A stretch of DNA of 64,000 bases from Asterias amurensis (taxonomy: Eukaryota > Echinodermata > Asteroidea > Forcipulatida > Asteriidae), in contig NC_092649.1 of assembly GCF_032118995.1 (NCBI RefSeq), positions 20,459,832 through 20,523,831 of the forward strand, in the 5' to 3' direction. Within the stretch, counting starts at the first letter, position 1, and each line of letters starts with the position of its first letter. The position numbers were made by a program, and so were the translations under genes. Below the pieces are notes generated by a model. That model was not told where the DNA came from. It made no database searches and was given only the letters and a program-made list of their open reading frames with translations. Of this stretch, positions 1 to 64,000 are shown piece after piece.

Positions 1-156
1 AAACCCACATAGTTAAGCAGGGACTGAAAACACAAATCTCATAGTGCCCCTCTCCGTGACTCAAATCGAGGTCTAAGAGGTGAAAGGCATGCAAAGAAAC
101 TATTAGCTAACCCCAACTACCTGGGTTGAGTCCTGGATTCATTTTTCTACAACTCT

Positions 157-385
157 GCCTTGGTCTGTCATGGCCTAGCAGTTATGAACACCAGACTCAA
201 GCTTTGGTATTTCTGATCAGCAGAGTGTTGGTTCGAGTCCAAGTTATGACACTTGTGTCTTGAGTAAACCCCATAACCATAATGCTTCGTCCTTCGGATG
301 GGATGTAAAGCCATTGGTCCCGTGTGTTATCTAACGCACATAAAGAACTCAGTGCATTATCAAAAAGAGAAGGGGTTCGCCCTGT
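157..385 (+). repeat. tRNA-derived SINE, first copy (3' truncated)
   Basis: This repeat has a pol III-like head: an A-box-like TGGCCTAGCAGTTATGAA near 173 and a B-box-like GGTTCGAGTCC near 231. A body with 'GGGATGTAAAGCC' follows. The same sequence restarts at about 386, so two copies lie head to tail. This copy lacks the 3' tail of the second one. Confidence 0.7.
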
Positions 386-953
386 GTTCCTTGGTCTGTC
401 ATGGCCTAGCAGTTAAGAACACCAGACTCAAGCTTTGGTATTTCTGATCAGCAGAGTGTGGGTTCGAGTTCCAGTTATGACACTTGTGTCTTGAGCAAAG
501 CCCTTGACCATAATGCTTTGTACTTCAGATGGGATGTAAAGCCGTTGGTCCCGTCTGTTATCTAACACACATAAAAGAACTCAGTGCATTATCGAAAATA
601 GAAGGGGATCGCCCTGTGTTCTTGGTTTGATTGGCAGCATGTTGCGCCACAGCATCTTGTTAACCATTACATGATGCTACATGTATTTAACATGAGTAGG
701 TCTCATGATTCAGGTCCCACATTAGATGTAGGCATCCGCTCGTCAATACTGAGCATGGACTGGGCCTGGGGAGTTGTCCTCTCTCTTGCAGCTGCGACTG
801 TGGCTTAGAAGTCTGATTTTTGCATGGCAGGCTCTGCCACAGTCTTTTAGGAAAATACTGAATGTTGAAGTGCCTTGATTGGCATGAAGTGACGGATATG
901 AGTGCTATACAAGGCACCACTATTGTTATTACTATTATTATTATTATTATTAA
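386..953 (+). repeat. tRNA-derived SINE, second copy with (ATT)n tail
   Basis: This is nearly the same head as the copy at 157-385 (A box near 402, B box near 460). It continues through a body to a tail reading 'GAGTGCTATACAAGGCACC' and then an ATT/TTA run at about 924-953. The small ORFs on either strand here come from the repeat. Related fragments occur at 31195-31575, 34500-34640 and 54640-55030. Confidence 0.7.
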
Positions 954-993
954 GTATTGGTTGTTGAAATTGATTCTTTGCAATACTTTACAG

Positions 994-3900
994 CTCCTTG
1001 TCAGTTTGGCAGTGATGTTACAGATGAGTTGGAAGCTCTATTTAATGAGACATCACCTCTGGTTGATAGAAGAAAGAGAATAAAGCTTCAAGAAGACCAT
1101 CTTGATGGAGGCTTTGAAGCTGATGATGATCAACAGCAAAGTAAGGTTCTTGAAATGCTTATAGATATTAATTTCTTCTTTTTTTCTTTTTTATAATAAA
1201 AGGTTCATCACGCAGTGATGCTCATGGCGCTCCAACATTATTATTCCTGGTCACTGGGCCTTAAATCATTCCTTAAACCATCTCAGCTCCCTGGGGAGTA
1301 TACAGCCTTGTGCAATAAATGCGCTACTCGGCTAAATCAATCACAAGAACCATCTCTGCCCTCACATGTACCCACCTACCCCTGGGTGGAGAGAAGCAAT
1401 TATAGTTAAGTGTCTTGCTCAGGGACACAAGTGTCACGACCGGGATTCGAACCCACACTCTGCTGAACAGAATCACCAGAGCTTGAATTCTGGTGCAGCC
1501 TTAATTGAAGATAGTCGCATTGCCAGACACACCAGGTCGATTCCCTTCTCTTTGTGATAAATGTGTATTTTTTGTTATACGTGCGATGACAGTTGTTATA
1601 ACAACACACTGGACCTACAGCTTTACGTCCCATCTGACGAAGCAGTGGGTAAGTGTCTTGCTTAAAGGCAGTGGACACTATTGGTAATTGTCAAAGACTA
1701 GCCTTCACAGTTGGTGTATCTCAACATATGCATAAAATAACTAACTTGTGAAAATGTGAGCTTAATCGGTCATCGAAGTTGCGAGATAATAATGAAAGAA
1801 AAAAACACCCTTGTCATAAGAAGTTGTGTGCGTTTAGATGGTTGATTTCGAGACCTCAAGTTCCAAATCTGAGGTCTCAAAATCAAATTCATTTTCTTTC
1901 TCAAAATTCAAATTCTTTCTCAAAAACTATGGCACTTCAGAGGGAGCCGTTTCTCACAATGTTTTATACCATCAACCTCTCCACATTACTCGTCACCAAG
2001 TAAGGTTTTATGCTAATAATTATTTTGAATATTTACCAATAGTGTCCACTGCCTTTAAGGACACAAGTGTCATGTCTCCCGAACCCACACTCCCTTGAAC
2101 AGGTCAGAGCTTGAGTTCGGTAGCGGCGCTCTAAACCCTTCTGACACGACACCTCCTTGGTCTGGGGCACTCTGCACTGTGCTAAACATGTGTTTCATGA
2201 TTAGATGAACATGGTGTATTGCAATAATAATAGTAATTATATAGCGCATTTTACAATAATGTTTCAATTCACTTACATTAGTGCGCTGGTCATTGTGTAA
2301 ACATAGAGCTAGCTCTATGGTGTAAATAGCATTCCTGTAATATTTCTCAGCTAACTGGGGAGTATACAACCCTGGGCTGGTGTGGTCCTCCAAAGGCTTT
2401 ATCAACACAATATGTACCCTCGCAGGTACTCATTTATACCCCTGAAGAGAAGTAGTTATCATGAAATGTCTTGCTCAAGTGTCATGACCGGGATTCAAAC
2501 CTACACAGCCAGAAACCAGCATTGTATGAGAGCGTGCCATCAGAAGAAGTTTGTATCCAAGTCACCATATGGGAGGACAGAGTCTCGGGGGGGGGGGGAG
2601 GATCTCCTTCTACACCGGCATTATCCCAAAGTCACTCTTGTAAATTTTCTATTTTTCAACTTATAATTTATTACTAGTTAATTAATCATTACTCGTTTTT
2701 ATTTTACCAGGAATCTTGATGGACACAGAGAGTTCCAGTTGCCATAGTTACATTGCCATGGATGACAGTGACTTGAGCAGTTGTGAGCTAGACTTGTACG
2801 ATTCAGCACCTGGACAATCTCAGACACACAAGGAAAATGTGAAACAACCAAATCATACCTCATCAGAGTCAGGAGACTCGGTAAAGTCTACTAACTTCCC
2901 TCTGCATCAGACCACCAAAGCCTCAACATCCTCTCGAACTCTGACAGAAAGTTCAAAGCCCGCTGAGGCAGAGACGAAATTCCGCTCAGACACAAAGTTG
3001 TCCGGCATCATATCAAAACATAATGAGATTAGGGACTGGTTGAGATATCTTCCAAACTCGTTGGCCGTTGAAACACAGGTACTTGGAAAGAGGAATAAAT
3101 CGACAATGGATGGGTTGTCCGTGGACGATACACATCAAAGAGAAGTAAAAAATGTTGACTCTTTGGATATGAACAGTTCTTTATCAACCAAATCAGACAA
3201 CACTGAAAGGGACAGGGTCAGGTCAAAGGTCAGAGGTCATCAATCTCCAAATAAGAAGCAGACTGTTGAAAGCAGATTAGAGTCACATGCTAAAAAACAA
3301 TCCATACGTAACACTTGTCATCAAGACACAAAACCTGATGAGCTCTCGGAATTAAACAGCTCATTTGCCGAGTCGGACAAAACGGAAGAGTATAAATTCA
3401 GCTCCAGTCAAGAATTATTCCCAGAAGAGAAAGTGCAAGACTCGTCTAGCGAGGAGGTTCAAATCCACCCTGGAAACAGTGACTCGAGAAGGTATCAAGG
3501 AATTTTAGACGTTGACGACAGCGGTGAAGCTAAAGATAAGATCAATGATGATTCAGGGTTTCCAACCAGTTCGGACTCAATTAGAGGTAATGAAGCCTTA
3601 GAACGTGGTAATTTGAGATTGAATGTTGCATCTGATCCAACCCAACCTTCCTTACATCGCAATAGCTCCCCATTACAGTCACCTAATAGAATCAATAATT
3701 TACAATCATCAGACGTGCATCAATTACCATCCAAATCCAAAGAACCATTGTTACCGAAGACAGCAACGCAATCATTTGCTGATAACAATGGGCAGTCTCA
3801 AGACACCAATTATTCAGGGGAGACATTCTTGCCTAGCTCTCAAGGTTCTCTTATCTCACAAGCTTCATCTGATTTTGACATCCCGTGCACCCCAGAGGGT

Positions 3901-4002
3901 AAGAAACTACACCCTTCACAAGTTGAGGAGGTGAGGGTTATGATAGCGAGAGGAGACTCGATTCCTCTGGTGTCATGTAAAAAGAAAATCGAATCAGATT
4001 AA
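994..4002 (+). CDS. 3' end of an unrecognised gene; disordered Ser-rich protein tail (2 exons in window)
   Basis: Two exons join in frame: 994-1140 (after TTTACAG, before GTAAGG) and 2711-4002 (after TTTTACCAG, ending in TAA). The first enters with two bases of a split codon and leaves with one, which matches the next exon. Together they give at least 478 residues; the 5' exons are outside the window. The first part has an acidic/hydrophobic stretch (DELEALFNETSPLVD) and a basic patch RRKRIKLQ that could be a nuclear localisation signal. The rest is low-complexity, rich in Ser, Asp, Gln and Lys. The end is more conserved-looking (SSDFDIPCTPEGKK, then VEEVRVMIARGD), and the TPEGKK resembles a proline-directed phosphorylation site. 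I do not recognise the family; a nuclear regulatory protein is only a guess from composition. A SINE and a palindromic repeat lie in the intron. Confidence 0.7.
1205..1500 (-). repeat. SINE in reverse orientation
   Basis: Read on the minus strand, this begins with a tRNA-like B box (GGGTTCGAATCCCGGTCGTG) and runs into a body containing 'CCCAGGGGTA...GGGTACATGTGAGGGC' and 'AAGGCCCAGTGACC'. Copies occur at 24838-25075 and 32423-32695, and a divergent one at 2210-2540. Confidence 0.65.
1667..2060. repeat. TTAA-flanked palindromic repeat (MITE family A)
   Basis: The element starts TTAAAGGCAGTGGACACTAT and ends with the reverse complement (ATAGTGTCCACTGCCTTTAA). The two halves are largely inverted copies, and there is no coding capacity. 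This is the most abundant family in the window: 1667, 4199 (half), 5806 (split), 8631, 19119, 23414 (end only), 25078, 30139, 47008, 53181, 54200, 55922 (half), 57946 (half) and probably 63750 (half). The TTAA at the ends suggests piggyBac-type targeting, but that is inference. Confidence 0.75.
2210..2540 (-). repeat. Divergent reverse-oriented SINE fragment
   Basis: This resembles the repeat at 1205-1500. It has 'ATATAGCGCATTTTACAATA' near 2240, 'CTGGGGAGTATACAACCC' near 2355 and a tRNA-like 'GACCGGGATTCAAACC' near 2486. A run of about 12 G follows near 2588. No gene is seen between 2060 and 2710; this is intron sequence. Confidence 0.5.
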
Positions 4003-4198
4003 TAGTGAGATTCAAAATGGAGATTCCATTGGGAAATATCTCTTGTGAATATGTGAATTGCTTTGGTTCTTATTAATGAATTTGTTGTTAATTTCATTAT
4101 GTAGTTGTCTTTAGTGAGCTTGACTACATGGCCTCACCACACCAAACAGCAGTTACAGACACATTCGTTAAAGCACTGAACTAAGTTGTTCAGCTTTT
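4003..4198 (+). other. Probable start of the 3' UTR of the upstream gene
   Basis: This is AT-rich, non-coding sequence after the TAA at 4000-4002. No AATAAA is seen before the palindromic repeat at 4199. AATAAA runs occur at about 4267-4282 inside that repeat and at 4807. The true end of the transcript cannot be placed. Confidence 0.35.
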
Positions 4199-4410
4199 AA
4201 AGACACTGGACACCTTTGGTAATTGTCAAAGTCCAGTCATCTCTCTTTGTGTATCTCAACATGTGCAATAAATAAATAAATAAACCTGTTAAACTCAATT
4301 GGATGTTGAAGTTGCAAGATAATAATGGAAGAAAAAATACCGTTGTCACACGAGGTTGTGTGCTTTCAGATGCTCGATTTCGGAACCTCAAAATCTAATT
4401 CTTGCTAAGG
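4199..4410 (+). repeat. MITE family A, 5' half only
   Basis: It starts 'AAAGACACTGGACACCTTTG' and matches the first half of the family, through 'GTTGTGTGCTTTCAGATG'. Unrelated sequence follows, and the inverted second half is missing. Confidence 0.6.
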
Positions 4411-4504
4411 AAGTGGTAAATGTTTTTCTAAGAAAGGGAGAAATGACTATCACTTTAAAAGTATTATACTGCAAAACACCAATACTTTACTAAAAATTGA
4501 CAAT

Positions 4505-4625
4505 AATGACTAAAATGGAAGCCGCCAACATAGGGCTAGATAGCTTAGTTGGTAGAGCATTAATCTGGAGGTCATAGGTTCAAATCCCACTCTAGTCAAT
4601 ATGTCGTTGTTCAACCCCAACTCAT
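4505..4625 (+). repeat. tRNA-like SINE head
   Basis: It contains 'TAGATAGCTTAGTTGGTAGA' (A-box-like) and 'AGGTTCAAATCCCACTCTAG' (B box plus the acceptor 3' side). The CTAGA/TCTAG acceptor pairs and the T stem can form, but no good anticodon stem can. It recurs with the same flank 'GACAAAATAG' at 4985 and 46345, so it is a repeat and not a tRNA gene. Confidence 0.6.
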
Positions 4626-4984
4626 TTAAAGTGTACCCAGTCAGTTTCCCTTGTGGTTTGTTATTTGAACAATGAAGTTATTGGTTCAATGTCGGAACCT
4701 CAAAATCTAACTCATGCTAGAGTTGGTAAATGTTTTTCTAAGCAAACGGAGAAATGAATATCACTTTAAAAGTATTATACTGCGAAACACCAATAGTTAA
4801 TTTTAGAATAAACCCAGTCTGTTTCCCTTGTGGTTTATTATTTGATATCTGGACTAAAAAGTCGCATCACCTAAAGGTGATTCTCTGGCTGCCGCTTCCC
4901 AGGTTATATCATAGACTTGGGTGTGATCCCTGGCTATACATCAGTTAACGGTTGTATGGCTTCTGACTGGCACTTCCGAACAAA

Positions 4985-5100
4985 GATATTGACAAAATAG
5001 AAAGACCACCAACATAGGGCTAGATAGCTCAGTTGGTAGAGTGCAGGCATGTTAATCCGGAGGTCGTTGGTTCAAGTCCAGCTCTAGTAAATTTGTCTTT
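4985..5100 (+). repeat. tRNA-like SINE head, second copy
   Basis: This is the best-preserved of three copies. The D arm GCTC/GAGT pairs, the T arm GTTGG/CCAGC pairs, and the B box reads GGTTCAAGTCC. The anticodon stem has at least two mismatches. The sequence after it (TTTACCC...CAGTCAGTTTCCCTTGTGG) is shared with 4620-4660 and with a hairpin at 23140. Confidence 0.6.
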
Positions 5101-5800
5101 GTTAAACCCGAATCATTTAAATTTACCCTGCAGTCAGTTTCCCTTGTGGGTTGTTAATTGGATAATGAATTGATTTATTCACTATTCTTTCAAACTGTTC
5201 AAAGTTCTCGAATTAAATCATTTTAGACTCTGACTATGGTTGAATTTTACTACTTGTTCAATTTGATTATTAAACTGCAAATGTTGTACAACTAATTTCA
5301 GATGAATTTATTGTATTGACATGATTTAAAAATTCAATTTGTGCCAGTTTTGCGCAAAGCATTAGCAAATCAACTGAAAGAGTAACTGAACAATCTGACA
5401 TTCGGTATTGTTTGAAATATTTTATAAGTTGTGGGAATTGTTACTGAAAGATTTATAATTGAAGCTTTCTGTCTTACTTTTAACAAGAGTTGATCAATTG
5501 AATAGTTTAATCAATGTGTGCTTGTGCATAATTAACTGCATTTAATTTTGAAATATCCATGCATTAAGTATTAATAGAGGTTTATAGAGGCTGGATCTAT
5601 GTAACATAATGAATTGAGTTGTTTAAATTTTGTTGTGTTCAAATCGAAAATACATCTCGAACATATGAATTGTAGCTATTTTAAATATTGTGTGCTATAT
5701 GATGATTTTTCCAATGAGGAGAAGCTTACAGCCAAAATTATTTGTTTTAAAAAATGTGGATGCCACAAGAGTTAGGACTGTCTTATTTTGAGTTAAAGAG
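5101..5800. other. AT-rich intergenic stretch, no feature seen
   Basis: There is no ORF, repeat boundary or RNA-like fold that I can support in this stretch. Confidence 0.4.
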
Positions 5801-5805
5801 AAGGT

Positions 5806-6882
5806 ACACGTTTGGTAATTGTCAAAGACCAGTGTCCTCACTTGGTGTATCCCCTCATAAGCATAAAATAACAAGCCTGTGTAAATTCTGGCTCAATTGG
5901 TCACCGAAGTTGTGAGAAAATGATGAGAGAAAAACACACTTGTTTGTAGCCTTGCTCAAGGCAGTCGAATTATTCACTCCGAAAAAAGACCGCCGCTGTA
6001 TAAAAACCCACCCGTATTCACTGTGCGTAACATCGCACGACACGATGCCCCCGTACACTATCCGCATGCGGAGGCCGTTAGGCCGACAGCCTTGTCGGAT
6101 CTGTATCTTCCCGTTTTAATGTGTTGTATTGAAAAAATTCCAATAGTGGACGAAATTGGGGGGCTCGAGGATATGCTAGTATGCAGCTCATGAATATGTA
6201 TATCGTTCGTCAGACCTATCAGACAACACAGGATGTGAGGCAAATGAATTATTCATTTTGACGTCCAATCACGCACTTCCCTTATCACGACCTTTGGACC
6301 CTATCATGTGTCCGTGGTGGCGGTGTGTGAGGTAAACATGTCTCGTCTTTCGCGGGCATTATGGTAATGAGCTGACCGTGGGAACTCTTCGCTTATTATA
6401 GTAATGAGGTCAGTGGCTTCAACACAGATCCTACAAGGCTGTCGGCCTGACGGCCTCCGCATGCGGTTAGTGGTGTACGAGTGCGATGACTTGTGTGAAC
6501 AGTATTCGTGCGATATGTGACAGTATGTATACGGGTGGGTCATTCGGTGTGATCGCACACACCATGTACAGGGTATACGGCGGGTGGGTTTACAGCTGCG
6601 TCTTTTCGGAGCGAATAATGCGACTGCCTTGAGCAAGGCTAACTTGTTTGACGAATTTGTGTGCTTTCAGATAGGAATCAAAGACTTCTGGCTAGAAGTC
6701 TTTTATTATTTTAGTGAGAAATTACCTCTTTCTCAAAAACTACGTCACTTCAGAGGGAGTGGTTTCCCACAATGCTTTATGCTATCAACAACTCTCCAAT
6801 GCCAGTTACCAAGTCAGTTTTTAAGTTCATATTTGTTTTGAGTAATTACCAAAAAAAGAAACGTGTACCTTCCCTTTAAGTC
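5806..6882. repeat. MITE family A copy split by a younger insertion
   Basis: The left part (5806-5946) reads 'AAGGTACACGTTTGGTAATT...AAAACACACTTGTTTG'. The right part (6642-6882) resumes 'ACTTGTTTGACGAATTTGTG' and runs to the inverted end 'ACGTGTACCTTCCCTTTAA'. If the insert and one copy of the 9-bp duplication are ignored, the element aligns end to end with its relatives. Confidence 0.8.
5947..6641. mobile_element. Mutator-like miniature element (695 bp) with exact 9-bp target duplication
   Basis: The ends are TAGCCTTGCTCAAGGCAGTC at 5947 and its reverse complement at the 6641 end. The inverted repeats extend about 170-200 bp, including the block with CCGCATGCGGAGGCCGT in both arms. The 9-bp ACTTGTTTG at 5938-5946 repeats exactly at 6642-6650. 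Long TIRs plus a 9-bp duplication fit the MULE superfamily. There is no transposase, so it is non-autonomous. The short ORFs inside are not genes. Confidence 0.85.
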
Positions 6883-6884
6883 CT

Positions 6885-6985
6885 AACTGAGGACTAGCCT
6901 TTTGTTAATATCTCGTAGGACTATTCCTAAGTTAGGACTAGCCCTAGGTTAGGACGAGCCCTAGGTTAGGACTAGCCCTAAGTTA
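6885..6985 (+). repeat. Short tandem repeat of TTAGGACTAGCCCTA type
   Basis: About five degenerate copies of a 15-17-bp unit (CTAGGTTAGGACTAGCC) are present. The same 'TAGGACTAG' words occur in the palindromes near 22390 and 34720. Confidence 0.6.
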
Positions 6986-7364
6986 TTTGTGAAATCGAAA
7001 CATGTTTAATTATAAGACTGTACAGAACAAATTGTTTCTATAAAGTAGTTGAAGTGTGTCCAGTATCGATTGAAAACAAACTAACTGGCATTTAAAACAC
7101 AGACGAGATGTGTGGTTTTTATTTTAATTTATTTGAGTAAGTTTTTGTTATTTTTGGTTTGCGGTTACACCATGTGTGTGTACTTGCCAGGAAGTGTTTG
7201 TTTTCTTAGAGAACTGTATTCTACTACCGCGGAGTAGATGTTCGGGGATTCGGGAGACTTCTCACTGCTTTTTAACTATTACCTGGGCGGATGGTATACT
7301 AGGCTGGGACTACTACTTTAGATTTTAGGATCGTGATTAACTGTACTACCGCGGAGTCAGTTCT

Positions 7365-7640
7365 TGAATTGATCTCAACGTTTCGACTAGCTTGCTCTAA
7401 AATTTGCAGATCTTAAACTCAAGCACTTATTATCATTATCATTGACACAGCGATTGTTAATAATTGCTATTATTCTTAAATTTGTCTCAACGTTTCGACT
7501 AGCTTGCTCTTGTCATCGTCAGGAGAACAAACTCTACCTGGAAAGTAGATACTCACAGGTGTTACCGCAAACCAAATATATATTGATACCTCACTATGCA
7601 ATGCCGCAAATCGGCCGAAAACTGTTCTTTTCCAAATCTT
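7365..7640 (-). repeat. Penelope-like or retrozyme-like terminal fragment with repeated GTTTCGA motif
   Basis: 'TCTCAACGTTTCGACTAGCT' appears near 7373 and again near 7484. On the minus strand the second copy reads CTGACGA, a possible GAC/GTC stem, then GAAAC, the order of a hammerhead-ribozyme core. The stem is imperfect. The downstream block 'ACTCTACCTGG...TTACCGC...CCAAATA' recurs at 63547-63605. A related GACGTTTCGA motif is at 21538. Element identity is inferred. Confidence 0.4.
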
Positions 7641-7810
7641 CTGAAATTTCACAACAATCTTTTTTTTTTAGTCGTCTACGGTGTAATTTTTTTTTAGATA
7701 TTGCCTAAATTCGGATATAACGACGGTTCAAAATCAAGATTAAAATAAACATTCGAGACACATTGTTCCAGCAACCTGTAGTTGGAGGAAAATCGGAGAG
7801 AATTTTTTTT
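7640..7810 (+). repeat. Outlying partial copy of the 324-bp palindrome-centre repeat
   Basis: It shares 'CGTCTACGGTGT', 'TTCGGATATAACGACGGTTC', 'TTGTTCCAGCAACCTGTA' and 'AAATCGGAGAGAA' in the same order as the tandem unit at 14404-15480. It lies just outside the left arm of the large palindrome. Confidence 0.65.
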
Positions 7811-8630
7811 CGAGGATTAAAAAAAGTCAATTATAGTCCATAGAGGAATCCTCCATGATTAGCCAAACCCCAGCAAAAATACACCCATTGTCCGAATACG
7901 CTATCTAATCAGTTTTGTGACCTCTAGCGGGAACCAGTTGAGTACCCGTGTGGTCTTGGACATGCACCGGTGATTGGAACCAGTTAAAGCAACCGAAAGA
8001 TGCCAGACTACCGCCTAACACCATATAAACATACGGTAGGGTCTGGGTACTTGACGGCCTGATGCCGTGACGCGATATTCAAAATGGCCACCAGCCATGC
8101 TTGGTTTATGTTAACACCGTGGATGTATTACGACAATTTAATGTGATTTAATATCTCTAGAGGTAAGCTTTATCGTGTAATTTAATTAAGTTCATAATGT
8201 AGAATAGGAATAGGCCTCATGGAAGCCATGTAAACACCTAGATTGTCATAAAACGGGTAATTTTGAGGCATTTTTGTTTTGCCTTCATGCATGTAAACAA
8301 CGGCACTTGAAAGCGGGCTCCGGAGTTTAGCTGTATGTAAACGTTTGTCCCATTGTGAGTCATTGTGCTGTCAGTCAATGGTGAATAGCTGTCAATCAAA
8401 TGAAACAATCAAGTTTTCTGTTTAGAGTATTATGGGTTACATCATCCTTAACCACTTGTAGTGTTCCTGAGTATTTCCGCGTCAATGCGTGAATAGTTTA
8501 GTATCTGATAATCTGATCAATGTTTGGGCCTGTGCCTGGGCCTACCCGTTTCTAGAATGCATGTAAACGTGAGCTGTTGTTAACTGCTTACCAAACATGT
8601 GGTTTCGTAAACAGAATTGGCAATCAACCT

Positions 8631-8917
8631 TAAAGGCACTTGACACTATTGGTAATTACTCAGAATAATTGATATCATACAAACTTACTTAGTAACGAGC
8701 AACGAGAGCTGTTGGTGATAGTATAATTGTAAGTCTGTAGTAATATAGTTCTTGAAAAGAGGTTATTTTCACTCAAGTATTAAAACACTTCAGTGAAGAC
8801 TATTATTTACTAATCTGAAAGCACACACATTTGTGGGTATTTCTTTCTTCTCTTGCAACTCCGATAACTCATTGGGCCCAAGTTTTCACAGATTTGTTAA
8901 TGTCAAGTGCCTTTTCA
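8631..8917. repeat. MITE family A inside the left palindrome arm
   Basis: The ends are 'TTAAAGGCACTTGACACTAT' and 'TGTCAAGTGCCTTTT'. No matching copy lies at the mirror position in the right arm, so it inserted after the arms formed. Confidence 0.7.
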
Positions 8918-9079
8918 GATGCAATTTAAATAAAACCCTTAATCTCTTTTTAAAAGTTCGTGTAACTTTCTAATATTAACTATACTTACTAAAGTTAATT
9001 GTCTTAATGGTATTTTTGGTAATGTATACTGTTTTTCCACAAGAAAACTATTATTTTAACAGACATCACTAAACATGTT

Positions 9080-9300
9080 CTTCATTATGACTTTTTCATC
9101 TCCTGCCTCTGCCTACCCACATCAGAACAATACTAGCCACCATACCACGCTACCCTACCCCCGCCAACCACCCAGCCACCCAACCCAGCCACCCTACCCC
9201 GCCACCCTACCCCGCCACCCTACCCAGCCACCCTACCCAGCCACCCAACCTAAACCACCACACCCCATTACCCGTCCAACGCAACCCTCACCTGCAACAA
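9080..9300 (+). repeat. CCACCCTACC microsatellite-like tract, left arm
   Basis: The tract is a pyrimidine/A-rich run of CCACCCTACC-like units. The 96-residue Pro-rich reading frame across it is a by-product. A G-rich counterpart lies at 19556-19680 in the right arm. Confidence 0.7.
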
Positions 9301-10086
9301 ACCCCAATGTATTCCCATCAGTTGTCAAATCAAACATTCCCAATGCAGTTTTTTATGTGAACTAATTTTCTATAACTACAGCGTAAGTCTTAAACTCAAA
9401 TACTTGTCAAGTCCAAACCAAAGAGTTTCCCGTGTTATGCCAATGTTTCCTGACTAAACGCATTGCCCATACCAAAATCGTGTGCTTTCTACTCACAATA
9501 ATTTTTTATTTTTTTAAGTCGGAACCAAAGACTCCCCTGTCGGCCCTGTTTAAACCTACTCCCGGTACAGCGTATGCCTAGCCTTCATACTCGCAAATTA
9601 TTTACTAACCTTTTTACAAGTATAAAGCAAGGGTTTGTCTATACCATAGTACACTGCTGTACCCTGTTTCCTAATTAAACTATGTTGATATACCTATAAA
9701 AATGGCATGCAGCGTGTGCCAATCCAAATTTATTTCTAAGTCCGACCCCATATGACTATGTTTCCTTAGTAAACTAATGCTCCATACCTAAAGCGTGTGC
9801 CTTCCACTTGAATTATTTTTTAAGTCCGAACCAAAGAGTCCCCTATTTGCCTGTTTCCTAAATTAACTAATGGTCCGTACCTACAGTGTGTTCCCTCCAC
9901 TTAAATAATTTTCTAAGTCCGAACCATTGCCTATATGTTTCCAAGTGACATAATGCTCCATACCTACAGCAAGTGCCTTTCAGGATCCAATGTATACCTA
10001 TACCTTTTACTTATTCAAAAGTGCAAAGTACAAAGCACTGACTTTCCCATACCATAGCATCGTGTGTAAAGAATTCCACTCGCAAA

Positions 10087-10470
10087 TTATAAAGAAAGTA
10101 TAAATCACTCGATTTATATATGCCTATGTTTCCTCAGTAAGCTAATGGTCCAAACCTATACAGCATGTGCCTTTCAGAGTCCCCTGATACCTTTACCTTT
10201 TACTTATTCATAAGTATAAATCACTGACTTTTCCATACCATAGCATCCTGTGTAAAGTATTCCACTCGCAAATTATAAAGAAAGTATAAATCACTCGATT
10301 TATATATGCCTATGTTTCCTCAGTAAGCTAATGGTCCAAACCTATACAGCATGTGCCTTTCAGAGTCCCCTGATACCTTTACCTTTTACTTATTCATAAG
10401 TATAAATCACTGACTTTTCCATACCATAGCATCCTGTGTAAAGTATTCCACTCGCAAATTATATACTAAG
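10087..10470 (+). repeat. Direct duplication with 186-bp period in the left arm
   Basis: 'TTATAAAGAAAGTATAAATC' recurs 186 bp later with almost identical sequence between. The right arm has only a single-copy, diverged counterpart at about 18130-18350, so the duplication is arm-specific and younger. Confidence 0.7.
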
Positions 10471-10547
10471 TGTAAAGCACTGTATTTCCATGCCATAGTA
10501 CCCTGTGTAAAGTATGAACCGAAGGTTTATCAAGTCCAAAATGCGTA

Positions 10548-10760
10548 TTTTAATGGGGGGACCCACCTAGGTGTCGTGGGTGGGGGTTGGTCTCCGAAGC
10601 GAAAGGTCCCCGGTTCGAACCCCAGTGGTGGCGGCGCCCCTCGATACGAGCCACGGTGGTGGCAGCTTGGTGAGTGACCGACCGCGAAGTCTCGACCCAC
10701 CGCTCCCACTCGCTTAGAAAAGAAACTTAAAACTTAAAACGAACCTATGAACTTTTTTAA
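10548..10760 (+). repeat. G/C-rich block with a tRNA-like core, left arm
   Basis: It contains 'GGTCCCCGGTTCGAACCCC' (B-box-like) within 'GGTCTCCGAAGCGAAAGG', then 'CCACGGTGGTGGCAGC'. It is mirrored at 17838-18055. Its orientation is opposite to the other modules in the same arm. Confidence 0.65.
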
Positions 10761-10809
10761 AATGAATTTATAAATTTTATAGAAAAAGACTTTTCTTAAA
10801 ATGCCGTTT

Positions 10810-12602
10810 TCTGTAACGGGATTCGATCCCGGGACCCTTCGGTCCAGAGTCGGGAGCCCTTCCACTGGGCTACGACTACTTCTTACTAAATATGCGTTCA
10901 AGTTTAATTTTAAACCTTCGTATGAACAATTTTAAATCAAAACGGAATTAAAAGCACACCCATGATTCGAACCCGGAACCTTTGGGTATAGAGTCCGGAG
11001 CCCTTCCACTGGGCCACTGCTCCTTCTTACTAAATATGCGTTCGAGTTTAATTATAAACCTTCGTATGAACAATTTTAAATCAAAACGGAATTAAAAGAA
11101 CACCTATGATTCGAACCCGGGACCTTTCGGTACAGAGTCCGGAGCCCTTCCACTGGGCCACGACTTCTTCTTACTTAATATGCGTTCGAGTTTAACTATA
11201 AACCTTCGTATGAACAATTTTAAATCAAAACGGAATTAAAAGAACACCTATGATTCGATCCCGGGAGCTTTCGGTATAGAGTCCGGAGCCCTTCCACTGG
11301 GCCACGACTCCTTCTTACTTTATATGCGTTCGAGTTTAATTATAAACCTTCGTATGAACAATTTTAAATCAAAATGGAATTAAAAGAACACCCATGATTC
11401 GAACCCGGGACCTTTCGGTATAGAGTCCGGAACCCTTCCACTTGGCCACTTGGCCACTGGTCTTCTTACTTAAAATACGTTCGAGTTTAATTTTAAACGA
11501 TAGGTCGAACAACTTTAAATTTCAAGGTAGTAAAAGAACATCCATGATTCGAACCCGGTACCCTTCGGTGTAGGGTCGGGAGCCCTTCCACTGGGCCACA
11601 ACTTATTTTACTTAATTTGCGTTCGAGATTAATGGTATACCTTGGACTTATCAACTTTACACCAAAACTTAGTAAAAGAACACCCATAATTCGATCCTAA
11701 GTATATTTTGGTATGGAGTCTGGAGCACTCCCACTGGGCTACAACTCTTTAAACTAGATTTGCGTGCGAGATTTATAATAAACCTTAGAATGAACAACTT
11801 TAAATCAAAACGTAGAAAAAGTACACCCATGATTCGAACCCGGTACCTTTCGGTGTAGGGTCAGGAGCCCTTCCACTGGGCCACAACTACTCTTACATTA
11901 ATCGCGGTCGAGGTTAAATATAAACCTTAGAATGAGCAATTCTAAATCAAAACGTATTTTAGCGCATGCCTTCCACTCGCAAAGTATTAAGTATAAAGCA
12001 AGGATTTCTCTTTGCCATAGGGTATTGTTTACTAATAGTCTTATGCGTAGAAAAATAAGTCACCGGGGTTCGAACCCAGGACCCTTTGGTTCAGAATTCG
12101 TCGCTCTTCCACTAAGCCACTACTCTTCTCACTTCGGTTGTGTTCGAGTTTAATTATAAACCTAAGAATAATCATTATGAAATCAAAACGTATATAAATA
12201 GCGTGTGGCTTTCCTTCGCATGTTTTTGAGCGTAAAGGAAGTATTTCCCTATGCTTTGGGAGTACCCTGTAGACCAATAATCTTGAGGGTAGAAAAAACA
12301 CACCCGGGGCTCGAACCCAGAACCTTTGGGTTCAGAATCCGAAGCCTTTCCGCTCGACCACTACTCTTTTCGAATGAGATTGTGTTCGAGTTTAATTTTA
12401 AACCTTAGAATGAACAACTTATTACAAAATAAATACTCATTTCTTTCAACTCGTAAATTATTTAAGTGTGAAGCAGAGGTTTTCCTCTGCCACAAGGTAC
12501 TGCAATAATCCAATGGAAGAACAAAGAAGAAAGAACACCCGGGCTCGAACCCAGTACCTTTTGGTTCAGAATCCGAAGCCCTTCCACTGAGCTACCGCTC
12601 TT
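10810..12602 (-). repeat. Left array of 11 tRNA-like modules
   Basis: Eleven minus-strand modules lie near 10815, 10964, 11107, 11249, 11395, 11545, 11690, 11835, 12067, 12308 and 12541. Each has an A-box-like 'TGGCCCAGTGGAAGGG' and a B box 'GGGTTCGAATC' on the minus strand. They are joined by a conserved AT-rich spacer containing 'TTAAACTCGAACGCA' and 'AATTGTTCATACGAAGG'. The period is about 142-150 bp in the inner part and longer (about 230 bp) towards the centre. The middle loop around GGACTCTGGACC is tRNA-like, but a full cloverleaf does not fold well. These look like pol III-promoter-bearing repeat units and not tRNA genes. Confidence 0.75.
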
Positions 12603-12719
12603 CTGCCTAATTTGCATATTTATTTAATGTAGTATCTTAGAATGGAAACACCGACAAGAACAGTTCCTTCAAGGTTAACTCTTGGTTTGAGTCGTCATTG
12701 ACAACTTTTTGAGATATTG

Positions 12720-13554
12720 GGCCGGATAAATAAAAACTAGCAATTACTTATCAAGTAAAAGGTTCAGCATTAGCAAGAAGACTGAAAAGTAAAAGATCAG
12801 GCATGAACATTTTGCTCGCTGGATTACCTTTGACTTATAGACATATAAATAAAAACGACATTTGACTAACATACTGTAGCAATTACTAATATTTTTACAA
12901 GCTACTACATGAGGAGCTTGAGATTTTACTTGAACAACAGTGTTGCATATATGGCTCGGTATCGCGTCAGTATTAAAGGGTTATTTTTCCCTTGACCTAA
13001 TGATCCAACTATAATGTTACTTATAAATTTGTTGTGTACTTTAATTGCTCTAAAAGAACCAATCTCTGGAGCGCTGGCGTGGAGAGGCTGACTGTTTCCT
13101 CATAGCCACTTCCGCCATCAAAAACTTGACTAAGTGGAAACTGCCCCGCCTGCATTTCAGTTAATCGCTATTGATCTGCGAGTCCATGCCTCTATTGTTA
13201 TACTCCTGAATACCCCGCTATTGTGCTTTTCTCCGACCACTTACTAATCCGTTCAAGTAAGTGGTGTTTTTCCAGTAAAAGGTTATTTATAGAGATTTGA
13301 GCAAATTCTCATGCCTGATCTTAAACTTATTGACATTTTGTTAATGCTGGCCTTTACACGGCCCAGTATCTTGTGAAACTATCAGGTAATAGTAAAATGT
13401 TGGTTTTATTTACATCTCAATAAGAAGAGTCCCTCAAGCATTGATTTTACCTACTAGTTCGACCAATTACTAGCAATATTAAGGCTTTCTTTTATTTATA
13501 AGAATTTAAGTAAAAGACTAGTAAAAGCAAATGCTAGTTTTTATTTATCTGGCC
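12720..13554. mobile_element. Inverted-terminal-repeat element, copy 1 (about 835 bp)
   Basis: It begins GGCCGGATAAATAAAAACTA and ends with the near reverse complement TTTTTATTTATCTGGCC. Longer subterminal similarity includes 'AAGATCAGGCATGA' in both halves in inverted orientation. It is flanked by ATTG on both sides. There is no coding capacity. It sits inside a copy of the 324-bp repeat, between 'TTTTTGAGATATTG' and the next element. Confidence 0.75.
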
Positions 13555-13559
13555 CATTG

Positions 13560-14395
13560 GGCCGGATAAATAAAAAATAGCAATTACTTATCAAGTTAAA
13601 GGTTCAGCATTAGCAAGAAGACTGAAAAGTAAAAGATCAGGCATGAACATTTTGCTCGCTGGATAACCTTTCACTTATAGACATATAAATAAAAACGACA
13701 GTTTACTAACATACTGTAGCAATTACTTGTATTTTTACAAGCTACTGCATGAGGAGCTTGAGATTTTACTTAAACAAAAGTGTTGCGTATATGGCTCGGT
13801 ATCGCGTCAGTATTGAAGGGTTATTTTTCCCTTGGCCTAATGATCCAACTATAAATGTTACTTATAAATTTGTTGTGTACTTTAATTGGTCTAGAAGAAC
13901 CAATTTCTGGAGCTCTGGCGTGGAGAGGCTGGCTGTTTCCTCATAGCCACTGCTGCCATCAAAAACTTGACTAAGTGGAAACTGCTCCGCCTGCATTTCA
14001 GTTAATCGCTATTGATCAGCGAGTCCATGCCTCTACTGTTATACTCCCGAATACCCCGCTATTGTGCTTTTCCCCGACCACTTACTAACCCGTTCAAGTA
14101 AATGGTGTTTTTCCAGTAAAAGGTTATTTATAGAGATTTGAGCTAATTCTCATGCCTGATCTTAAACTTATTGACATTTTGTTAATGCTGGTCTTTATAC
14201 GGCCCAGTATCTTGTGAAACTATCAGGTAATAGTAAAATGTCGGTTTTATTTACATCTCAATAAGAAGAGTCCCTCAAGCATTGATTTTACCTACTAGTT
14301 CGACCAATTACTTGCAATATTAAGGCTTACTTTTATTTATGAGGATTTAAGCAAAAGACTAGTAAAAGCAAATGCTAGTTTTTATTTATCTGGCC
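13560..14395. mobile_element. Inverted-terminal-repeat element, copy 2, in tandem
   Basis: This is nearly identical to copy 1 with scattered substitutions. It starts at GGCCGGATAAATAAAAAATA. Only 'CATTG' separates the two copies, and 'CATTG' also follows copy 2 before 'TTTATAACGACGG' of the host repeat. The high identity points to recent tandem duplication. Confidence 0.75.
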
Positions 14396-14403
14396 CATTG
14401 TTT

Positions 14404-15480
14404 ATAACGACGGTTCAAAAACATGCTAAAACTGAATTATTGAGACCCATCCCATTGTTCCAGCAACCTGTAACTTGGAGACTGTCTTCTACACATAAAG
14501 GACTTCATTTGGTAAAATTTTGAGGCAAATCGGAGAGAAAAAGTTTTCGAGGGTGAAAAAACGTCAAGTTATACCCCTTGTCGTTTTTTCCAAAATCGTC
14601 CGAAATTTTTGTGTTCCAAATCGCCTGAAATTTCATACACAGGTGTAAAAAGGTGCGAGGATCACAAAAATCTTGGTTTTATTCGTCTACGGTGTCAACT
14701 TTTTGAGATATTGCCATAATTCGGATATAACGACGGTTCAAAAACATGCTAAAACTGAATTATTGAGACCCATCCCATTGTTCCAGCAACCTGTAACTTG
14801 GAGACTGTCTTCTACACATAAAGATCTTCATTTGGTAAAATTTTGAGGCAAATCGGAGAGAAAAAGTTTTCGAGGGTGATAAAACGTCAAGTTATACCCC
14901 TTGTCGTTTTTTCCAAAATCGGCCGAAATTTTTGTGTTCCAAATCGCCTGAAATTTCATACACAGGTGTAAAAAGGTGCGAGGATCACAAAAATCTTGGT
15001 TTTATTCGTCTACGGTGTCAACTTTTTGAGATATTGCCATAATTCGGATATAACGACGGTTCAAAAACATGCTAAAACTGAATTATTGAGACCCATCCCA
15101 TTGTTCCAGCAACCTGTAACTTGGAGACTGTCTTCTACACATAAAGGACTTCGTTTGGTTAAATTTTGAGGCAAATCGGAGAGAAAAAGTTTTCGAGGGT
15201 GAAAAAACGTCAAGTTGTACCCCTTGCCGTTTTTCCAGAATCGGCCGAAAACTTTTGTTTTTCAAATCGCCTAAAATTTCATACACAGGTGTAAAAGGGT
15301 GTGAGGATCACACAAATCTTGGTTTTATTTGGCTACGGTGTAGTTTGGAGACTGTCTTCTACACATTAAGGACTTCATTTGGTTAAATTTTGAGGCAAAT
15401 CGGATAGAAACAGTTTTCCAGGGTGAAAAAACGTCTAAATTGGTGTTTGCTAAATTCGGATTTGACAATGCCTTAAAGTC
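14404..15480 (+). repeat. 324-bp tandem repeat at the palindrome centre
   Basis: 'TAACGACGGTTCAAAAACAT' occurs at 14404, 14728 and 15051, so the period is 323-324 bp. A shortened fourth unit runs to about 15480. Each unit carries 'CCCATTGTTCCAGCAACCTG' and 'CAAATCGGAGAGAAA'. The first three units are nearly identical. A 67-residue reading frame on the minus strand is incidental. Confidence 0.85.
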
Positions 15481-15559
15481 AAGATCTTAATTAGGCCCTT
15501 TTTATTTGATTGCTAGGGTTTTAATGTAGGAAGAGCAGTGGTCCATTGAAAGGGCACTT

Positions 15560-15780
15560 GAATATGTGTTTTACTTATCCAGGATACCGTCACAATGACT
15601 GGCCCCATTCTTGCCGAAACTCCCTTGTACAGTCCCAATTCGTGGTATACTTACACACCAACACAGAATGGAGATTTGGTGAGGAGGCTTTCCTCCCGCA
15701 GTGGAGTGAAACAGGATAGACGACGACGACAGTTAATTCATTCTGAGACTCTTCACTACAGAAATATGCAAATTAGGCAG
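15560..15780 (+). other. Single-copy insert with a short open frame of unclear meaning
   Basis: This stretch lies between the central tandem repeat and the right tRNA-like array and has no clear mirror in the left arm. It contains an ATG-started frame (15595-15780) with an Arg-rich patch, preceded by a CAG at 15580. No family is recognised. A remnant exon or chance ORF are both possible. Confidence 0.3.
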
Positions 15781-15784
15781 AGGA

Positions 15785-17760
15785 GCAGTAGCCCAGTGGA
15801 AGGCGCTCCGGATTCTGGAAGCAAAGGTACCGGGTTCGAAACACGGGTGTTCCTTTTTCTCCGCTGAGGGCCGTTGCTTTACTTGGTGGTGGGTGGGGTA
15901 GGGGGATACTCTGCCATAAGGAAATCCTTGCTCTACACTGGGTAATTAATAGGTAAACAATTGGCGAGTTTGACTATGCTGCATATTATGTTTTATTTGT
16001 TAAAGTTGTTCGTCCTAAGGTTTAAAATTAAACTCAAACGCCTGTCATTTAACGGAGTTGTGGTCTAGTGGTAGGGCTCCGGATTATGAACTGAAGGGTT
16101 CCGGGTTCGAACCCAGCTGTTCTTTTTCTATGACCAATCTAAGACAATTGATTTACGCATAACCCTATGACATAGGGACATTCTTGCTTTACACTTAATC
16201 AAATTGCCAGCTTAAGGCATACGAAACATAATGGTTTTGATTTAAAGTTGTTCATTCGAAGGTAATAAAGTAAACTCGGGGATCCTAAGTAAGAAGACAC
16301 AGTTTTTATTTAATGTTGCTCATTCTAAGGTTTAAAATTAAATTCGAAAGCAATTAAAGTAAGAGGACTTTATGGCTCAACGGAAGGGCTACGGACTCCA
16401 TACCAAAGGGTACCGGGTTCGAGCCCGGGTGTACTTTTATACAACTCGTACCATTGGTTTACGCAGTACCCTATGGCATAGGGAAATGCCTGCTTTACAC
16501 TTCATAGCATGCGAGTGGAAGGTTATACGCTATAATACGTTTTGATTTAAAGTTGTTCATTCTAAGGTTTATAGTTAAACTCGAACGCAGTCAAGTAAGA
16601 GTAGTTGTGGCCTAGTGGAAGGGCTCCCGACTCTACACCGAAAGGTACCGAGTTCGAATCATGGGCGTTTTTTTTACTACATTTTGTTTTTAAGTTGTTC
16701 AACCTAAGAATTAAAGTTAAACTAGATCAAAATTCAAGTAAGAGGACTCAATGGCCCAGTGGAAGGGCTCTTGGCTCCATACTAAATGGTACCGGGTTCG
16801 AATCACGGGTGATCTTTTACTACAATTTAATTTAAAGCTGTTTAACCTAAGGTTTAAAATTAAACTCAAACGCAATTTATGTAAAAGGATGGTGGTCCAG
16901 TGGAACGGCTCTGGACTCTACACCCAAAGGTTCTGGGTTCGAGCCCGGCTGTTATTTTACTACTCTTAACACAATTTCTTTGCTCAGTACCCTATGGCAT
17001 AGGGAAATCCTTACTTTACACTTAATAACATGCGAGTGGGAGGTAAACGCTATAATCTATTTTGATTTAAAGTTGTTCGTGCTAAGGTTTAAAGTTAAAC
17101 TCGAACGCAAAATAAGTAAGGGGAGCGGTGGTCCAGTGGAAGGGCTAAGGGCTCCATACCCAAAAGTACGGGGTTCGAATCATGGGTGTTCTTTCAATTC
17201 CTTTTTGAAAATTGTTCGTACGAAGGTTTAAAATTAAACTCGAACGCATATTTAGTAAGAAGGAGCAGTGGCCCAGTGGAAGGGCTCCGGACTCTGGACC
17301 GAAAGGTCTCGGGTTCGAATCCTGCTGGGTGTTCTTTTAATCCCGTTTTGATTTAAAACTGTTCATACGACTGTTTAAAATTAAACTCGAACGCATATTT
17401 AGTAAGAAGGAGCAGTGGCCCAGTGGAAGGGCTCCGGACTCTAGACCCAAAGGTTCCAGGTTCGAATCATGGGTGTTCTTTTAATTCCGTTTTGATTTAA
17501 AATTGTTCATACGAAGGTTTAAAATTAAACTCGAACGCATATTTAGTAAGAAGGAGCAGTGGCCCAGTGGAAGGGCTCCGACCTCTGGACCGAAAGGTCC
17601 CGAGATCGAATCATAGGTGTTCTTTTAATTCCGTTTTGACTTAAAATTGTTCATACGAAGGTTTAAAATTAAACTCGAACGCATGTTTAGTAAGAAGGAG
17701 CAGTGGCCCAGTGGAAGGGCTCTGGACTCTGGACCGAAAGGTCCCGGGATCGAATCCCGT
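15785..17760 (+). repeat. Right array of 11 tRNA-like modules
   Basis: Plus-strand modules lie near 15785, 16056, 16370, 16603, 16748, 16892, 17130, 17270, 17412, 17556 and 17701. Each has 'AGTGGCCCAGTGGAAGGGCT' and 'GGGTTCGAATC' or a close variant. The last four are about 142-145 bp apart and nearly identical, including the spacer. The array mirrors 10810-12602 module for module. The small ORFs spanning several modules (16605-17231) are not genes. Confidence 0.75.
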
Positions 17761-18055
17761 TACAGAAAACTTCGAGGCCTTTTAAGAAAAGTCTTTTTCC
17801 ATCAAATTTCAAAATCATTTTAAAAAAGTTCATAGGTTCGTTTTAAGTTTTAAGTTTCTTTTCTAAGCGAGTAGGAGCGGTGGGTGCCACTGCGCGGTGA
17901 GTCGAGATTTCGCGGTCGGTCACTCACCAGGCTGCCACCACCGTGGCTCGTATCGAGAGGCGCTGCCGCTGCCGAGGTTCGAACCGGAGACCTTTCGCTT
18001 CGGAGACCGACACCTTCCCACGACACCTAGGTGGGTCCCCCCATTAAAATACGCA
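17760..18055 (-). repeat. G/C-rich block mirrored from the left arm
   Basis: This is the reverse complement of 10548-10830. It includes the end motif 'GAATCCCGTTACAGAAAAC', matching 'GTTTTCTGTAACGGGATTC' at about 10804, and a minus-strand B-box-like 'GGTTCGAAC'. Confidence 0.7.
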
Positions 18056-19118
18056 TTTTGGACTTGATAAACCTTCGGTTCATACTTTACACAGGGTACT
18101 ATGGCATGGAAATACAGTGCTTTACACTTAGTATATAATTTGCGAGTTGAATTCTTTACAAAGGATGCTATGGCATGGGAAAGTCAATGCTTTATACTTA
18201 GTATATTAATTTGCGAGTGGAATTCTTTGGATGCTATGGTATGGGAAAGTCAGTGGTTTATATTTTAGTAAATTTGCGATTGGAATCCTTTACACATGAT
18301 GCTATGGTATGGGAAAGTCAGTGCTTTATACTTATGAATAAGTATAGGTAAACAGGGAACTCTGAAAGGCACACGCTGTAGGTATGGAGCATCAGTTTAA
18401 TAGGAAACATAGGCATATGGGGGATTCTTTGGTTTGGACTTAGAAAATAATTCAAGTGGAAGGCACATGCAGTAGGTATGGACCATTAGTTAATTTAAGA
18501 AACATTGGTTCGGACTTAGGAAATAATTTTAGTTGAAGGCACACGCTGTAGGTATGGAGCATTAAATCACTTAGGAAACGTAGGCATTATAGGGGACTCT
18601 TTGGTTTGGACCTAAAAATAATTCAAGCGGAAGCACACGCTGTAGATATGGGGCATTAGTTCACTTAGCAAACATCGGCATTTTTTGTATAGGGGACTAT
18701 TTGGTTCGGACTTAGAAAATAATTTGAGTTGAAGGCACACGCTGTAGGTATGGACTTAAGCCTACTATTAGTTTACTTAGGAAACATGATACTGGGGGAC
18801 TCTTTGATTCTAACTTAAAACATAATTCAAGGAGAATAATACATACGGTGTAGGTACGGACCTTAATTTACTTAGGAAACTATACGCATATAGAGTGAAC
18901 TCTTTCGTTTGAAACTTATAGAAAATTATACATTATGAGTTTAAGGCACATGCTGTAGGTGTTGACCATAAGTTAATTTACTTAGGAAACATGGGGGACT
19001 CTATTATGGTTCCGACTTTTAGAAAATAATTCAAGTGGAAGGAACATGCTGTTGGTAGGCCTGTGAACAAATTATAGTAGGGAACACATGCATTGGTTCG
19101 GCGAACTAATGTTTGGGT
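18056..19118 (-). repeat. Right-arm degenerate repeats of about 100-120 bp
   Basis: Repeated blocks read 'GGCACACGCTGTAGGTATGG', 'TTAGGAAACATAGGCATA' and 'GGGGACTCTTTGGTTCGGAC'. They occur about seven times and mirror the diverged blocks at 9380-10240 in the left arm. No gene is seen. Confidence 0.65.
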
Positions 19119-19503
19119 TAAAGGCAGTGGACACTATTGGTAATTACTCAAAATAATTATTAGCATAAAACCTTTTTTGGTGACGAGTATTTGGGAGAGG
19201 TTGATGGTATAAAACATTGTGAGAAACGGCTCCCTCTGAAGTGCCATGGTTTTCGAGAAAGAAGTAATTTTCCACGAGTTTGATTTCGAGACCTCGGATT
19301 TAGAACTTGAGGTCTCGAAATCAACCATCTAAAAGCACACAACTTCGTATGACAAGGGTGTTTTTTCTTTCATTATTATCTCGCAAATTCGATGACCGAT
19401 TGAGCTCAAATTTTCACAGGTTAGTTATTTTATGCATGTGTTGAGATACACCAACTGTGAAGGCTAGTCTTTGACAATTACCAATAGTGTCCACTGCCTT
19501 TAA
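19119..19503. repeat. MITE family A inside the right palindrome arm
   Basis: A full-length copy with ends 'AAAGGCAGTGGACACTATTG' and 'CAATAGTGTCCACTGCCTTT'. It is absent from the mirror position of the left arm, so it was inserted independently. Confidence 0.8.
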
Positions 19504-19689
19504 GGCACTCGCTGATAGAAATTTAGTTCCCATTATGAACCGATGCACTGGGTATTGGTCCGGGGTAGGGTTGCGGGAGTATGGTTGCGGCGGTGGTGTG
19601 GTGTAGGAAGGGTGGCGGGGTTAGGGTTGCCGGGGTAGGATTGCGGGGGTAGGGTGGTGGAGGAAGGGTGGCGTTGGGCTTCAATAATT

Positions 19690-20990
19690 TGGGTGTGTGG
19701 CAACATTAGGGCTATCAAGTACTACTGAGAATTTGTTTCTAGAAACGTTATTACTAAACAAATCTACAACTCGTTGGAAATGACTGAACAACCTGATTTT
19801 TGGTTTAAACAGTTAATTTCTGTCTGTCTTGTTTATTTTGTTAATACTTACAACCTAACTTCAAATTTTAATTATTTTTGCCAAAGAAAAATACAAAAAT
19901 TCTATTCGTTTTTAAATAATTGTAATCATGGGTCGTTACTTTAAAGAAGAGCTTATACAAGTACTCTACCATTTAAAACTAAATAATGAACGAATAAGTT
20001 CCTTATGAACAATACTACTAACTCTTGCTTTAATTTATAAACTATTTGTTGTATTTATTTACCGTGAAGTGGGCTTGGTTAAAAACACACAACGTTGAAC
20101 ATGGGATGCCCTTTTTATAAGATTAACAGCTTAAAATCAACACCATTTTTCCCCTTCAAATCAATACCCCTTACATTTTTTTTTCTATAAAAGACAAACA
20201 ATATTTGGTCAAATTCAAGGTGAATGAATGTAGTTAGCTTGAACCCGTTTTAGAATGGCAGCCTTTGAGAAAGACCCTGTAAAGGTTGAAACGTGAGACA
20301 TTTTACCATGTTTTGTTGGAAAGCAGTTAGCAACTGCTGTTACATGTAAAATTTTCCCTTTTGTATCGTTTTCTATGAACAGGCCTACAATAAGCCTACA
20401 CAAAATGATCTCAGATACAACTATACACTCATTGAGGTAGAAATACAATAGGATGAAAGCTACAAGTGGTAACTGATTATGTAAACCCGACTCAAACAGA
20501 GAAGACGATTGTACTCACTTGATTGACAGCTATAGTCGTCATTGACTGACACAATAGAATGAACCACAATGGGCCAAACGTGCACAGCCTGTCCGGCCTG
20601 CTGTCAAGTGCCGTTGTTTACCGTGCACTGAATAGTGATGATGGTCGAAATAGAAGTGCCAAAAACTACCCGTTTTAAGACAGTCTAGATGTTTACACGG
20701 CTCCCACGAGGCCTATTCCTATTCTACAATTTGTACTTAATTAAATTACATGATCAAGCTTACCTCTAGAGGCATTAAGTAACATCAAATGGTCGTAATA
20801 AATCCACGGTGTTAACAAACACAACCAAGCATGGCTGGTGGCCATTTTGAATATCGCGTAACGGCATCAAGCCGTCGGGTACCCAGACCCCTACTGTATG
20901 TTTACCTGGGGCGAGGCAGTAAAGGGGTACCGTCGTTTTGCTTTGGCTAACGGTTTATACATGTGCCCTCAGTCAAAGACCACATCACAA
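19690..20990. other. Outer right arm of the palindrome, AT-rich, no gene seen
   Basis: From about 20480 to 20990 this is the reverse complement of 7945-8460, with many substitutions. Between 19690 and 20480 the sequence is AT-rich with only short chance ORFs. Confidence 0.5.
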
Positions 20991-21049
20991 ATAATAACAA
21001 AATGTGCTCGTTCATTAAAATCAAGTCACCATGGAGGAGGGAATTTTCT

Positions 21050-21289
21050 TTCCTCCATGTTTACACCATCTTATTAATTTTGAGAAATTGCACGCACTCG
21101 TAAAAATAAATTATGGGTTGGGAGGTGGGCGTGGTCGCGATGTAGTTAGGTAAGTGTGGGAAATCGCTAACTATTGAGGGCGCCCTTCTCGAACAGACAT
21201 CTGCATTTATTTAGCAGGCAGTGTGTACGCACATGTGTTTGTTTACACTTCAATGTCTTGATAGTTTTGTCGTTCCAGATTACTAGAGA
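21050..21289 (+). promoter_or_regulatory. Possible CDPF1 promoter and 5' UTR with a short intron
   Basis: A good donor TTAG|GTAAGTG lies at 21149/21150. A good acceptor TCGTTCCAG lies at 21278, 11 bases before the CDPF1 ATG. These would define a 129-bp 5' UTR intron. No TATA box is evident; 'GGTGGGCGTGG' near 21125 is a GC-box-like site. This is inferred from splice-site quality only. Confidence 0.4.
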
Positions 21290-23533
21290 ATGTCTTCTCA
21301 ATTTCAGTGTGATGTCTGTGACTTCAAATCACCGTATGATTATTATGGAAGCAAGCCCCCGTTTGTTCATGCTGCTGTGTCGTAAGTTACAGTAATACAC
21401 ATTCCTCAGGCTCAATGAATGAATGATGCATGGTTACAAACAACGTCCACGTCCACAAAAAAAACATTGTTCTGTCGATTGTCATTGATTGTATTTTCAA
21501 TTTATATTTGCAAACACAATAGTTGTAGTTGATGGCCTGACGTTTCGACCCTAGGAGAGCAGAGTTTTTCTCGAAGGCTAATAGTAATATGTATGTGACC
21601 AAGGAAAGCAGTGAATTTGAAACGCACGATTATAGAGAGAGTCAGGAAGCACAAAAAGGGGGTAAACAAAAATAGGGAGACAAAAGTGTTGGGAGGGAAG
21701 GAGCTGGTTTGACCACAAAAAGATGGAAGCACAAATAATAATATCAAGTGTGTGGGATGAGGGAGAAAAAGGAGAATAATATACATTATTATTAATGAAT
21801 GAGGTAGTTGCGACAGCGTAACCCTCCTCCCGACGGCCACGGCCACCAGGCCGTCTGGAGGAGGGTTTGTAATCGCAACCATGAGTGAGGCAGGCATGGC
21901 AGGCTAATATGTAGGTGTATTGTTATTAAACACAGTTATTTTTGCATCAGTGAGTACAATTAGATTTCATCTTTTGTTTCAGTTTAAAGGAAGAGGTTTA
22001 CATTCTAAAGGATCCATTTGTGGCAGAAAAAAGACACATCACCGTTGGATCACACTGTTCAATTTGTAGGAAAGCAGTTTGTGCAGGCCAGGTAAGATAG
22101 AATTTATCCGTAAGACTATAGTTTAGACCCAGTAACTGGGGCGCTGTACTCCTTTTTTCAAAATGTTGTCATTATCAGTCGGCTAGTGTAATGAAAAGGA
22201 GTACAGCGCCCCAGTTACTGGGTCTAACTATAGTTAACCATGTTACTATCAGTTGGACTTTTTGGGGGTAGACGAACTGAGCAAATGGGTAACTTGACTG
22301 ATGAAAGCCCAGTGGATCAGCCCAGAAAAACTTCTCCAAGGCATGCCAGCCGTTTTTTCACCAAACTCTTCCTAACTTAGGATTAATCTTGGGACTTTAG
22401 GACGAGTTAAGTTCCTTGTCCAAAGGCGTAGGACACATTGAGCCCATCCGCATCAAACTTGAGAAAGGATTAATCCTAGCATTTCGTGAAATTGGCTGCA
22501 GGTAATCCTACCAAATCATATTGGTAGTTTGACTGGCCACCTTCTGCCAAGATTTATAAACTAACTTGGTCCATCTTATCAAGCCAAGAAGTCATGTGTG
22601 GACGCACTGTCCTGGTTAAATCGGCCAGTGATATATCACTTGCGGTTCGCAGCAAAGCCACGATCACATGACACAAATATGTGAACTACATGTACGGCTA
22701 GACCCAGTAACTAGAGTGCTGTACTCCTAAAACAAAAAAAGACATCTGCCGTCATACAGGTACGGCCGCAGATGAATTTGTTTTAAAGAGTACAGCGCCC
22801 CAACTACTCGGTTTAGTGTTCAACTACTATGAGGTTCGTTCCGCTAGAGACGATAGCTGAACAAACCCCAGGTATACAGAGTTTATCAGTTCCATCCCAT
22901 TGCTTGCATGGTTTATCTTGCTTCTGTTTGCTGCGCTTCTCTTGGACGAAACAAGATATTTAGTTTTAACTTTTATTTCTTTGTTCCATGATTTGACTTG
23001 CCTCAGGACTGCAGTTTGTTCTACACAAAACGCTTCTGTCTCCAATGTGTGAAGGAGAACATAACAGAGTTTCCTAATGAAATCAAGAAGGTTTGTCCGT
23101 TGGAATATTTAAATGATAAAATTTGACACAATGAACATTTACCCAGTCAGTTTCCCTCAGGGTTTATTATATTATAATAAACCACGAGGGAAACTGACTG
23201 GGTAAATTTTAAAATGATTTGGGGGTCGAACAAAGCAAGACTAGTCTGAGCAGGATTTGAATCAACGACCTCTCGATTGAGATCTCAGTGTTCCACCAAC
23301 TGTCTTGTCAATAGCTTTGTTCCGTGCAAGTCAGAAGCCATAAAACCATTAGCTGCCATGTAGCTAGAGATCACACACAAGTTTATGACACAATGCAGCC
23401 AGGGGATCACCTTAAAGACATTGGACACTATTGGTAATTGTCAAAGACAAGTCTTCTCACTTAGTGTATCACAAGATTCTACTTTTCTTTAATATAGGAG
23501 CTTGAGAGGAAAGGAATTGTAGCCAAAGAATGA
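21290..23533 (+). CDS. CDPF1: Cysteine-rich DPF-motif domain-containing protein 1 (complete)
   Basis: Four coding exons: 21290-21381, 21983-22091, 23007-23090 and 23498-23533. All junctions are GT/AG and phases agree, giving a 106-residue protein. It starts with FQCDVCDF (first CxxC), continues through SPYDYYGSKPPFV and the family-defining ILKDPFVAEK (DPF), then SHCSICRK and VCAGQDCSLFYTKRFC, and ends CLQCVKENI...FPNEIKKELERK. The paired cysteines probably bind zinc. Length and motif order match the animal CDPF1 family (human about 120 residues), whose function is not established. The ATG at 21290 gives the expected N-terminus, ahead of the first CxxC. Introns 2 and 3 hold hairpin repeats. 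It is convergent with the RYBP gene. Confidence 0.92.
21534..21605 (-). repeat. GACGTTTCGA-type repeat fragment in CDPF1 intron 1
   Basis: It reads 'TGGCCTGACGTTTCGACCCT' then 'TCTCGAAGGCTAATAG'. This is the same style of end motif as the repeat at 7365-7640. The 131-residue minus-strand ORF across 21502-21897 has no recognisable domain, is low-complexity, and lies in the intron. Confidence 0.4.
22114..22235. repeat. Hairpin repeat in CDPF1 intron 2
   Basis: The left end 'GACCCAGTAACTGGGGCGCT' is exactly inverted at the right ('AGCGCCCCAGTTACTGGGTC'). The arm is about 40 bp and includes GTACTCC/GGAGTAC, with a loop of about 40 bp. A diverged copy is at 22697-22812. Confidence 0.8.
22697..22812. 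repeat. Second, diverged hairpin of the same family in CDPF1 intron 2
   Basis: It reads 'GACCCAGTAACTAGAGTGCT' at the left and 'AGAGTACAGCGCCCCAACTA' at the right. Several mismatches break the pairing, so it is older than the copy at 22114. Confidence 0.65.
23138..23345. repeat. Hairpin plus reverse tRNA-like SINE in CDPF1 intron 3
   Basis: 'ACCCAGTCAGTTTCCCTCAG' at 23140 and its reverse complement near 23190 form a stem around an AT loop. A minus-strand B-box-like 'GGATTTGAATC' follows near 23252. The same GTCAGTTTCCCT words flank the tRNA-like SINEs at 4640 and 5130. Confidence 0.6.
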
Positions 23534-23811
23534 AGCGAATGAAGATTGGCTTCAGGCAGGAACGAGCGACCAGGGGTAAGTTATAAACCAATTCGTGTAA
23601 AGCACTAGCACAAACAAGATTCCAAGGTCAAGAAATACACCAAGCAAGAAACCCCATTACAAAGAAGTAGCGCTTAAAAAAATGCCAGGTTTTTACAAAC
23701 GGTTAAACCCCTACATTCAGAAATCCCTATGTTCATACACCCCTTGTTGCATTTAATCTTTATCTTTTTTAGAACATAGGGCGTTGGAAGATACTGTAGT
23801 CACCTTTCTTA

Positions 23812-24200
23812 AAGGAACACGTTGCCTTGGATCGGTCGAGTTGGTTTTTGAAAAGCGTTTGTAACCGTTTTTCATAAAATGCATATGGGTAGAAAGATGT
23901 TGTAAAAGTAGAATACAATGATCCACACAAACATACCTCAAAATTGCGTGGTTTTCCTTTTACCTCGTCGACTAACACGTCGGCCATTTATGGGGGTCAA
24001 AATTTTGACTCCCATAAATGGCCGACCGTGTTGGTTCGCACAGTAGAAGGAAAACCATGCAATTTCGAGGCAAACTTGTGTGGATCATTGTATTCTACTT
24101 TTAAAACGTCTTTCCAACCATATGCATTATATAAAAAACGGTTACAAACGCTTTTGTTTTGACCAACTCGTCCGATCCAAGGCAACGTGTTCCTTTAAGC
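23812..24200. repeat. Near-perfect palindromic MITE family B (about 388 bp)
   Basis: The left end TTAAAGGAACACGTTGCCTT is inverted at the right end. The arms stay paired to the centre, where 'TGGGGGTCAAAATTTTGACTCCCA' marks the turning point. Rearranged or partial copies lie at 29586-29815 and 31075-31185. ORFs on both strands here are by-products. Confidence 0.85.
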
Positions 24201-24294
24201 CCGGTTCACAACACACTGTTACAAAGTATTTGTTGCGAATTTGTGACGTAAAAATTTGTGTGGCATTCGCAGGAAGCTTGAACCGAGCTTAAAG

Positions 24295-24477
24295 GCCCGG
24301 TCCCACTGCAGCGATAACAAGAACGATAACAATAACGACGCAAAGAGGACGCATTCTATTGGTTGAATGAGCCTGTGCGTATTCTGCGTGGAGCAATTTA
24401 ACCAATAGAATGCATTCTCTTTGCATCGTGATCGTTATCGTTTTCGTTATCGCTGCAGTGTGACTCAGCCTTAACAG
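24295..24477. repeat. Palindromic MITE family C with ATAACGATAACG words
   Basis: The left 'GGTCCCACTGCAGCGATAAC' is inverted at 24450-24470 ('GTTATCGCTGCAGTGTGACT'). Inner arms carry 'CATTCTATTGGTT/AACCAATAGAATG'. About 183 bp, no coding capacity. Confidence 0.8.
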
Positions 24478-24837
24478 TTGATTTTGATTCAATAATTTAA
24501 ATAAATGGAGATGTTTGATTTTGTCTTTCAGTTTCTATTCTGGGACGTACCCTTGGATATGACGTCAACAACCAAAGACCTAGTCCAGGCTGAAGAGATT
24601 AACAACCAAGACTAGGGAGAAGAAGATGGTGAGAGCTACATTACAACACTGGTGGGCACATGGCAATGAGGCCAAGCATAATGTACAAGTGTAGGGTACA
24701 GGGCCCGCTGCCTACTGTAACAAAAGAACCGGTCCTTACACATCACAGGGAGTGCTCATTACCCCTGGGGTTGAGATATTAAAAACTTAAGGCTAGTCCC
24801 AAATTCGAGATAAGACTAGTCTTAACGCTTTGTGAAA

Positions 24838-25075
24838 TCCACCCCTGGTCACTTGGCCATAATATCATTCCTTGAACCATCTCAGCCAGCTGGGGAGAAT
24901 ACAGCCTTTGCTGCTAAGTATGTAGCGCACCAAGCTAAATCAATCTTAACAACCATCTCTACCCTCACAGGTACCCATTTACCCCTGGGTGATGAGAAGC
25001 ATTTACAGTTGAGTGTCTTGCTCAGTGACACAAGTGTCATGACCGAGATTTGAACCCACACCTCAGCATAAAGAA
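24838..25075 (-). repeat. SINE in reverse orientation
   Basis: Same family as 1205-1500: 'CCCCTGGTCACTTGGCC', 'AGCTGGGGAGAATACAGCC', 'CTCACAGGTACCCATTTACC', and a minus-strand B box 'GGTTCAAATC'. Confidence 0.65.
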
Positions 25076-25077
25076 TT

Positions 25078-25432
25078 TAAAGGCTATTGGTAATTACTCA
25101 AAATAATTATAAGCATAAAACTTTTCTTGGTACGAGTAATGGGAAAACATTGTGAAAAACGGCTCCCTCTGAAGTAATGTAGTGTTCGAGAGAGAGGAAA
25201 TTTTCCACAAATTTGATTTTGAGACCTCGGATTTAGAATTTGATGTCTCGAATTCAAGCATCTGAAAGCACACAACTTTGTGTGACAAGGGTGGTTTTTC
25301 TTTCATTATTATCTCGCAACTTCGATGACCAATTGAGCTCAAATTTTCACAGGTTTGTTATTTGATGCATTTGTTGAGAACTGTGAAGGCTAGTCTGTGA
25401 CAATTACCAATAGTGTCCAGTGTCTTTAAGTC
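25078..25432. repeat. MITE family A copy
   Basis: The ends are 'AAAGGCTATTGGTAATTACT' and 'CAATAGTGTCCAGTGTCTTT'; the left end has lost a few bases. It carries the usual centre 'TTTGAGACCTCGGATTTAGA'. Confidence 0.75.
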
Positions 25433-25439
25433 TGATGCA

Positions 25440-26030
25440 CAAAGCTACTTGACTACAACACACAGCATCAGACCAAAATAAATTACACATTGTTTTACAT
25501 TTCAAATTTTGTACAATAATATTTTTTTAAAGAAATTTCACACTGAAAGATAAAAATCCACATAAATAACTGGTTTTGTTAAACCTATTTTGTCTAAACC
25601 TCATCCAGTTTGTTATTTATGAGTTATTGTAAAGTGTATAAAACCATTAACCAACTCTAGTAGTTTACACAAACACAACTTATTATTTGATTTGATAGAT
25701 ACATGTAACTTAGAAATGATGTCAAATTATACTGATGACGAAAATTGAGTGTCATTTAAGAAAGTAAAAATAAAGGATTCTGTGAAATATTGAACCAGTC
25801 TTAATATAACATGTATGCTAAATAAATGATTTTAAATTCTACTGATGATGAGGTGTAATATTTTCATTATCAATTCCAACTGAAATTGATTGGCATTTGA
25901 CAAAGCAGAAATAAAGTATTCTTCAAAATTTGTAATTAACCAGTTGCACTTTTGTTTGTTGTGTCTCATGCAACTTTGCATTACCAGATTCTATACAGCC
26001 AATTCTTACCGCTGGTTATTACACTAGGAG
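25440..26030. other. AT-rich intergenic sequence, no feature seen
   Basis: Two loosely similar 'TACTGATGA(C/T)GA...AAATTGA' segments occur near 25730 and 25840. Nothing else can be supported. Confidence 0.4.
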
Positions 26031-26039
26031 CTAGCTGTG

Positions 26040-26350
26040 TACACTATGGTGTGGAAAATGGGCTCCAAAACTAAAGGATTGCCCTGTACCGAGTAAGGGC
26101 CCAACTTCATGGCTCCGTTTACTGTATGCAAAGAATCTGCGCTTGCATAAGCAGGGAATTCCGGCTCCCTGCGAATGTATTTCACGGGTAAGCAGGAACT
26201 TTTGCTCGGGTGGGCGCGTACTCCACAATACTAGGCATTCTTTGCTTACACGTTACACAGCTAGCGCAGAACTTCAGCGCTTGCACAGTAAGCAGAGAAT
26301 TGTGATTGTAAGCGCAGAATTTGGCAGGGAGCAGAGCCATGAAGTCGGGC
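26040..26350. repeat. Palindromic repeat family D (GCGCAGAATT / AAGCAGGGAATT words)
   Basis: Inverted words include 'AACTTCATGGCTC' near 26103 and 'GAGCCATGAAGT' near 26333. Several 'AGCGCAGAA' and 'TTACTG' units lie between. Related copies: 28220-28400, 29825-30000 and 63225-63490. Confidence 0.6.
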
Positions 26351-26399
26351 GACGATGTTCAATACAATGAATAAGTTGGTAAGGCCAACTATTAAACCA

Positions 26400-29345
26400 G
26401 CATGCATTGGTTGAATGAGTATCTTTAGAGACCCCCAAAAAACCCAAAGATTATTCAAGAATTTCAACTGTTTCATTTCTTTGTTTCACCATCACACAAC
26501 AATTTTTATCCTTACTGCAATATGTGGTATTCTTATTACAAAGGTAATGATGAGTTTTTTCAAAACATATTTACAAGCAGTCACAAACTTCTTTAACAGA
26601 TTTGTCAATAGCCTATATGCATGTCCAAATAAATGTGCAGTTGGCCAGAACAAAACACCTCGCAAAAGATTCTGGATGACATTCTAGGTCAAATAACAAT
26701 AACCTTGTGGCGAAGCAGAGTACCACCGCACAGCTCAACTCGCATATGCCCTGGGCGGGTATCGAACCAGGGTCACCTTGGTGAGAGGCGAGCGTTTCAT
26801 GCACAAGCCAACCATGCCCCCACTGAACAGTAACAAGCAGAGATTAGAAATATATCCAAAACCAGAGACTAGAAATAAACGACAGCATGGAAATATATCC
26901 AAAAATATGGAGTTAATGTTCACAGATGAGAGGAATAGCCCCTTAAAAGCAACTTTGGCAAAAAATTATTGTTTAATACAAAGACCAAGTTAACACAAGG
27001 ACCATTTGTCGACTAGCGTTTGACATTGTCTGGTACCCACCACATGTTATCGAGCATGAGTATGTTATTAGCGGCAGTCAATCCACAAATGGCCTTATTT
27101 GAAGGAGATGTCCAGATTGAAGGCATGATGTCATGCTTCACACTTAATGTTTCTTTCCATCAAAAAAGTCTCAATAATTAGTTATTTGTTTTAAGTTTAC
27201 AAATAAACGTTTCAACATTACATTTACAGATGGCCCTAGTAAACAGTTACCAAACTGGCAAATTAATACACATGATTCACAATAAAAACTGTACATTTAT
27301 TTATGTGCTTTTAATATGTAGAAACAGGTGGTGTTTTTAATTTTTAGTGGTTTGCAAACAAAAAACATTTGAAGTTGTGTCATGAATGTACTTGGTGGTT
27401 TTAAAGACCAGGTTATAGCACGATGGTCGCATGATGGAAAAAACACAGTTATTATGCCCTAGCGATGACTATAAAATGTGTTTTTTTGGGATCACATGTC
27501 AGAATTTCTATTGCGCCACCGACTATAAACTGACCTTAAGACATCTTCAGGAACTTGAATCTGTTACCATCTCTGCTTATCAAGAAAGCAGCTATGAACA
27601 AGTATTTACATGTAAGCCCAATAGCTATATCAACGTGTACAAATATCCCTCCAAAGCCACCTTCCCCCGAGTCTAATAAAATGAATAGATAGATTAGATA
27701 ATTAAGTGCATTTTAAACTTCTTTAACTTGTGGAAGGTTTCTAAATGCTACCAAACAGTGTCATTCGCTTTTCAGAAACTTCACCTTGTTTGTCAAATTT
27801 GAATCTACCCCCCCCCCCCGCACATAATTTAAACCATGCAAACTACAATATTCACAAATTTAACACAAATACGACACTTGCCAAACCAACAGACACTTAT
27901 AAATTTGCTGTAAACATAATACATTATTAATTCAACTTTAACCAGCCGCGTTCGTTCTGATTCCGACTGGAGTAGTTCACATTTCTTTGAAGATTTTTTT
28001 TTACAAATATATTTAATTTAACAAATAAAAACGGTTGGTCAGGTTTAACTATTGAAACATGGTCTAGTAATAGTCATGGTCTAGCACATCTTTTTTACAC
28101 AAACATGTGGACGCTGAATAAGGGTTGTTGATGCATTCTTAATTAGGAGGAAATATGAATTTTGCGATATTAAAAACCCTATTCAGGGTTAAATTTACAG
28201 CAAGAAACCATGACCAAAATTCATAGAGCTTCTTAAGCATTAAACCAGCTTTCTGCTTAGCAAAACTAGGCAGGCTACCAGTCACAGATTATGCATGTGA
28301 CATGGCATTTTGGCTGGTAAACTTCTTCGGGTAAGCATAATTTTGTTTTGCTTAGCCATTTTTTGTGCTTCACATGCTTAAAGGCAGCTCCATGAAATTG
28401 GGACTACATGTCCTTACCACAACTCAAAGCCATGTGAGAAACACAATCAACCAAATATATTTTATTCCTCAATTTATTCCATAACGTTCCTTGGTCTAAA
28501 TAGGGGAAAAGGAAGCGAAGACAAAACACTATTTATAAAGTTCCCATGGTGGTACTTGGTTAGCATAAACTATTTTTTTTACAGTGTGTTTGTTAGTAGG
28601 TTAATGAAAAAAGGCCTTATTTCATAAAGCTAATTTGGGCTAACATTAAATCCACATGCCCATGGCTTCGGTCTACATACAAACAATTCATTCAGAATGT
28701 CATACAGATCTATTCTTTAACATATTTACACGAGGGAGAACTCAGGTTTGTTCACAATATTTCTTCACAGAAACGACTCGTTCCTTAAGTTCTAGACTAC
28801 ACCATAACTACAGTCATTCCATTCCTACTACATGCACACAAGCCTGGTACTTCACGAAGGCACTGAAGGCGATTGCCTCCATGCCCCTGGTCATTGCCTT
28901 GGTGCCCTTGAAATGCCTCAGAAGAAATTTACAATTTCCTCATAGGGTGCCCATCCATTACTAAGGAGAAAATGCTTTGGTGTCCTTGCTCTTTCATAAA
29001 CGAAGCAATACAGACCTGTGCACATTACTAGTTTTCAGGGATCTAGTTCGCCAACTTAATACAAGCCGAATATTACGCAAAATTCTCTTTTTATAGGTCC
29101 TAACACATCACTAAGAAAATTCCTTCTTGATTTACATTTCTACCACCACAAAGAAACATTACAACACCAGAGACGTCAGATGAAAAATTTGCTTTGGCCA
29201 ATTCCATTCTCTTGCTGGACCAGTCAGTGCACGACTACTTAGTATAAATGCAGCATTTCCACAACACAAAAAAAAACACATGCGAGAATCGTAGTTGCTC
29301 TCTCGGAAGCCTACTATAAAAAAACCACACCATAGAGGGCGCTGT
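26400..29345 (-). other. Region downstream of the RYBP stop; possible long 3' UTR
   Basis: No other gene is supported here. On the minus strand, candidate AATAAA signals correspond to plus-strand TTTATT, for example near 27296 and 28463. A C-run lies at 27811-27820. A repeat with 'GCCCTTGAAATGCCTCAGAA' is at 28850-28950 and recurs at 33690, 33890, 46780 and 60300. The transcript end cannot be placed. Confidence 0.35.
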
Positions 29346-29514
29346 TCATAATCCATTGACGTTACCGTTTGTTCGTTCGGCCGAGGCATCGTCCGAATCG
29401 ATGGAGGTTCTCGTATGGGATTTCTCTTTATACTCTGTAATAATCACGGGTACGTTGTTGACCACAACTTCCGTACTAATGGCCGAGCTCCGATCGACAT
29501 TTTTTAAGCGGGGT
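29346..29514 (-). CDS. RYBP: RYBP terminal exon with the RING1/CBX-binding segment
   Basis: Acceptor TTTTTCAG; 55 residues, then [22 protein letters not shown] followed by [11 protein letters not shown] aligns with the vertebrate C-terminal segment that forms a hairpin on RING1B. The tail is short and Ser/Asp-rich, without the long Ser-rich end of vertebrate RYBP. Confidence 0.92.
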
Positions 29515-32500
29515 CTGAAAAATGATGAAAAAGAAAGAAGAACAAAAATTTTAATAAAGAGCATTTACAATGCGCCGGTATCCATCTTAAAGGAACACAT
29601 TGACTTGGACCAGTCGAGTTGGTCTTTGAAAAGCATTTGTAACCGTTTGTTATAAAATGCATGGTTAGAAAGATGTTTTAAAAGTAGAATACAATGATCC
29701 ACACAAATTTGCCTTGAAAATGCGTGTATTTACTTTTACTTTGCGAACTAAAACAGTCGGCCATTTATGGGAGTCAAAAATTTGACCTCCATAAATGGCT
29801 GACCATGGTAGTCCAACCCACAACCTTTGCCACTCTAGAGCAGGGCCCAATTGCATGGCTCGGCTTACCAAATGCTTGGGAATCGGCGCTTGCTTGACTC
29901 GGCGCTCAAATTCGGCACTCACACAGCTAGCTCAGAATTTTGGCGCTTGCACGTAACTGGAGAATGGTGATTGTTAGCGCAGAACTTGGCAGTAAGCAGA
30001 ACTAGTATTTATGCCAAGATGTCTTGCCACTAGACCAACGAGATTGCCCATCAGCAAGAGGCAGCTTGAATGCCTTATTTTAGCAGTGTGAACCGGACCA
30101 ATTTAATTGTTCAATTTACTGGTAAAGAAAATCATTAAAAGACACTTGACACTTTTGGTAAAAGTCAGTCTTCTCACTTGGTGTATGCCAACATATGCAT
30201 AAAAAATAACAAACCTGTGAAAATATGAGCTCAATTGGTCGTCAAAGTTGGGAGATAACTATGAAAGAAAACACCCTTGTCACAACAAGTTGTGTGCTTC
30301 CAGATGCTTGGTTTCGAGACTACAAAATTTTATTCTGAGGTCTCAAAATCAAATTCGTGGAAAATTACTTCTTTCTCAAAAACTACGTCATGTCAAAGGG
30401 AGCCGTTTCTCACAATGTTTTAAACTATCAACAGCTCTCCATTGCTTTTTACCAAGTCAGTTTTTTGCTAACAATTATTTTGAGTAATTACCTTACCAAA
30501 AGTGTTCACTGCCTTTAAAGGAGATGGTTGAGTTTCTTACCTTGGTTTCTTAGATGTACCAGCTTTCCTCTGTGCTGGACTCCGTGCAGTTGTCTTCGCT
30601 GTCTTGACGTGAATCAGTGGAGACAGATTCTGCTGAGCTTGTTGCTGGGCGACTAGTTGTGCATTAAGCCTTGGTTTTCTGCCATTCAAAAATGGATTGT
30701 TAAAAAAAAAGTTAATAAATATTAAATTTGCATTGGGGATAAGGAATATTAATTTCGAGTTAACCCATACATCGATGTGTGTTAGCACTGTATATTCAGT
30801 ACTTTCCCCGGGTTCTGTGGAAAAAAACACAGGAAAAATTACTCAGGTGGTATTTGAACCCCCAACCTTTGCAATTGAATAGCAGTCTATAACCAACTAG
30901 ACCACTGAAAGTCTAGTTGGTAAGACACTGCTCTAGAATTGCAAAGGTCAAGGGTTTGAATCCCACCAGAGTAATATGTCTGTGATTTAAAAAAAAAAAA
31001 CTTGAGAAAGTACTGAGTATACAGTGCTAACACAGAATTCCTTGTACACTGTGAACTAACACGGTCTGCAATTTTGAAGAACAATTTGACTCCACAAACT
31101 TGCGTGCCACAATTCACAATAAAAAGGAAAATCGTGCAAGTTCGGGGCATATTTGTGTGGATAATTATATTCTACTTTTAAGGGAGGAGCTGCGTACAGC
31201 AATGGAAGATCTACATGTTTGGAGGGCCATCAGCAGAGTGTGGGTTTGAATCCCCAGCCATGACACTTGTGCCCTTAAGCAAGACACTTAACCGTTGCTT
31301 CGTCCTTCGAATGGGACGTTAAGTTGTTGGTCCCATGTGTTGTGTAACGCATGTTTAAGGACCCAGTGCACTTGTCGAAGAGAGAAGGGGTTCGCCCCGG
31401 ACTTCGTGGCTGTGGCTGCTAAATGCGCCGTAGCACCTTGTAAACCCTTACAAAGTGCGACATAATTGGGTTTAGAATTCATAACTTTCGCTAACCTCTC
31501 TTTCTGTATAAATGTAAATACTAAGCGCCTTGAGTAAATGAACCTTGTTGGTAAATACATGCGCTATATAAGACTTTGATATATTGGGTGCATTTGACTA
31601 GCGTCCATGGATCGACACCGCGGTGCTCACTTGGGTGAACCCATAACAAGAGCTAACAAACGATCGCTTACCCTCTCGTAGTGACGTCATGCACCTGGGG
31701 CCAGCCCCCAATTGACCCACTCCACAAGCAGGGCACTTTGGGGCTGACCCAGGTGAGCCCCTGAAATGGCGTCAAAGCTATTCGAACAAACATACTGGGG
31801 GCAGACCTCGGTCAACCCAGGGAAGCTAATCGAACGCACCATATATTATTAAATCATCTGATGTTCTGAATGGACTGAATGAATGAATGAAAGTTTAACC
31901 ACTACTCACCTAGTGGAAGTGCCTTTGCGGACATCGCACATAGCACACTTGAATGCCTCTGCTTTGTTTCGATAAGTACACACACTGCAGTCCCAATAGG
32001 AGCCCTCTGGCGACCGAGAACTTCGCTTAGCTCGCCTGAAAAACAAGTTTGTAAAATATAAGTGAATAAAAGAAATTCAAAATAAATAATGATAATACGA
32101 ACTCTGTGGGTTCTTATATAATACATGTAGTAGTATATCAAACAAGGGGCGTATCAAAGCCCTAATTATACATTCCTGCAAGGTATGTGGATATAAATTT
32201 TGAAGTATGAGACATACATGTATTCCTTTTTAAAACAGCACCATGTAAGGATTTACAAAGTGCTGTGGGGCTATTTATAGCCTTTTGTCGAGGCCTCTGG
32301 GCTTGGACAGCGACGATGAGTCGCGGTCCCAAGCGACCGGAGCGGGAGACCACACGTGAGTGGCTTAGCCACAAGGGTCTTTTCCAACTTGTTTTGTGGT
32401 TTTGTTGATGAACTGTTCATAGATTATGAATAATAATAATAATAACCCGTTTTTATATAGCGCTTTTCACACCCGGAGGGCGTCCCAAAGCGCTTCACAT

Positions 32501-35500
32501 TATTACCCCTGGTCACTGGGCCTTAAATCACTCCTTAAACCGTCTCAACTACCCGGTGGGGAGTATGCAGCCTGTGCAACATTAATATGCGCTACTCGGC
32601 TAAATCAATCACAAGAACCATCTCTGCCCTCGCAGGTACCCATTTACCCCTGGGTGGAGAGAAGCAATTATAGTTAAGTGTCTTGCTCAGGGAAACGTGC
32701 ATTAATGTATGCTGACCCGCTGACCTTGACATTTGGGTAGCAAAAGTCAAGATTTAAAGAAACAAATAAGAAACATAAGTTGGAAAAGGCCCTCGTGGCT
32801 TCGCCTTTCACGTGTGTGGTTTCCCATTCCAGACGCTTGGGATCGCAGCTCTACAAAGCTGTCCAAACCACGAAGGCCTTGACAAAAGGCTAGGCTGTAT
32901 GCTGCCAATCAAACCAGTATGATAAGTGAACTGGGTTCCTTTACATACATCACACAACACAAGTGTAACGACTGGAACTTAAACCCAAACTCTGCTGATC
33001 AGAAACACCAGAGCTTAGCGTTATTATTTGCTCGGCCATGACAAACCATTACAAAAAGAGTTGTTTCTTTTTTATACCCAGCCAAATTTTAAAGAGCTTC
33101 GTCTTCTCTCCATGGGATTCTTGGCTATGCATAGTGATTAATTTCGCTTTTCTGGGAGTCCTTGGCTTCACAACCGGATTTAATAAAAATGAGTGAATGA
33201 ATTGAAGCATATAAAGTAGCTACATGTAAGAACAATAAAATTATGCTTACAAGACAAAAGCCTAGTTCATACTTCCCGCAATGTGAATGCGATAGAAATC
33301 TTGACTACACATAGCTGTTTTCACAGCGAATGTTTCGCAGGAGTTGAGCAAATGTAAACTTCGCAACATAAAAATTTGATTCACATTCGCAGGAAGTATA
33401 AGCTCTCAAGTCAATCCAAACGACTGCCACAGTCGATCTCAGCATAGCTACTTGCTCCCAACTATTTCAGATGTCAAAATGTTCATGTACAGGTTGTAAT
33501 TATTTTTATTCAATAATTTGGTTAGGCGCAACTCTGGGGCGCCTGTCTGGACCGGTTATTGCTTGAATCTCCTTAACACCATACATGTACATGTAGTAAA
33601 GATTCCTTGTGCACGCCCAAGCAAATTTTACTTGTATTTACATGGCAGGTATGGAATTACGAAGAGGCCACGGTCTTGGCCTTGGTGCCCCTTCAAATGT
33701 TTCCCATAGACTTCAAGATTTTCCAATGGAAGTGCCCTTCGCAAAAATGAAAATGGCCTTGCCCTTTCAAAATTGGAATTCAGGCCTGACATGCTGGACA
33801 AAACAAATTCATGTACGAGCGTACATACACACAGGCCTGATACTTCACGGAGGCAACGAAGGCGATTGCCACCATGCCCCCTGGTCAGTGCCTTGGTGCC
33901 CTTGAAATGATACAGTAGACAGTTTCCTCATAGGGTGCCCTTTCCCAAGAAGAATGTGCCTTAGTGCCCTTGCCATTTCAATAACTAAGCATACAGACCT
34001 GTACACATGCAGAAAGATAAAGAAATGTGAAGTGCACATCCCGTTAAGCATACGCACAACAACTCATTGTCATCAAATTTGATCACGGACAATAATGTTC
34101 AATTTACATTCAAAACAAAATGTACATACAGTACACTGCAGAACACCTGCAGTGTACATGTATCAAGCATGATGTTTGTTCCTTGGAAAAAAAGCAGGAA
34201 CATTTATCGAGTGCTAGAGCTGACCTCAAGTACATGTACATGTACCTGTGGTGTAACGGCTTAATAAAGTCTGATTTATCCAAGGGCAATCCAAAAACGG
34301 ACTTTTAAGTACACATGTAGGAAGAATCATAATAGTAATAATAATATTGAAGTCTTATAATATACATGTAGCACATGTATCTGCCACACCAGGTACTCAA
34401 GGTGCCGAGTATAACAAACTTTCCAGAAAGATAGGTAATTGCAGTGATGAATTTTGAGACCCAATTATTTAGCACCTTATAAGAGTTTACAAGTTGCTAC
34501 GGCGCATACAGCAGCCACAGCCAGGAACACCGCGCAAACACAAGTGTCATGGCTGCGAATTCGAACCCACACTCTGCTGATCAGAAACAACAGAGTTTGA
34601 ATTCGGTGCTCTTAACAGCTCGACCACGACACTTCGTGCCTGATGTATACTGTAAATGTCCTGGGGTGGATTTCACAAAGAATTAAGACTAGTCTAATCT
34701 TAAGTTACTGCGAGTAACTCGTCCTAACTTAGGACTAGACTTCAGTTTTTAATATCTCCTAAGACTAGACCTATTCCCTTTGTGAAATCGACCCCAGTAA
34801 ACCTAAAAAGACATGTAAACACTAAATGCGTATCATTACAGAAACAACTTTTGTTTTGTACAAGTTCCAACCCTACCTCTTGTTGCCAGCTGAAGTGGTG
34901 GACAGGTGCGCTAACGAGTTTGAATTCTTTCTCTTACGGGAGATTCTATTTCCTTGACGAGTCGTCCGAGCCATTGATGTTCTTTGAACCGCTTCCTCGA
35001 GAGACTCCAAACTGCAAAACTCCTCCAAGACAAAGTCCTCATCGTTGGCAGGTCCAACGTAACCAGGAATTAGCACCTGGATCTTATGAATGAGCTCAAG
35101 CTGGTCTGTAGCTGACAATGTTGCTCTGCTTCCACTGACAGAAGTGTTCAGTTTCTTGGGACGACCCCCCTTTCTAGGTCTCGGAGCTGGCTCTTCGGAT
35201 TCCCCAAGAAAGCACCTTGCGATTATTTGTTGTTGCAGTTGCTCTGTTTGTGTTGAAGGTGCTTCCACTTCACCTAAAGGAATCTTTCTGGGACGGCCCC
35301 CCTTGTTTTTAGGTCTAGTTGGCTCTTCACATTCTACAAGTAAGTTTCCTTTTATACTCTGTTGTCTAAGTTGTTCTGAAGGGGTTGAAGGTGCTTGCAC
35401 TTCACTTAAAAGAATCTTTCTGGGACGCCCCCCCTTGTTTTTAGGTCTAGCTATTTCTTCAACGAATGGAATCTTTCTGGGACGACCCCACTTATTTTTA

Positions 35501-38500
35501 TGTAGTGGCTTTTTAACAGCTGACGCCCTTTTAAATCCACCTAAGTAATTCAATTCAAAACGATATTTACTTTTCGCTTTAGGTTCTTGGCTCTGTTGAT
35601 CAATTCCACATGGGGAGTTATTTTTGCGACAGTATTTCCTTTTGGGTTTAGGTTCTTGGCTCTGTTGATCAATTCCACTTAAGGAACTATTTTTGCGACA
35701 GTATTTCCTCTTGGGCTTAAGTTCTTGGCTCAGTCGGTTCCTTTTAATTCCAGTTAAGGAACTACTTTTGCGACAGTACTTCCTTTTGAGTTTAGGTTCT
35801 TGGCTCTGTTGATCAATTCCACTAAAGGAACTACTTTTGCGACAGTATTTCCTTTTTGGTTTAATTTCCTGGCTCAGTCGATTCCTTTTAATTCCACTTA
35901 AGGAAATTGTTTTGCGACAGTATTTCCTTTTGGGTTTAGGTTCTTGGCTCTGTTGACCAATTCCACTTGGGAAATTATTTTTGCGACAGTATTTCCTTTT
36001 GGGTTTTAAATCTTGGCTCAGTGTTTTCCTTTTGGTTCCATAAAAGAAATTCGTTTGGCGACAGTATTTCCTTTTGGGTTTAAGTTCTTGGCTCTGTTGA
36101 TTAATTCCACTGGAAGAAGTGGTTAATTTCTTGGGACAGCTTATCTTCCTTTTAGGTCTCGTTGCTGGCTCTCCAGATTCTCTGAGAAAGCTCCCTTCGA
36201 CAATTTGTGGCTGATGTTGCTCTGTATGTATTGAAGGTGCTTCCACCTTATTCAGAGGAATCTTTCTGGGACGACCCCCTTTGTTTTTAGGTCTCGCTGT
36301 TGGCTCTTGAGATTCCCCAAGAAAGCTCTCTTTGACAGTTTGTGGCTCAAGTTGCTCTGCTTGTGTTGAAGGTGCTTCCAACTTATTTAGAGGAATCTTT
36401 CTGGGACGACCCCCCTTGTTCTTAGGTTTCGTTGCTGGCTCTTTAGATTCTCCAAGTAAGTTCCCTTTGATGATCTGTTGCTGAATTTGCTCTGAAGGAG
36501 TTGAGGGTGCTATCACTTCACTGAGAGGAATCTTTCTGGGACGACCCCCCTTGTTCTTAGGTCTTGTAGCTGGCTCTTCAGATTCTCCAAGTAAGTTCCC
36601 TTTAATGATCTGTTGTGAAGGTTGCTCTGAAGGGGTTGAGGGTGCTATCACTTCACTTAAAGGAATCTTTCTGGGACGACCCCCCTTGTTTTTAGGTTTC
36701 GTTGCTGGCTCTTCAGATTCTCCAAGTAAGTTTCCTTTAATGATCTGTTGTGAAGGTTGCTCTGACAGGGTTGAGGGTGTTTGCACTTCACTGAGAGGAA
36801 TCTTTCTGGGACGACCCCCCTTGTTTTTAGGTCTCGTTGCTTGCTCTTCAGATTCTCCGATTAAGTTATCTTTGATGATCTGTTGCTGAATTTGCTCTGA
36901 AGGGTATGAGGGTGCTATCCCTTCACTAATAGGAATCTTTCTGGGACGACCCCCCTTGTTTTTAGGTTTCAGTGTTGGCTCTTCAGATTCTCCAAGTAAG
37001 TTTCCTTTCATGATCTGTTGTGGAGGTTGCTCTGACAGGGTTGAGGGTGTTTGCACTTCACTGAGAGGAATCTTTCTGGGACGACCCCCCTTATTTTTAT
37101 GTAGTGGCTTTTTACCAGCTGATGCCCTTTTAAATCCACCTAAGAAATTCAATTCAAAACGATATTTACTTTTCGGTTTAGGTTCTTGGCTCTGTTGATC
37201 AATTCCACATGGGGAGTTATTTTTGGGACAGTATTTCCTTTTGGGCGTAGGGTCTAGGCTTTGTTGATCAATTCCACTTAAGGGGGTTTGCACTTCAACT
37301 AAAGGTATCTTTCTGGGACGACCCCCCTTGTTTTTAGGTCTTGTTGCTTGCTCTTCAGATTCTCCAAGTAAGTTCCCTTTGATGATCTGTTGTAAAGGTT
37401 GCTCTGAAGGGGTGGAGGGTGCTATCAATTCACTTAGAGGAATCTTTCTGGGACGACCCCCCTTGTTCTTAGGTTTCAGTGCTGGCTCTTCAGATTCTCC
37501 AAGTAAGTTTCCTTTAATGATCTGTTGTGGAGGTTGCTCTGACAGGGTTGAGGGTGTTTGCACTTCACTGAGAGGAATCTTTCTGGGACGACCCCCCTTA
37601 TTTTTATGTAGTGGCTTTTTACCAGCTGATGCCCTTTTAAATCCACCTAAGAAATTCAATTCAAAACGATATTTACTTTTCGGTTTAGGTTCTTGGCTCT
37701 GTTGATCAATTCCACATGGGGAGTTATTTTTGCGACAGTATTTCCTTTTGGGTGTAGGGTCTTGGCCTTGTTGATCAATTCCACCTAAGGGGGTTTGCAC
37801 TTCAACTAAAGGTATCTTTCTGGGACGGCCTATCTTCTTTTTAGGTATCTTTGCTAGTGTTGAAGGTACTTTTACTTCACTTGCTGGATTCTTTCTCGGA
37901 CGGCCCCCCTTGTTTTTAGGTCTCATTGCTGGCTCCCCAGATTCTCCAAGTAAGTTTCCTTTGATGATCTGTTGTTGAAGTTGGTCTGTAGGAGTTGAAG
38001 TAGCTTTTACTTCATTGAGAGGTATCTTTCTGGGACGGCCCATCTTCTTTTTCAGTCTCAATGCTGGCTCTCCAGATTCTCCAAGAGAGTTTCCTTTTTG
38101 TTGGCGTTGCTTTGCATGTGTTGAAGGTTCCTTTTCTTCACTCAGAGGAATCTTTCTGGGACGGCCCACCTTTTTAGGTCTGGTTGGCTCTCCACATTCT
38201 GGACCCTTTTTCTTTGGCCGAACTCTCTTCACATTATTACCAGCCTTACTGTTCAGAGTTTGTCCAACTTTGGGCTTTAATCCTTTCGCAATTGTATTAT
38301 TTCTCTGATACCATAGCCGATTGCTTTTGATGGCATAACCTTTCTTGACCTTTGAGCTCCTTGTAAAAGGTTTCCTTTCTTTAGATTCAATAATTGAGTT
38401 CTTCTTTGGGCGTCCAACCTTCTTAGGAATTGCGGGATCTGATTTTCCTTCGTCTTTCGTCAGTTGTTTGCTGCCAGGCTGATACAACCATGGCAGTTTT

Positions 38501-41500
38501 TCCTTCTTTGGGCTTCCAACCTTTTTAGGAATTGCAGGATCTTGCAGCTTTCCTGATTTTTCTTCGTCCTTCCTCTGGTGTTTTCTGCCATGCTGATATA
38601 ACCATAGCCGTCTTTTCTTCTTCGGGCGTCCTCTCTTGTTGGGTATACTCATTTCTGTATCAACGGATGAGTCTTTGTATCCCTGGTTGAGTACCTGTTT
38701 TCTGTAGTCTTTCTGTCGCGGTTCGCATGCTAGAAGCGACTGGTCAGAAAAGTTTTGCTCCAGTTTGAGTCCAGGGTTGTCTACATGAGTGTCAGGCAGG
38801 ACCAAAAGCGAAGGCTTGTCTTTGACTGAAACATTCATGGTGCATCTTCTTAAGGTCTCTGCGTTATCTTCCTGATGGTTTAAGACCCGAGTCTGCTCCA
38901 TGACGCCTGAAACCCCCGACGATTCCACCGTTGCAGGATCTTGTGGACAAACTTTTCCTGGACGTCCTCTCCTTGGTATAAGAAAGCGATGGGGTACAGT
39001 GTTTCCAAATTGACTCCTTCTTTGGTTATTGGTAAACACTGAACCAGTGAGAGGCATTGATGACAACTGGTGACGCTTGATTCGTTTGGCTGGAAAGATG
39101 TAATCTTCTGGGCTCAACGTCTTTGAGGCTGTCAAATGTCGTTTTCCGATTCTCCGACTTGTTTGTGGAAACTCTGAGATTGGCATTTGCACCATCCTGT
39201 GTGGCGAAGTGCTGGTAAACACGCGATTTATTGGACGGTATGATTGGTAGGTTACCTCTGGCACAATTAAGTTTGATTGATAGCGACACTCCTGGTGCTG
39301 ATTTCCTGTCATAAACAGTGGTTCAGGCTTCACACAATCTTCATCAGGAATTTGCGACAGTTCTTTTTTAATCACCATATACTTTCTTTGGTCACTCATG
39401 TGCGATTTCCTCTGTTTGGATTTCTTAAATCCAAGACGCGAAAATAAGAAATGCTCATCTTTTTTCCGAAGAGTCATACTTGCTAGGAGTGGTTTCCGCC
39501 CAGTTCTGGTCTTGCAAACTCGGTTTACAATGTCTGTCTGTTTAGTCATGTTGCCATGTTGACTTAGGTTGCCCTTAAGCGCTGTGGTAAATGGTGTTTC
39601 AATCATCGCTGAGTCCGATTCTACAGCAGAAACTCTGTCATCTGTACTTGAGTCTTCCTCTGGCATTGATCCTTCAAACATTGGCGTAAACTCTTGATCT
39701 TTGGGAGTTGCATGTGAGAAAGAAACGCTGCTGCTGTCAGGTGACACGTCAGGTGGTAACTGTTCCGATGAAGATGTTTCTTCTGATGAACACTGGAGAG
39801 AATCATTTGTCGTCTCAAATTCAAGTGATGACGTCCGTTTCTCGAACTGACAACCTCTGGAATGTTGAGGCTTCATGGTACCTTGATTTGGCTGAACAAA
39901 TGCAGACAGAGTGTCTGTCTGCGAAGGATAACATATCACTGGCGACTCTGTCACATTTCTGATCTCATTCTGTGTTGACAATAAATCAGGTTTCTTATTG
40001 GCAGCAGAATTAATGAGTGATGAAACTTGTTGTACACTAATTGGCTCTGCAGACGTTTCCTTTTCATTCGCTTTCTTCATTAACGGAGCAATATCTAGCA
40101 AAATGGACTTTGGCTTAATACAGTTCTCTTCCCTGTGACTTGTTTCCTTTTCATACATAGACTGATGTTTCTGAGGCATCGTTGTCATTTCCGGGCCATT
40201 ATCCAAGTCCTTATGGCTTGCTGCTCCACTGCGAACCGAGTCTAGTGGACTACTACAGCTTGGTTGTGTTCGTTCCAATATCACAGGCCGTACTTCATCG
40301 ACCTCCTCTTTATTGACTCTCTCATAAAAATAGGCAATTCGTTGTCCTTTGTTCTTCGGAACTCTTTTGATATTCCACAACTGTTTGAAGTTGAATGATT
40401 TCTTCACGTCCTCTGTTGTCGTACACTTGGATTTTTCTTCTTGAATGTTTTCCTGTGCTTTAGATGTTGGCGTACGAGATGATTTCTCCGAGGTTGTAAG
40501 GTTTTCTGAGTCATGTTTAGGCGACAAGTCGGGTTGAATAGAAACCGTCACAGAATCTGAATCAACTTGACCCGGGGAATGTGCTTCTTCTGGACTTCTG
40601 CTATAGGTTACATGTAGTTCTTTCACTTGATTATCACAGCGTTGCAGGTCCTTCGGTGGTTCAGCATCGCTTTTAGGAGGTTGTAGCTCAACCTCGTCCG
40701 ACCCTCTGTTGGAATCACTCTGAAGAAGTGGGAGCAGTAAGTCTTTTGCACTTGTATCGGACACTTCATCCTGAGTTAATGAGCAGCTCTCTGTGCCATC
40801 TATGTTTGCCTGGTTCATGTCCGAAGCAGAGGGATGAGACGTCATCGCTAATGACGTGGTTCGAGTCTTACTGTCGTGTTGTTCATCAGACTCTGGGCTT
40901 TCCTGACTCGTTACAAGTTCACTTGCAATACTTTGAGATGATTGTTGATAACTGATGTGCGTTTGATTGCTGCATGTATCTTGTTCAGTGAACACAGGGG
41001 CAGTTGCTGATCCATTGTCTGGAATTTGATTCTCTGCAGGAATGTCAACAATGTCCGTATCACAACTCGGACTTGATGAATCTTGTTCAGACACAATGTG
41101 AAAGGAGCGGCCATCTTGTTCAAGTTGGTCTGAGATGTCAATATTTTCTTTTCCCGTATCACAGTTAGGATTTGGTGACTCTTGTTCAAACACAATAGGA
41201 ATGGGGCGGCCATTTTCCTCAAGTTGCTCTGAGATGTCAACAGTTTCTTTTCCCGTATCACACCTAGGATTTGATGACTCTTGTTCACACACAGTTTGAA
41301 CGGAGCGCCCGTCTTGCTCAAGTCGGTCTGAGTTGTCAACAGTTTCTTTTCTTGTATCACAATTAGAAAAACTTGACTCGTTTTCACACTCAATGTGAAT
41401 GGGACGGCCATCTTGCAGAAGTTGGTCTGAGGTTTTAACAGGTTCTTTTTCCTCATCACAATAAGGGATTGATGAATCTTGTTCACACACAGTTTGAATG

Positions 41501-44500
41501 GGGCGGCCATCTTGCTCAAGTCGGTCTGAGATGTGAACAGTTTCTTTTTCCGTATGACTTTCTGGATTTGACGAATCTTGTTCACACACAATCTGAACTC
41601 GAAGGCCACCGTGTTCACTTCTGTCTGAAACTTCAACAGTTCCTATTTTTGTATCACAATCTAGAATTGATGACTCTTGTTCACACACAATGTCAATGGG
41701 TCGGCCATCTTGCACGAGTTGGTCTAAAATGTCAACAGTTTCTTTTCCTGTATCACAATTAGGAATTGTTGAATCTTGTTCACACTCAATGTGAATAGGA
41801 TGGGCATCTTGCTCTGAAAGTTGATCTGAGATGTCAACAGTTTCTATTTCCTCATCACTTTCAAGACTCGATGATTCAAATTCAGACACAATCTGAATTG
41901 GGCGGTCGTCTTCCTCAAATTGGTCTGAAAATTCAACAATGTCTATTTCCTCATCAAAATTAAGGAAGCCTTGTTGAACGTCTGTGTCTTGTGTTTCAAA
42001 TGTATTGTTAGGATCCTCAAGTGACTTGATGTCGTCACTAAAGCTGCCATCTTGTGGAGTGGAACCATCTCCTGAAGTGGTTTGTGTTCCTGCTTTATTT
42101 TCAGGATTTAATGACCCACGTTGACTGGTGAGGTACAAAGAGCCACTCTCATGTTCGCTGAGTGTGTCTTTATCACTTTTAGGGCTCTCTGTGGGATGTG
42201 GAGAAATGATGCAAGGAGGACTGCTACCAGGTCCACTCTGAGCTGCCGAGTACACCTGTACTAAAGTGGACTGCGATACAACTTCAACATCAGGACTTGG
42301 TGTTTCACTCGAGGATATAATAAGACTCAGAGTACCGTCAGCTTCAGCGACGACTTTGCAGTCGCTGGTTTGTGTGTCTTGTTCAGTACTGACAGGGGAA
42401 AGACAGCAAGTTGGTTCAGGAGAAACTGAATCGTCATCTAAACTTTGCGATTGAGAAACAATGAGATTTGTGTTCTCACATTCTTCTCTGGACACTTGGG
42501 TAGCGTTTGATGCTTCATGGGACACGTCGCTAGGAGTCAGTCTTTCATCCTTTGCGCCTTCAACATTATTTGCACCAGAATCAACTTCACAAAAGGCGTC
42601 TTTGAGATTACTTGCGTCTTTTTGCGGTCCACTTGTTTGGCATGTGGTTTTTTCCTGCAAGTCTTTGCAATTCCTCACCGCCAGCTTTTGATGCTCCATG
42701 GTGCTGGTTTCAGGTGCTTCGAGCAGCACCTGACTGTATGTTTCGGTGGATACGTTATCTTGCACGGTAGGCACCGACTGGTTAGGATTTTCCTCATTTT
42801 CCTTCTGTTGTAAACCAGTTTTTGTCCTTCTTCTTTTTCTCTTGCGTTTCCGTTTCAGACGTACTGGTTGATCACTAACCAGATGAACCTGTTCTTCAAT
42901 TTGTCCTTGAACCAATAGCCAGTGTTTGTAGCTATGCAAGTCTCCATTGGACCGATATCTTGCATACGGTCGAAGCCCCATTACAATTTTGGGAGAGTAA
43001 GCTAAAGTTGCTTGACAGGCTGTCTTGAGGTTATCTTGATCCTGTAAAATCAGAGGCATCTGTACCCTTTTGCCTTCTGGGTCGGTGAATTGTTCACGAT
43101 CATCAGACACTTTCGTTTTTAGCAACTTCAGGCGACTCTCTTTCTGGATCCTTTCAGATGAATCTTTGGCATTTCTTCTCTTAGACAATGTTGATGAGTT
43201 TCCTTTTGCTGTGTCGTTAGTTGTGTCTTCTGAACAAAGACTTGTTTTCTGAAGTTTTCCTCTCGGCTTTGTCTTTATTGCACTACTCGAGTTTATATTG
43301 CTTTGGCACGGAGTTGAACTTATAATTGCTGTGCTCTGTACTTTGTTAAGACCTGCATGGTTTATAGCGATATTCCCTGTTGTTTGCACATCCTTTTCAC
43401 TATCTGACTTGAGCGCGGTTCGAGTCCCTGCCACTTCCCTATCCCTTAAATACTGTCTCTTTCCATCAGAATGTTGAGGGACACTAGAAGCTTGACACTC
43501 ACTCGAACCGTCTCCATGCAGTATGTGACTGACGCTTTCATAACAGAGTTTGTTCAGTGTGACACTGACTTCATTCTGAATCAACAACTTTGTTTGATTT
43601 CCTCCCACCGTTAGTCTCTCTGGTGTACTTAATACTTGCACTTCTTTCTCATTGACTATTTGACACTTTGGTGTTGGCACTTGTGGTGAATTACATGTAA
43701 ATGAAAGCTGAGCTTCCATTTGTGTTAAGGCAGGCGAACTTTTGGCACTCTTTACGGGGTACTTTTGGTGACTGGTTTTCAAAATTTCAGTACATGAAAT
43801 TGTCTTCTTTCGATTGACTGCACTTTTATTGAGCGCATTGGCACTATTATCCCTTTCTTTATTTATCGATGACATCCACTTTGTGGTTGAATTCACACCA
43901 CCTACTGCAGAATCTTTCGGTTGAGAAGGACACGTATGGTGACTTTTGGTTTCTTTGTTTAGTTTTGATAGCACAGGTATGCACCTTCTGTTTGGTCCAA
44001 CAACAACAATATGTGAACTACATGTATTCTCTACATTGGTATGTTGATCAGTTTTCTCTCTTTCGGGGAAACCTGAGGTAACCGTCTTGTTTGGTTTCAG
44101 CAGCATCGTAGTTTCCCCGACACTTTTTGCTTTCCTGACATTTATCTTTTGATTCCGATAATGTCTCGATAACAACAATTTTGATTGCTTTTGGTGGGTC
44201 GATGTCCTCTTCCAAACCTGTCTATAACTTTCACTTTTAGGCTCACTTGATGCTACACGTTGTCTCCGCGATCCGTACTTTTGTTTAGCGGTTTTCGTCT
44301 CATCCACAAGCTTGGTGTGACCTGAAGAATGACAAATAGTTTTAATGACTGAGAAGATACCTACATCTTCTGCATATTCTTTGATATCGCTCACAGATGG
44401 CTCACGGCTTGCCTTCTGAGAGGAACTTGAAGTTTGTTTCGCTCGTAGCCTCCGCTTAATGGGACTACGCTGAACTTCCGAAGATGTATTTGTTTCTTGT

Positions 44501-45300
44501 TTACTTGTGTCCAAGGTGTTCGAGTCGTGATTGTGGAATTTATCATCTACATGAACGGCATCTGACGGACTGCACCGAATGGGTAGGCGATTCAACGAAG
44601 GGTCTCCCAAAGAATCTACTGAAGCACCTACTTTTGAGAGGGTCTCAGAATGCACCTTGAGTGTCCTCTTTCGTCTGCTACGCAATACAGATGAAGTCTT
44701 CTCATTTAATCGACGTAGCATCATATTTGGTTTTGAACGCTGGGTGGACACCGCTGAAGATCGTTTACCTGAGGCGGGGGAAAATCTGCGTCTTGTATTC
44801 CGAACTGTAGTACTCGATGAAGACGGTGAAACTCCACCTCGTGTACCCTGAATCTTTTTTAATACTGATTTGTTTGATGTAAGGTTTATTGGCAACCTCA
44901 TTGTCTCTCGGTTTGCACTTGGAGAAGTTTCAAGAGAAGTTTTTCCAGCACTGCTGTCACTTTCCTGCACATGTTTATCTAAAGCAATGATCGCCTGTTT
45001 AGCAGCTTTTCTAGATGTTGTTCTAGCCTGGTCACAAGTTGCCGTCCTCCTCTTTGACCAACCGACATGAGGAACATAATTCTTATCAGGACCTAGGCTT
45101 ATAGCAACCCTCTTCCTTTTGACAATTGCACATGATTCCTGATCCTCCATTGTTTGGCAGAACGTTGCCGAAATATTCTTGATTACGTTTTGTTGCACTT
45201 TGGCGACTCTGCGTTTCTTAATGCACATATTGTGGTTCACCTGAACCTTGGCTCGTTTGCTGTCCTTCGAAACATCATCTTGCTTTTTCTGTCGTTTCAT
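29346..45300 (-). CDS. RYBP: Giant RYBP/YAF2 homologue with AT-hook and SIM-like repeat N-terminus
   Basis: Four exons: 45300-34877, 32035-31910, 30678-30541 and 29514-29346. All have GT/AG introns, and every junction splits a codon 2+1 in agreement. The product is about 3618 residues. Order: basic, Ser-rich N-terminus with a [10 protein letters not shown] signal near residue 815; nine 33-residue acidic repeats (about 1112-1415); 21 AT-hook GRP cores (about 2110-3382) mixed with KPKRKYCRK repeats; then the RYBP part. That part comprises a RanBP2-type finger (WDCSVC, ten residues, CAMC), [12 protein letters not shown], and the C-terminal PRLKNVDRS...[11 protein letters not shown] that in vertebrate RYBP binds RING1B and CBX proteins. 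Vertebrate RYBP is about 228 residues and is a subunit of variant PRC1. The fusion is inferred from splice phase. A separate short RYBP first exon elsewhere is possible and not excluded. Confidence 0.78.
29586..29815. repeat. Rearranged copy of MITE family B in RYBP intron 3
   Basis: 'AAAGGAACACATTGACTTGG' starts the left arm. The copy reaches the central turn 'TATGGGAGTCAAAAATTTGA' and stops about 20 bp beyond it; most of the right arm is missing. Confidence 0.65.
29825..30005. repeat. Palindromic repeat family D, partial
   Basis: 'GCCCAATTGCATGGCTC', 'AGCTAGCTCAGAATTTTGGC' and 'AGCGCAGAACTTGGCAGTAA' match the repeat at 26040-26350. Confidence 0.55.
30139..30520. repeat. MITE family A copy in RYBP intron 3, beside the linker exon
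   Basis: The ends are 'AAAGACACTTGACACTTTTG' and 'CAAAAGTGTTCACTGCCTTT'. The right end is about 20 bp from the exon 3 donor. Confidence 0.75.
30541..30678 (-). CDS. RYBP: RYBP linker exon
   Basis: It encodes [16 protein letters not shown], which matches the vertebrate KPRINSQLVAQQ block, followed by a Lys/Thr-rich linker ending TSKKP. The acceptor is GGCAG and the donor AG|GTAAGA. It is shorter than the vertebrate linker. Confidence 0.9.
30838..30970. repeat. Inverted pair of tRNA-like heads
   Basis: Minus-strand 'GTGGTATTTGAACCCCCAAC' is followed by plus-strand 'GGTCAAGGGTTTGAATCCCA', meeting near 30905 at 'CCAACTAGACCACTGAAAGTCTAGTTGG'. Each half has A- and B-box-like sequence. This is a foldback of a tRNA-derived SINE. 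Confidence 0.6.
31195..31575 (+). repeat. tRNA-derived SINE with GCGCTATATAAG tail
   Basis: 'CAGCAGAGTGTGGGTTTGAA' (B box), 'GACACTTAACC', 'GGGACGTTAAG', 'AAGGGGTTCGCCCCGG' and the end 'TGCGCTATATAAGACTTTGA'. Same family as 157-953. It lies in RYBP intron 2. Confidence 0.65.
31910..32035 (-). CDS. RYBP: RYBP zinc-finger exon
   Basis: The exon lies between TTCAG and AG|GTGAGT. It encodes [19 protein letters not shown] and then a finger ending [12 protein letters not shown]. Cysteine spacing is C-x2-C-x10-C-x2-C, the NZF/RanBP2 pattern. The ubiquitin-contacting TF pair of RYBP is TY here, a conservative change. In vertebrates this finger reads H2AK119 mono-ubiquitin. Confidence 0.93.
32275..32890. 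mobile_element. Inverted-repeat element interrupted by a SINE, RYBP intron 1
   Basis: The left arm (about 32278-32400: 'TAGCCTTTTGTCGAGGCCTC', then 'ACCACACGTGAGTGGCTTAG') is inverted in the right arm (about 32765-32888). Between them lies a reverse-oriented SINE (32423-32695) that ends with AAT repeats. The flanks of the SINE are consistent with insertion into the loop. Confidence 0.65.
32423..32695 (-). repeat. Reverse-oriented SINE with (AAT)n and ATATAGCGC tail
   Basis: From the left: AAT repeats, 'TATATAGCGCTTTTCACACC', 'CAAAGCGCTTCACATTATTA', then the body shared with 1205-1500. This is the most complete 3' end of the family in the window. Confidence 0.7.
33600..34010. repeat. Degenerate repeats in RYBP intron 1
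   Basis: 'CTTGGTGCCC(C)TT(C/G)AAATG' occurs at about 33677 and 33890, with 'CATAGGGTGCCC' following the second. The same words occur at 28900, 46790 and 60300. No gene is seen between 32900 and 34870. Confidence 0.45.
34500..34640 (-). repeat. tRNA-derived SINE fragment, reverse orientation
   Basis: 'GCGAATTCGAACCCACACTC' and 'TGCTGATCAGAAACAACAGA' are the reverse of the head seen at 386-480. Confidence 0.6.
34675..34800. repeat. Small palindromic MITE family E (GGGGTGGATTTCACAAAG ends)
   Basis: The left GGGGTGGATTTCACAAAG pairs with CTTTGTGAAATCGACCCC at the right. The inner arms contain 'AAGACTAG' and 'CTTAGGACTAG'. It lies about 75 bp past the donor of the giant exon. Relatives: 24790-24845 and 57800-57945. 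Confidence 0.75.
34877..45300 (-). CDS. Giant first coding exon (10,424 nt, 3474 codons plus 2 nt)
   Basis: The frame is open throughout. I start at the ATG at 45300-45298 (context ACAATGA, in-frame TAA 15 nt upstream); the GTG two codons earlier is an unlikely start in an animal gene. The exon ends AACAAGAG|GTAGGG, so the in-frame TAG overlaps the donor and is used only if the intron is retained. The region before the repeats contains phosphorylatable Ser/Thr-rich stretches. The last part (about 3385-3440) changes to a helix-prone sequence ([17 protein letters not shown], then [14 protein letters not shown]) that is not repetitive and may fold. I know of no RYBP protein with such an extension. 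Antisense ORFs across 35090-38308 and the 241-residue frame at 40911-41636 are shadows of the repeats. Confidence 0.8.
35573..36090 (-). repeat. Coding repeat: alternating 23- and 25-residue KPKRKYCRK units
   Basis: The motif GCGACAGTA (minus-strand coding for YCRK) lies at 35626, 35695, 35770, 35839, 35914, 35983 and 36058. Spacings alternate 69, 75, 69, 75, 69, 75 bp, giving a 144-bp dimer (23+25 residues). The short unit carries [15 protein letters not shown] and the long one [18 protein letters not shown]. No frame is lost. Confidence 0.9.
36241..37790 (-). repeat. Coding repeat: 45-residue AT-hook units with a 507-bp higher-order duplication
   Basis: The AT-hook codons (plus-strand ACGACCCCC) lie at 36271, 36406, 36541, 36676, 36811, 36946 and 37081, every 135 bp exactly, and again at 37318, 37453 and 37588, also 135 bp apart. 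Each unit reads roughly [15 protein letters not shown] followed by a Ser/Thr/Gln linker and [13 protein letters not shown] longer block including [17 protein letters not shown] occurs twice, 507 bp apart (37081 versus 37588), nearly identical, so it is recent. Confidence 0.9.
41040..41965 (-). repeat. Coding repeat: nine 33-residue acidic units with SIM-like cores
   Basis: The codons around CTTGTTC (minus-strand EQ[DE]) lie at 41082, 41181, 41280, 41379, 41478, 41577, 41676, 41775 and 41877: seven steps of 99 bp and one of 102. The units read like [16 protein letters not shown] then xIVCEQDSS. Cores PIQIVSE, PIDIVCE, PIPIVFE and RVQIVCE fit the hydrophobic-x-hydrophobic plus acidic/Ser pattern of SUMO-interacting motifs. 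SUMO binding is inference. Confidence 0.85.
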
Positions 45301-45780
45301 TGTCACTAAAAAGTCTTACACAAAGGATACTGAATAGTCTTCGGTATTGAATATCAAAATATTCAGTTTAGCTGCAATCACTACAGTTTCTGATCCTTTG
45401 TGCTTTTGAATTTTTCGTCAAAATATTTACAGAACAATTATCACCAACCGGCTTTGATTACTCTCCTTCCGAGTCAGACGCTTGATCACACTTCTATCCT
45501 TGCGTCGTGTCGCTCTGGTTCCATTGCAAGCTGCAGCCGTTGGGTTCAGATGAAGTGTCCACAGCCACAGTTTGATCTGCAGTAGATGCGAAGTGGAGTT
45601 ATAGTCACCATATATTTCAGTAAAAGTTCTTTTTTTTTCAGATGGCAAAAGTATCCACTTATAAATCCTCACAGAAGACAGACCCCAAGAAGTGGCAGTT
45701 GCATCCCAAGAAATCAATTTTTGTTTACATTCATGAAGAGATGATACATTTATGGTCATGATGGGAGGTTGGTTTACAGG
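45301..45780 (-). promoter_or_regulatory. 5' UTR and probable promoter side of the giant RYBP gene
   Basis: Non-repetitive sequence upstream of the ATG. It has an in-frame TAA 15 nt upstream of the ATG and locally more CpG around 45470-45540. A 110-residue ORF at 45427-45759 has no recognisable domain and could be a chance frame in the UTR. No TATA box can be assigned. Confidence 0.35.
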
Positions 45781-46344
45781 GTCTATACTTTATATGCCTT
45801 GGAAATCCTTGCTTTATCAAAACACAGTATCATCCTACTATGTATGTGCAGGGATGTTAAAGGCTGTTTAAAAAAAAACTGAACTGTGAGCGCAAATCGT
45901 TAAGCTTTTAATGAAATTGATACTAATTAAAAGAAGAAAACATTAATGTAACTTAGTTTTTATTTGCGGGGGTATGGGGGGGAGGGATACAAACAAAATT
46001 ATCAAAGGGATAAACCGGTTCAAAACGATGGGTTTTGAGGCATTGCATAGAATGGTGCAAGTTTTTATCCAGGATTTGGTAAAAGGGTGTCACAAATTGC
46101 TGGAAATATAAAAACTTGGTGCCCAAATTGTTCACTTACAAATAGAATTTCACATGTAAATAACAAGTACAATTAAAATAGGGTGTCCAAAAGACACCCT
46201 TTTGGCTAACACTATGGAATTGTGAGGTATCAATGTATAATTCAGTTTGCGATAACACTATGTTTATCTTAGCTGTGTAGGTTTGTGCTTTACAATTGCC
46301 TTGCTTTTTAATCTATAGGGCCTCGTTCATCTATAGGCACCCCC

Positions 46345-46465
46345 AAACATAGATATTGACAAAATAGGGACACCACCAAGATAGGGCTAGATAGCTTAGT
46401 TGGTAGAGCCCCGGTACGTTAATCCCCAGGTCTTTGGTTCGAATCCGACTCTAGTCAATTCTTTG
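46345..46465 (+). repeat. tRNA-like SINE head, third copy
   Basis: 'GGGCTAGATAGCTTAGTTGG' and 'GGTTCGAATCCGACTCTAGT' with the same upstream 'GACAAAATAG' as the copies at 4505 and 4985. Confidence 0.6.
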
Positions 46466-47007
46466 TTCAACCCCAAAAATCAGAATAATTACTAGTATGG
46501 ACTTATAAATGCAACTCATGTTTACATCTACCGAGTCTCTGTAGTTGCTGAGCTGTAAAGAGAGCTTCACATTATGTAAACAGTTTTTTTATTTCCGCAT
46601 TTATAACACTGTTCTGTTCCCTTAATTATCACAATTTCTGTGGTATTTTGTAATTTAAGGTACACATGGCATACATGTCATGTATACTATAAATCCAAAG
46701 CTACTCAAGTTTCCTGGTATTGAATCTTTGAGAGGGCTAGGCATTTTGATTTTACAATGGCGCACTTCCATTTGGAAATGTAAAACGTTTGAAGGGGCAC
46801 CAAGGCCAATACCAGGGCAACAAAGGCCATGACCACCATATATGAAGTTTGTTCAAATGTAACCCTAGTTCATCCAAGGTACCTAATATGTAAATGAGTG
46901 CACATTTACATATATAAAGTGTGCCTTTATGCACTTTCAAAATGTTTCATGCTAACCCAACAACAGGATTTAAATGCTTATTATTTGTCACTTTTTAAGA
47001 CATGATT

Positions 47008-47388
47008 GAAGGCAGTGGACACTATTGGTAATTACTCAAAATAATTATTAGCATAAAACCTTACTTGGTAGCGAGTAATGGGGAGAGGTTGATTATATAA
47101 AACATTGTGTGAAACGGCTCCCTCTGAAGTAATGTACTGTAGTTTTTGAGAAAGAAGTAATTTTCTATGAATTTGATTTCGAGACATCAGATTTAGAATT
47201 TGAAAGCATCTAAAAGCACACAACTATGTGTGACAAGGGTGTTTTTTCTTCCAACATTTTCTCGCATCTTTGACACCCAATTGAGCTCAAATTTTCACAG
47301 GTTTGTTATTTTATGCATAATATGTTGAGATACAACAAGTGTGAAGACTAGTCTTTGACAATTACCAATAGTGTCGAGTGGCTTTAAA
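47008..47388. repeat. MITE family A copy
   Basis: The ends are 'GAAGGCAGTGGACACTATTG' and 'CAATAGTGTCGAGTGGCTTT'. The right half is diverged. Confidence 0.75.
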
Positions 47389-47483
47389 ATTTTACTCCAG
47401 AGTTGAACGCTACAGTTAGCTTCGCACAATTCTGATTATTTGCAGGTATCTATCCGTATGTCTGTCTTATACAAATCCGATCG

Positions 47484-48795
47484 CACAAAATACAGACAAC
47501 TCGTGACCCCTCACAAAAAACAATTTTAAATGCACTTAAAAAGAAGAACATTTGAACATAAGTCAACTGTTAAAAATATGTAGAAGAGTCATATGCATAC
47601 TAAATCACTTTCAAACTGTTGAAAAAAAATGTATTTTTACCTGTACAAAAATTGTGTTTTTTACCCTGAATTAATACAACGGTAATATCTGCCATGTTGT
47701 CTTTCGACGTACCTGGACGATAGGCCTGGGCGAATTATTCGAATATCCGGTTAATGGCGAATAGGTTTTCCTATCCGTAACCGCGAATGCCATTTTTTTC
47801 TTAACCGGATATCCGCATAGGGCGCGAATACCTATTTACAAACCGGATAATTCTGTAATTATAACCGAGTAACCGGATATTCTTTAACTATCCGAATATC
47901 TGCGGACGTCGGGCGACAACTGATATGAATGTTTTGTCAGAATCCTTATGAAACTTCTAATAAGACAGCATAAAACAGCATAAATTAAGTATTTAACTAT
48001 GCTCAACTCCGTGAAGAGTTAAAACAATGACATTTCTGACGTAATTTGTTCAAAGATTGCAAAAGTTTTCCTTCACGTAGAGTCAATCACGATCAAAAGA
48101 AAAAGCAAATCGCCATCTTTAAATTAGATCCGGTCATTTTTATGAATGAACCGAGTGACACTGTCTAAAACTAATATAGATCCGCCCATAAAATCTCATT
48201 CACAAACGAACAGCGCCCTCTAGTGGCAAAAAAAAAAAAAAAAAAAGTTGGAAAAACTATTCGAATATCCGGTTAATTTCGGATAGTTGGCCAGCGGTAT
48301 CCGAATAACAAAATTTCACTATTCGCCCAGCACTACTGGACGATACCATTATACTGCAGGGGTCATTTCTAGGGACTGATTTTTTTATAAGTTTTTATTG
48401 GTATAAGCTGCTGTTATGTTTTCGTAAATAACTAAGTCGCCACTCTGGTTACAAGGGAAATTTAAATACAATAATTTATTTTTTCAACTCCATGAGAGGT
48501 GCACATAAAATGGTAAATAATCATTTTGCATTTTGTATTACCCCCTGCGGTATATATAATGGCATCGTCCAGGTACGTCGGAAGACAACATGGCAGGTAT
48601 TACAGTTTGTTACTAATTCGGGGTGAAAAAATTTTTTTACAGTTAAAAATACTTTTTTTCAACAGTTTGAAAGTGATTTAGATGCATATGACTCTTCTTA
48701 CATATTTTTAACGGTTGACTTAAATGTTTAAAATGTTCATTTAAAGTGCATTTAAATTTTGTTGTCATGAGGGGTTGTGAGTTGTTGTAGTGCGA
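47484..48795. mobile_element. Long palindromic element interrupted by a hAT-like insertion
   Basis: Left-arm words 'AAAAATATGTAGAAGAGTCA', 'TCACTTTCAAACTGTTGAAA', 'GCCATGTTGTCTT' and 'CGACGTACCTGGACGAT' recur in inverse order at 48567-48740. The right arm runs out to 'CACAACTC'-like ends. There is no transposase. The outer palindrome is older than the 615-bp insert. Confidence 0.75.
47721..48335. mobile_element. hAT-like miniature element (615 bp), exact 8-bp target duplication
   Basis: It starts TAGGCCTGGGCGAATTATTC and ends ATTCGCCCAGCACTA (inverted: TAGTGCTGGGCGAAT). CTGGACGA at 47713-47720 repeats exactly at 48336-48343. Inside are repeated 'TATTCGAATATCCGGTTAAT' words and an A-run at about 48227-48245. 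TAG-type TIRs and an 8-bp duplication fit hAT. Non-autonomous. Confidence 0.85.
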
Positions 48796-49420
48796 CCCTA
48801 CAAAACGCACAGATTTTGAAACAAGACTGCATGCTGGGGTAGGGGCCTATGTTAGGATCTTTATATTGCATGCTTCATTGATAAAATATCCACACACAAG
48901 TGGCTCAAGCATTGTCATGGTTACAAACAACATTAACATAAAACACTGCTTAGCAGATTTATTTTTTAACAAGAAATGAGTTGACCACCAGTTTCAACAA
49001 TGCAATTCTATGATCAGTTTGCCTAATCAATCAAAGATAAAAAAACATGCATGAGTTGAAGACCTTCCTTGAGGTACAATGAGTTACATACATTAACATT
49101 TAATATTTTAACATCAAAATTAAGATTCCCTCCTCATCATTGACATTGGTCTGACTCTGACTGAGCTAAGGGGGACGGAGTTATGAATGTTTGATTAATA
49201 GTACGTTCGAAAACGTTGCAGACACCGGCATTTCATCTTTTTGACTGCTAAGTGAGAGAAGAAGACAAGGCCATTTCCATTGTGAAAAGCCAGCAAAGGG
49301 ACTTCCATTGGAAAATCTTAAGGTGTGTGGGAAACTTTTGAAGGAGCATCAAGGCTAGCAAAGACCAGGTGACCAGCGTGTAATTCCAGGCTGCTGCAAC
49401 CATTACCATGTTACGGCTAC

Positions 49421-50314
49421 TAAGCTTGGGCGGTTCCAGAAATTTGGGGCTCGGTTCCGGTTCCGAAAAAAAGCTCGGTTCTGAGACATACCCGGTTCCA
49501 ATTCAATATAAAACATAAGCCGCCCGTCCCGAGCTCACACACACACAATTGAGCCGATCTATTTTACCTGAAAATAACCAAGTTAATCAGACATCGGTTC
49601 CGAGCTCACACACACACAATTGGAGCCGATCTATTTTTAAAGAAAACACCAGAATACCCACCCCAATGATCAGACATCGTGCCACCGAGCACCTATTTTC
49701 CCTGCATTTAAACAAGTCTTTGATTTAGCCGGCAGTACGATCATTGTGTAGCAGTATGTCCGTAGTGTAGTACATCCGTAGTGCAGTACATCCGTAGTGC
49801 ATGCAGTGTGTCGTCTCTGTACATACAAGTGTACTATGCCTGTACATGCCTGTACATACATACATACATACATACATACATACATACAGCACTGTGTGTT
49901 TTGTGCATGGGGCAAGCTTTTATGAATATGGATATATCGGCAGCCAATCACAACGTGCTGTCTATACATGAACATGTATATGCATGACATGTACATGCAT
50001 ACATGTGGTGGTTGTAGAAGATGCCTATGTGTGTGCACTGTGTATGCAGCCACATGTGATAGTTGATACTCATGTCGGCTTGAAGCCTTTGCACACTGTA
50101 TCTGCGGTCACCGCTTTCAACATCAAGCCTGAATTTCTAGAGCCGGTTCGTCGCAGGATCGGCTCCACAGAGCCTTTTATAATTGGGACTCGGTCTTTTA
50201 AAATCGGAACCGACAAAAGCGGGTACCCGGTTCCACAGAAGAGTGGAACCGCAAGTCCGGTTTTCAATTTGGAACCGGGTAGAACCGGGTAACCGAAGGG
50301 ACCGCCCAAGCTTA
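49421..50314. mobile_element. Second hAT-like element (894 bp), exact 8-bp target duplication
   Basis: It starts TAAGCTTGGGCGGTTCC and ends ACCGCCCAAGCTTA. ACGGCTAC at 49413-49420 repeats at 50315-50322. The ends carry many 'CGGTTCCGGTTCC/GGAACCGGG' words. The middle has two copies of 'CACACACAATTG(G)AGCCGAT' and a CATA run at 49855-49887. The 127-residue ORF on the minus strand reflects the CATA run. Non-autonomous. Confidence 0.85.
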
Positions 50315-50322
50315 ACGGCTAC

Positions 50323-52450
50323 GCAAGTGCAACTGCAAGATTGAACTGAACATGTCAATCAATTTTATAATTTTATAAATTGCTTGCTTGAATTGAATCA
50401 GGATTTCATGAAAAATGCATAATGTAGCTTAACCAACGTCCGTGCTAGAAACATATCAATAAATTTATTGCTATAAAAAAAAAAAAAAACACCCACCAAA
50501 CTACTGCCTGGGTATGTGTGTCCGAAAACTGGGCACCCCCCCCCCCCACACACACAGCCATCTATTCATTTAGCATGCAGCGCATGTGAATGTGATCTGA
50601 CGAGCGACGGCAAAAATTGTGCCAACTTAGACCTTTTCAGCTAAATAACAGGCAAACAAATACACATAAAAATCAGTGACATATATAAAGCAGTAATGTA
50701 TTCAAACAATTGAAGTATTTTTACCCGCTGGGGATGCGTTTTTGGTCCATTATTTCAGCTCGGAATTCTCAAATTATTACTGCAACCAATATGGAGACCC
50801 TGTGCAAAAACGCGCTAGTTATAATATGCACGAACAGCGCCACACAGCGACCAGTATGAGAAAGTCAATTAATTTAGTTGCCACTTTCGATCGCTGTCGC
50901 GCACCGGGCGACAGTTTAGTCTTGGACATGTTTGAAAAGTTTCTGAATATCTTGGACAAGTTTAATAGTTTCTGCAAAATCTTGGGACAAGTTTGATAGT
51001 TTCTGCAAACTTACTTGTACTGTTTGACAGTTTCTGCATACTCTTGTCAAGTTTGATTGTTCCAGCCTTATCTTGGAAAAGTTTTTATACCTTTATTCTT
51101 AACATTCTACCAGTCAGCTAGACACCCCCCCCAAAAAAAAAAACAAAAACAAAAAAAAAACCCAAATGTATACACCATCTGACCTAAATATCCAGAAACA
51201 TAAGGTGAAATTGTCGTAATTGAATTAGATATATATTAATTAATTAGTTTCAAAAGTCTTTATTTTCAATTTCCACCCCCTGCCCTCCCCCACTTTCACA
51301 AAGAAATAGAACCGAAGCAGATTTGATTGCAAAATTGATATAGGCATACAATGTATTTTTCAGTTCGGTGAAAAACACAAAGTTATGCATGAGACACAAT
51401 TAAGTACACATAATAGGACAAGCTTCGTACTTACAATAAATCTTTTATCAATTAACATTTTCACATCTCAAGTAATACATGTTCTTTACTTGCAAAATAT
51501 ATAGTAAAATTTTATATTTTTTTCAGTTCATAAAGAACATACAGTTATACATGATACAGAAAGTACACTTGTGAAAAAAATAGAAATTCAGTATAAAAAA
51601 TAATTATACAAAAGTACACATCTTACGTCAATACATCTTTTGATAAAAAATTCAGGAACATTTCATGTCATTTCATGTAAATTTTGTCCCAATAATGAAA
51701 CCAAGGAAAACACTTAATAATTAAGTACCCACCGGGTACATAATTCTAACTAAGTATAACTGCCTTTAATTCTAAGTATAAAAAAAATAAAAAAAATACA
51801 ATTATTTTGTTCAGTTACTTTTAAACAACATTTCCCTACAATTTCGAAAGAAAGAAGAACTTAAACAGCCAATAAAGGATGATCTCTAATATATAGATAT
51901 TACAGTTTTCTAACAGCTGCAATCCATCCAAGAAACATAAAAAATAATATATTGAGTCTCTTACCTCATGTTAAACATGGTAAAAATGGGTTTTTCTCCA
52001 GAACGCTCCAAGCCAAATTTCTGAAAAACGTGGGGTAACAAGCCCACGCGACAAAGGGATCGTGACGTCAGTGGCGGCTATTTGGTGTGGAAATGCCAAA
52101 GCTGGAGAACTGTGTTCAAAACCAATAGGGGATAATCGTCACTGGCGTCCAGAGTCATTATAATAGATAAGCCGTTTTTAAGTTTTTAAGTTAAACAATC
52201 TTACAAATAATCAAAGCAATAAAAGTATCCACAGTACAACAAAAATTGAAAATAGTACAATACATATATTGTGGCTAGCTGTCCGAGGGAAGTAAAACCA
52301 AAGATAGTTATCTTAAAAAGCATTTTATGTATAAAAGTAAACAATGCATTAAAATGCAAATGATATCCAACTCCAAACCACCAAAACCAACCCAAAACAC
52401 ACATGCAGTGAAAAAGCAGTTTCAATGGGTTTACAACAGGGCAAAAGGCA
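50323..52450. other. Low-complexity AT-rich intergenic sequence, no gene seen
   Basis: It holds an A-run near 50480, a C-run near 50527, and 'TTGGACAAGTTTGATAGTTTCTGCA' type words repeated about four times at 50930-51060. A mixed A/C run lies near 51125. The 84-residue frame at 50742 is not supported by any domain. Confidence 0.4.
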
Positions 52451-52454
52451 TACA

Positions 52455-52724
52455 TATCCCAGGTGACAATTCCAGTTGAAACCAGTTTAAATTCAACTTG
52501 TTTTAACTGGTTTCAACAGGATTAACTGGTTTCAACTGGTATCATGTTGGTAGCTCAACGTGTTGCGAAAGAAACTAGTTGAAACCAGTAGTTGCCAACT
52601 GGTACTTATTGTGGCATCAATAGGAACCAGTTCACGATCCAGTTACCAATTCCCAGTTCAACTGGACCAGTTGGGAACTAACACCAGTTGAAAGTGGTTT
52701 CATCTGGAATTTTCACCTGGGAAT
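52455..52724. repeat. Short element with CCCAGGTGA inverted ends and ACCAGTT-rich interior
   Basis: The left 'CCCAGGTGACAATTCCAG' is inverted at the right ('CTGGAATTTTCACCTGGG'). The interior has many scattered copies of AACTGG/ACCAGTT, a heptamer-like word in both orientations. Confidence 0.7.
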
Positions 52725-53180
52725 AATGTCTCTAAATGACAATGGCATAAATCCAATGTTAACACTTTGACTGCTGCAACTATTTAAACCTTCCACACCG
52801 AGGCCTGGCGGCTGAAACCATCGTAAATAACTCCATTGTGTCTCAAATGCATGCCAATACTTTTTACACAGGAAAAGTATTTAAATTATTGACCTACAGA
52901 GGGCAGTACAACACTGTGGACCAGCCCAAGAAATCTCTGGCATATCATTTAGACATTTACTATAGACCTTTCTACTGTTGATAACCAAACCGCGTTGTTT
53001 GGCATGGACAGCCAAGTGCAAACCATTCAATTGTGTTAACCAAATTCTGACCAAATTCAACAATTTGTGCAAACTTTCAATAAAATAAAGTTGCTCCCAT
53101 ACTTGGTGGCTTTGTTTCCAACAAGTTTGACACTATTTTTGAAAAGTTGTGTGACACTGTAACAAACTGTGGCATCCGTT

Positions 53181-53567
53181 TAAAGGCAGTGGACACTGTT
53201 GATAATTACTCAAAATAATTATTAGCATAAAACCTTACTTGGTAACGAGTAATGGGCTGAGGTTGATAGTTAGACGATGTGAGAAACGGCTCCCTCTGAT
53301 GTAACGTAGTTTTCGAGAAAGAAGTAATTTTCCACAAATTTGACTTTGAGACCTCAGAATTAGATTTTGAGGTCTCGAAATCAAGCATCTGAAAGCACAC
53401 AACTTTGTTTGACTAGGGTGTTTTTTCTTTCATTATTATCTCACAACTTCGACGACCAATTGAGCTCAAACTTTTACAGCTTTGTTACTTTATGCATATG
53501 TTGAGATACACCATGTGAGAAGACTGGTCTTTGACAATTACCAATAGTATCCAGTGTCTCTAAGTTT
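53181..53567. repeat. MITE family A copy just downstream of the sulfatase stop
   Basis: The ends are 'TTAAAGGCAGTGGACACTGT' and 'CAATAGTATCCAGTGTCTCT'. It lies about 135 bp past the sulfatase stop and may be inside its 3' UTR. Confidence 0.75.
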
Positions 53568-53701
53568 TGCATTCATGGCTTTCCATAGTTTCTATAGTAG
53601 AAACTCAGGCTGTGCCATTGCGATAGGAAGGTCTGTGTAGTAGGTTTAGCCTGAGAATTCTTGGGATTAGCAGTCAAAGGTTAAAGGTCATAACCTTGAG
53701 G

Positions 53702-56700
53702 TCAGACCCAAGGGACCCAGAATCCACCATGGAGGTCAGGGTTAGCATTAGGATCGTTTGTCAGCACATTCCTTGCTGGGACCATGGTGTCTTTATATTC
53801 ATTCAGACGGGAAGTCATTTCAGAAACAATATCTGTCAAGAAACAAAACACAAAGTCACAACCTCATGAATGAATAGTTCCCCTATCAAAATGCAAGCAA
53901 GATATTGGGTCTTTGCCGAACAAAAGTAGGAACATTTCATCAAGTGCAAGAGCTGACACCTGTGTGTACACATTGTGTAGGCTGTAAATGACTTTCAGAC
54001 CTTATTAATAAAAAATTTCCAAGGGCGAAAAAACAAATCAGAAAACAGACACTAAAGTAGGAAGAGTAAAATGCCTGCAAAAGCAAGTATGAATTTTGGC
54101 GCTTGCCAAAAAAGTGGTCTTGCAAGTCTTTCTTGAAGCTAAAAAGTAAGCAGTTTCTCTGAAATGATCTACATGAAAACAACTGAAATAAGTTCTTTAA
54201 AGGCAGCAGAAATTATTGGTAATTACTAAAAAAAATTATTAGCATAAAACCTTACTTGGTAACGAATAATGGGGAGCTGTTGATAGTATAAAACTTGGTG
54301 AGAAACAGCTCCCTCTGAAGTATTGTAGTATTTGAGAAAGAAGTAATTTTCCACGAATTTGATTTTGAGACCTCAGATTTAGAATTTGAGGTCTCAAAAT
54401 CAAGCATCTGAAAGCACACAACTTTGTGTGACAACGGTGTTTTTTCTTTCATTATTATTTGCAACATTGACGACAAACTGAGCTAAAATTTTCACAGGTT
54501 TGTTATTTTATGCATATGTTGATATACAACAAGTGAGAAGACTGATCTTTGACAATTACCAAAAGTGTCCATTGTCTTTAAGGTTTTAGACACTGGCCAA
54601 AAGTTTTCTCTTGATGTTTGATATACAGTTTAAAAGCATCAGACTCATGCTCTGTTGTATCCGACTGATCAGCAGAGTGTGGGTTTGAGTCCTAGTCGTG
54701 AAACCTGTGTCCCTAAGCAAGAAACATGATGCTTTGTCCGTCAGAGGGAATGTAAAGCTGAGGTCCAGTGTTTTGTGTAACACGCTTAACAAAACCTAGT
54801 GAAATTATTCAAAGAGTCGCCATGGTGTTCCCGGTTTGATTGGCTGCATATTGGCCACACATGCAGCACCTCGTAAACCATTACATGGTGCTATGTAACA
54901 GGATTAGATCTCACAATTCAAACGAAGTCCCACATAACTTGCAGGAAAAATACTGAATGTTGAAGCACCTTGACCGTCACTAAGTGACAGATATGAGCAC
55001 AATATAAGAAGCCACTAACAATATTATTTATTAGTGAATGACAAACCTTGGTTCCAACCAGCTACATTGTAGAACTCACAAGGGTCGTTGGTGATATTGT
55101 ATAAGCATGTGGCTTTAAATGGGTTACAGTTGGTCGACGCATTGCTGGGTTTAGGCGGGCAGTGTACGGCAAATGCTCCTGAGGGTGGTGGTGGTGGTAT
55201 GTAATCTGTAGATAGTACAAAGAAAGAGTATTCTTAGGTGTTTTCTTATTCACCGGGTTCACTTACGTGAATTAAACAACACCTGGCACCAAAGGCTTCA
55301 CGTCCCATCCAAAGGAGGAATATAGTTAAGTGCCTAGCTTTAAAAGGAAACAAGTGTCATGACCAGGACTCAAACCCAGACTCGACTGATCAGTAACACC
55401 AGAGCTTGAGTTCAGTGTGCTTGACCAATGACATGCCAAGATGACTGAAGGTAGAAAACCAATGATGAAGCATCAATGTGTATTAAGCACTGTGGATACC
55501 AAGCACTTTCCCAATTTTTTTTTTAAAACTCCACATGTATATCACTCAGATGGGATTCGAAACCCAAGACTTTTGCAATGCAAGAGCAGGTGTCTTGACA
55601 CTAGACCATAGAGCTAGCCCGGTGGCTAGAGGCAGGTATACTATGTAATAGCAACGGGTACCGCAACGATTGAATAAATGTTAGTTATGCATCTTCCACG
55701 TCAGACAGGAAGGTTAACTACTTACGTGGGGGTAATCCCTCTGGTTCGTACCAGCCAGACCAAACCCCTTTACGTACATCACCATTAATGATTTTCATGT
55801 CACCAACTCGTAACGCAGACACATTGTACATAGTATCGATGTTCAGTAGAATCTCTTTCCGTGGAGATGTCAGGTCACTGTTCAGGGTTCAAGAGAACAT
55901 AGAAATATTAGACAATTGTTTAAAGACACTGGACACTATTGGTAATTGTCAAAGACCAGTCTTCTCACTTAATGTATCTCAACATATGCATAAAATAACA
56001 AACCTGTGAAAATTTGAGCTAAATTTGTCTATGAAGTTGTGAGATAATCAAAAATGAGTCGCTTGTTGCAAAGCTCACTTTCCAGTAAAGGGCTGGTGAG
56101 TGATGGGAGGGTGAACAAAAGATGTTTTTTTTTTATTATGTGGTTTTATGCTTCTTTAGGATCTGAAATTTCAATTTTTCTAAACAAAAACTTTGTTTTG
56201 ATTGATAAACATGAATAAATCACATTCTATTTGTTCATCCTTAAACAAATAGGTGATGTTTTTATTAACAGGGCTGTTTCCCCAGTATAGGTTATTTTCA
56301 GATTATTACATAACCTATTTTTCAAAGGGTCACAACTTTTGAACCAAACATCACACAAGTTTGTATGCTGTGTCAAAATGAAGCTTGTTGTATGCTCTTT
56401 TGAGCCATGTATAATTTTCCCCCTTGTGACTCGTTTTCACAGAGCCCATCACAAATGGCATAACAGTTGCTTTGTAAACCTCATTAAAAAAGATTGACTG
56501 ACGTCTTTAGTGAAAAAACCAGGAAACGATCCATGGAAGGAGATGAAGGAGTAGTTGTTTTCAGAGACGGGAGAGATGCGGGCATAACGCTGCACCATAC
56601 GGGTCGCACAATGTGTATGCTTGCATGGGCACTCACTGAGGACCAGTGAGGTTACTTCGTGACGTACGAAGCGCATGCGCGCTGAAAGAAAAGTGCGAAT

Positions 56701-59700
56701 GACTCTAGCAACCGTATGTGAAAAAGATGACGGTGAACCATAGATCTACATATGCCATGAACACATAAAAAGTCCATACTCACTCCTGTTCAGCTATTTT
56801 AATAACTGCATGGTCCTCTCTGCCCGCAGCACACTGTGATATGACAAATTGCTATTGGTAACCAACGATGCGACCAACCTCGACCAGTCTCGAGTGGATG
56901 TTTGCGAACAGTCGATTAGAGACTGGTCCAACTATCGTTGACTAACACGGGTTCGATCAGAGTTAGTCGAACTATGGTTAACTATGGTCATTGATCAAAC
57001 TTGCTCATGGCTGTACCCACAAGTTTGCTATTTAGTATTATAACACATCTCTTGCTTGTATTCTGGTTGGCTGAAACACGGTCACGTGGGATGAACTAAT
57101 ATAGTCTAGTGATCGCGCACGCGTGTTTGCAGGAACTAGTTCCCGAGCGGGCACTAGTCTTTCAAAAAAAGTACCCGGTTACAGCGCCCTCTCTTGAATT
57201 TAATCGTGAACAGCAACTACAAAACTTCCTTTCTTTTCCAGATTTCTGTTCTTATTTCACATTTAAGACCGAGCTGTGTTATAAAACACATATTGACTGG
57301 CATAATTCGGTAACTAGTGTACATCTATTCCCCCTCGGGCCTGTGAGTGACCAGAAGAGGGGCCTATTTCCCTTCTGGTCACTAAAAGTCCCTCGGGGGA
57401 ATAGACGTACACTAGTTACCTCATTGCCAGTCAATATGTGTATAATAGTTAATTCTTATATATGCGCATTGCACCATGTACTTACTTTGAAAGTGTCGGC
57501 CAAACATCAAACCCGTCCAGATTCTTCAGAGAGCTAACGTCTCCACCAGCCAAACCGTAAATTGTTGGCAACCAATCACAAACATGGAGTAGATCATGTG
57601 ATATGCGCGCTGGTTTCTTCAAAAGGTTGCTGTGCACAAAGGCTTTAAAGAAATAAGCGATAAAACAAATAAAATCACCAAACTTAATAAAAACATTTAA
57701 GATCATAATTTTGTTTGTCTGCCCAATTGGTGTGTGGTTTCTTTCTGCTTCTGTTCTTAACATGTGTTTCTTTTGTTACTTTTTCAAAACAACTATTTGA
57801 AGGCACTGGGGCCGATTTCACAAAGTACTAAGACTAATTTTAACTGCAAATCAAGTGCAAGATGTCACAATACAAATCACTATGGTAATACTGAAACATT
57901 TTCTTGGGACAAATTGTATTGCTTTGTGAAATTGGCTCCAGGATACTTTTGGTAATGGTCAAAGACGAGTATTATCATTTGGAATTTTCAAACATATGCA
58001 TACAATAACAAATCTGTAAATACTTTGACTCAATTGGTCATCGAGGCTTCAAGAAAATAATGAAACAAAATACACCCTCATTGCACAAATTTGTGTTCTT
58101 TCAGATGCCTACCAAACGGCTTCAGGTCTGAAGTCTTTTTAACTATTTGAACAAGCAACTACATAGAGATAACAGATGTAAGTTGATATACGAAAAGGAT
58201 GTGTTATTTTAGCATCTTTCTTTAATGGTGCATCAAAGTCACATTTAAAAGCAGTAATGGATTTACCAGTGCCTCTTACTCCTCCCTCCCATAAACTCAG
58301 CTTAGTTCCTCTTAGCGGGTAGTTATTGGCGTGATTAAAATCAAATCCATGCGCTGGTCCACCATTATCAGTAGAGAAGAAGATAATGGAGTTGTCGTAC
58401 AATCCAGCTTCCTTCAAGGCTCGGGTGACATTCCCTACTGACTCGTCCATCACTGCAACCATGGCTAGATTAGAACAAAGAGTTGAAATTATATATTGTG
58501 TGTAATAGAAATAGTACTGGCAGCTGAAGTGCTAGCAGCTGAAATACTGGCAGCCAAAGTACTGGCAGCCAAAGTAGCTAAAGTACTGCCAACTTTAATG
58601 GCAGCTAAAGTACTGGCAGCTAAAGTACTGGCAGCCAAAGTACTGACAGCCAAAGTAGTATAAACCTAGGTAACGGTAGCTGAACCACTGGCAGCCAAAG
58701 AACTGGCAACCAAAGTACTATAAACCTAGGTAATGGCAGCTGAAGTACTGACACCCAAAGCACTGGCAGCCAAAAGAACCGGCAACCAAAGCACTGGCAA
58801 CCAAAGTACCAACAACTAAAGTACTGGCAACCAAAGTATTCGCAGACAAAGTACTGGCAACTTAAGTCAAGCCAGCTGAAGTACTGGCAGTCAAAGTACT
58901 AGCAACCAAAATTATCACAACCAAAGTACATTTACTAACAGCCAAGGTGCTGGCACCTGAAGTACTGGCACCTGAAGTACTGACAGCTAAAGTACTGGCA
59001 GCCAAAGTACTGACAGCCAAAGTAGTATAAACCTAGGTAACGGTAGCTGAACCACTGGCAGCCAAAGAACTGGCAACCAAAGTACTATAAACCTAGGTAA
59101 TGGCAGCTGAAGTACTGACACCCAAAGCACTGGCAGCCAAAAGAACTGTCAACCAAAGTACTGGCAACCAAAGTACCAACAACTAAAGTACCAACAACTA
59201 AAGTATTCACAGACAAAGTACTGGTAACTTAAGTCAAGCCAGCTGAAGTACTGGCAGTCAAAGTACTAGCAACCAAAATGATCACAACCAAAGTACTGGC
59301 AACCAAAGTACATTTACTAACAGCCAAGGTGCTGGCACCTGAAGTACTGGCACCTGAAGTACTGGCAGCCATAGTACTGGCAGCCAAAGTACTGGCAGCC
59401 AAAGTACTGGTAGCCAAAGTACTGGCAGCCAAAGTAGTGTAAACCTAGGTAATGGCACCTGAAGTACTGGCAGCCATAGTACTGGCAGCTAAAGTACTGG
59501 CAGCCAAAGTACTGGTAGCCAAAGTACTGGCAGCCAAAGTACTGGCAGCCAAAGTACTGGCAGCCAAAGTAGTGTAAACCTAGGTAATGGCACCTGAAGT
59601 ACTGGCAGCCATAGTACTGGCAGCTAAAGTACTGGCAGCCAAAGTACTGGCAGCCAAAGTACTGGTAGCCAAAGTACTGGCAGCCAAAGTATTGGTAACC

Positions 59701-62700
59701 AAAGTACTAATAACTAAAGTACTGGCAGTCAAAGTGCTAGCAACCAAAGTAACAACAGCCAACGCGCTTGAACCTGAAGTACTGGCACCTGAAGTAATGG
59801 CAGCCAAAGTATTGGCAGCCAAAAGGCTGACAACTTAAGTACTGGCAGCCAAATAATTGGTACTGGCGGCCGAAGTACTGACAGCCAAAGTACTAGCAGC
59901 CAAACAAAAGTACTTGCAGCCGTACTGGCAGCCAAAATTTATTCTGGACCCATATTTACCTGCAAACATCCTTCGCTTGTCATCTGTGATGTTAGTAAAC
60001 CTGTCATAGTATTCCTGGGGAGCTTGTAAAGCATGCTTGGGATCATTGCCACTATGAACGGCTTGATGAGCAAAGTACAGGAACAATGGCTGATGAGAAA
60101 AGAAACAAGGAGATCTACATGTATGAAACACAGTGCTCTATACAACAGCATGTTCACCATGGTTCGTCTGCCGGACTTGCAATCACAAGGTCATGGATTC
60201 GAATCTTAACAAGCTCAGGCATGTTACTTCATTTCTGAAAGGGCAAAGTCACCAAGGCTTAGTCTCCTTGGTAAAAGGTACTCTATGAGGAAATTGTAAA
60301 TATCTACTGGAGCATTTCAAGGGCACCAGGCTAGGCAATGACCAGGGGGCATGGAAGCAATGGCCTTTGTTGCCTCCTTGCAGTATCAGCCCTGCAAGCT
60401 ACAGCCCTGCAAGCTAATCACTGATGACAGGAATATCATCTATGCAAATAAACAAAACGGTTTCAAAAGTATTTGGTCAAATGTACGTCTGAAAATATCA
60501 GACAACTTAAGACAACCCTTTGTGATAAAGTTTGAGGGAAAAGTTTAAGTGATTGAGTGAGGACTCTGTAGTTGTTTTCTTAAAAAAAAAATGCTTTTGA
60601 AACCTTCACCTTTTCAAAACATTTTGGCACTTCTAAATTATAGAAACAGCAGCCAGATCTGCAACATCAAAACAGCACGTATCTTCATTACGAGAAAACT
60701 CCATTAGAGTATTACTGAGTTTGGCCACGAAACTCAAAAACTGTATTCATCCTTCAGTGGTTGAGTGTGTTTGCATTGTCATTACAGTGTCATTAAAGTT
60801 CTTTAATGAGCAAATAATTAATCTGCCCGGAGCAGTCAGCAGCACTATACTGGTCTGTTCATGATCCAATTATTCTGTTTGGACAAGTATTTAAATGGAG
60901 ATAACAGGTGTGAGTTGGTAAAGATGAAAAGGATGTGATATTCAGGCCTCTTTCTTCGTGGAGCTTTCCACCGAATACCCCTTTTACAATGTATCTCTTA
61001 TCCTCGTACCCCCGTGGAATACAGCCCTGAGAATGCCCAGGACTTTTGTTAGCCAAACAGTTACCCCGGAGCACTTTCACACTGTGTCCCTATTCCACAG
61101 GGGTCCGGTTGCATGTTTCAAGAATACCCCAGGGTTTTACCACTTACCCCAACTCCGGAGAAGGGGTGGCTATTTCCCGGGGGTATGCCCATTTGCCCGG
61201 GCAGACCAGTGCCCTATTTAATAGAGCCGCTACTTAAGTACAAAAAGTAGCTAAGCACAACAAAATTATGCTCTCAAGAATAAGGTTACCAGCCAAAATA
61301 CCATCTCATGTGTACTATCTGTGGCTGGTGTCCTGCTTAATATTGCTAACCAGACTATGTTTGAGCAGTTTTTCTACTTTAGCAGCTCTATAAAATTGGG
61401 CCCTTGGGCAGACCGGCGGTATAAAGGGATCATAGTGTGAAAAGGCTGTTAATTATTCCCCGGGGTTGAGTAGTGTGAAAAGGCTGTTAATTATTCCCCG
61501 GGGTTGAGTAGTGTGAAAAGGCTGTTAATTATTCCCCGGGGTTGAGTAGTGTGAAAAGGCTGTTAATTATTCCCCGGGGTTGAGTAGTTTGAAAAGAGCT
61601 AATGTCAAGCTTAAGGCTGGTGTTGATCTGACCTACAACATGGCGTCTTAGCATGTGTGTGTGCAGGTGTACGTGCATGTGCCGTAGAAATCAAACCGGG
61701 AATGTTGAGTGCTGCATGCTTCATTGATGTATGCAAATGGATGCGCATACGGTGTGCCCTACAAGTTAGCTTCTTTCAAGTGTTATTCAATACGGTCTAT
61801 GCCGATGGCATTGATGTACCTGTGATTTATCATGTGTAGCAATAATGTTCTCTGCTTCTTGAGTGTAGATCCTGGTGGAATATTTCCCATATGCTGCCTT
61901 ATATGTAGAGCCATTCTTGTGAAAGTCCATTCCATTAAAATGCTAATAAGAGAAAGTAAACATTGAGGTTTAATAGTAACAAACAGTTCTTATATAGCAC
62001 GTTTTACAATAACATCAAACTTTTTCTTGGCTGTTTTCGTGGCAGCCAGTTTATTACAATTCGGAAAAGCTTCAGAGCTCCCTCAGTTTTTGGCTGGTAG
62101 CCAAATGACTGATGACAGTATCCACACACTGACTTTCCAGTGTGTAGCGTGCACAGACAGGCACCTATCGTGCTTCACTTTTGTTTTGCCTAAACAAAAT
62201 AGATACAAGTAACTGGTAATGAGAAATTGTTGTCTTTCTATTGTCAAATCATGGTTTCATTGTTGCAAGCAATGATTTCAAAGGCAAACAGTTACTCAAG
62301 AAGGTTCCAAAGGTTCCTAAGAATAGTACCGCCAAAAGGCACAGAACTTATTTAAGAATACCGACCCAAAGTGGTTAAAGAGTTTATTCATAAATACCTC
62401 AGACAGTTTCGCTTTTCCTATTGGTGGAGAGCGCTTCACATGGGTGTGTATAAACCTTTGTTTATGACAGGAAAAAAGTGTTTATTCATGGGCGTGACAC
62501 GTGACCTTGCACCTGCTCTTATAAGACAGTTTCTTCATTCCTATTGGTCGAGAGCAACGGCTGAAACAGTCGTGCCACATCACGCGATACGCGCGACGTG
62601 CACAGCATTCCCTTATAAGGAGTTGTTTACCCGAGGGCGGCGGAGGGCTTTACCATTTCATAGCTGGAGGGGTGTTGTGTTGAAAGGAATCGTTTAACAA

Positions 62701-63074
62701 TTATATTTTTTGCATTCATTTTACTTTTAGACCAAAAAGTGATGATGTTTTTGACCGAAAAGGTATTTATGAATGGGAATCAAAGTGTGTTGACTCGGTT
62801 TTCAACTAGTGGTTTAAACCCGCCGAGGCCTGGTTCTTGATAATTTACCTCGACTTTGTCTCGGTAAAAATATCAAGAACCAGGCCTCGCTGGGATTAAA
62901 CCACTAGTTAAAAACCTCTTCACCACACATTGATTCCCTTATTTAAAAAAGGAAATGATTTACCTCTGTATCATAATGTGTCCAGTAATCTTGTTTGCCG
63001 AGGTAGTAACCAAAATGAGTATCAAACCCTCGCTGGGTTGGAGTATACCTCTCATCAAAGAATCCAAGATGCCA
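53702..63074 (-). CDS. Arylsulfatase B/I/J-type sulfatase, C-terminal 386 residues (8 exons)
   Basis: Exons: 63074-62964, 61942-61820, 60089-59960, 58464-58267, 57642-57486, 55877-55726, 55205-55047 and 53832-53702. All have GT/AG borders and consistent phases; total 1161 nt including TGA. Visible landmarks in order: [20 protein letters not shown] (active-site Lys/His region; the Lys would be in the previous exon), [13 protein letters not shown] (His ligand), FFSTDNGG (metal-binding Asp-Asn), [15 protein letters not shown] (Lys), [22 protein letters not shown] and a C-terminal GFWVPWV. The span from WHLG to the end is close to that of human ARSB (about 388). The formylglycine motif CxPSR is in missing 5' exons. 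Several NxS/T sites fit a lysosomal or secreted glycoprotein that hydrolyses sulfate esters of glycans. Paralogue choice (B, I, J or echinoderm-specific) is open. Confidence 0.93.
54200..54582. repeat. MITE family A copy in the last sulfatase intron
   Basis: The ends are 'AAAGGCAGCAGAAATTATTG' and 'CAAAAGTGTCCATTGTCTTT'; centre 'TTTGAGACCTCAGATTTAGA'. Confidence 0.7.
54640..55035 (+). repeat. tRNA-derived SINE in sulfatase intron 7
   Basis: 'GATCAGCAGAGTGTGGGTTT' with the body words 'GGGAATGTAAAGC', 'GTTTGATTGGCTGCATATTG' and the tail 'GATATGAGCACAATATAAGA' match 386-953. Confidence 0.6.
55285..55640 (-). repeat. Reverse tRNA-derived SINE fragments in sulfatase intron 6
   Basis: 'ATGACCAGGACTCAAACCCA' with 'GATCAGTAACACCAGAGCTT' near 55390, then 'GGGATTCGAAACCCAAGACT' near 55555. 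Both have minus-strand B boxes. Confidence 0.55.
55922..56060 (+). repeat. MITE family A, left half, in sulfatase intron 5
   Basis: 'AAAGACACTGGACACTATTG' through 'GAAGTTGTGAGATAATCAAA'; the inverted half is absent. Intron sequence from 56060 to 57280 has no clear gene or repeat, except G/C-richer sequence near 56640-56690. Confidence 0.65.
57284..57450. repeat. Palindromic element in sulfatase intron 5
   Basis: The left 'ACACATATTGACTGGCATAA', 'GGTAACTAGTGTAC' and 'TATTCCCCCTCGGG' are inverted at 57385-57440. The loop carries 'CTGGTCACT/AGTGACCAG'. The 142-residue ORF across 57109-57537 is a by-product. Confidence 0.75.
57800..58140. repeat. MITE family E copy next to a half copy of family A
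   Basis: 'GGGGCCGATTTCACAAAGTA' (57808) pairs with 'GCTTTGTGAAATTGGCTCCA' (57921). This is followed by 'CTTTTGGTAATGGTCAAAGA' and the left-half pattern of family A. It lies in sulfatase intron 4. Confidence 0.6.
58505..59940 (-). repeat. 15-bp minisatellite of about 1.4 kb in sulfatase intron 3
   Basis: The unit is AAAGTACTGGCAGCC with variants, repeated about 90 times. A higher-order block starting 'TAAACCTAGGTAACGGTAGC' recurs at 58661 and 59028 (367 bp apart). 'GTAAACCTAGGTAATGGCAC' blocks recur near 59440 and 59577. Because 15 is a multiple of 3, long repetitive ORFs arise on both strands; they are not genes. Confidence 0.9.
60170..60960. other. Sulfatase intron 2 sequence with fragments of repeats
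   Basis: 'GGGCACCAGGCTAGGCAATG' near 60320 belongs to the CCTTGGTGCCC-type family at 28900 and 46780. A small tandem 'CCCTGCAAGCTA' is at 60390-60415. Nothing else is supported. Confidence 0.4.
60961..61245. repeat. Degenerate foldback repeat with CCCCGG words
   Basis: 'GTACCCCCGTGGAATACAGC', 'TTACCCCGGAGCACTTTCAC', 'CCCTATTCCACAGGGGT' and 'TATTTCCCGGGGGTATGCC' suggest a decayed palindromic element. The same 'TTCCCCGGGG' core is in the tandem repeat at 61435. Confidence 0.45.
61435..61600 (+). repeat. 38-bp tandem repeat, four units plus a partial
   Basis: 'GTGTGAAAAGGCTGTTAATT' starts at 61435, 61473, 61511 and 61549, with a variant at 61587. The four full units are identical and each contains the palindrome CCCCGGGG. 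It lies in sulfatase intron 2. Confidence 0.92.
62370..62790. repeat. Diverged repeat with internal CCTATTGGT duplicates in sulfatase intron 1
   Basis: 'AGACAGTTTCGCTTTTCCTA' near 62400 and 'AGACAGTTTCTTCATTCCTA' near 62524 head two related segments of about 120 bp, each followed by 'TTGGT(G/C)GAGAGC'. The 108-residue ORF here has no domain. Confidence 0.5.
62808..62915. repeat. Hairpin repeat with GAGGCCTGGTTCTTGAT arms
   Basis: 'ACTAGTGGTTTAAACCCGCC' then 'GAGGCCTGGTTCTTGATA' is inverted at 62868-62912. The AGACAAAGTCGAGG-type loop is short. It is about 50 bp from the most upstream sulfatase exon in the window. Confidence 0.75.
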
Positions 63075-63224
63075 CTAGGATTCAAACCAATTCAAGAAAT
63101 TCATAAATAATTAGGGGTTGAACAAAGAAAAATAGGATTCATCAAGGCATAGGACCATGAGAGGAGATTCTTGCAACAGAAAAGAAGAGTAAACTGAGCT
63201 GGTATGGTCACATCACCTGGACCC

Positions 63225-63490
63225 ATTTTCATGGCCCTGCCTACCGCTGAATTGTGCATTTACGATCACCATTCTGTGCTTATGTCCAACATGTCCAAGC
63301 GCCAATTTCTGCGCTAGCCTTTTAACATGTTTAAGTGCAAAATGCTTAGTACTGTTGAGTATGCACGTGCACAAGCCGAAATTCCCCGCTAACCCATGAA
63401 ATACGCTTGACGTAAGTACGGAATTCCCTGCTTCCGTAAGCGCCGATTCTTTGCTACAGTAAAGCAGAGCCATGAAATTTGGCCATGGTC
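63225..63490. repeat. Palindromic repeat family D copy
   Basis: 'TTTTCATGGCCCTGCCTACC' and 'AGCAGAGCCATGAAATTTGG' are the inverted ends. 'GCGCCAATTTCTGCGCTAGC' is the shared interior. Confidence 0.6.
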
Positions 63491-63524
63491 AACAGGACTC
63501 TCAAAGACCATAAGGCACTGTTCC

Positions 63525-64000
63525 AGGGAAAAGGAAACAAGGAGGACACTCTACCTGGCAAGTGATTTACACGCATGTTGTTACCGCCAACCAAATACAT
63601 ATTGCTTTACTCATTTCTCAAAAACTGCAGCAACTTAGCAAGTAGTATTTTCAGGGAAGCTTTTTAACATTATCTTCAAACTGTGTAAGTTTAATGTAAA
63701 TATGTGGACACTGTGTTTTTTGTCCTACAAAAAGTAAATAGACCCTTTAAAGCCATTACACACTTTTGGAACAGAAAAAAAAAATTCACATATTTACAAA
63801 TAACTTACAGGGTTAACAGAAGGTCATGGTGAAAGACTTCTCTTGAATATTATTCCATGAAATGCTTTACTTTTTGAGAAAACATTAATACAATTATCAA
63901 TTCTCATTGTCGAGAATTACGGATTTATTTTGAACACATGTTATGACACCGCAAAACGTGCGGAAACAAGGGTGGGTTTTCTCATTATTTTCTCCTGACT
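63525..64000. other. Repeat fragments at the window edge
   Basis: 63547-63605 matches the block after the GTTTCGA motifs at 7525-7580 ('CTCTACCTGG', 'TTACCGC', 'CCAAATA'). 63750 onward resembles a diverged right-type copy of MITE family A ('AAAGCCATTACACACTTTTG'), cut by the window end. No upstream sulfatase exon is seen in 63075-64000. Confidence 0.45.

Follow-up and report, generated by a model that had tools for sequence, protein, structure and literature searches.

The RYBP locus of the starfish Asterias amurensis quite probably encodes two proteins from two alternative first coding exons, a 152-residue RYBP and a giant form, RYBP-XL. The locus lies on the minus strand of a 64,000-nucleotide stretch of contig NC_092649.1 (hereafter, the window), and the coordinates of its parts are collected in Table 1. 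In the proposed arrangement, the ancestral exon MDQKRIPSG would be joined to exons 2-4 to produce an ordinary RYBP. A 10.4-kb exon located in intron 1, with a start codon of its own and presumably its own promoter, would be joined to the same exons 2-4 to produce RYBP-XL, a protein of 3618 residues.

Table 1. Features of the RYBP locus in window coordinates (a slash in a donor sequence separates exon from intron)
Feature	Position	Strand	Remarks
Likely short RYBP first coding exon, MDQKRIPSG (last codon split)	50725..50750	-	Donor GG/GTAAAA
Giant (XL) coding exon	34877..45300	-	3474 codons + 2 nt; donor AACAAGAG/GTAGGG
Conserved block 1, residues 24-88	45037..45231	-	Asterias vs Acanthaster E 4e-6, 29% identity
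Conserved block 2, residues 752-798, LRPY..YRS...KHWLLxQ	42907..43047	-	E 4e-6, 44% identity
Acidic 33-codon tandem repeat, partly SIM-like	41055..41950	-	Tandem Repeats Finder period 99
Conserved block 3, residues 1942-1974	39379..39477	-	E 4e-9, 64% identity to Acanthaster
Basic region, 20 GRP(R/K/N)K AT-hook-like cores, partly 45-codon tandem repeats	35152..38634	-	
Conserved block 4, residues 3406-3465, LIPGY...	34906..35085	-	E 6e-9, 46% identity to Acanthaster
RYBP zinc-finger exon, shared exon 2	31910..32035	-	Pfam PF00641
RYBP linker exon, shared exon 3	30541..30678	-	Splice sites in matching phase
RYBP RING1/CBX-type beta-hairpin exon and stop, shared exon 4	29346..29514	-	PF17219 E 2e-13

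The giant exon and its probable join to the RYBP exons

Exons 2-4 were read directly from the genome; their acceptors are AG, each donor linking one to the next is GT, and the phases agree. Jointly translated, they matched the PDB RYBP chains (E 3e-32). In P0121, the NCBI 'uncharacterized protein [Asterias amurensis]', the families PF00641 (Zn_ribbon_RanBP, 31.4 bits with a cut-off of 27) and PF17219 (YAF2_RYBP, the C-terminal hairpin, 51.7 bits with a cut-off of 22.4) were both found above their cut-offs. These results bear out the initial annotation, which had taken the zinc-finger, linker and RING1/CBX-binding exons to be those of RYBP. Of the 19 candidates scored across the 491-Mb genome, one matched PF17219 at E at most 0.001, so that, within the reach of that search, this locus would supply all RYBP; it is apparently the sole RYBP/YAF2 gene of the starfish.

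Starting with an ATG at 45300, the giant frame stays open along the minus strand until a TAG stop at 34875-34873. Its translation is identical to residues 1-3474 of P0121; it is present in the Asterias rubens model P0122 as well and, in diverged form, in the Acanthaster planci model P0123. When the segments 45300-34877, 32035-31910, 30678-30541 and 29514-29346 (minus strand) were joined, they gave 3618 residues with one terminal stop, letter-identical to P0121. The exon length of 3474 whole codons (plus 2 nt) and the product length proposed earlier were thus reconstructed exactly. The contig behind P0121 is slightly longer than that of the window (30,813,796 compared to 30,808,926 bases), so the model may come from a different assembly version. 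A Pfam search of the giant part had no match across about 3475 residues. The unusual gene structure is real, and the fusion of the giant exon to RYBP through the putative junction is likely.

A candidate short first exon

In the A. amurensis genome, the MDQKRIPSG exon precedes the giant ATG by 5.4 kb, which places the giant exon within the apparent ancestral intron 1 of RYBP. An in-frame stop precedes it by 21 nt, and the A at -3 and G at +4 make a favourable start context. In both first exons the last codon is cut after its second nucleotide, and the frame continues into exon 2. Joined to exons 2-4, the short one gives a protein that is 69% identical to Diadema RYBP and aligns with it from residue 1; the exon itself shares 7 of 8 residues with the acorn-worm start MDQKRSPS.

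The exon was chosen by eye from 4 matches in an earlier 132-kb scan with filters on phase, donor and residues. A scored scan of 184 kb considered ATG-started peptides ending at a phase-matched GT; its yardsticks were the starts of 9 proteins chosen from 120 listed RYBPs, with P0003 trimmed to its second Met. MDQKRIPSG ranked 1st of 2337 minus-strand candidates with a score of 74, a modest lead over the runner-up at 69, and the plus-strand control reached a maximum of 66 among 2077 candidates (mean 41.7, sd 6.2).

The RYBPs of sea urchin, brittle star, sea cucumber, feather star and acorn worm often have MEGKRSSSGR- or MDQKRSPSR-like starts. Among the seven named non-asteroid echinoderm RYBPs (147-173 residues), four have the start M-D/E-x-K/R-R, P0003 has it after an upstream Met, and P0006 and P0008 start otherwise. 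At the A. amurensis locus, this start is present via the 50750-50725 exon only, and the giant form is without it. The MDQKRIPSG exon likely corresponds to the ancestral RYBP start. Vertebrate RYBP, for its part, has a KKSP-type first exon; on the minus strand of the window this pattern had 3 matches, all downstream of exon 2 and none with a Met separating the motif from the last stop, and it was rejected.

According to the initial annotation, no frame upstream other than the giant ORF had a donor in matching phase. That claim does not hold, since MDQKRIPS followed by the GG/GTAAAA donor fits too. Its broader statement, that RYBP has become giant, survives as far as the join is concerned, which is backed by the sequence and by three starfish models, but is probably too strong. 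An apparently normal short first exon has been retained, which suggests that the giant form is an alternative product.

CpG content marks neither first-exon start as a promoter, with observed/expected ratios of 0.86 around 50501-51000 (short start) and 0.69 around 45251-45750 (giant start). A local peak of 1.2-1.6 is located at 47501-48500, in RYBP intron 1 between the short and the giant exons. A 120-codon open stretch just upstream of the giant ATG (45430-45789, minus strand), for which Pfam gave no match, is a possible site of a 5' exon of RYBP-XL.

The giant form in other starfish

The fusion of the giant part to RYBP was observed in the protein models of three species, P0121, P0122 (A. 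rubens, 3105 residues) and P0123 (Acanthaster planci, 2085 residues). A search with the giant part returned P0121 and P0122 only (2 of 5528 candidates) and did not return Acanthaster, while the C-terminal 240 residues of P0122, used as the query, returned P0121, P0122 and P0123 (3 of 1365). The protein searches covered lengths of about 79-250, 1911-6080 and 1708-5434 residues, and a starfish RYBP of 251-1700 residues falls outside these ranges; Patiria was not named among the matches listed. We take Acanthaster to belong to a different starfish order from Asterias (Valvatida versus Forcipulatida), so the giant-RYBP arrangement would be old.

Between A. amurensis and A. rubens, the identity was 94.0% over residues 1-2200 (2016/2144 aligned, 58 gap columns), 91.1% in the repeat region 2201-3290 (575/631, with 459 gap columns and an uncertain alignment), 95.1% over residues 3291-3474 (175/184) and 100% in the RYBP part (144/144). 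The A. amurensis protein is 513 residues longer and has the same start and the same junction. For the predicted splice between the giant exon and RYBP, the sequence and the models from three starfish give good support; the NCBI giant models may be unsupported joins.

Alternative readings of the locus

It is unlikely that the giant ORF is a separate same-strand gene, nested in RYBP intron 1 and ending at its own TAG, which gene prediction merged with RYBP. Such a gene would agree with the ORF having its own ATG and stop, and, with the short first exon present, RYBP would have no need of the giant exon. The interval from the giant stop to exon 2 also contains one AATAAA and two ATTAAA (at 34753, 33510 and 33184), where 3.7 such hexamers are expected from base composition; a separate gene could use them. 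However, the stop of the giant frame coincides with a phase-matched donor, its triplet sitting within the splice site (AG/GTAG). The pattern of AGG followed by TAA or TAG accounted for 51 of 6899 stop triplets (0.7%) in the window, on both strands and in all frames, and a GTAG or GTAA donor after two codon bases creates such a stop automatically, as a phase-2 donor would. The giant exon donor is probably real. Before RAKR, the Acanthaster model has Lys-Ser and Asterias has Lys-Arg; a donor after AG in both would fit, Acanthaster being known here from its protein model. The nested gene is also at odds with the position of the Acanthaster junction at a similar distance past conserved block 4, which adjoins the junction (LEEAV and RAKR are separated by 37 residues in Asterias and by 43 in Acanthaster). 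Finally, the giant-part search, the same one that missed Acanthaster, returned no public model confined to the giant part.

Rather improbable is a replacement of the short exon by the giant one, which would make all starfish RYBP giant and MDQKRIPSG a relic or a chance match. We saw no named asteroid RYBP of 79-250 residues among the public protein matches listed (120 of 861), although the database does include models from these species, and the three starfish models are all long, with no isoform tag in the names shown. All of the 120 listed matches, some of them unnamed, had identities of at most 70%, compared to 87% for the RYBP part of Acanthaster; therefore, the listed proteins do not include a short starfish form. 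The absence of a short model would mean either that the short mRNA is rare, or that annotation kept the long frame only, or that the short exon is unused. Conversely, the short exon retains its frame, phase, donor, start context and the resemblance to the acorn-worm start, which makes a long disuse improbable.

An assembly or repeat artefact is strongly disfavoured and hardly credible: the giant ORF does contain tandem repeats and exceeds the A. rubens protein in length, but that protein has the same start and junction and the high identity over residues 1-2200 given above, the repeat periods reported within the frame are all multiples of three, and an Acanthaster homologue exists.

Conserved blocks and repeats of the giant exon

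Returning to the reading of one gene with two first exons, we observed four blocks in the giant exon that are collinear in Asterias and the far-diverged Acanthaster (pairwise BLASTP E 4e-6 to 4e-9). Local alignment was used here; a global alignment of the two misplaced most of the giant part. The blocks in Table 1 leave aside two further block 2 matches (E 0.004 and 0.006) and five matches with E at least 0.59. The KHWLL-type motif of block 2 occurs once in Asterias and three times in Acanthaster. Block 2 had no match in Pfam, and blocks 4 and 2 matched PDB sequences at E 0.6 or worse only, which is chance level. The 86 residues around block 4 had one match in the genome.

The giant part also has strongly charged regions, with a net charge of -20 per 100 over residues 1101-1420 and +13 per 100 over residues 2201-3390, compared to -1.2 to +7.6 per 100 (250-residue windows) in the giant part of Acanthaster. 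AT-hook-like GRPxK cores number 20 in A. amurensis, 15 in A. rubens and 1 in Acanthaster, and from these counts the array would be largely an Asterias trait. The canonical AT-hook core is RGRP, which occurs 1, 3 and 1 times in the three species, respectively. The AT-hook arm of the initial annotation is real as a repeat, but 13 of the 20 A. amurensis cores read GGRPRK, and the Pfam AT-hook PF02178, searched at E up to 10 with most matches above ~0.1 dropped, was not found in P0121, P0123 or two fragments. Given the milder charge of Acanthaster and its single core, it is the four blocks, and not the AT-hook array, that are conserved between Asterias and Acanthaster.

The initial annotation had also noted SIM-like repeats. 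With the SIM pattern taken as [VI]x[VI][VI] followed by acidic or serine residues, there were 6 matches in A. amurensis, 6 in A. rubens and none in Acanthaster. The 6 exceed what 500 shuffles produced (mean 1.2, maximum 5), but a single repeat family contains or adjoins 5 of them, and the case for SIMs is weak. A DNA-targeting function of the giant arm is only suggested.

Other features of the window

Ten chosen ORFs, out of 93 stop-to-stop frames of at least 80 aa, were searched against Pfam, with one match, a sulfatase domain fragment (58142-58531, minus strand, PF00884, E 1e-7) beside a long 15-base tandem array (58513-59904). A 428-residue open frame at 2716-4002 (plus strand) had no Pfam match at E 0.01. 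Tandem arrays of ~144-base units are located at 10820-11954 and 16536-17756; their consensus sequences are apparently mutual reverse complements, so these are possibly one repeat family on both strands.

Proposed role in variant PRC1

Variant PRC1 is defined by its subunit RYBP, which is small, ancient and conserved. Both products of the locus would keep the zinc finger and the hairpin; RYBP-XL would retain the first as a ubiquitin reader and the second as a RING1-binding element and, judging from these conserved domains, would bind RING1 and H2AK119ub. RYBP and CBX are described as mutually exclusive in PRC1, and RYBP as binding H2AK119ub (PMC9122586 and PMC10638273). Since RYBP-XL keeps the zinc finger and hairpin, and RYBP and CBX exclude each other, RYBP-XL would be expected to take the position of short RYBP or CBX in variant PRC1 and to carry its arm there, namely the basic AT-hook-like region, the acidic region and the four short conserved blocks. 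We infer that both mRNAs are made, that each has a promoter, that RYBP-XL is a member of PRC1 and that its arm contacts DNA.

For the starfish as a class, it is fairly probable that one gene supplies variant PRC1 with two RYBPs, an ordinary one and a form of 2000-3600 residues. The giant exon would have arisen within intron 1 before the Forcipulatida/Valvatida split and would give PRC1 a fast-evolving chromatin-binding arm.

The giant RYBP is more than 20 times larger than the ordinary one and has models in three starfish from what we take to be two orders. It would offer a natural setting in which to see what an additional arm made of basic and acidic repeats does to H2A ubiquitination and targeting. 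If true, it would be a striking example of a giant coding exon within an intron of a core chromatin gene. Among the openly licensed PubMed Central papers that were searched, we found no account of starfish or echinoderm RYBP, of its alternative first exon (by titles) or of the two NCBI gene identifiers, and no comparable PRC1 arm in other animals.

Comparison with known systems

The closest known system is RYBP/YAF2 itself, the variant PRC1 subunit, whose zinc finger, linker and beta-hairpin exons are matched by those of the starfish locus; the difference is the second, giant first exon, adding about 3475 residues without a Pfam match.

Long and short forms of a PRC1-linked protein are also known for KDM2B/FBXL10, where the short form comes from an alternative internal start (PMC4888662). 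KDM2B is, however, a different protein with different domains. CBX2 is a PRC1 subunit whose AT-hook is reported to bind DNA (PMC9122586). The giant RYBP, as a putative PRC1 subunit with AT-hook-like cores, would resemble it, but CBX2 is a different subunit, exclusive with RYBP, and the starfish protein has up to 20 mostly non-canonical cores.

Imprinting is a mark of GNAS. For XLalphas, an extra-large first exon of GNAS serves as an alternative and is spliced to exons 2-13 of Gs-alpha (PMC4309471). In the starfish locus, as in GNAS, a large and apparently alternative coding first exon is in frame with the exons common to the normal protein. The genes are unrelated, and the XL exon of GNAS lies upstream of exon 1, whereas that of the starfish lies inside intron 1.
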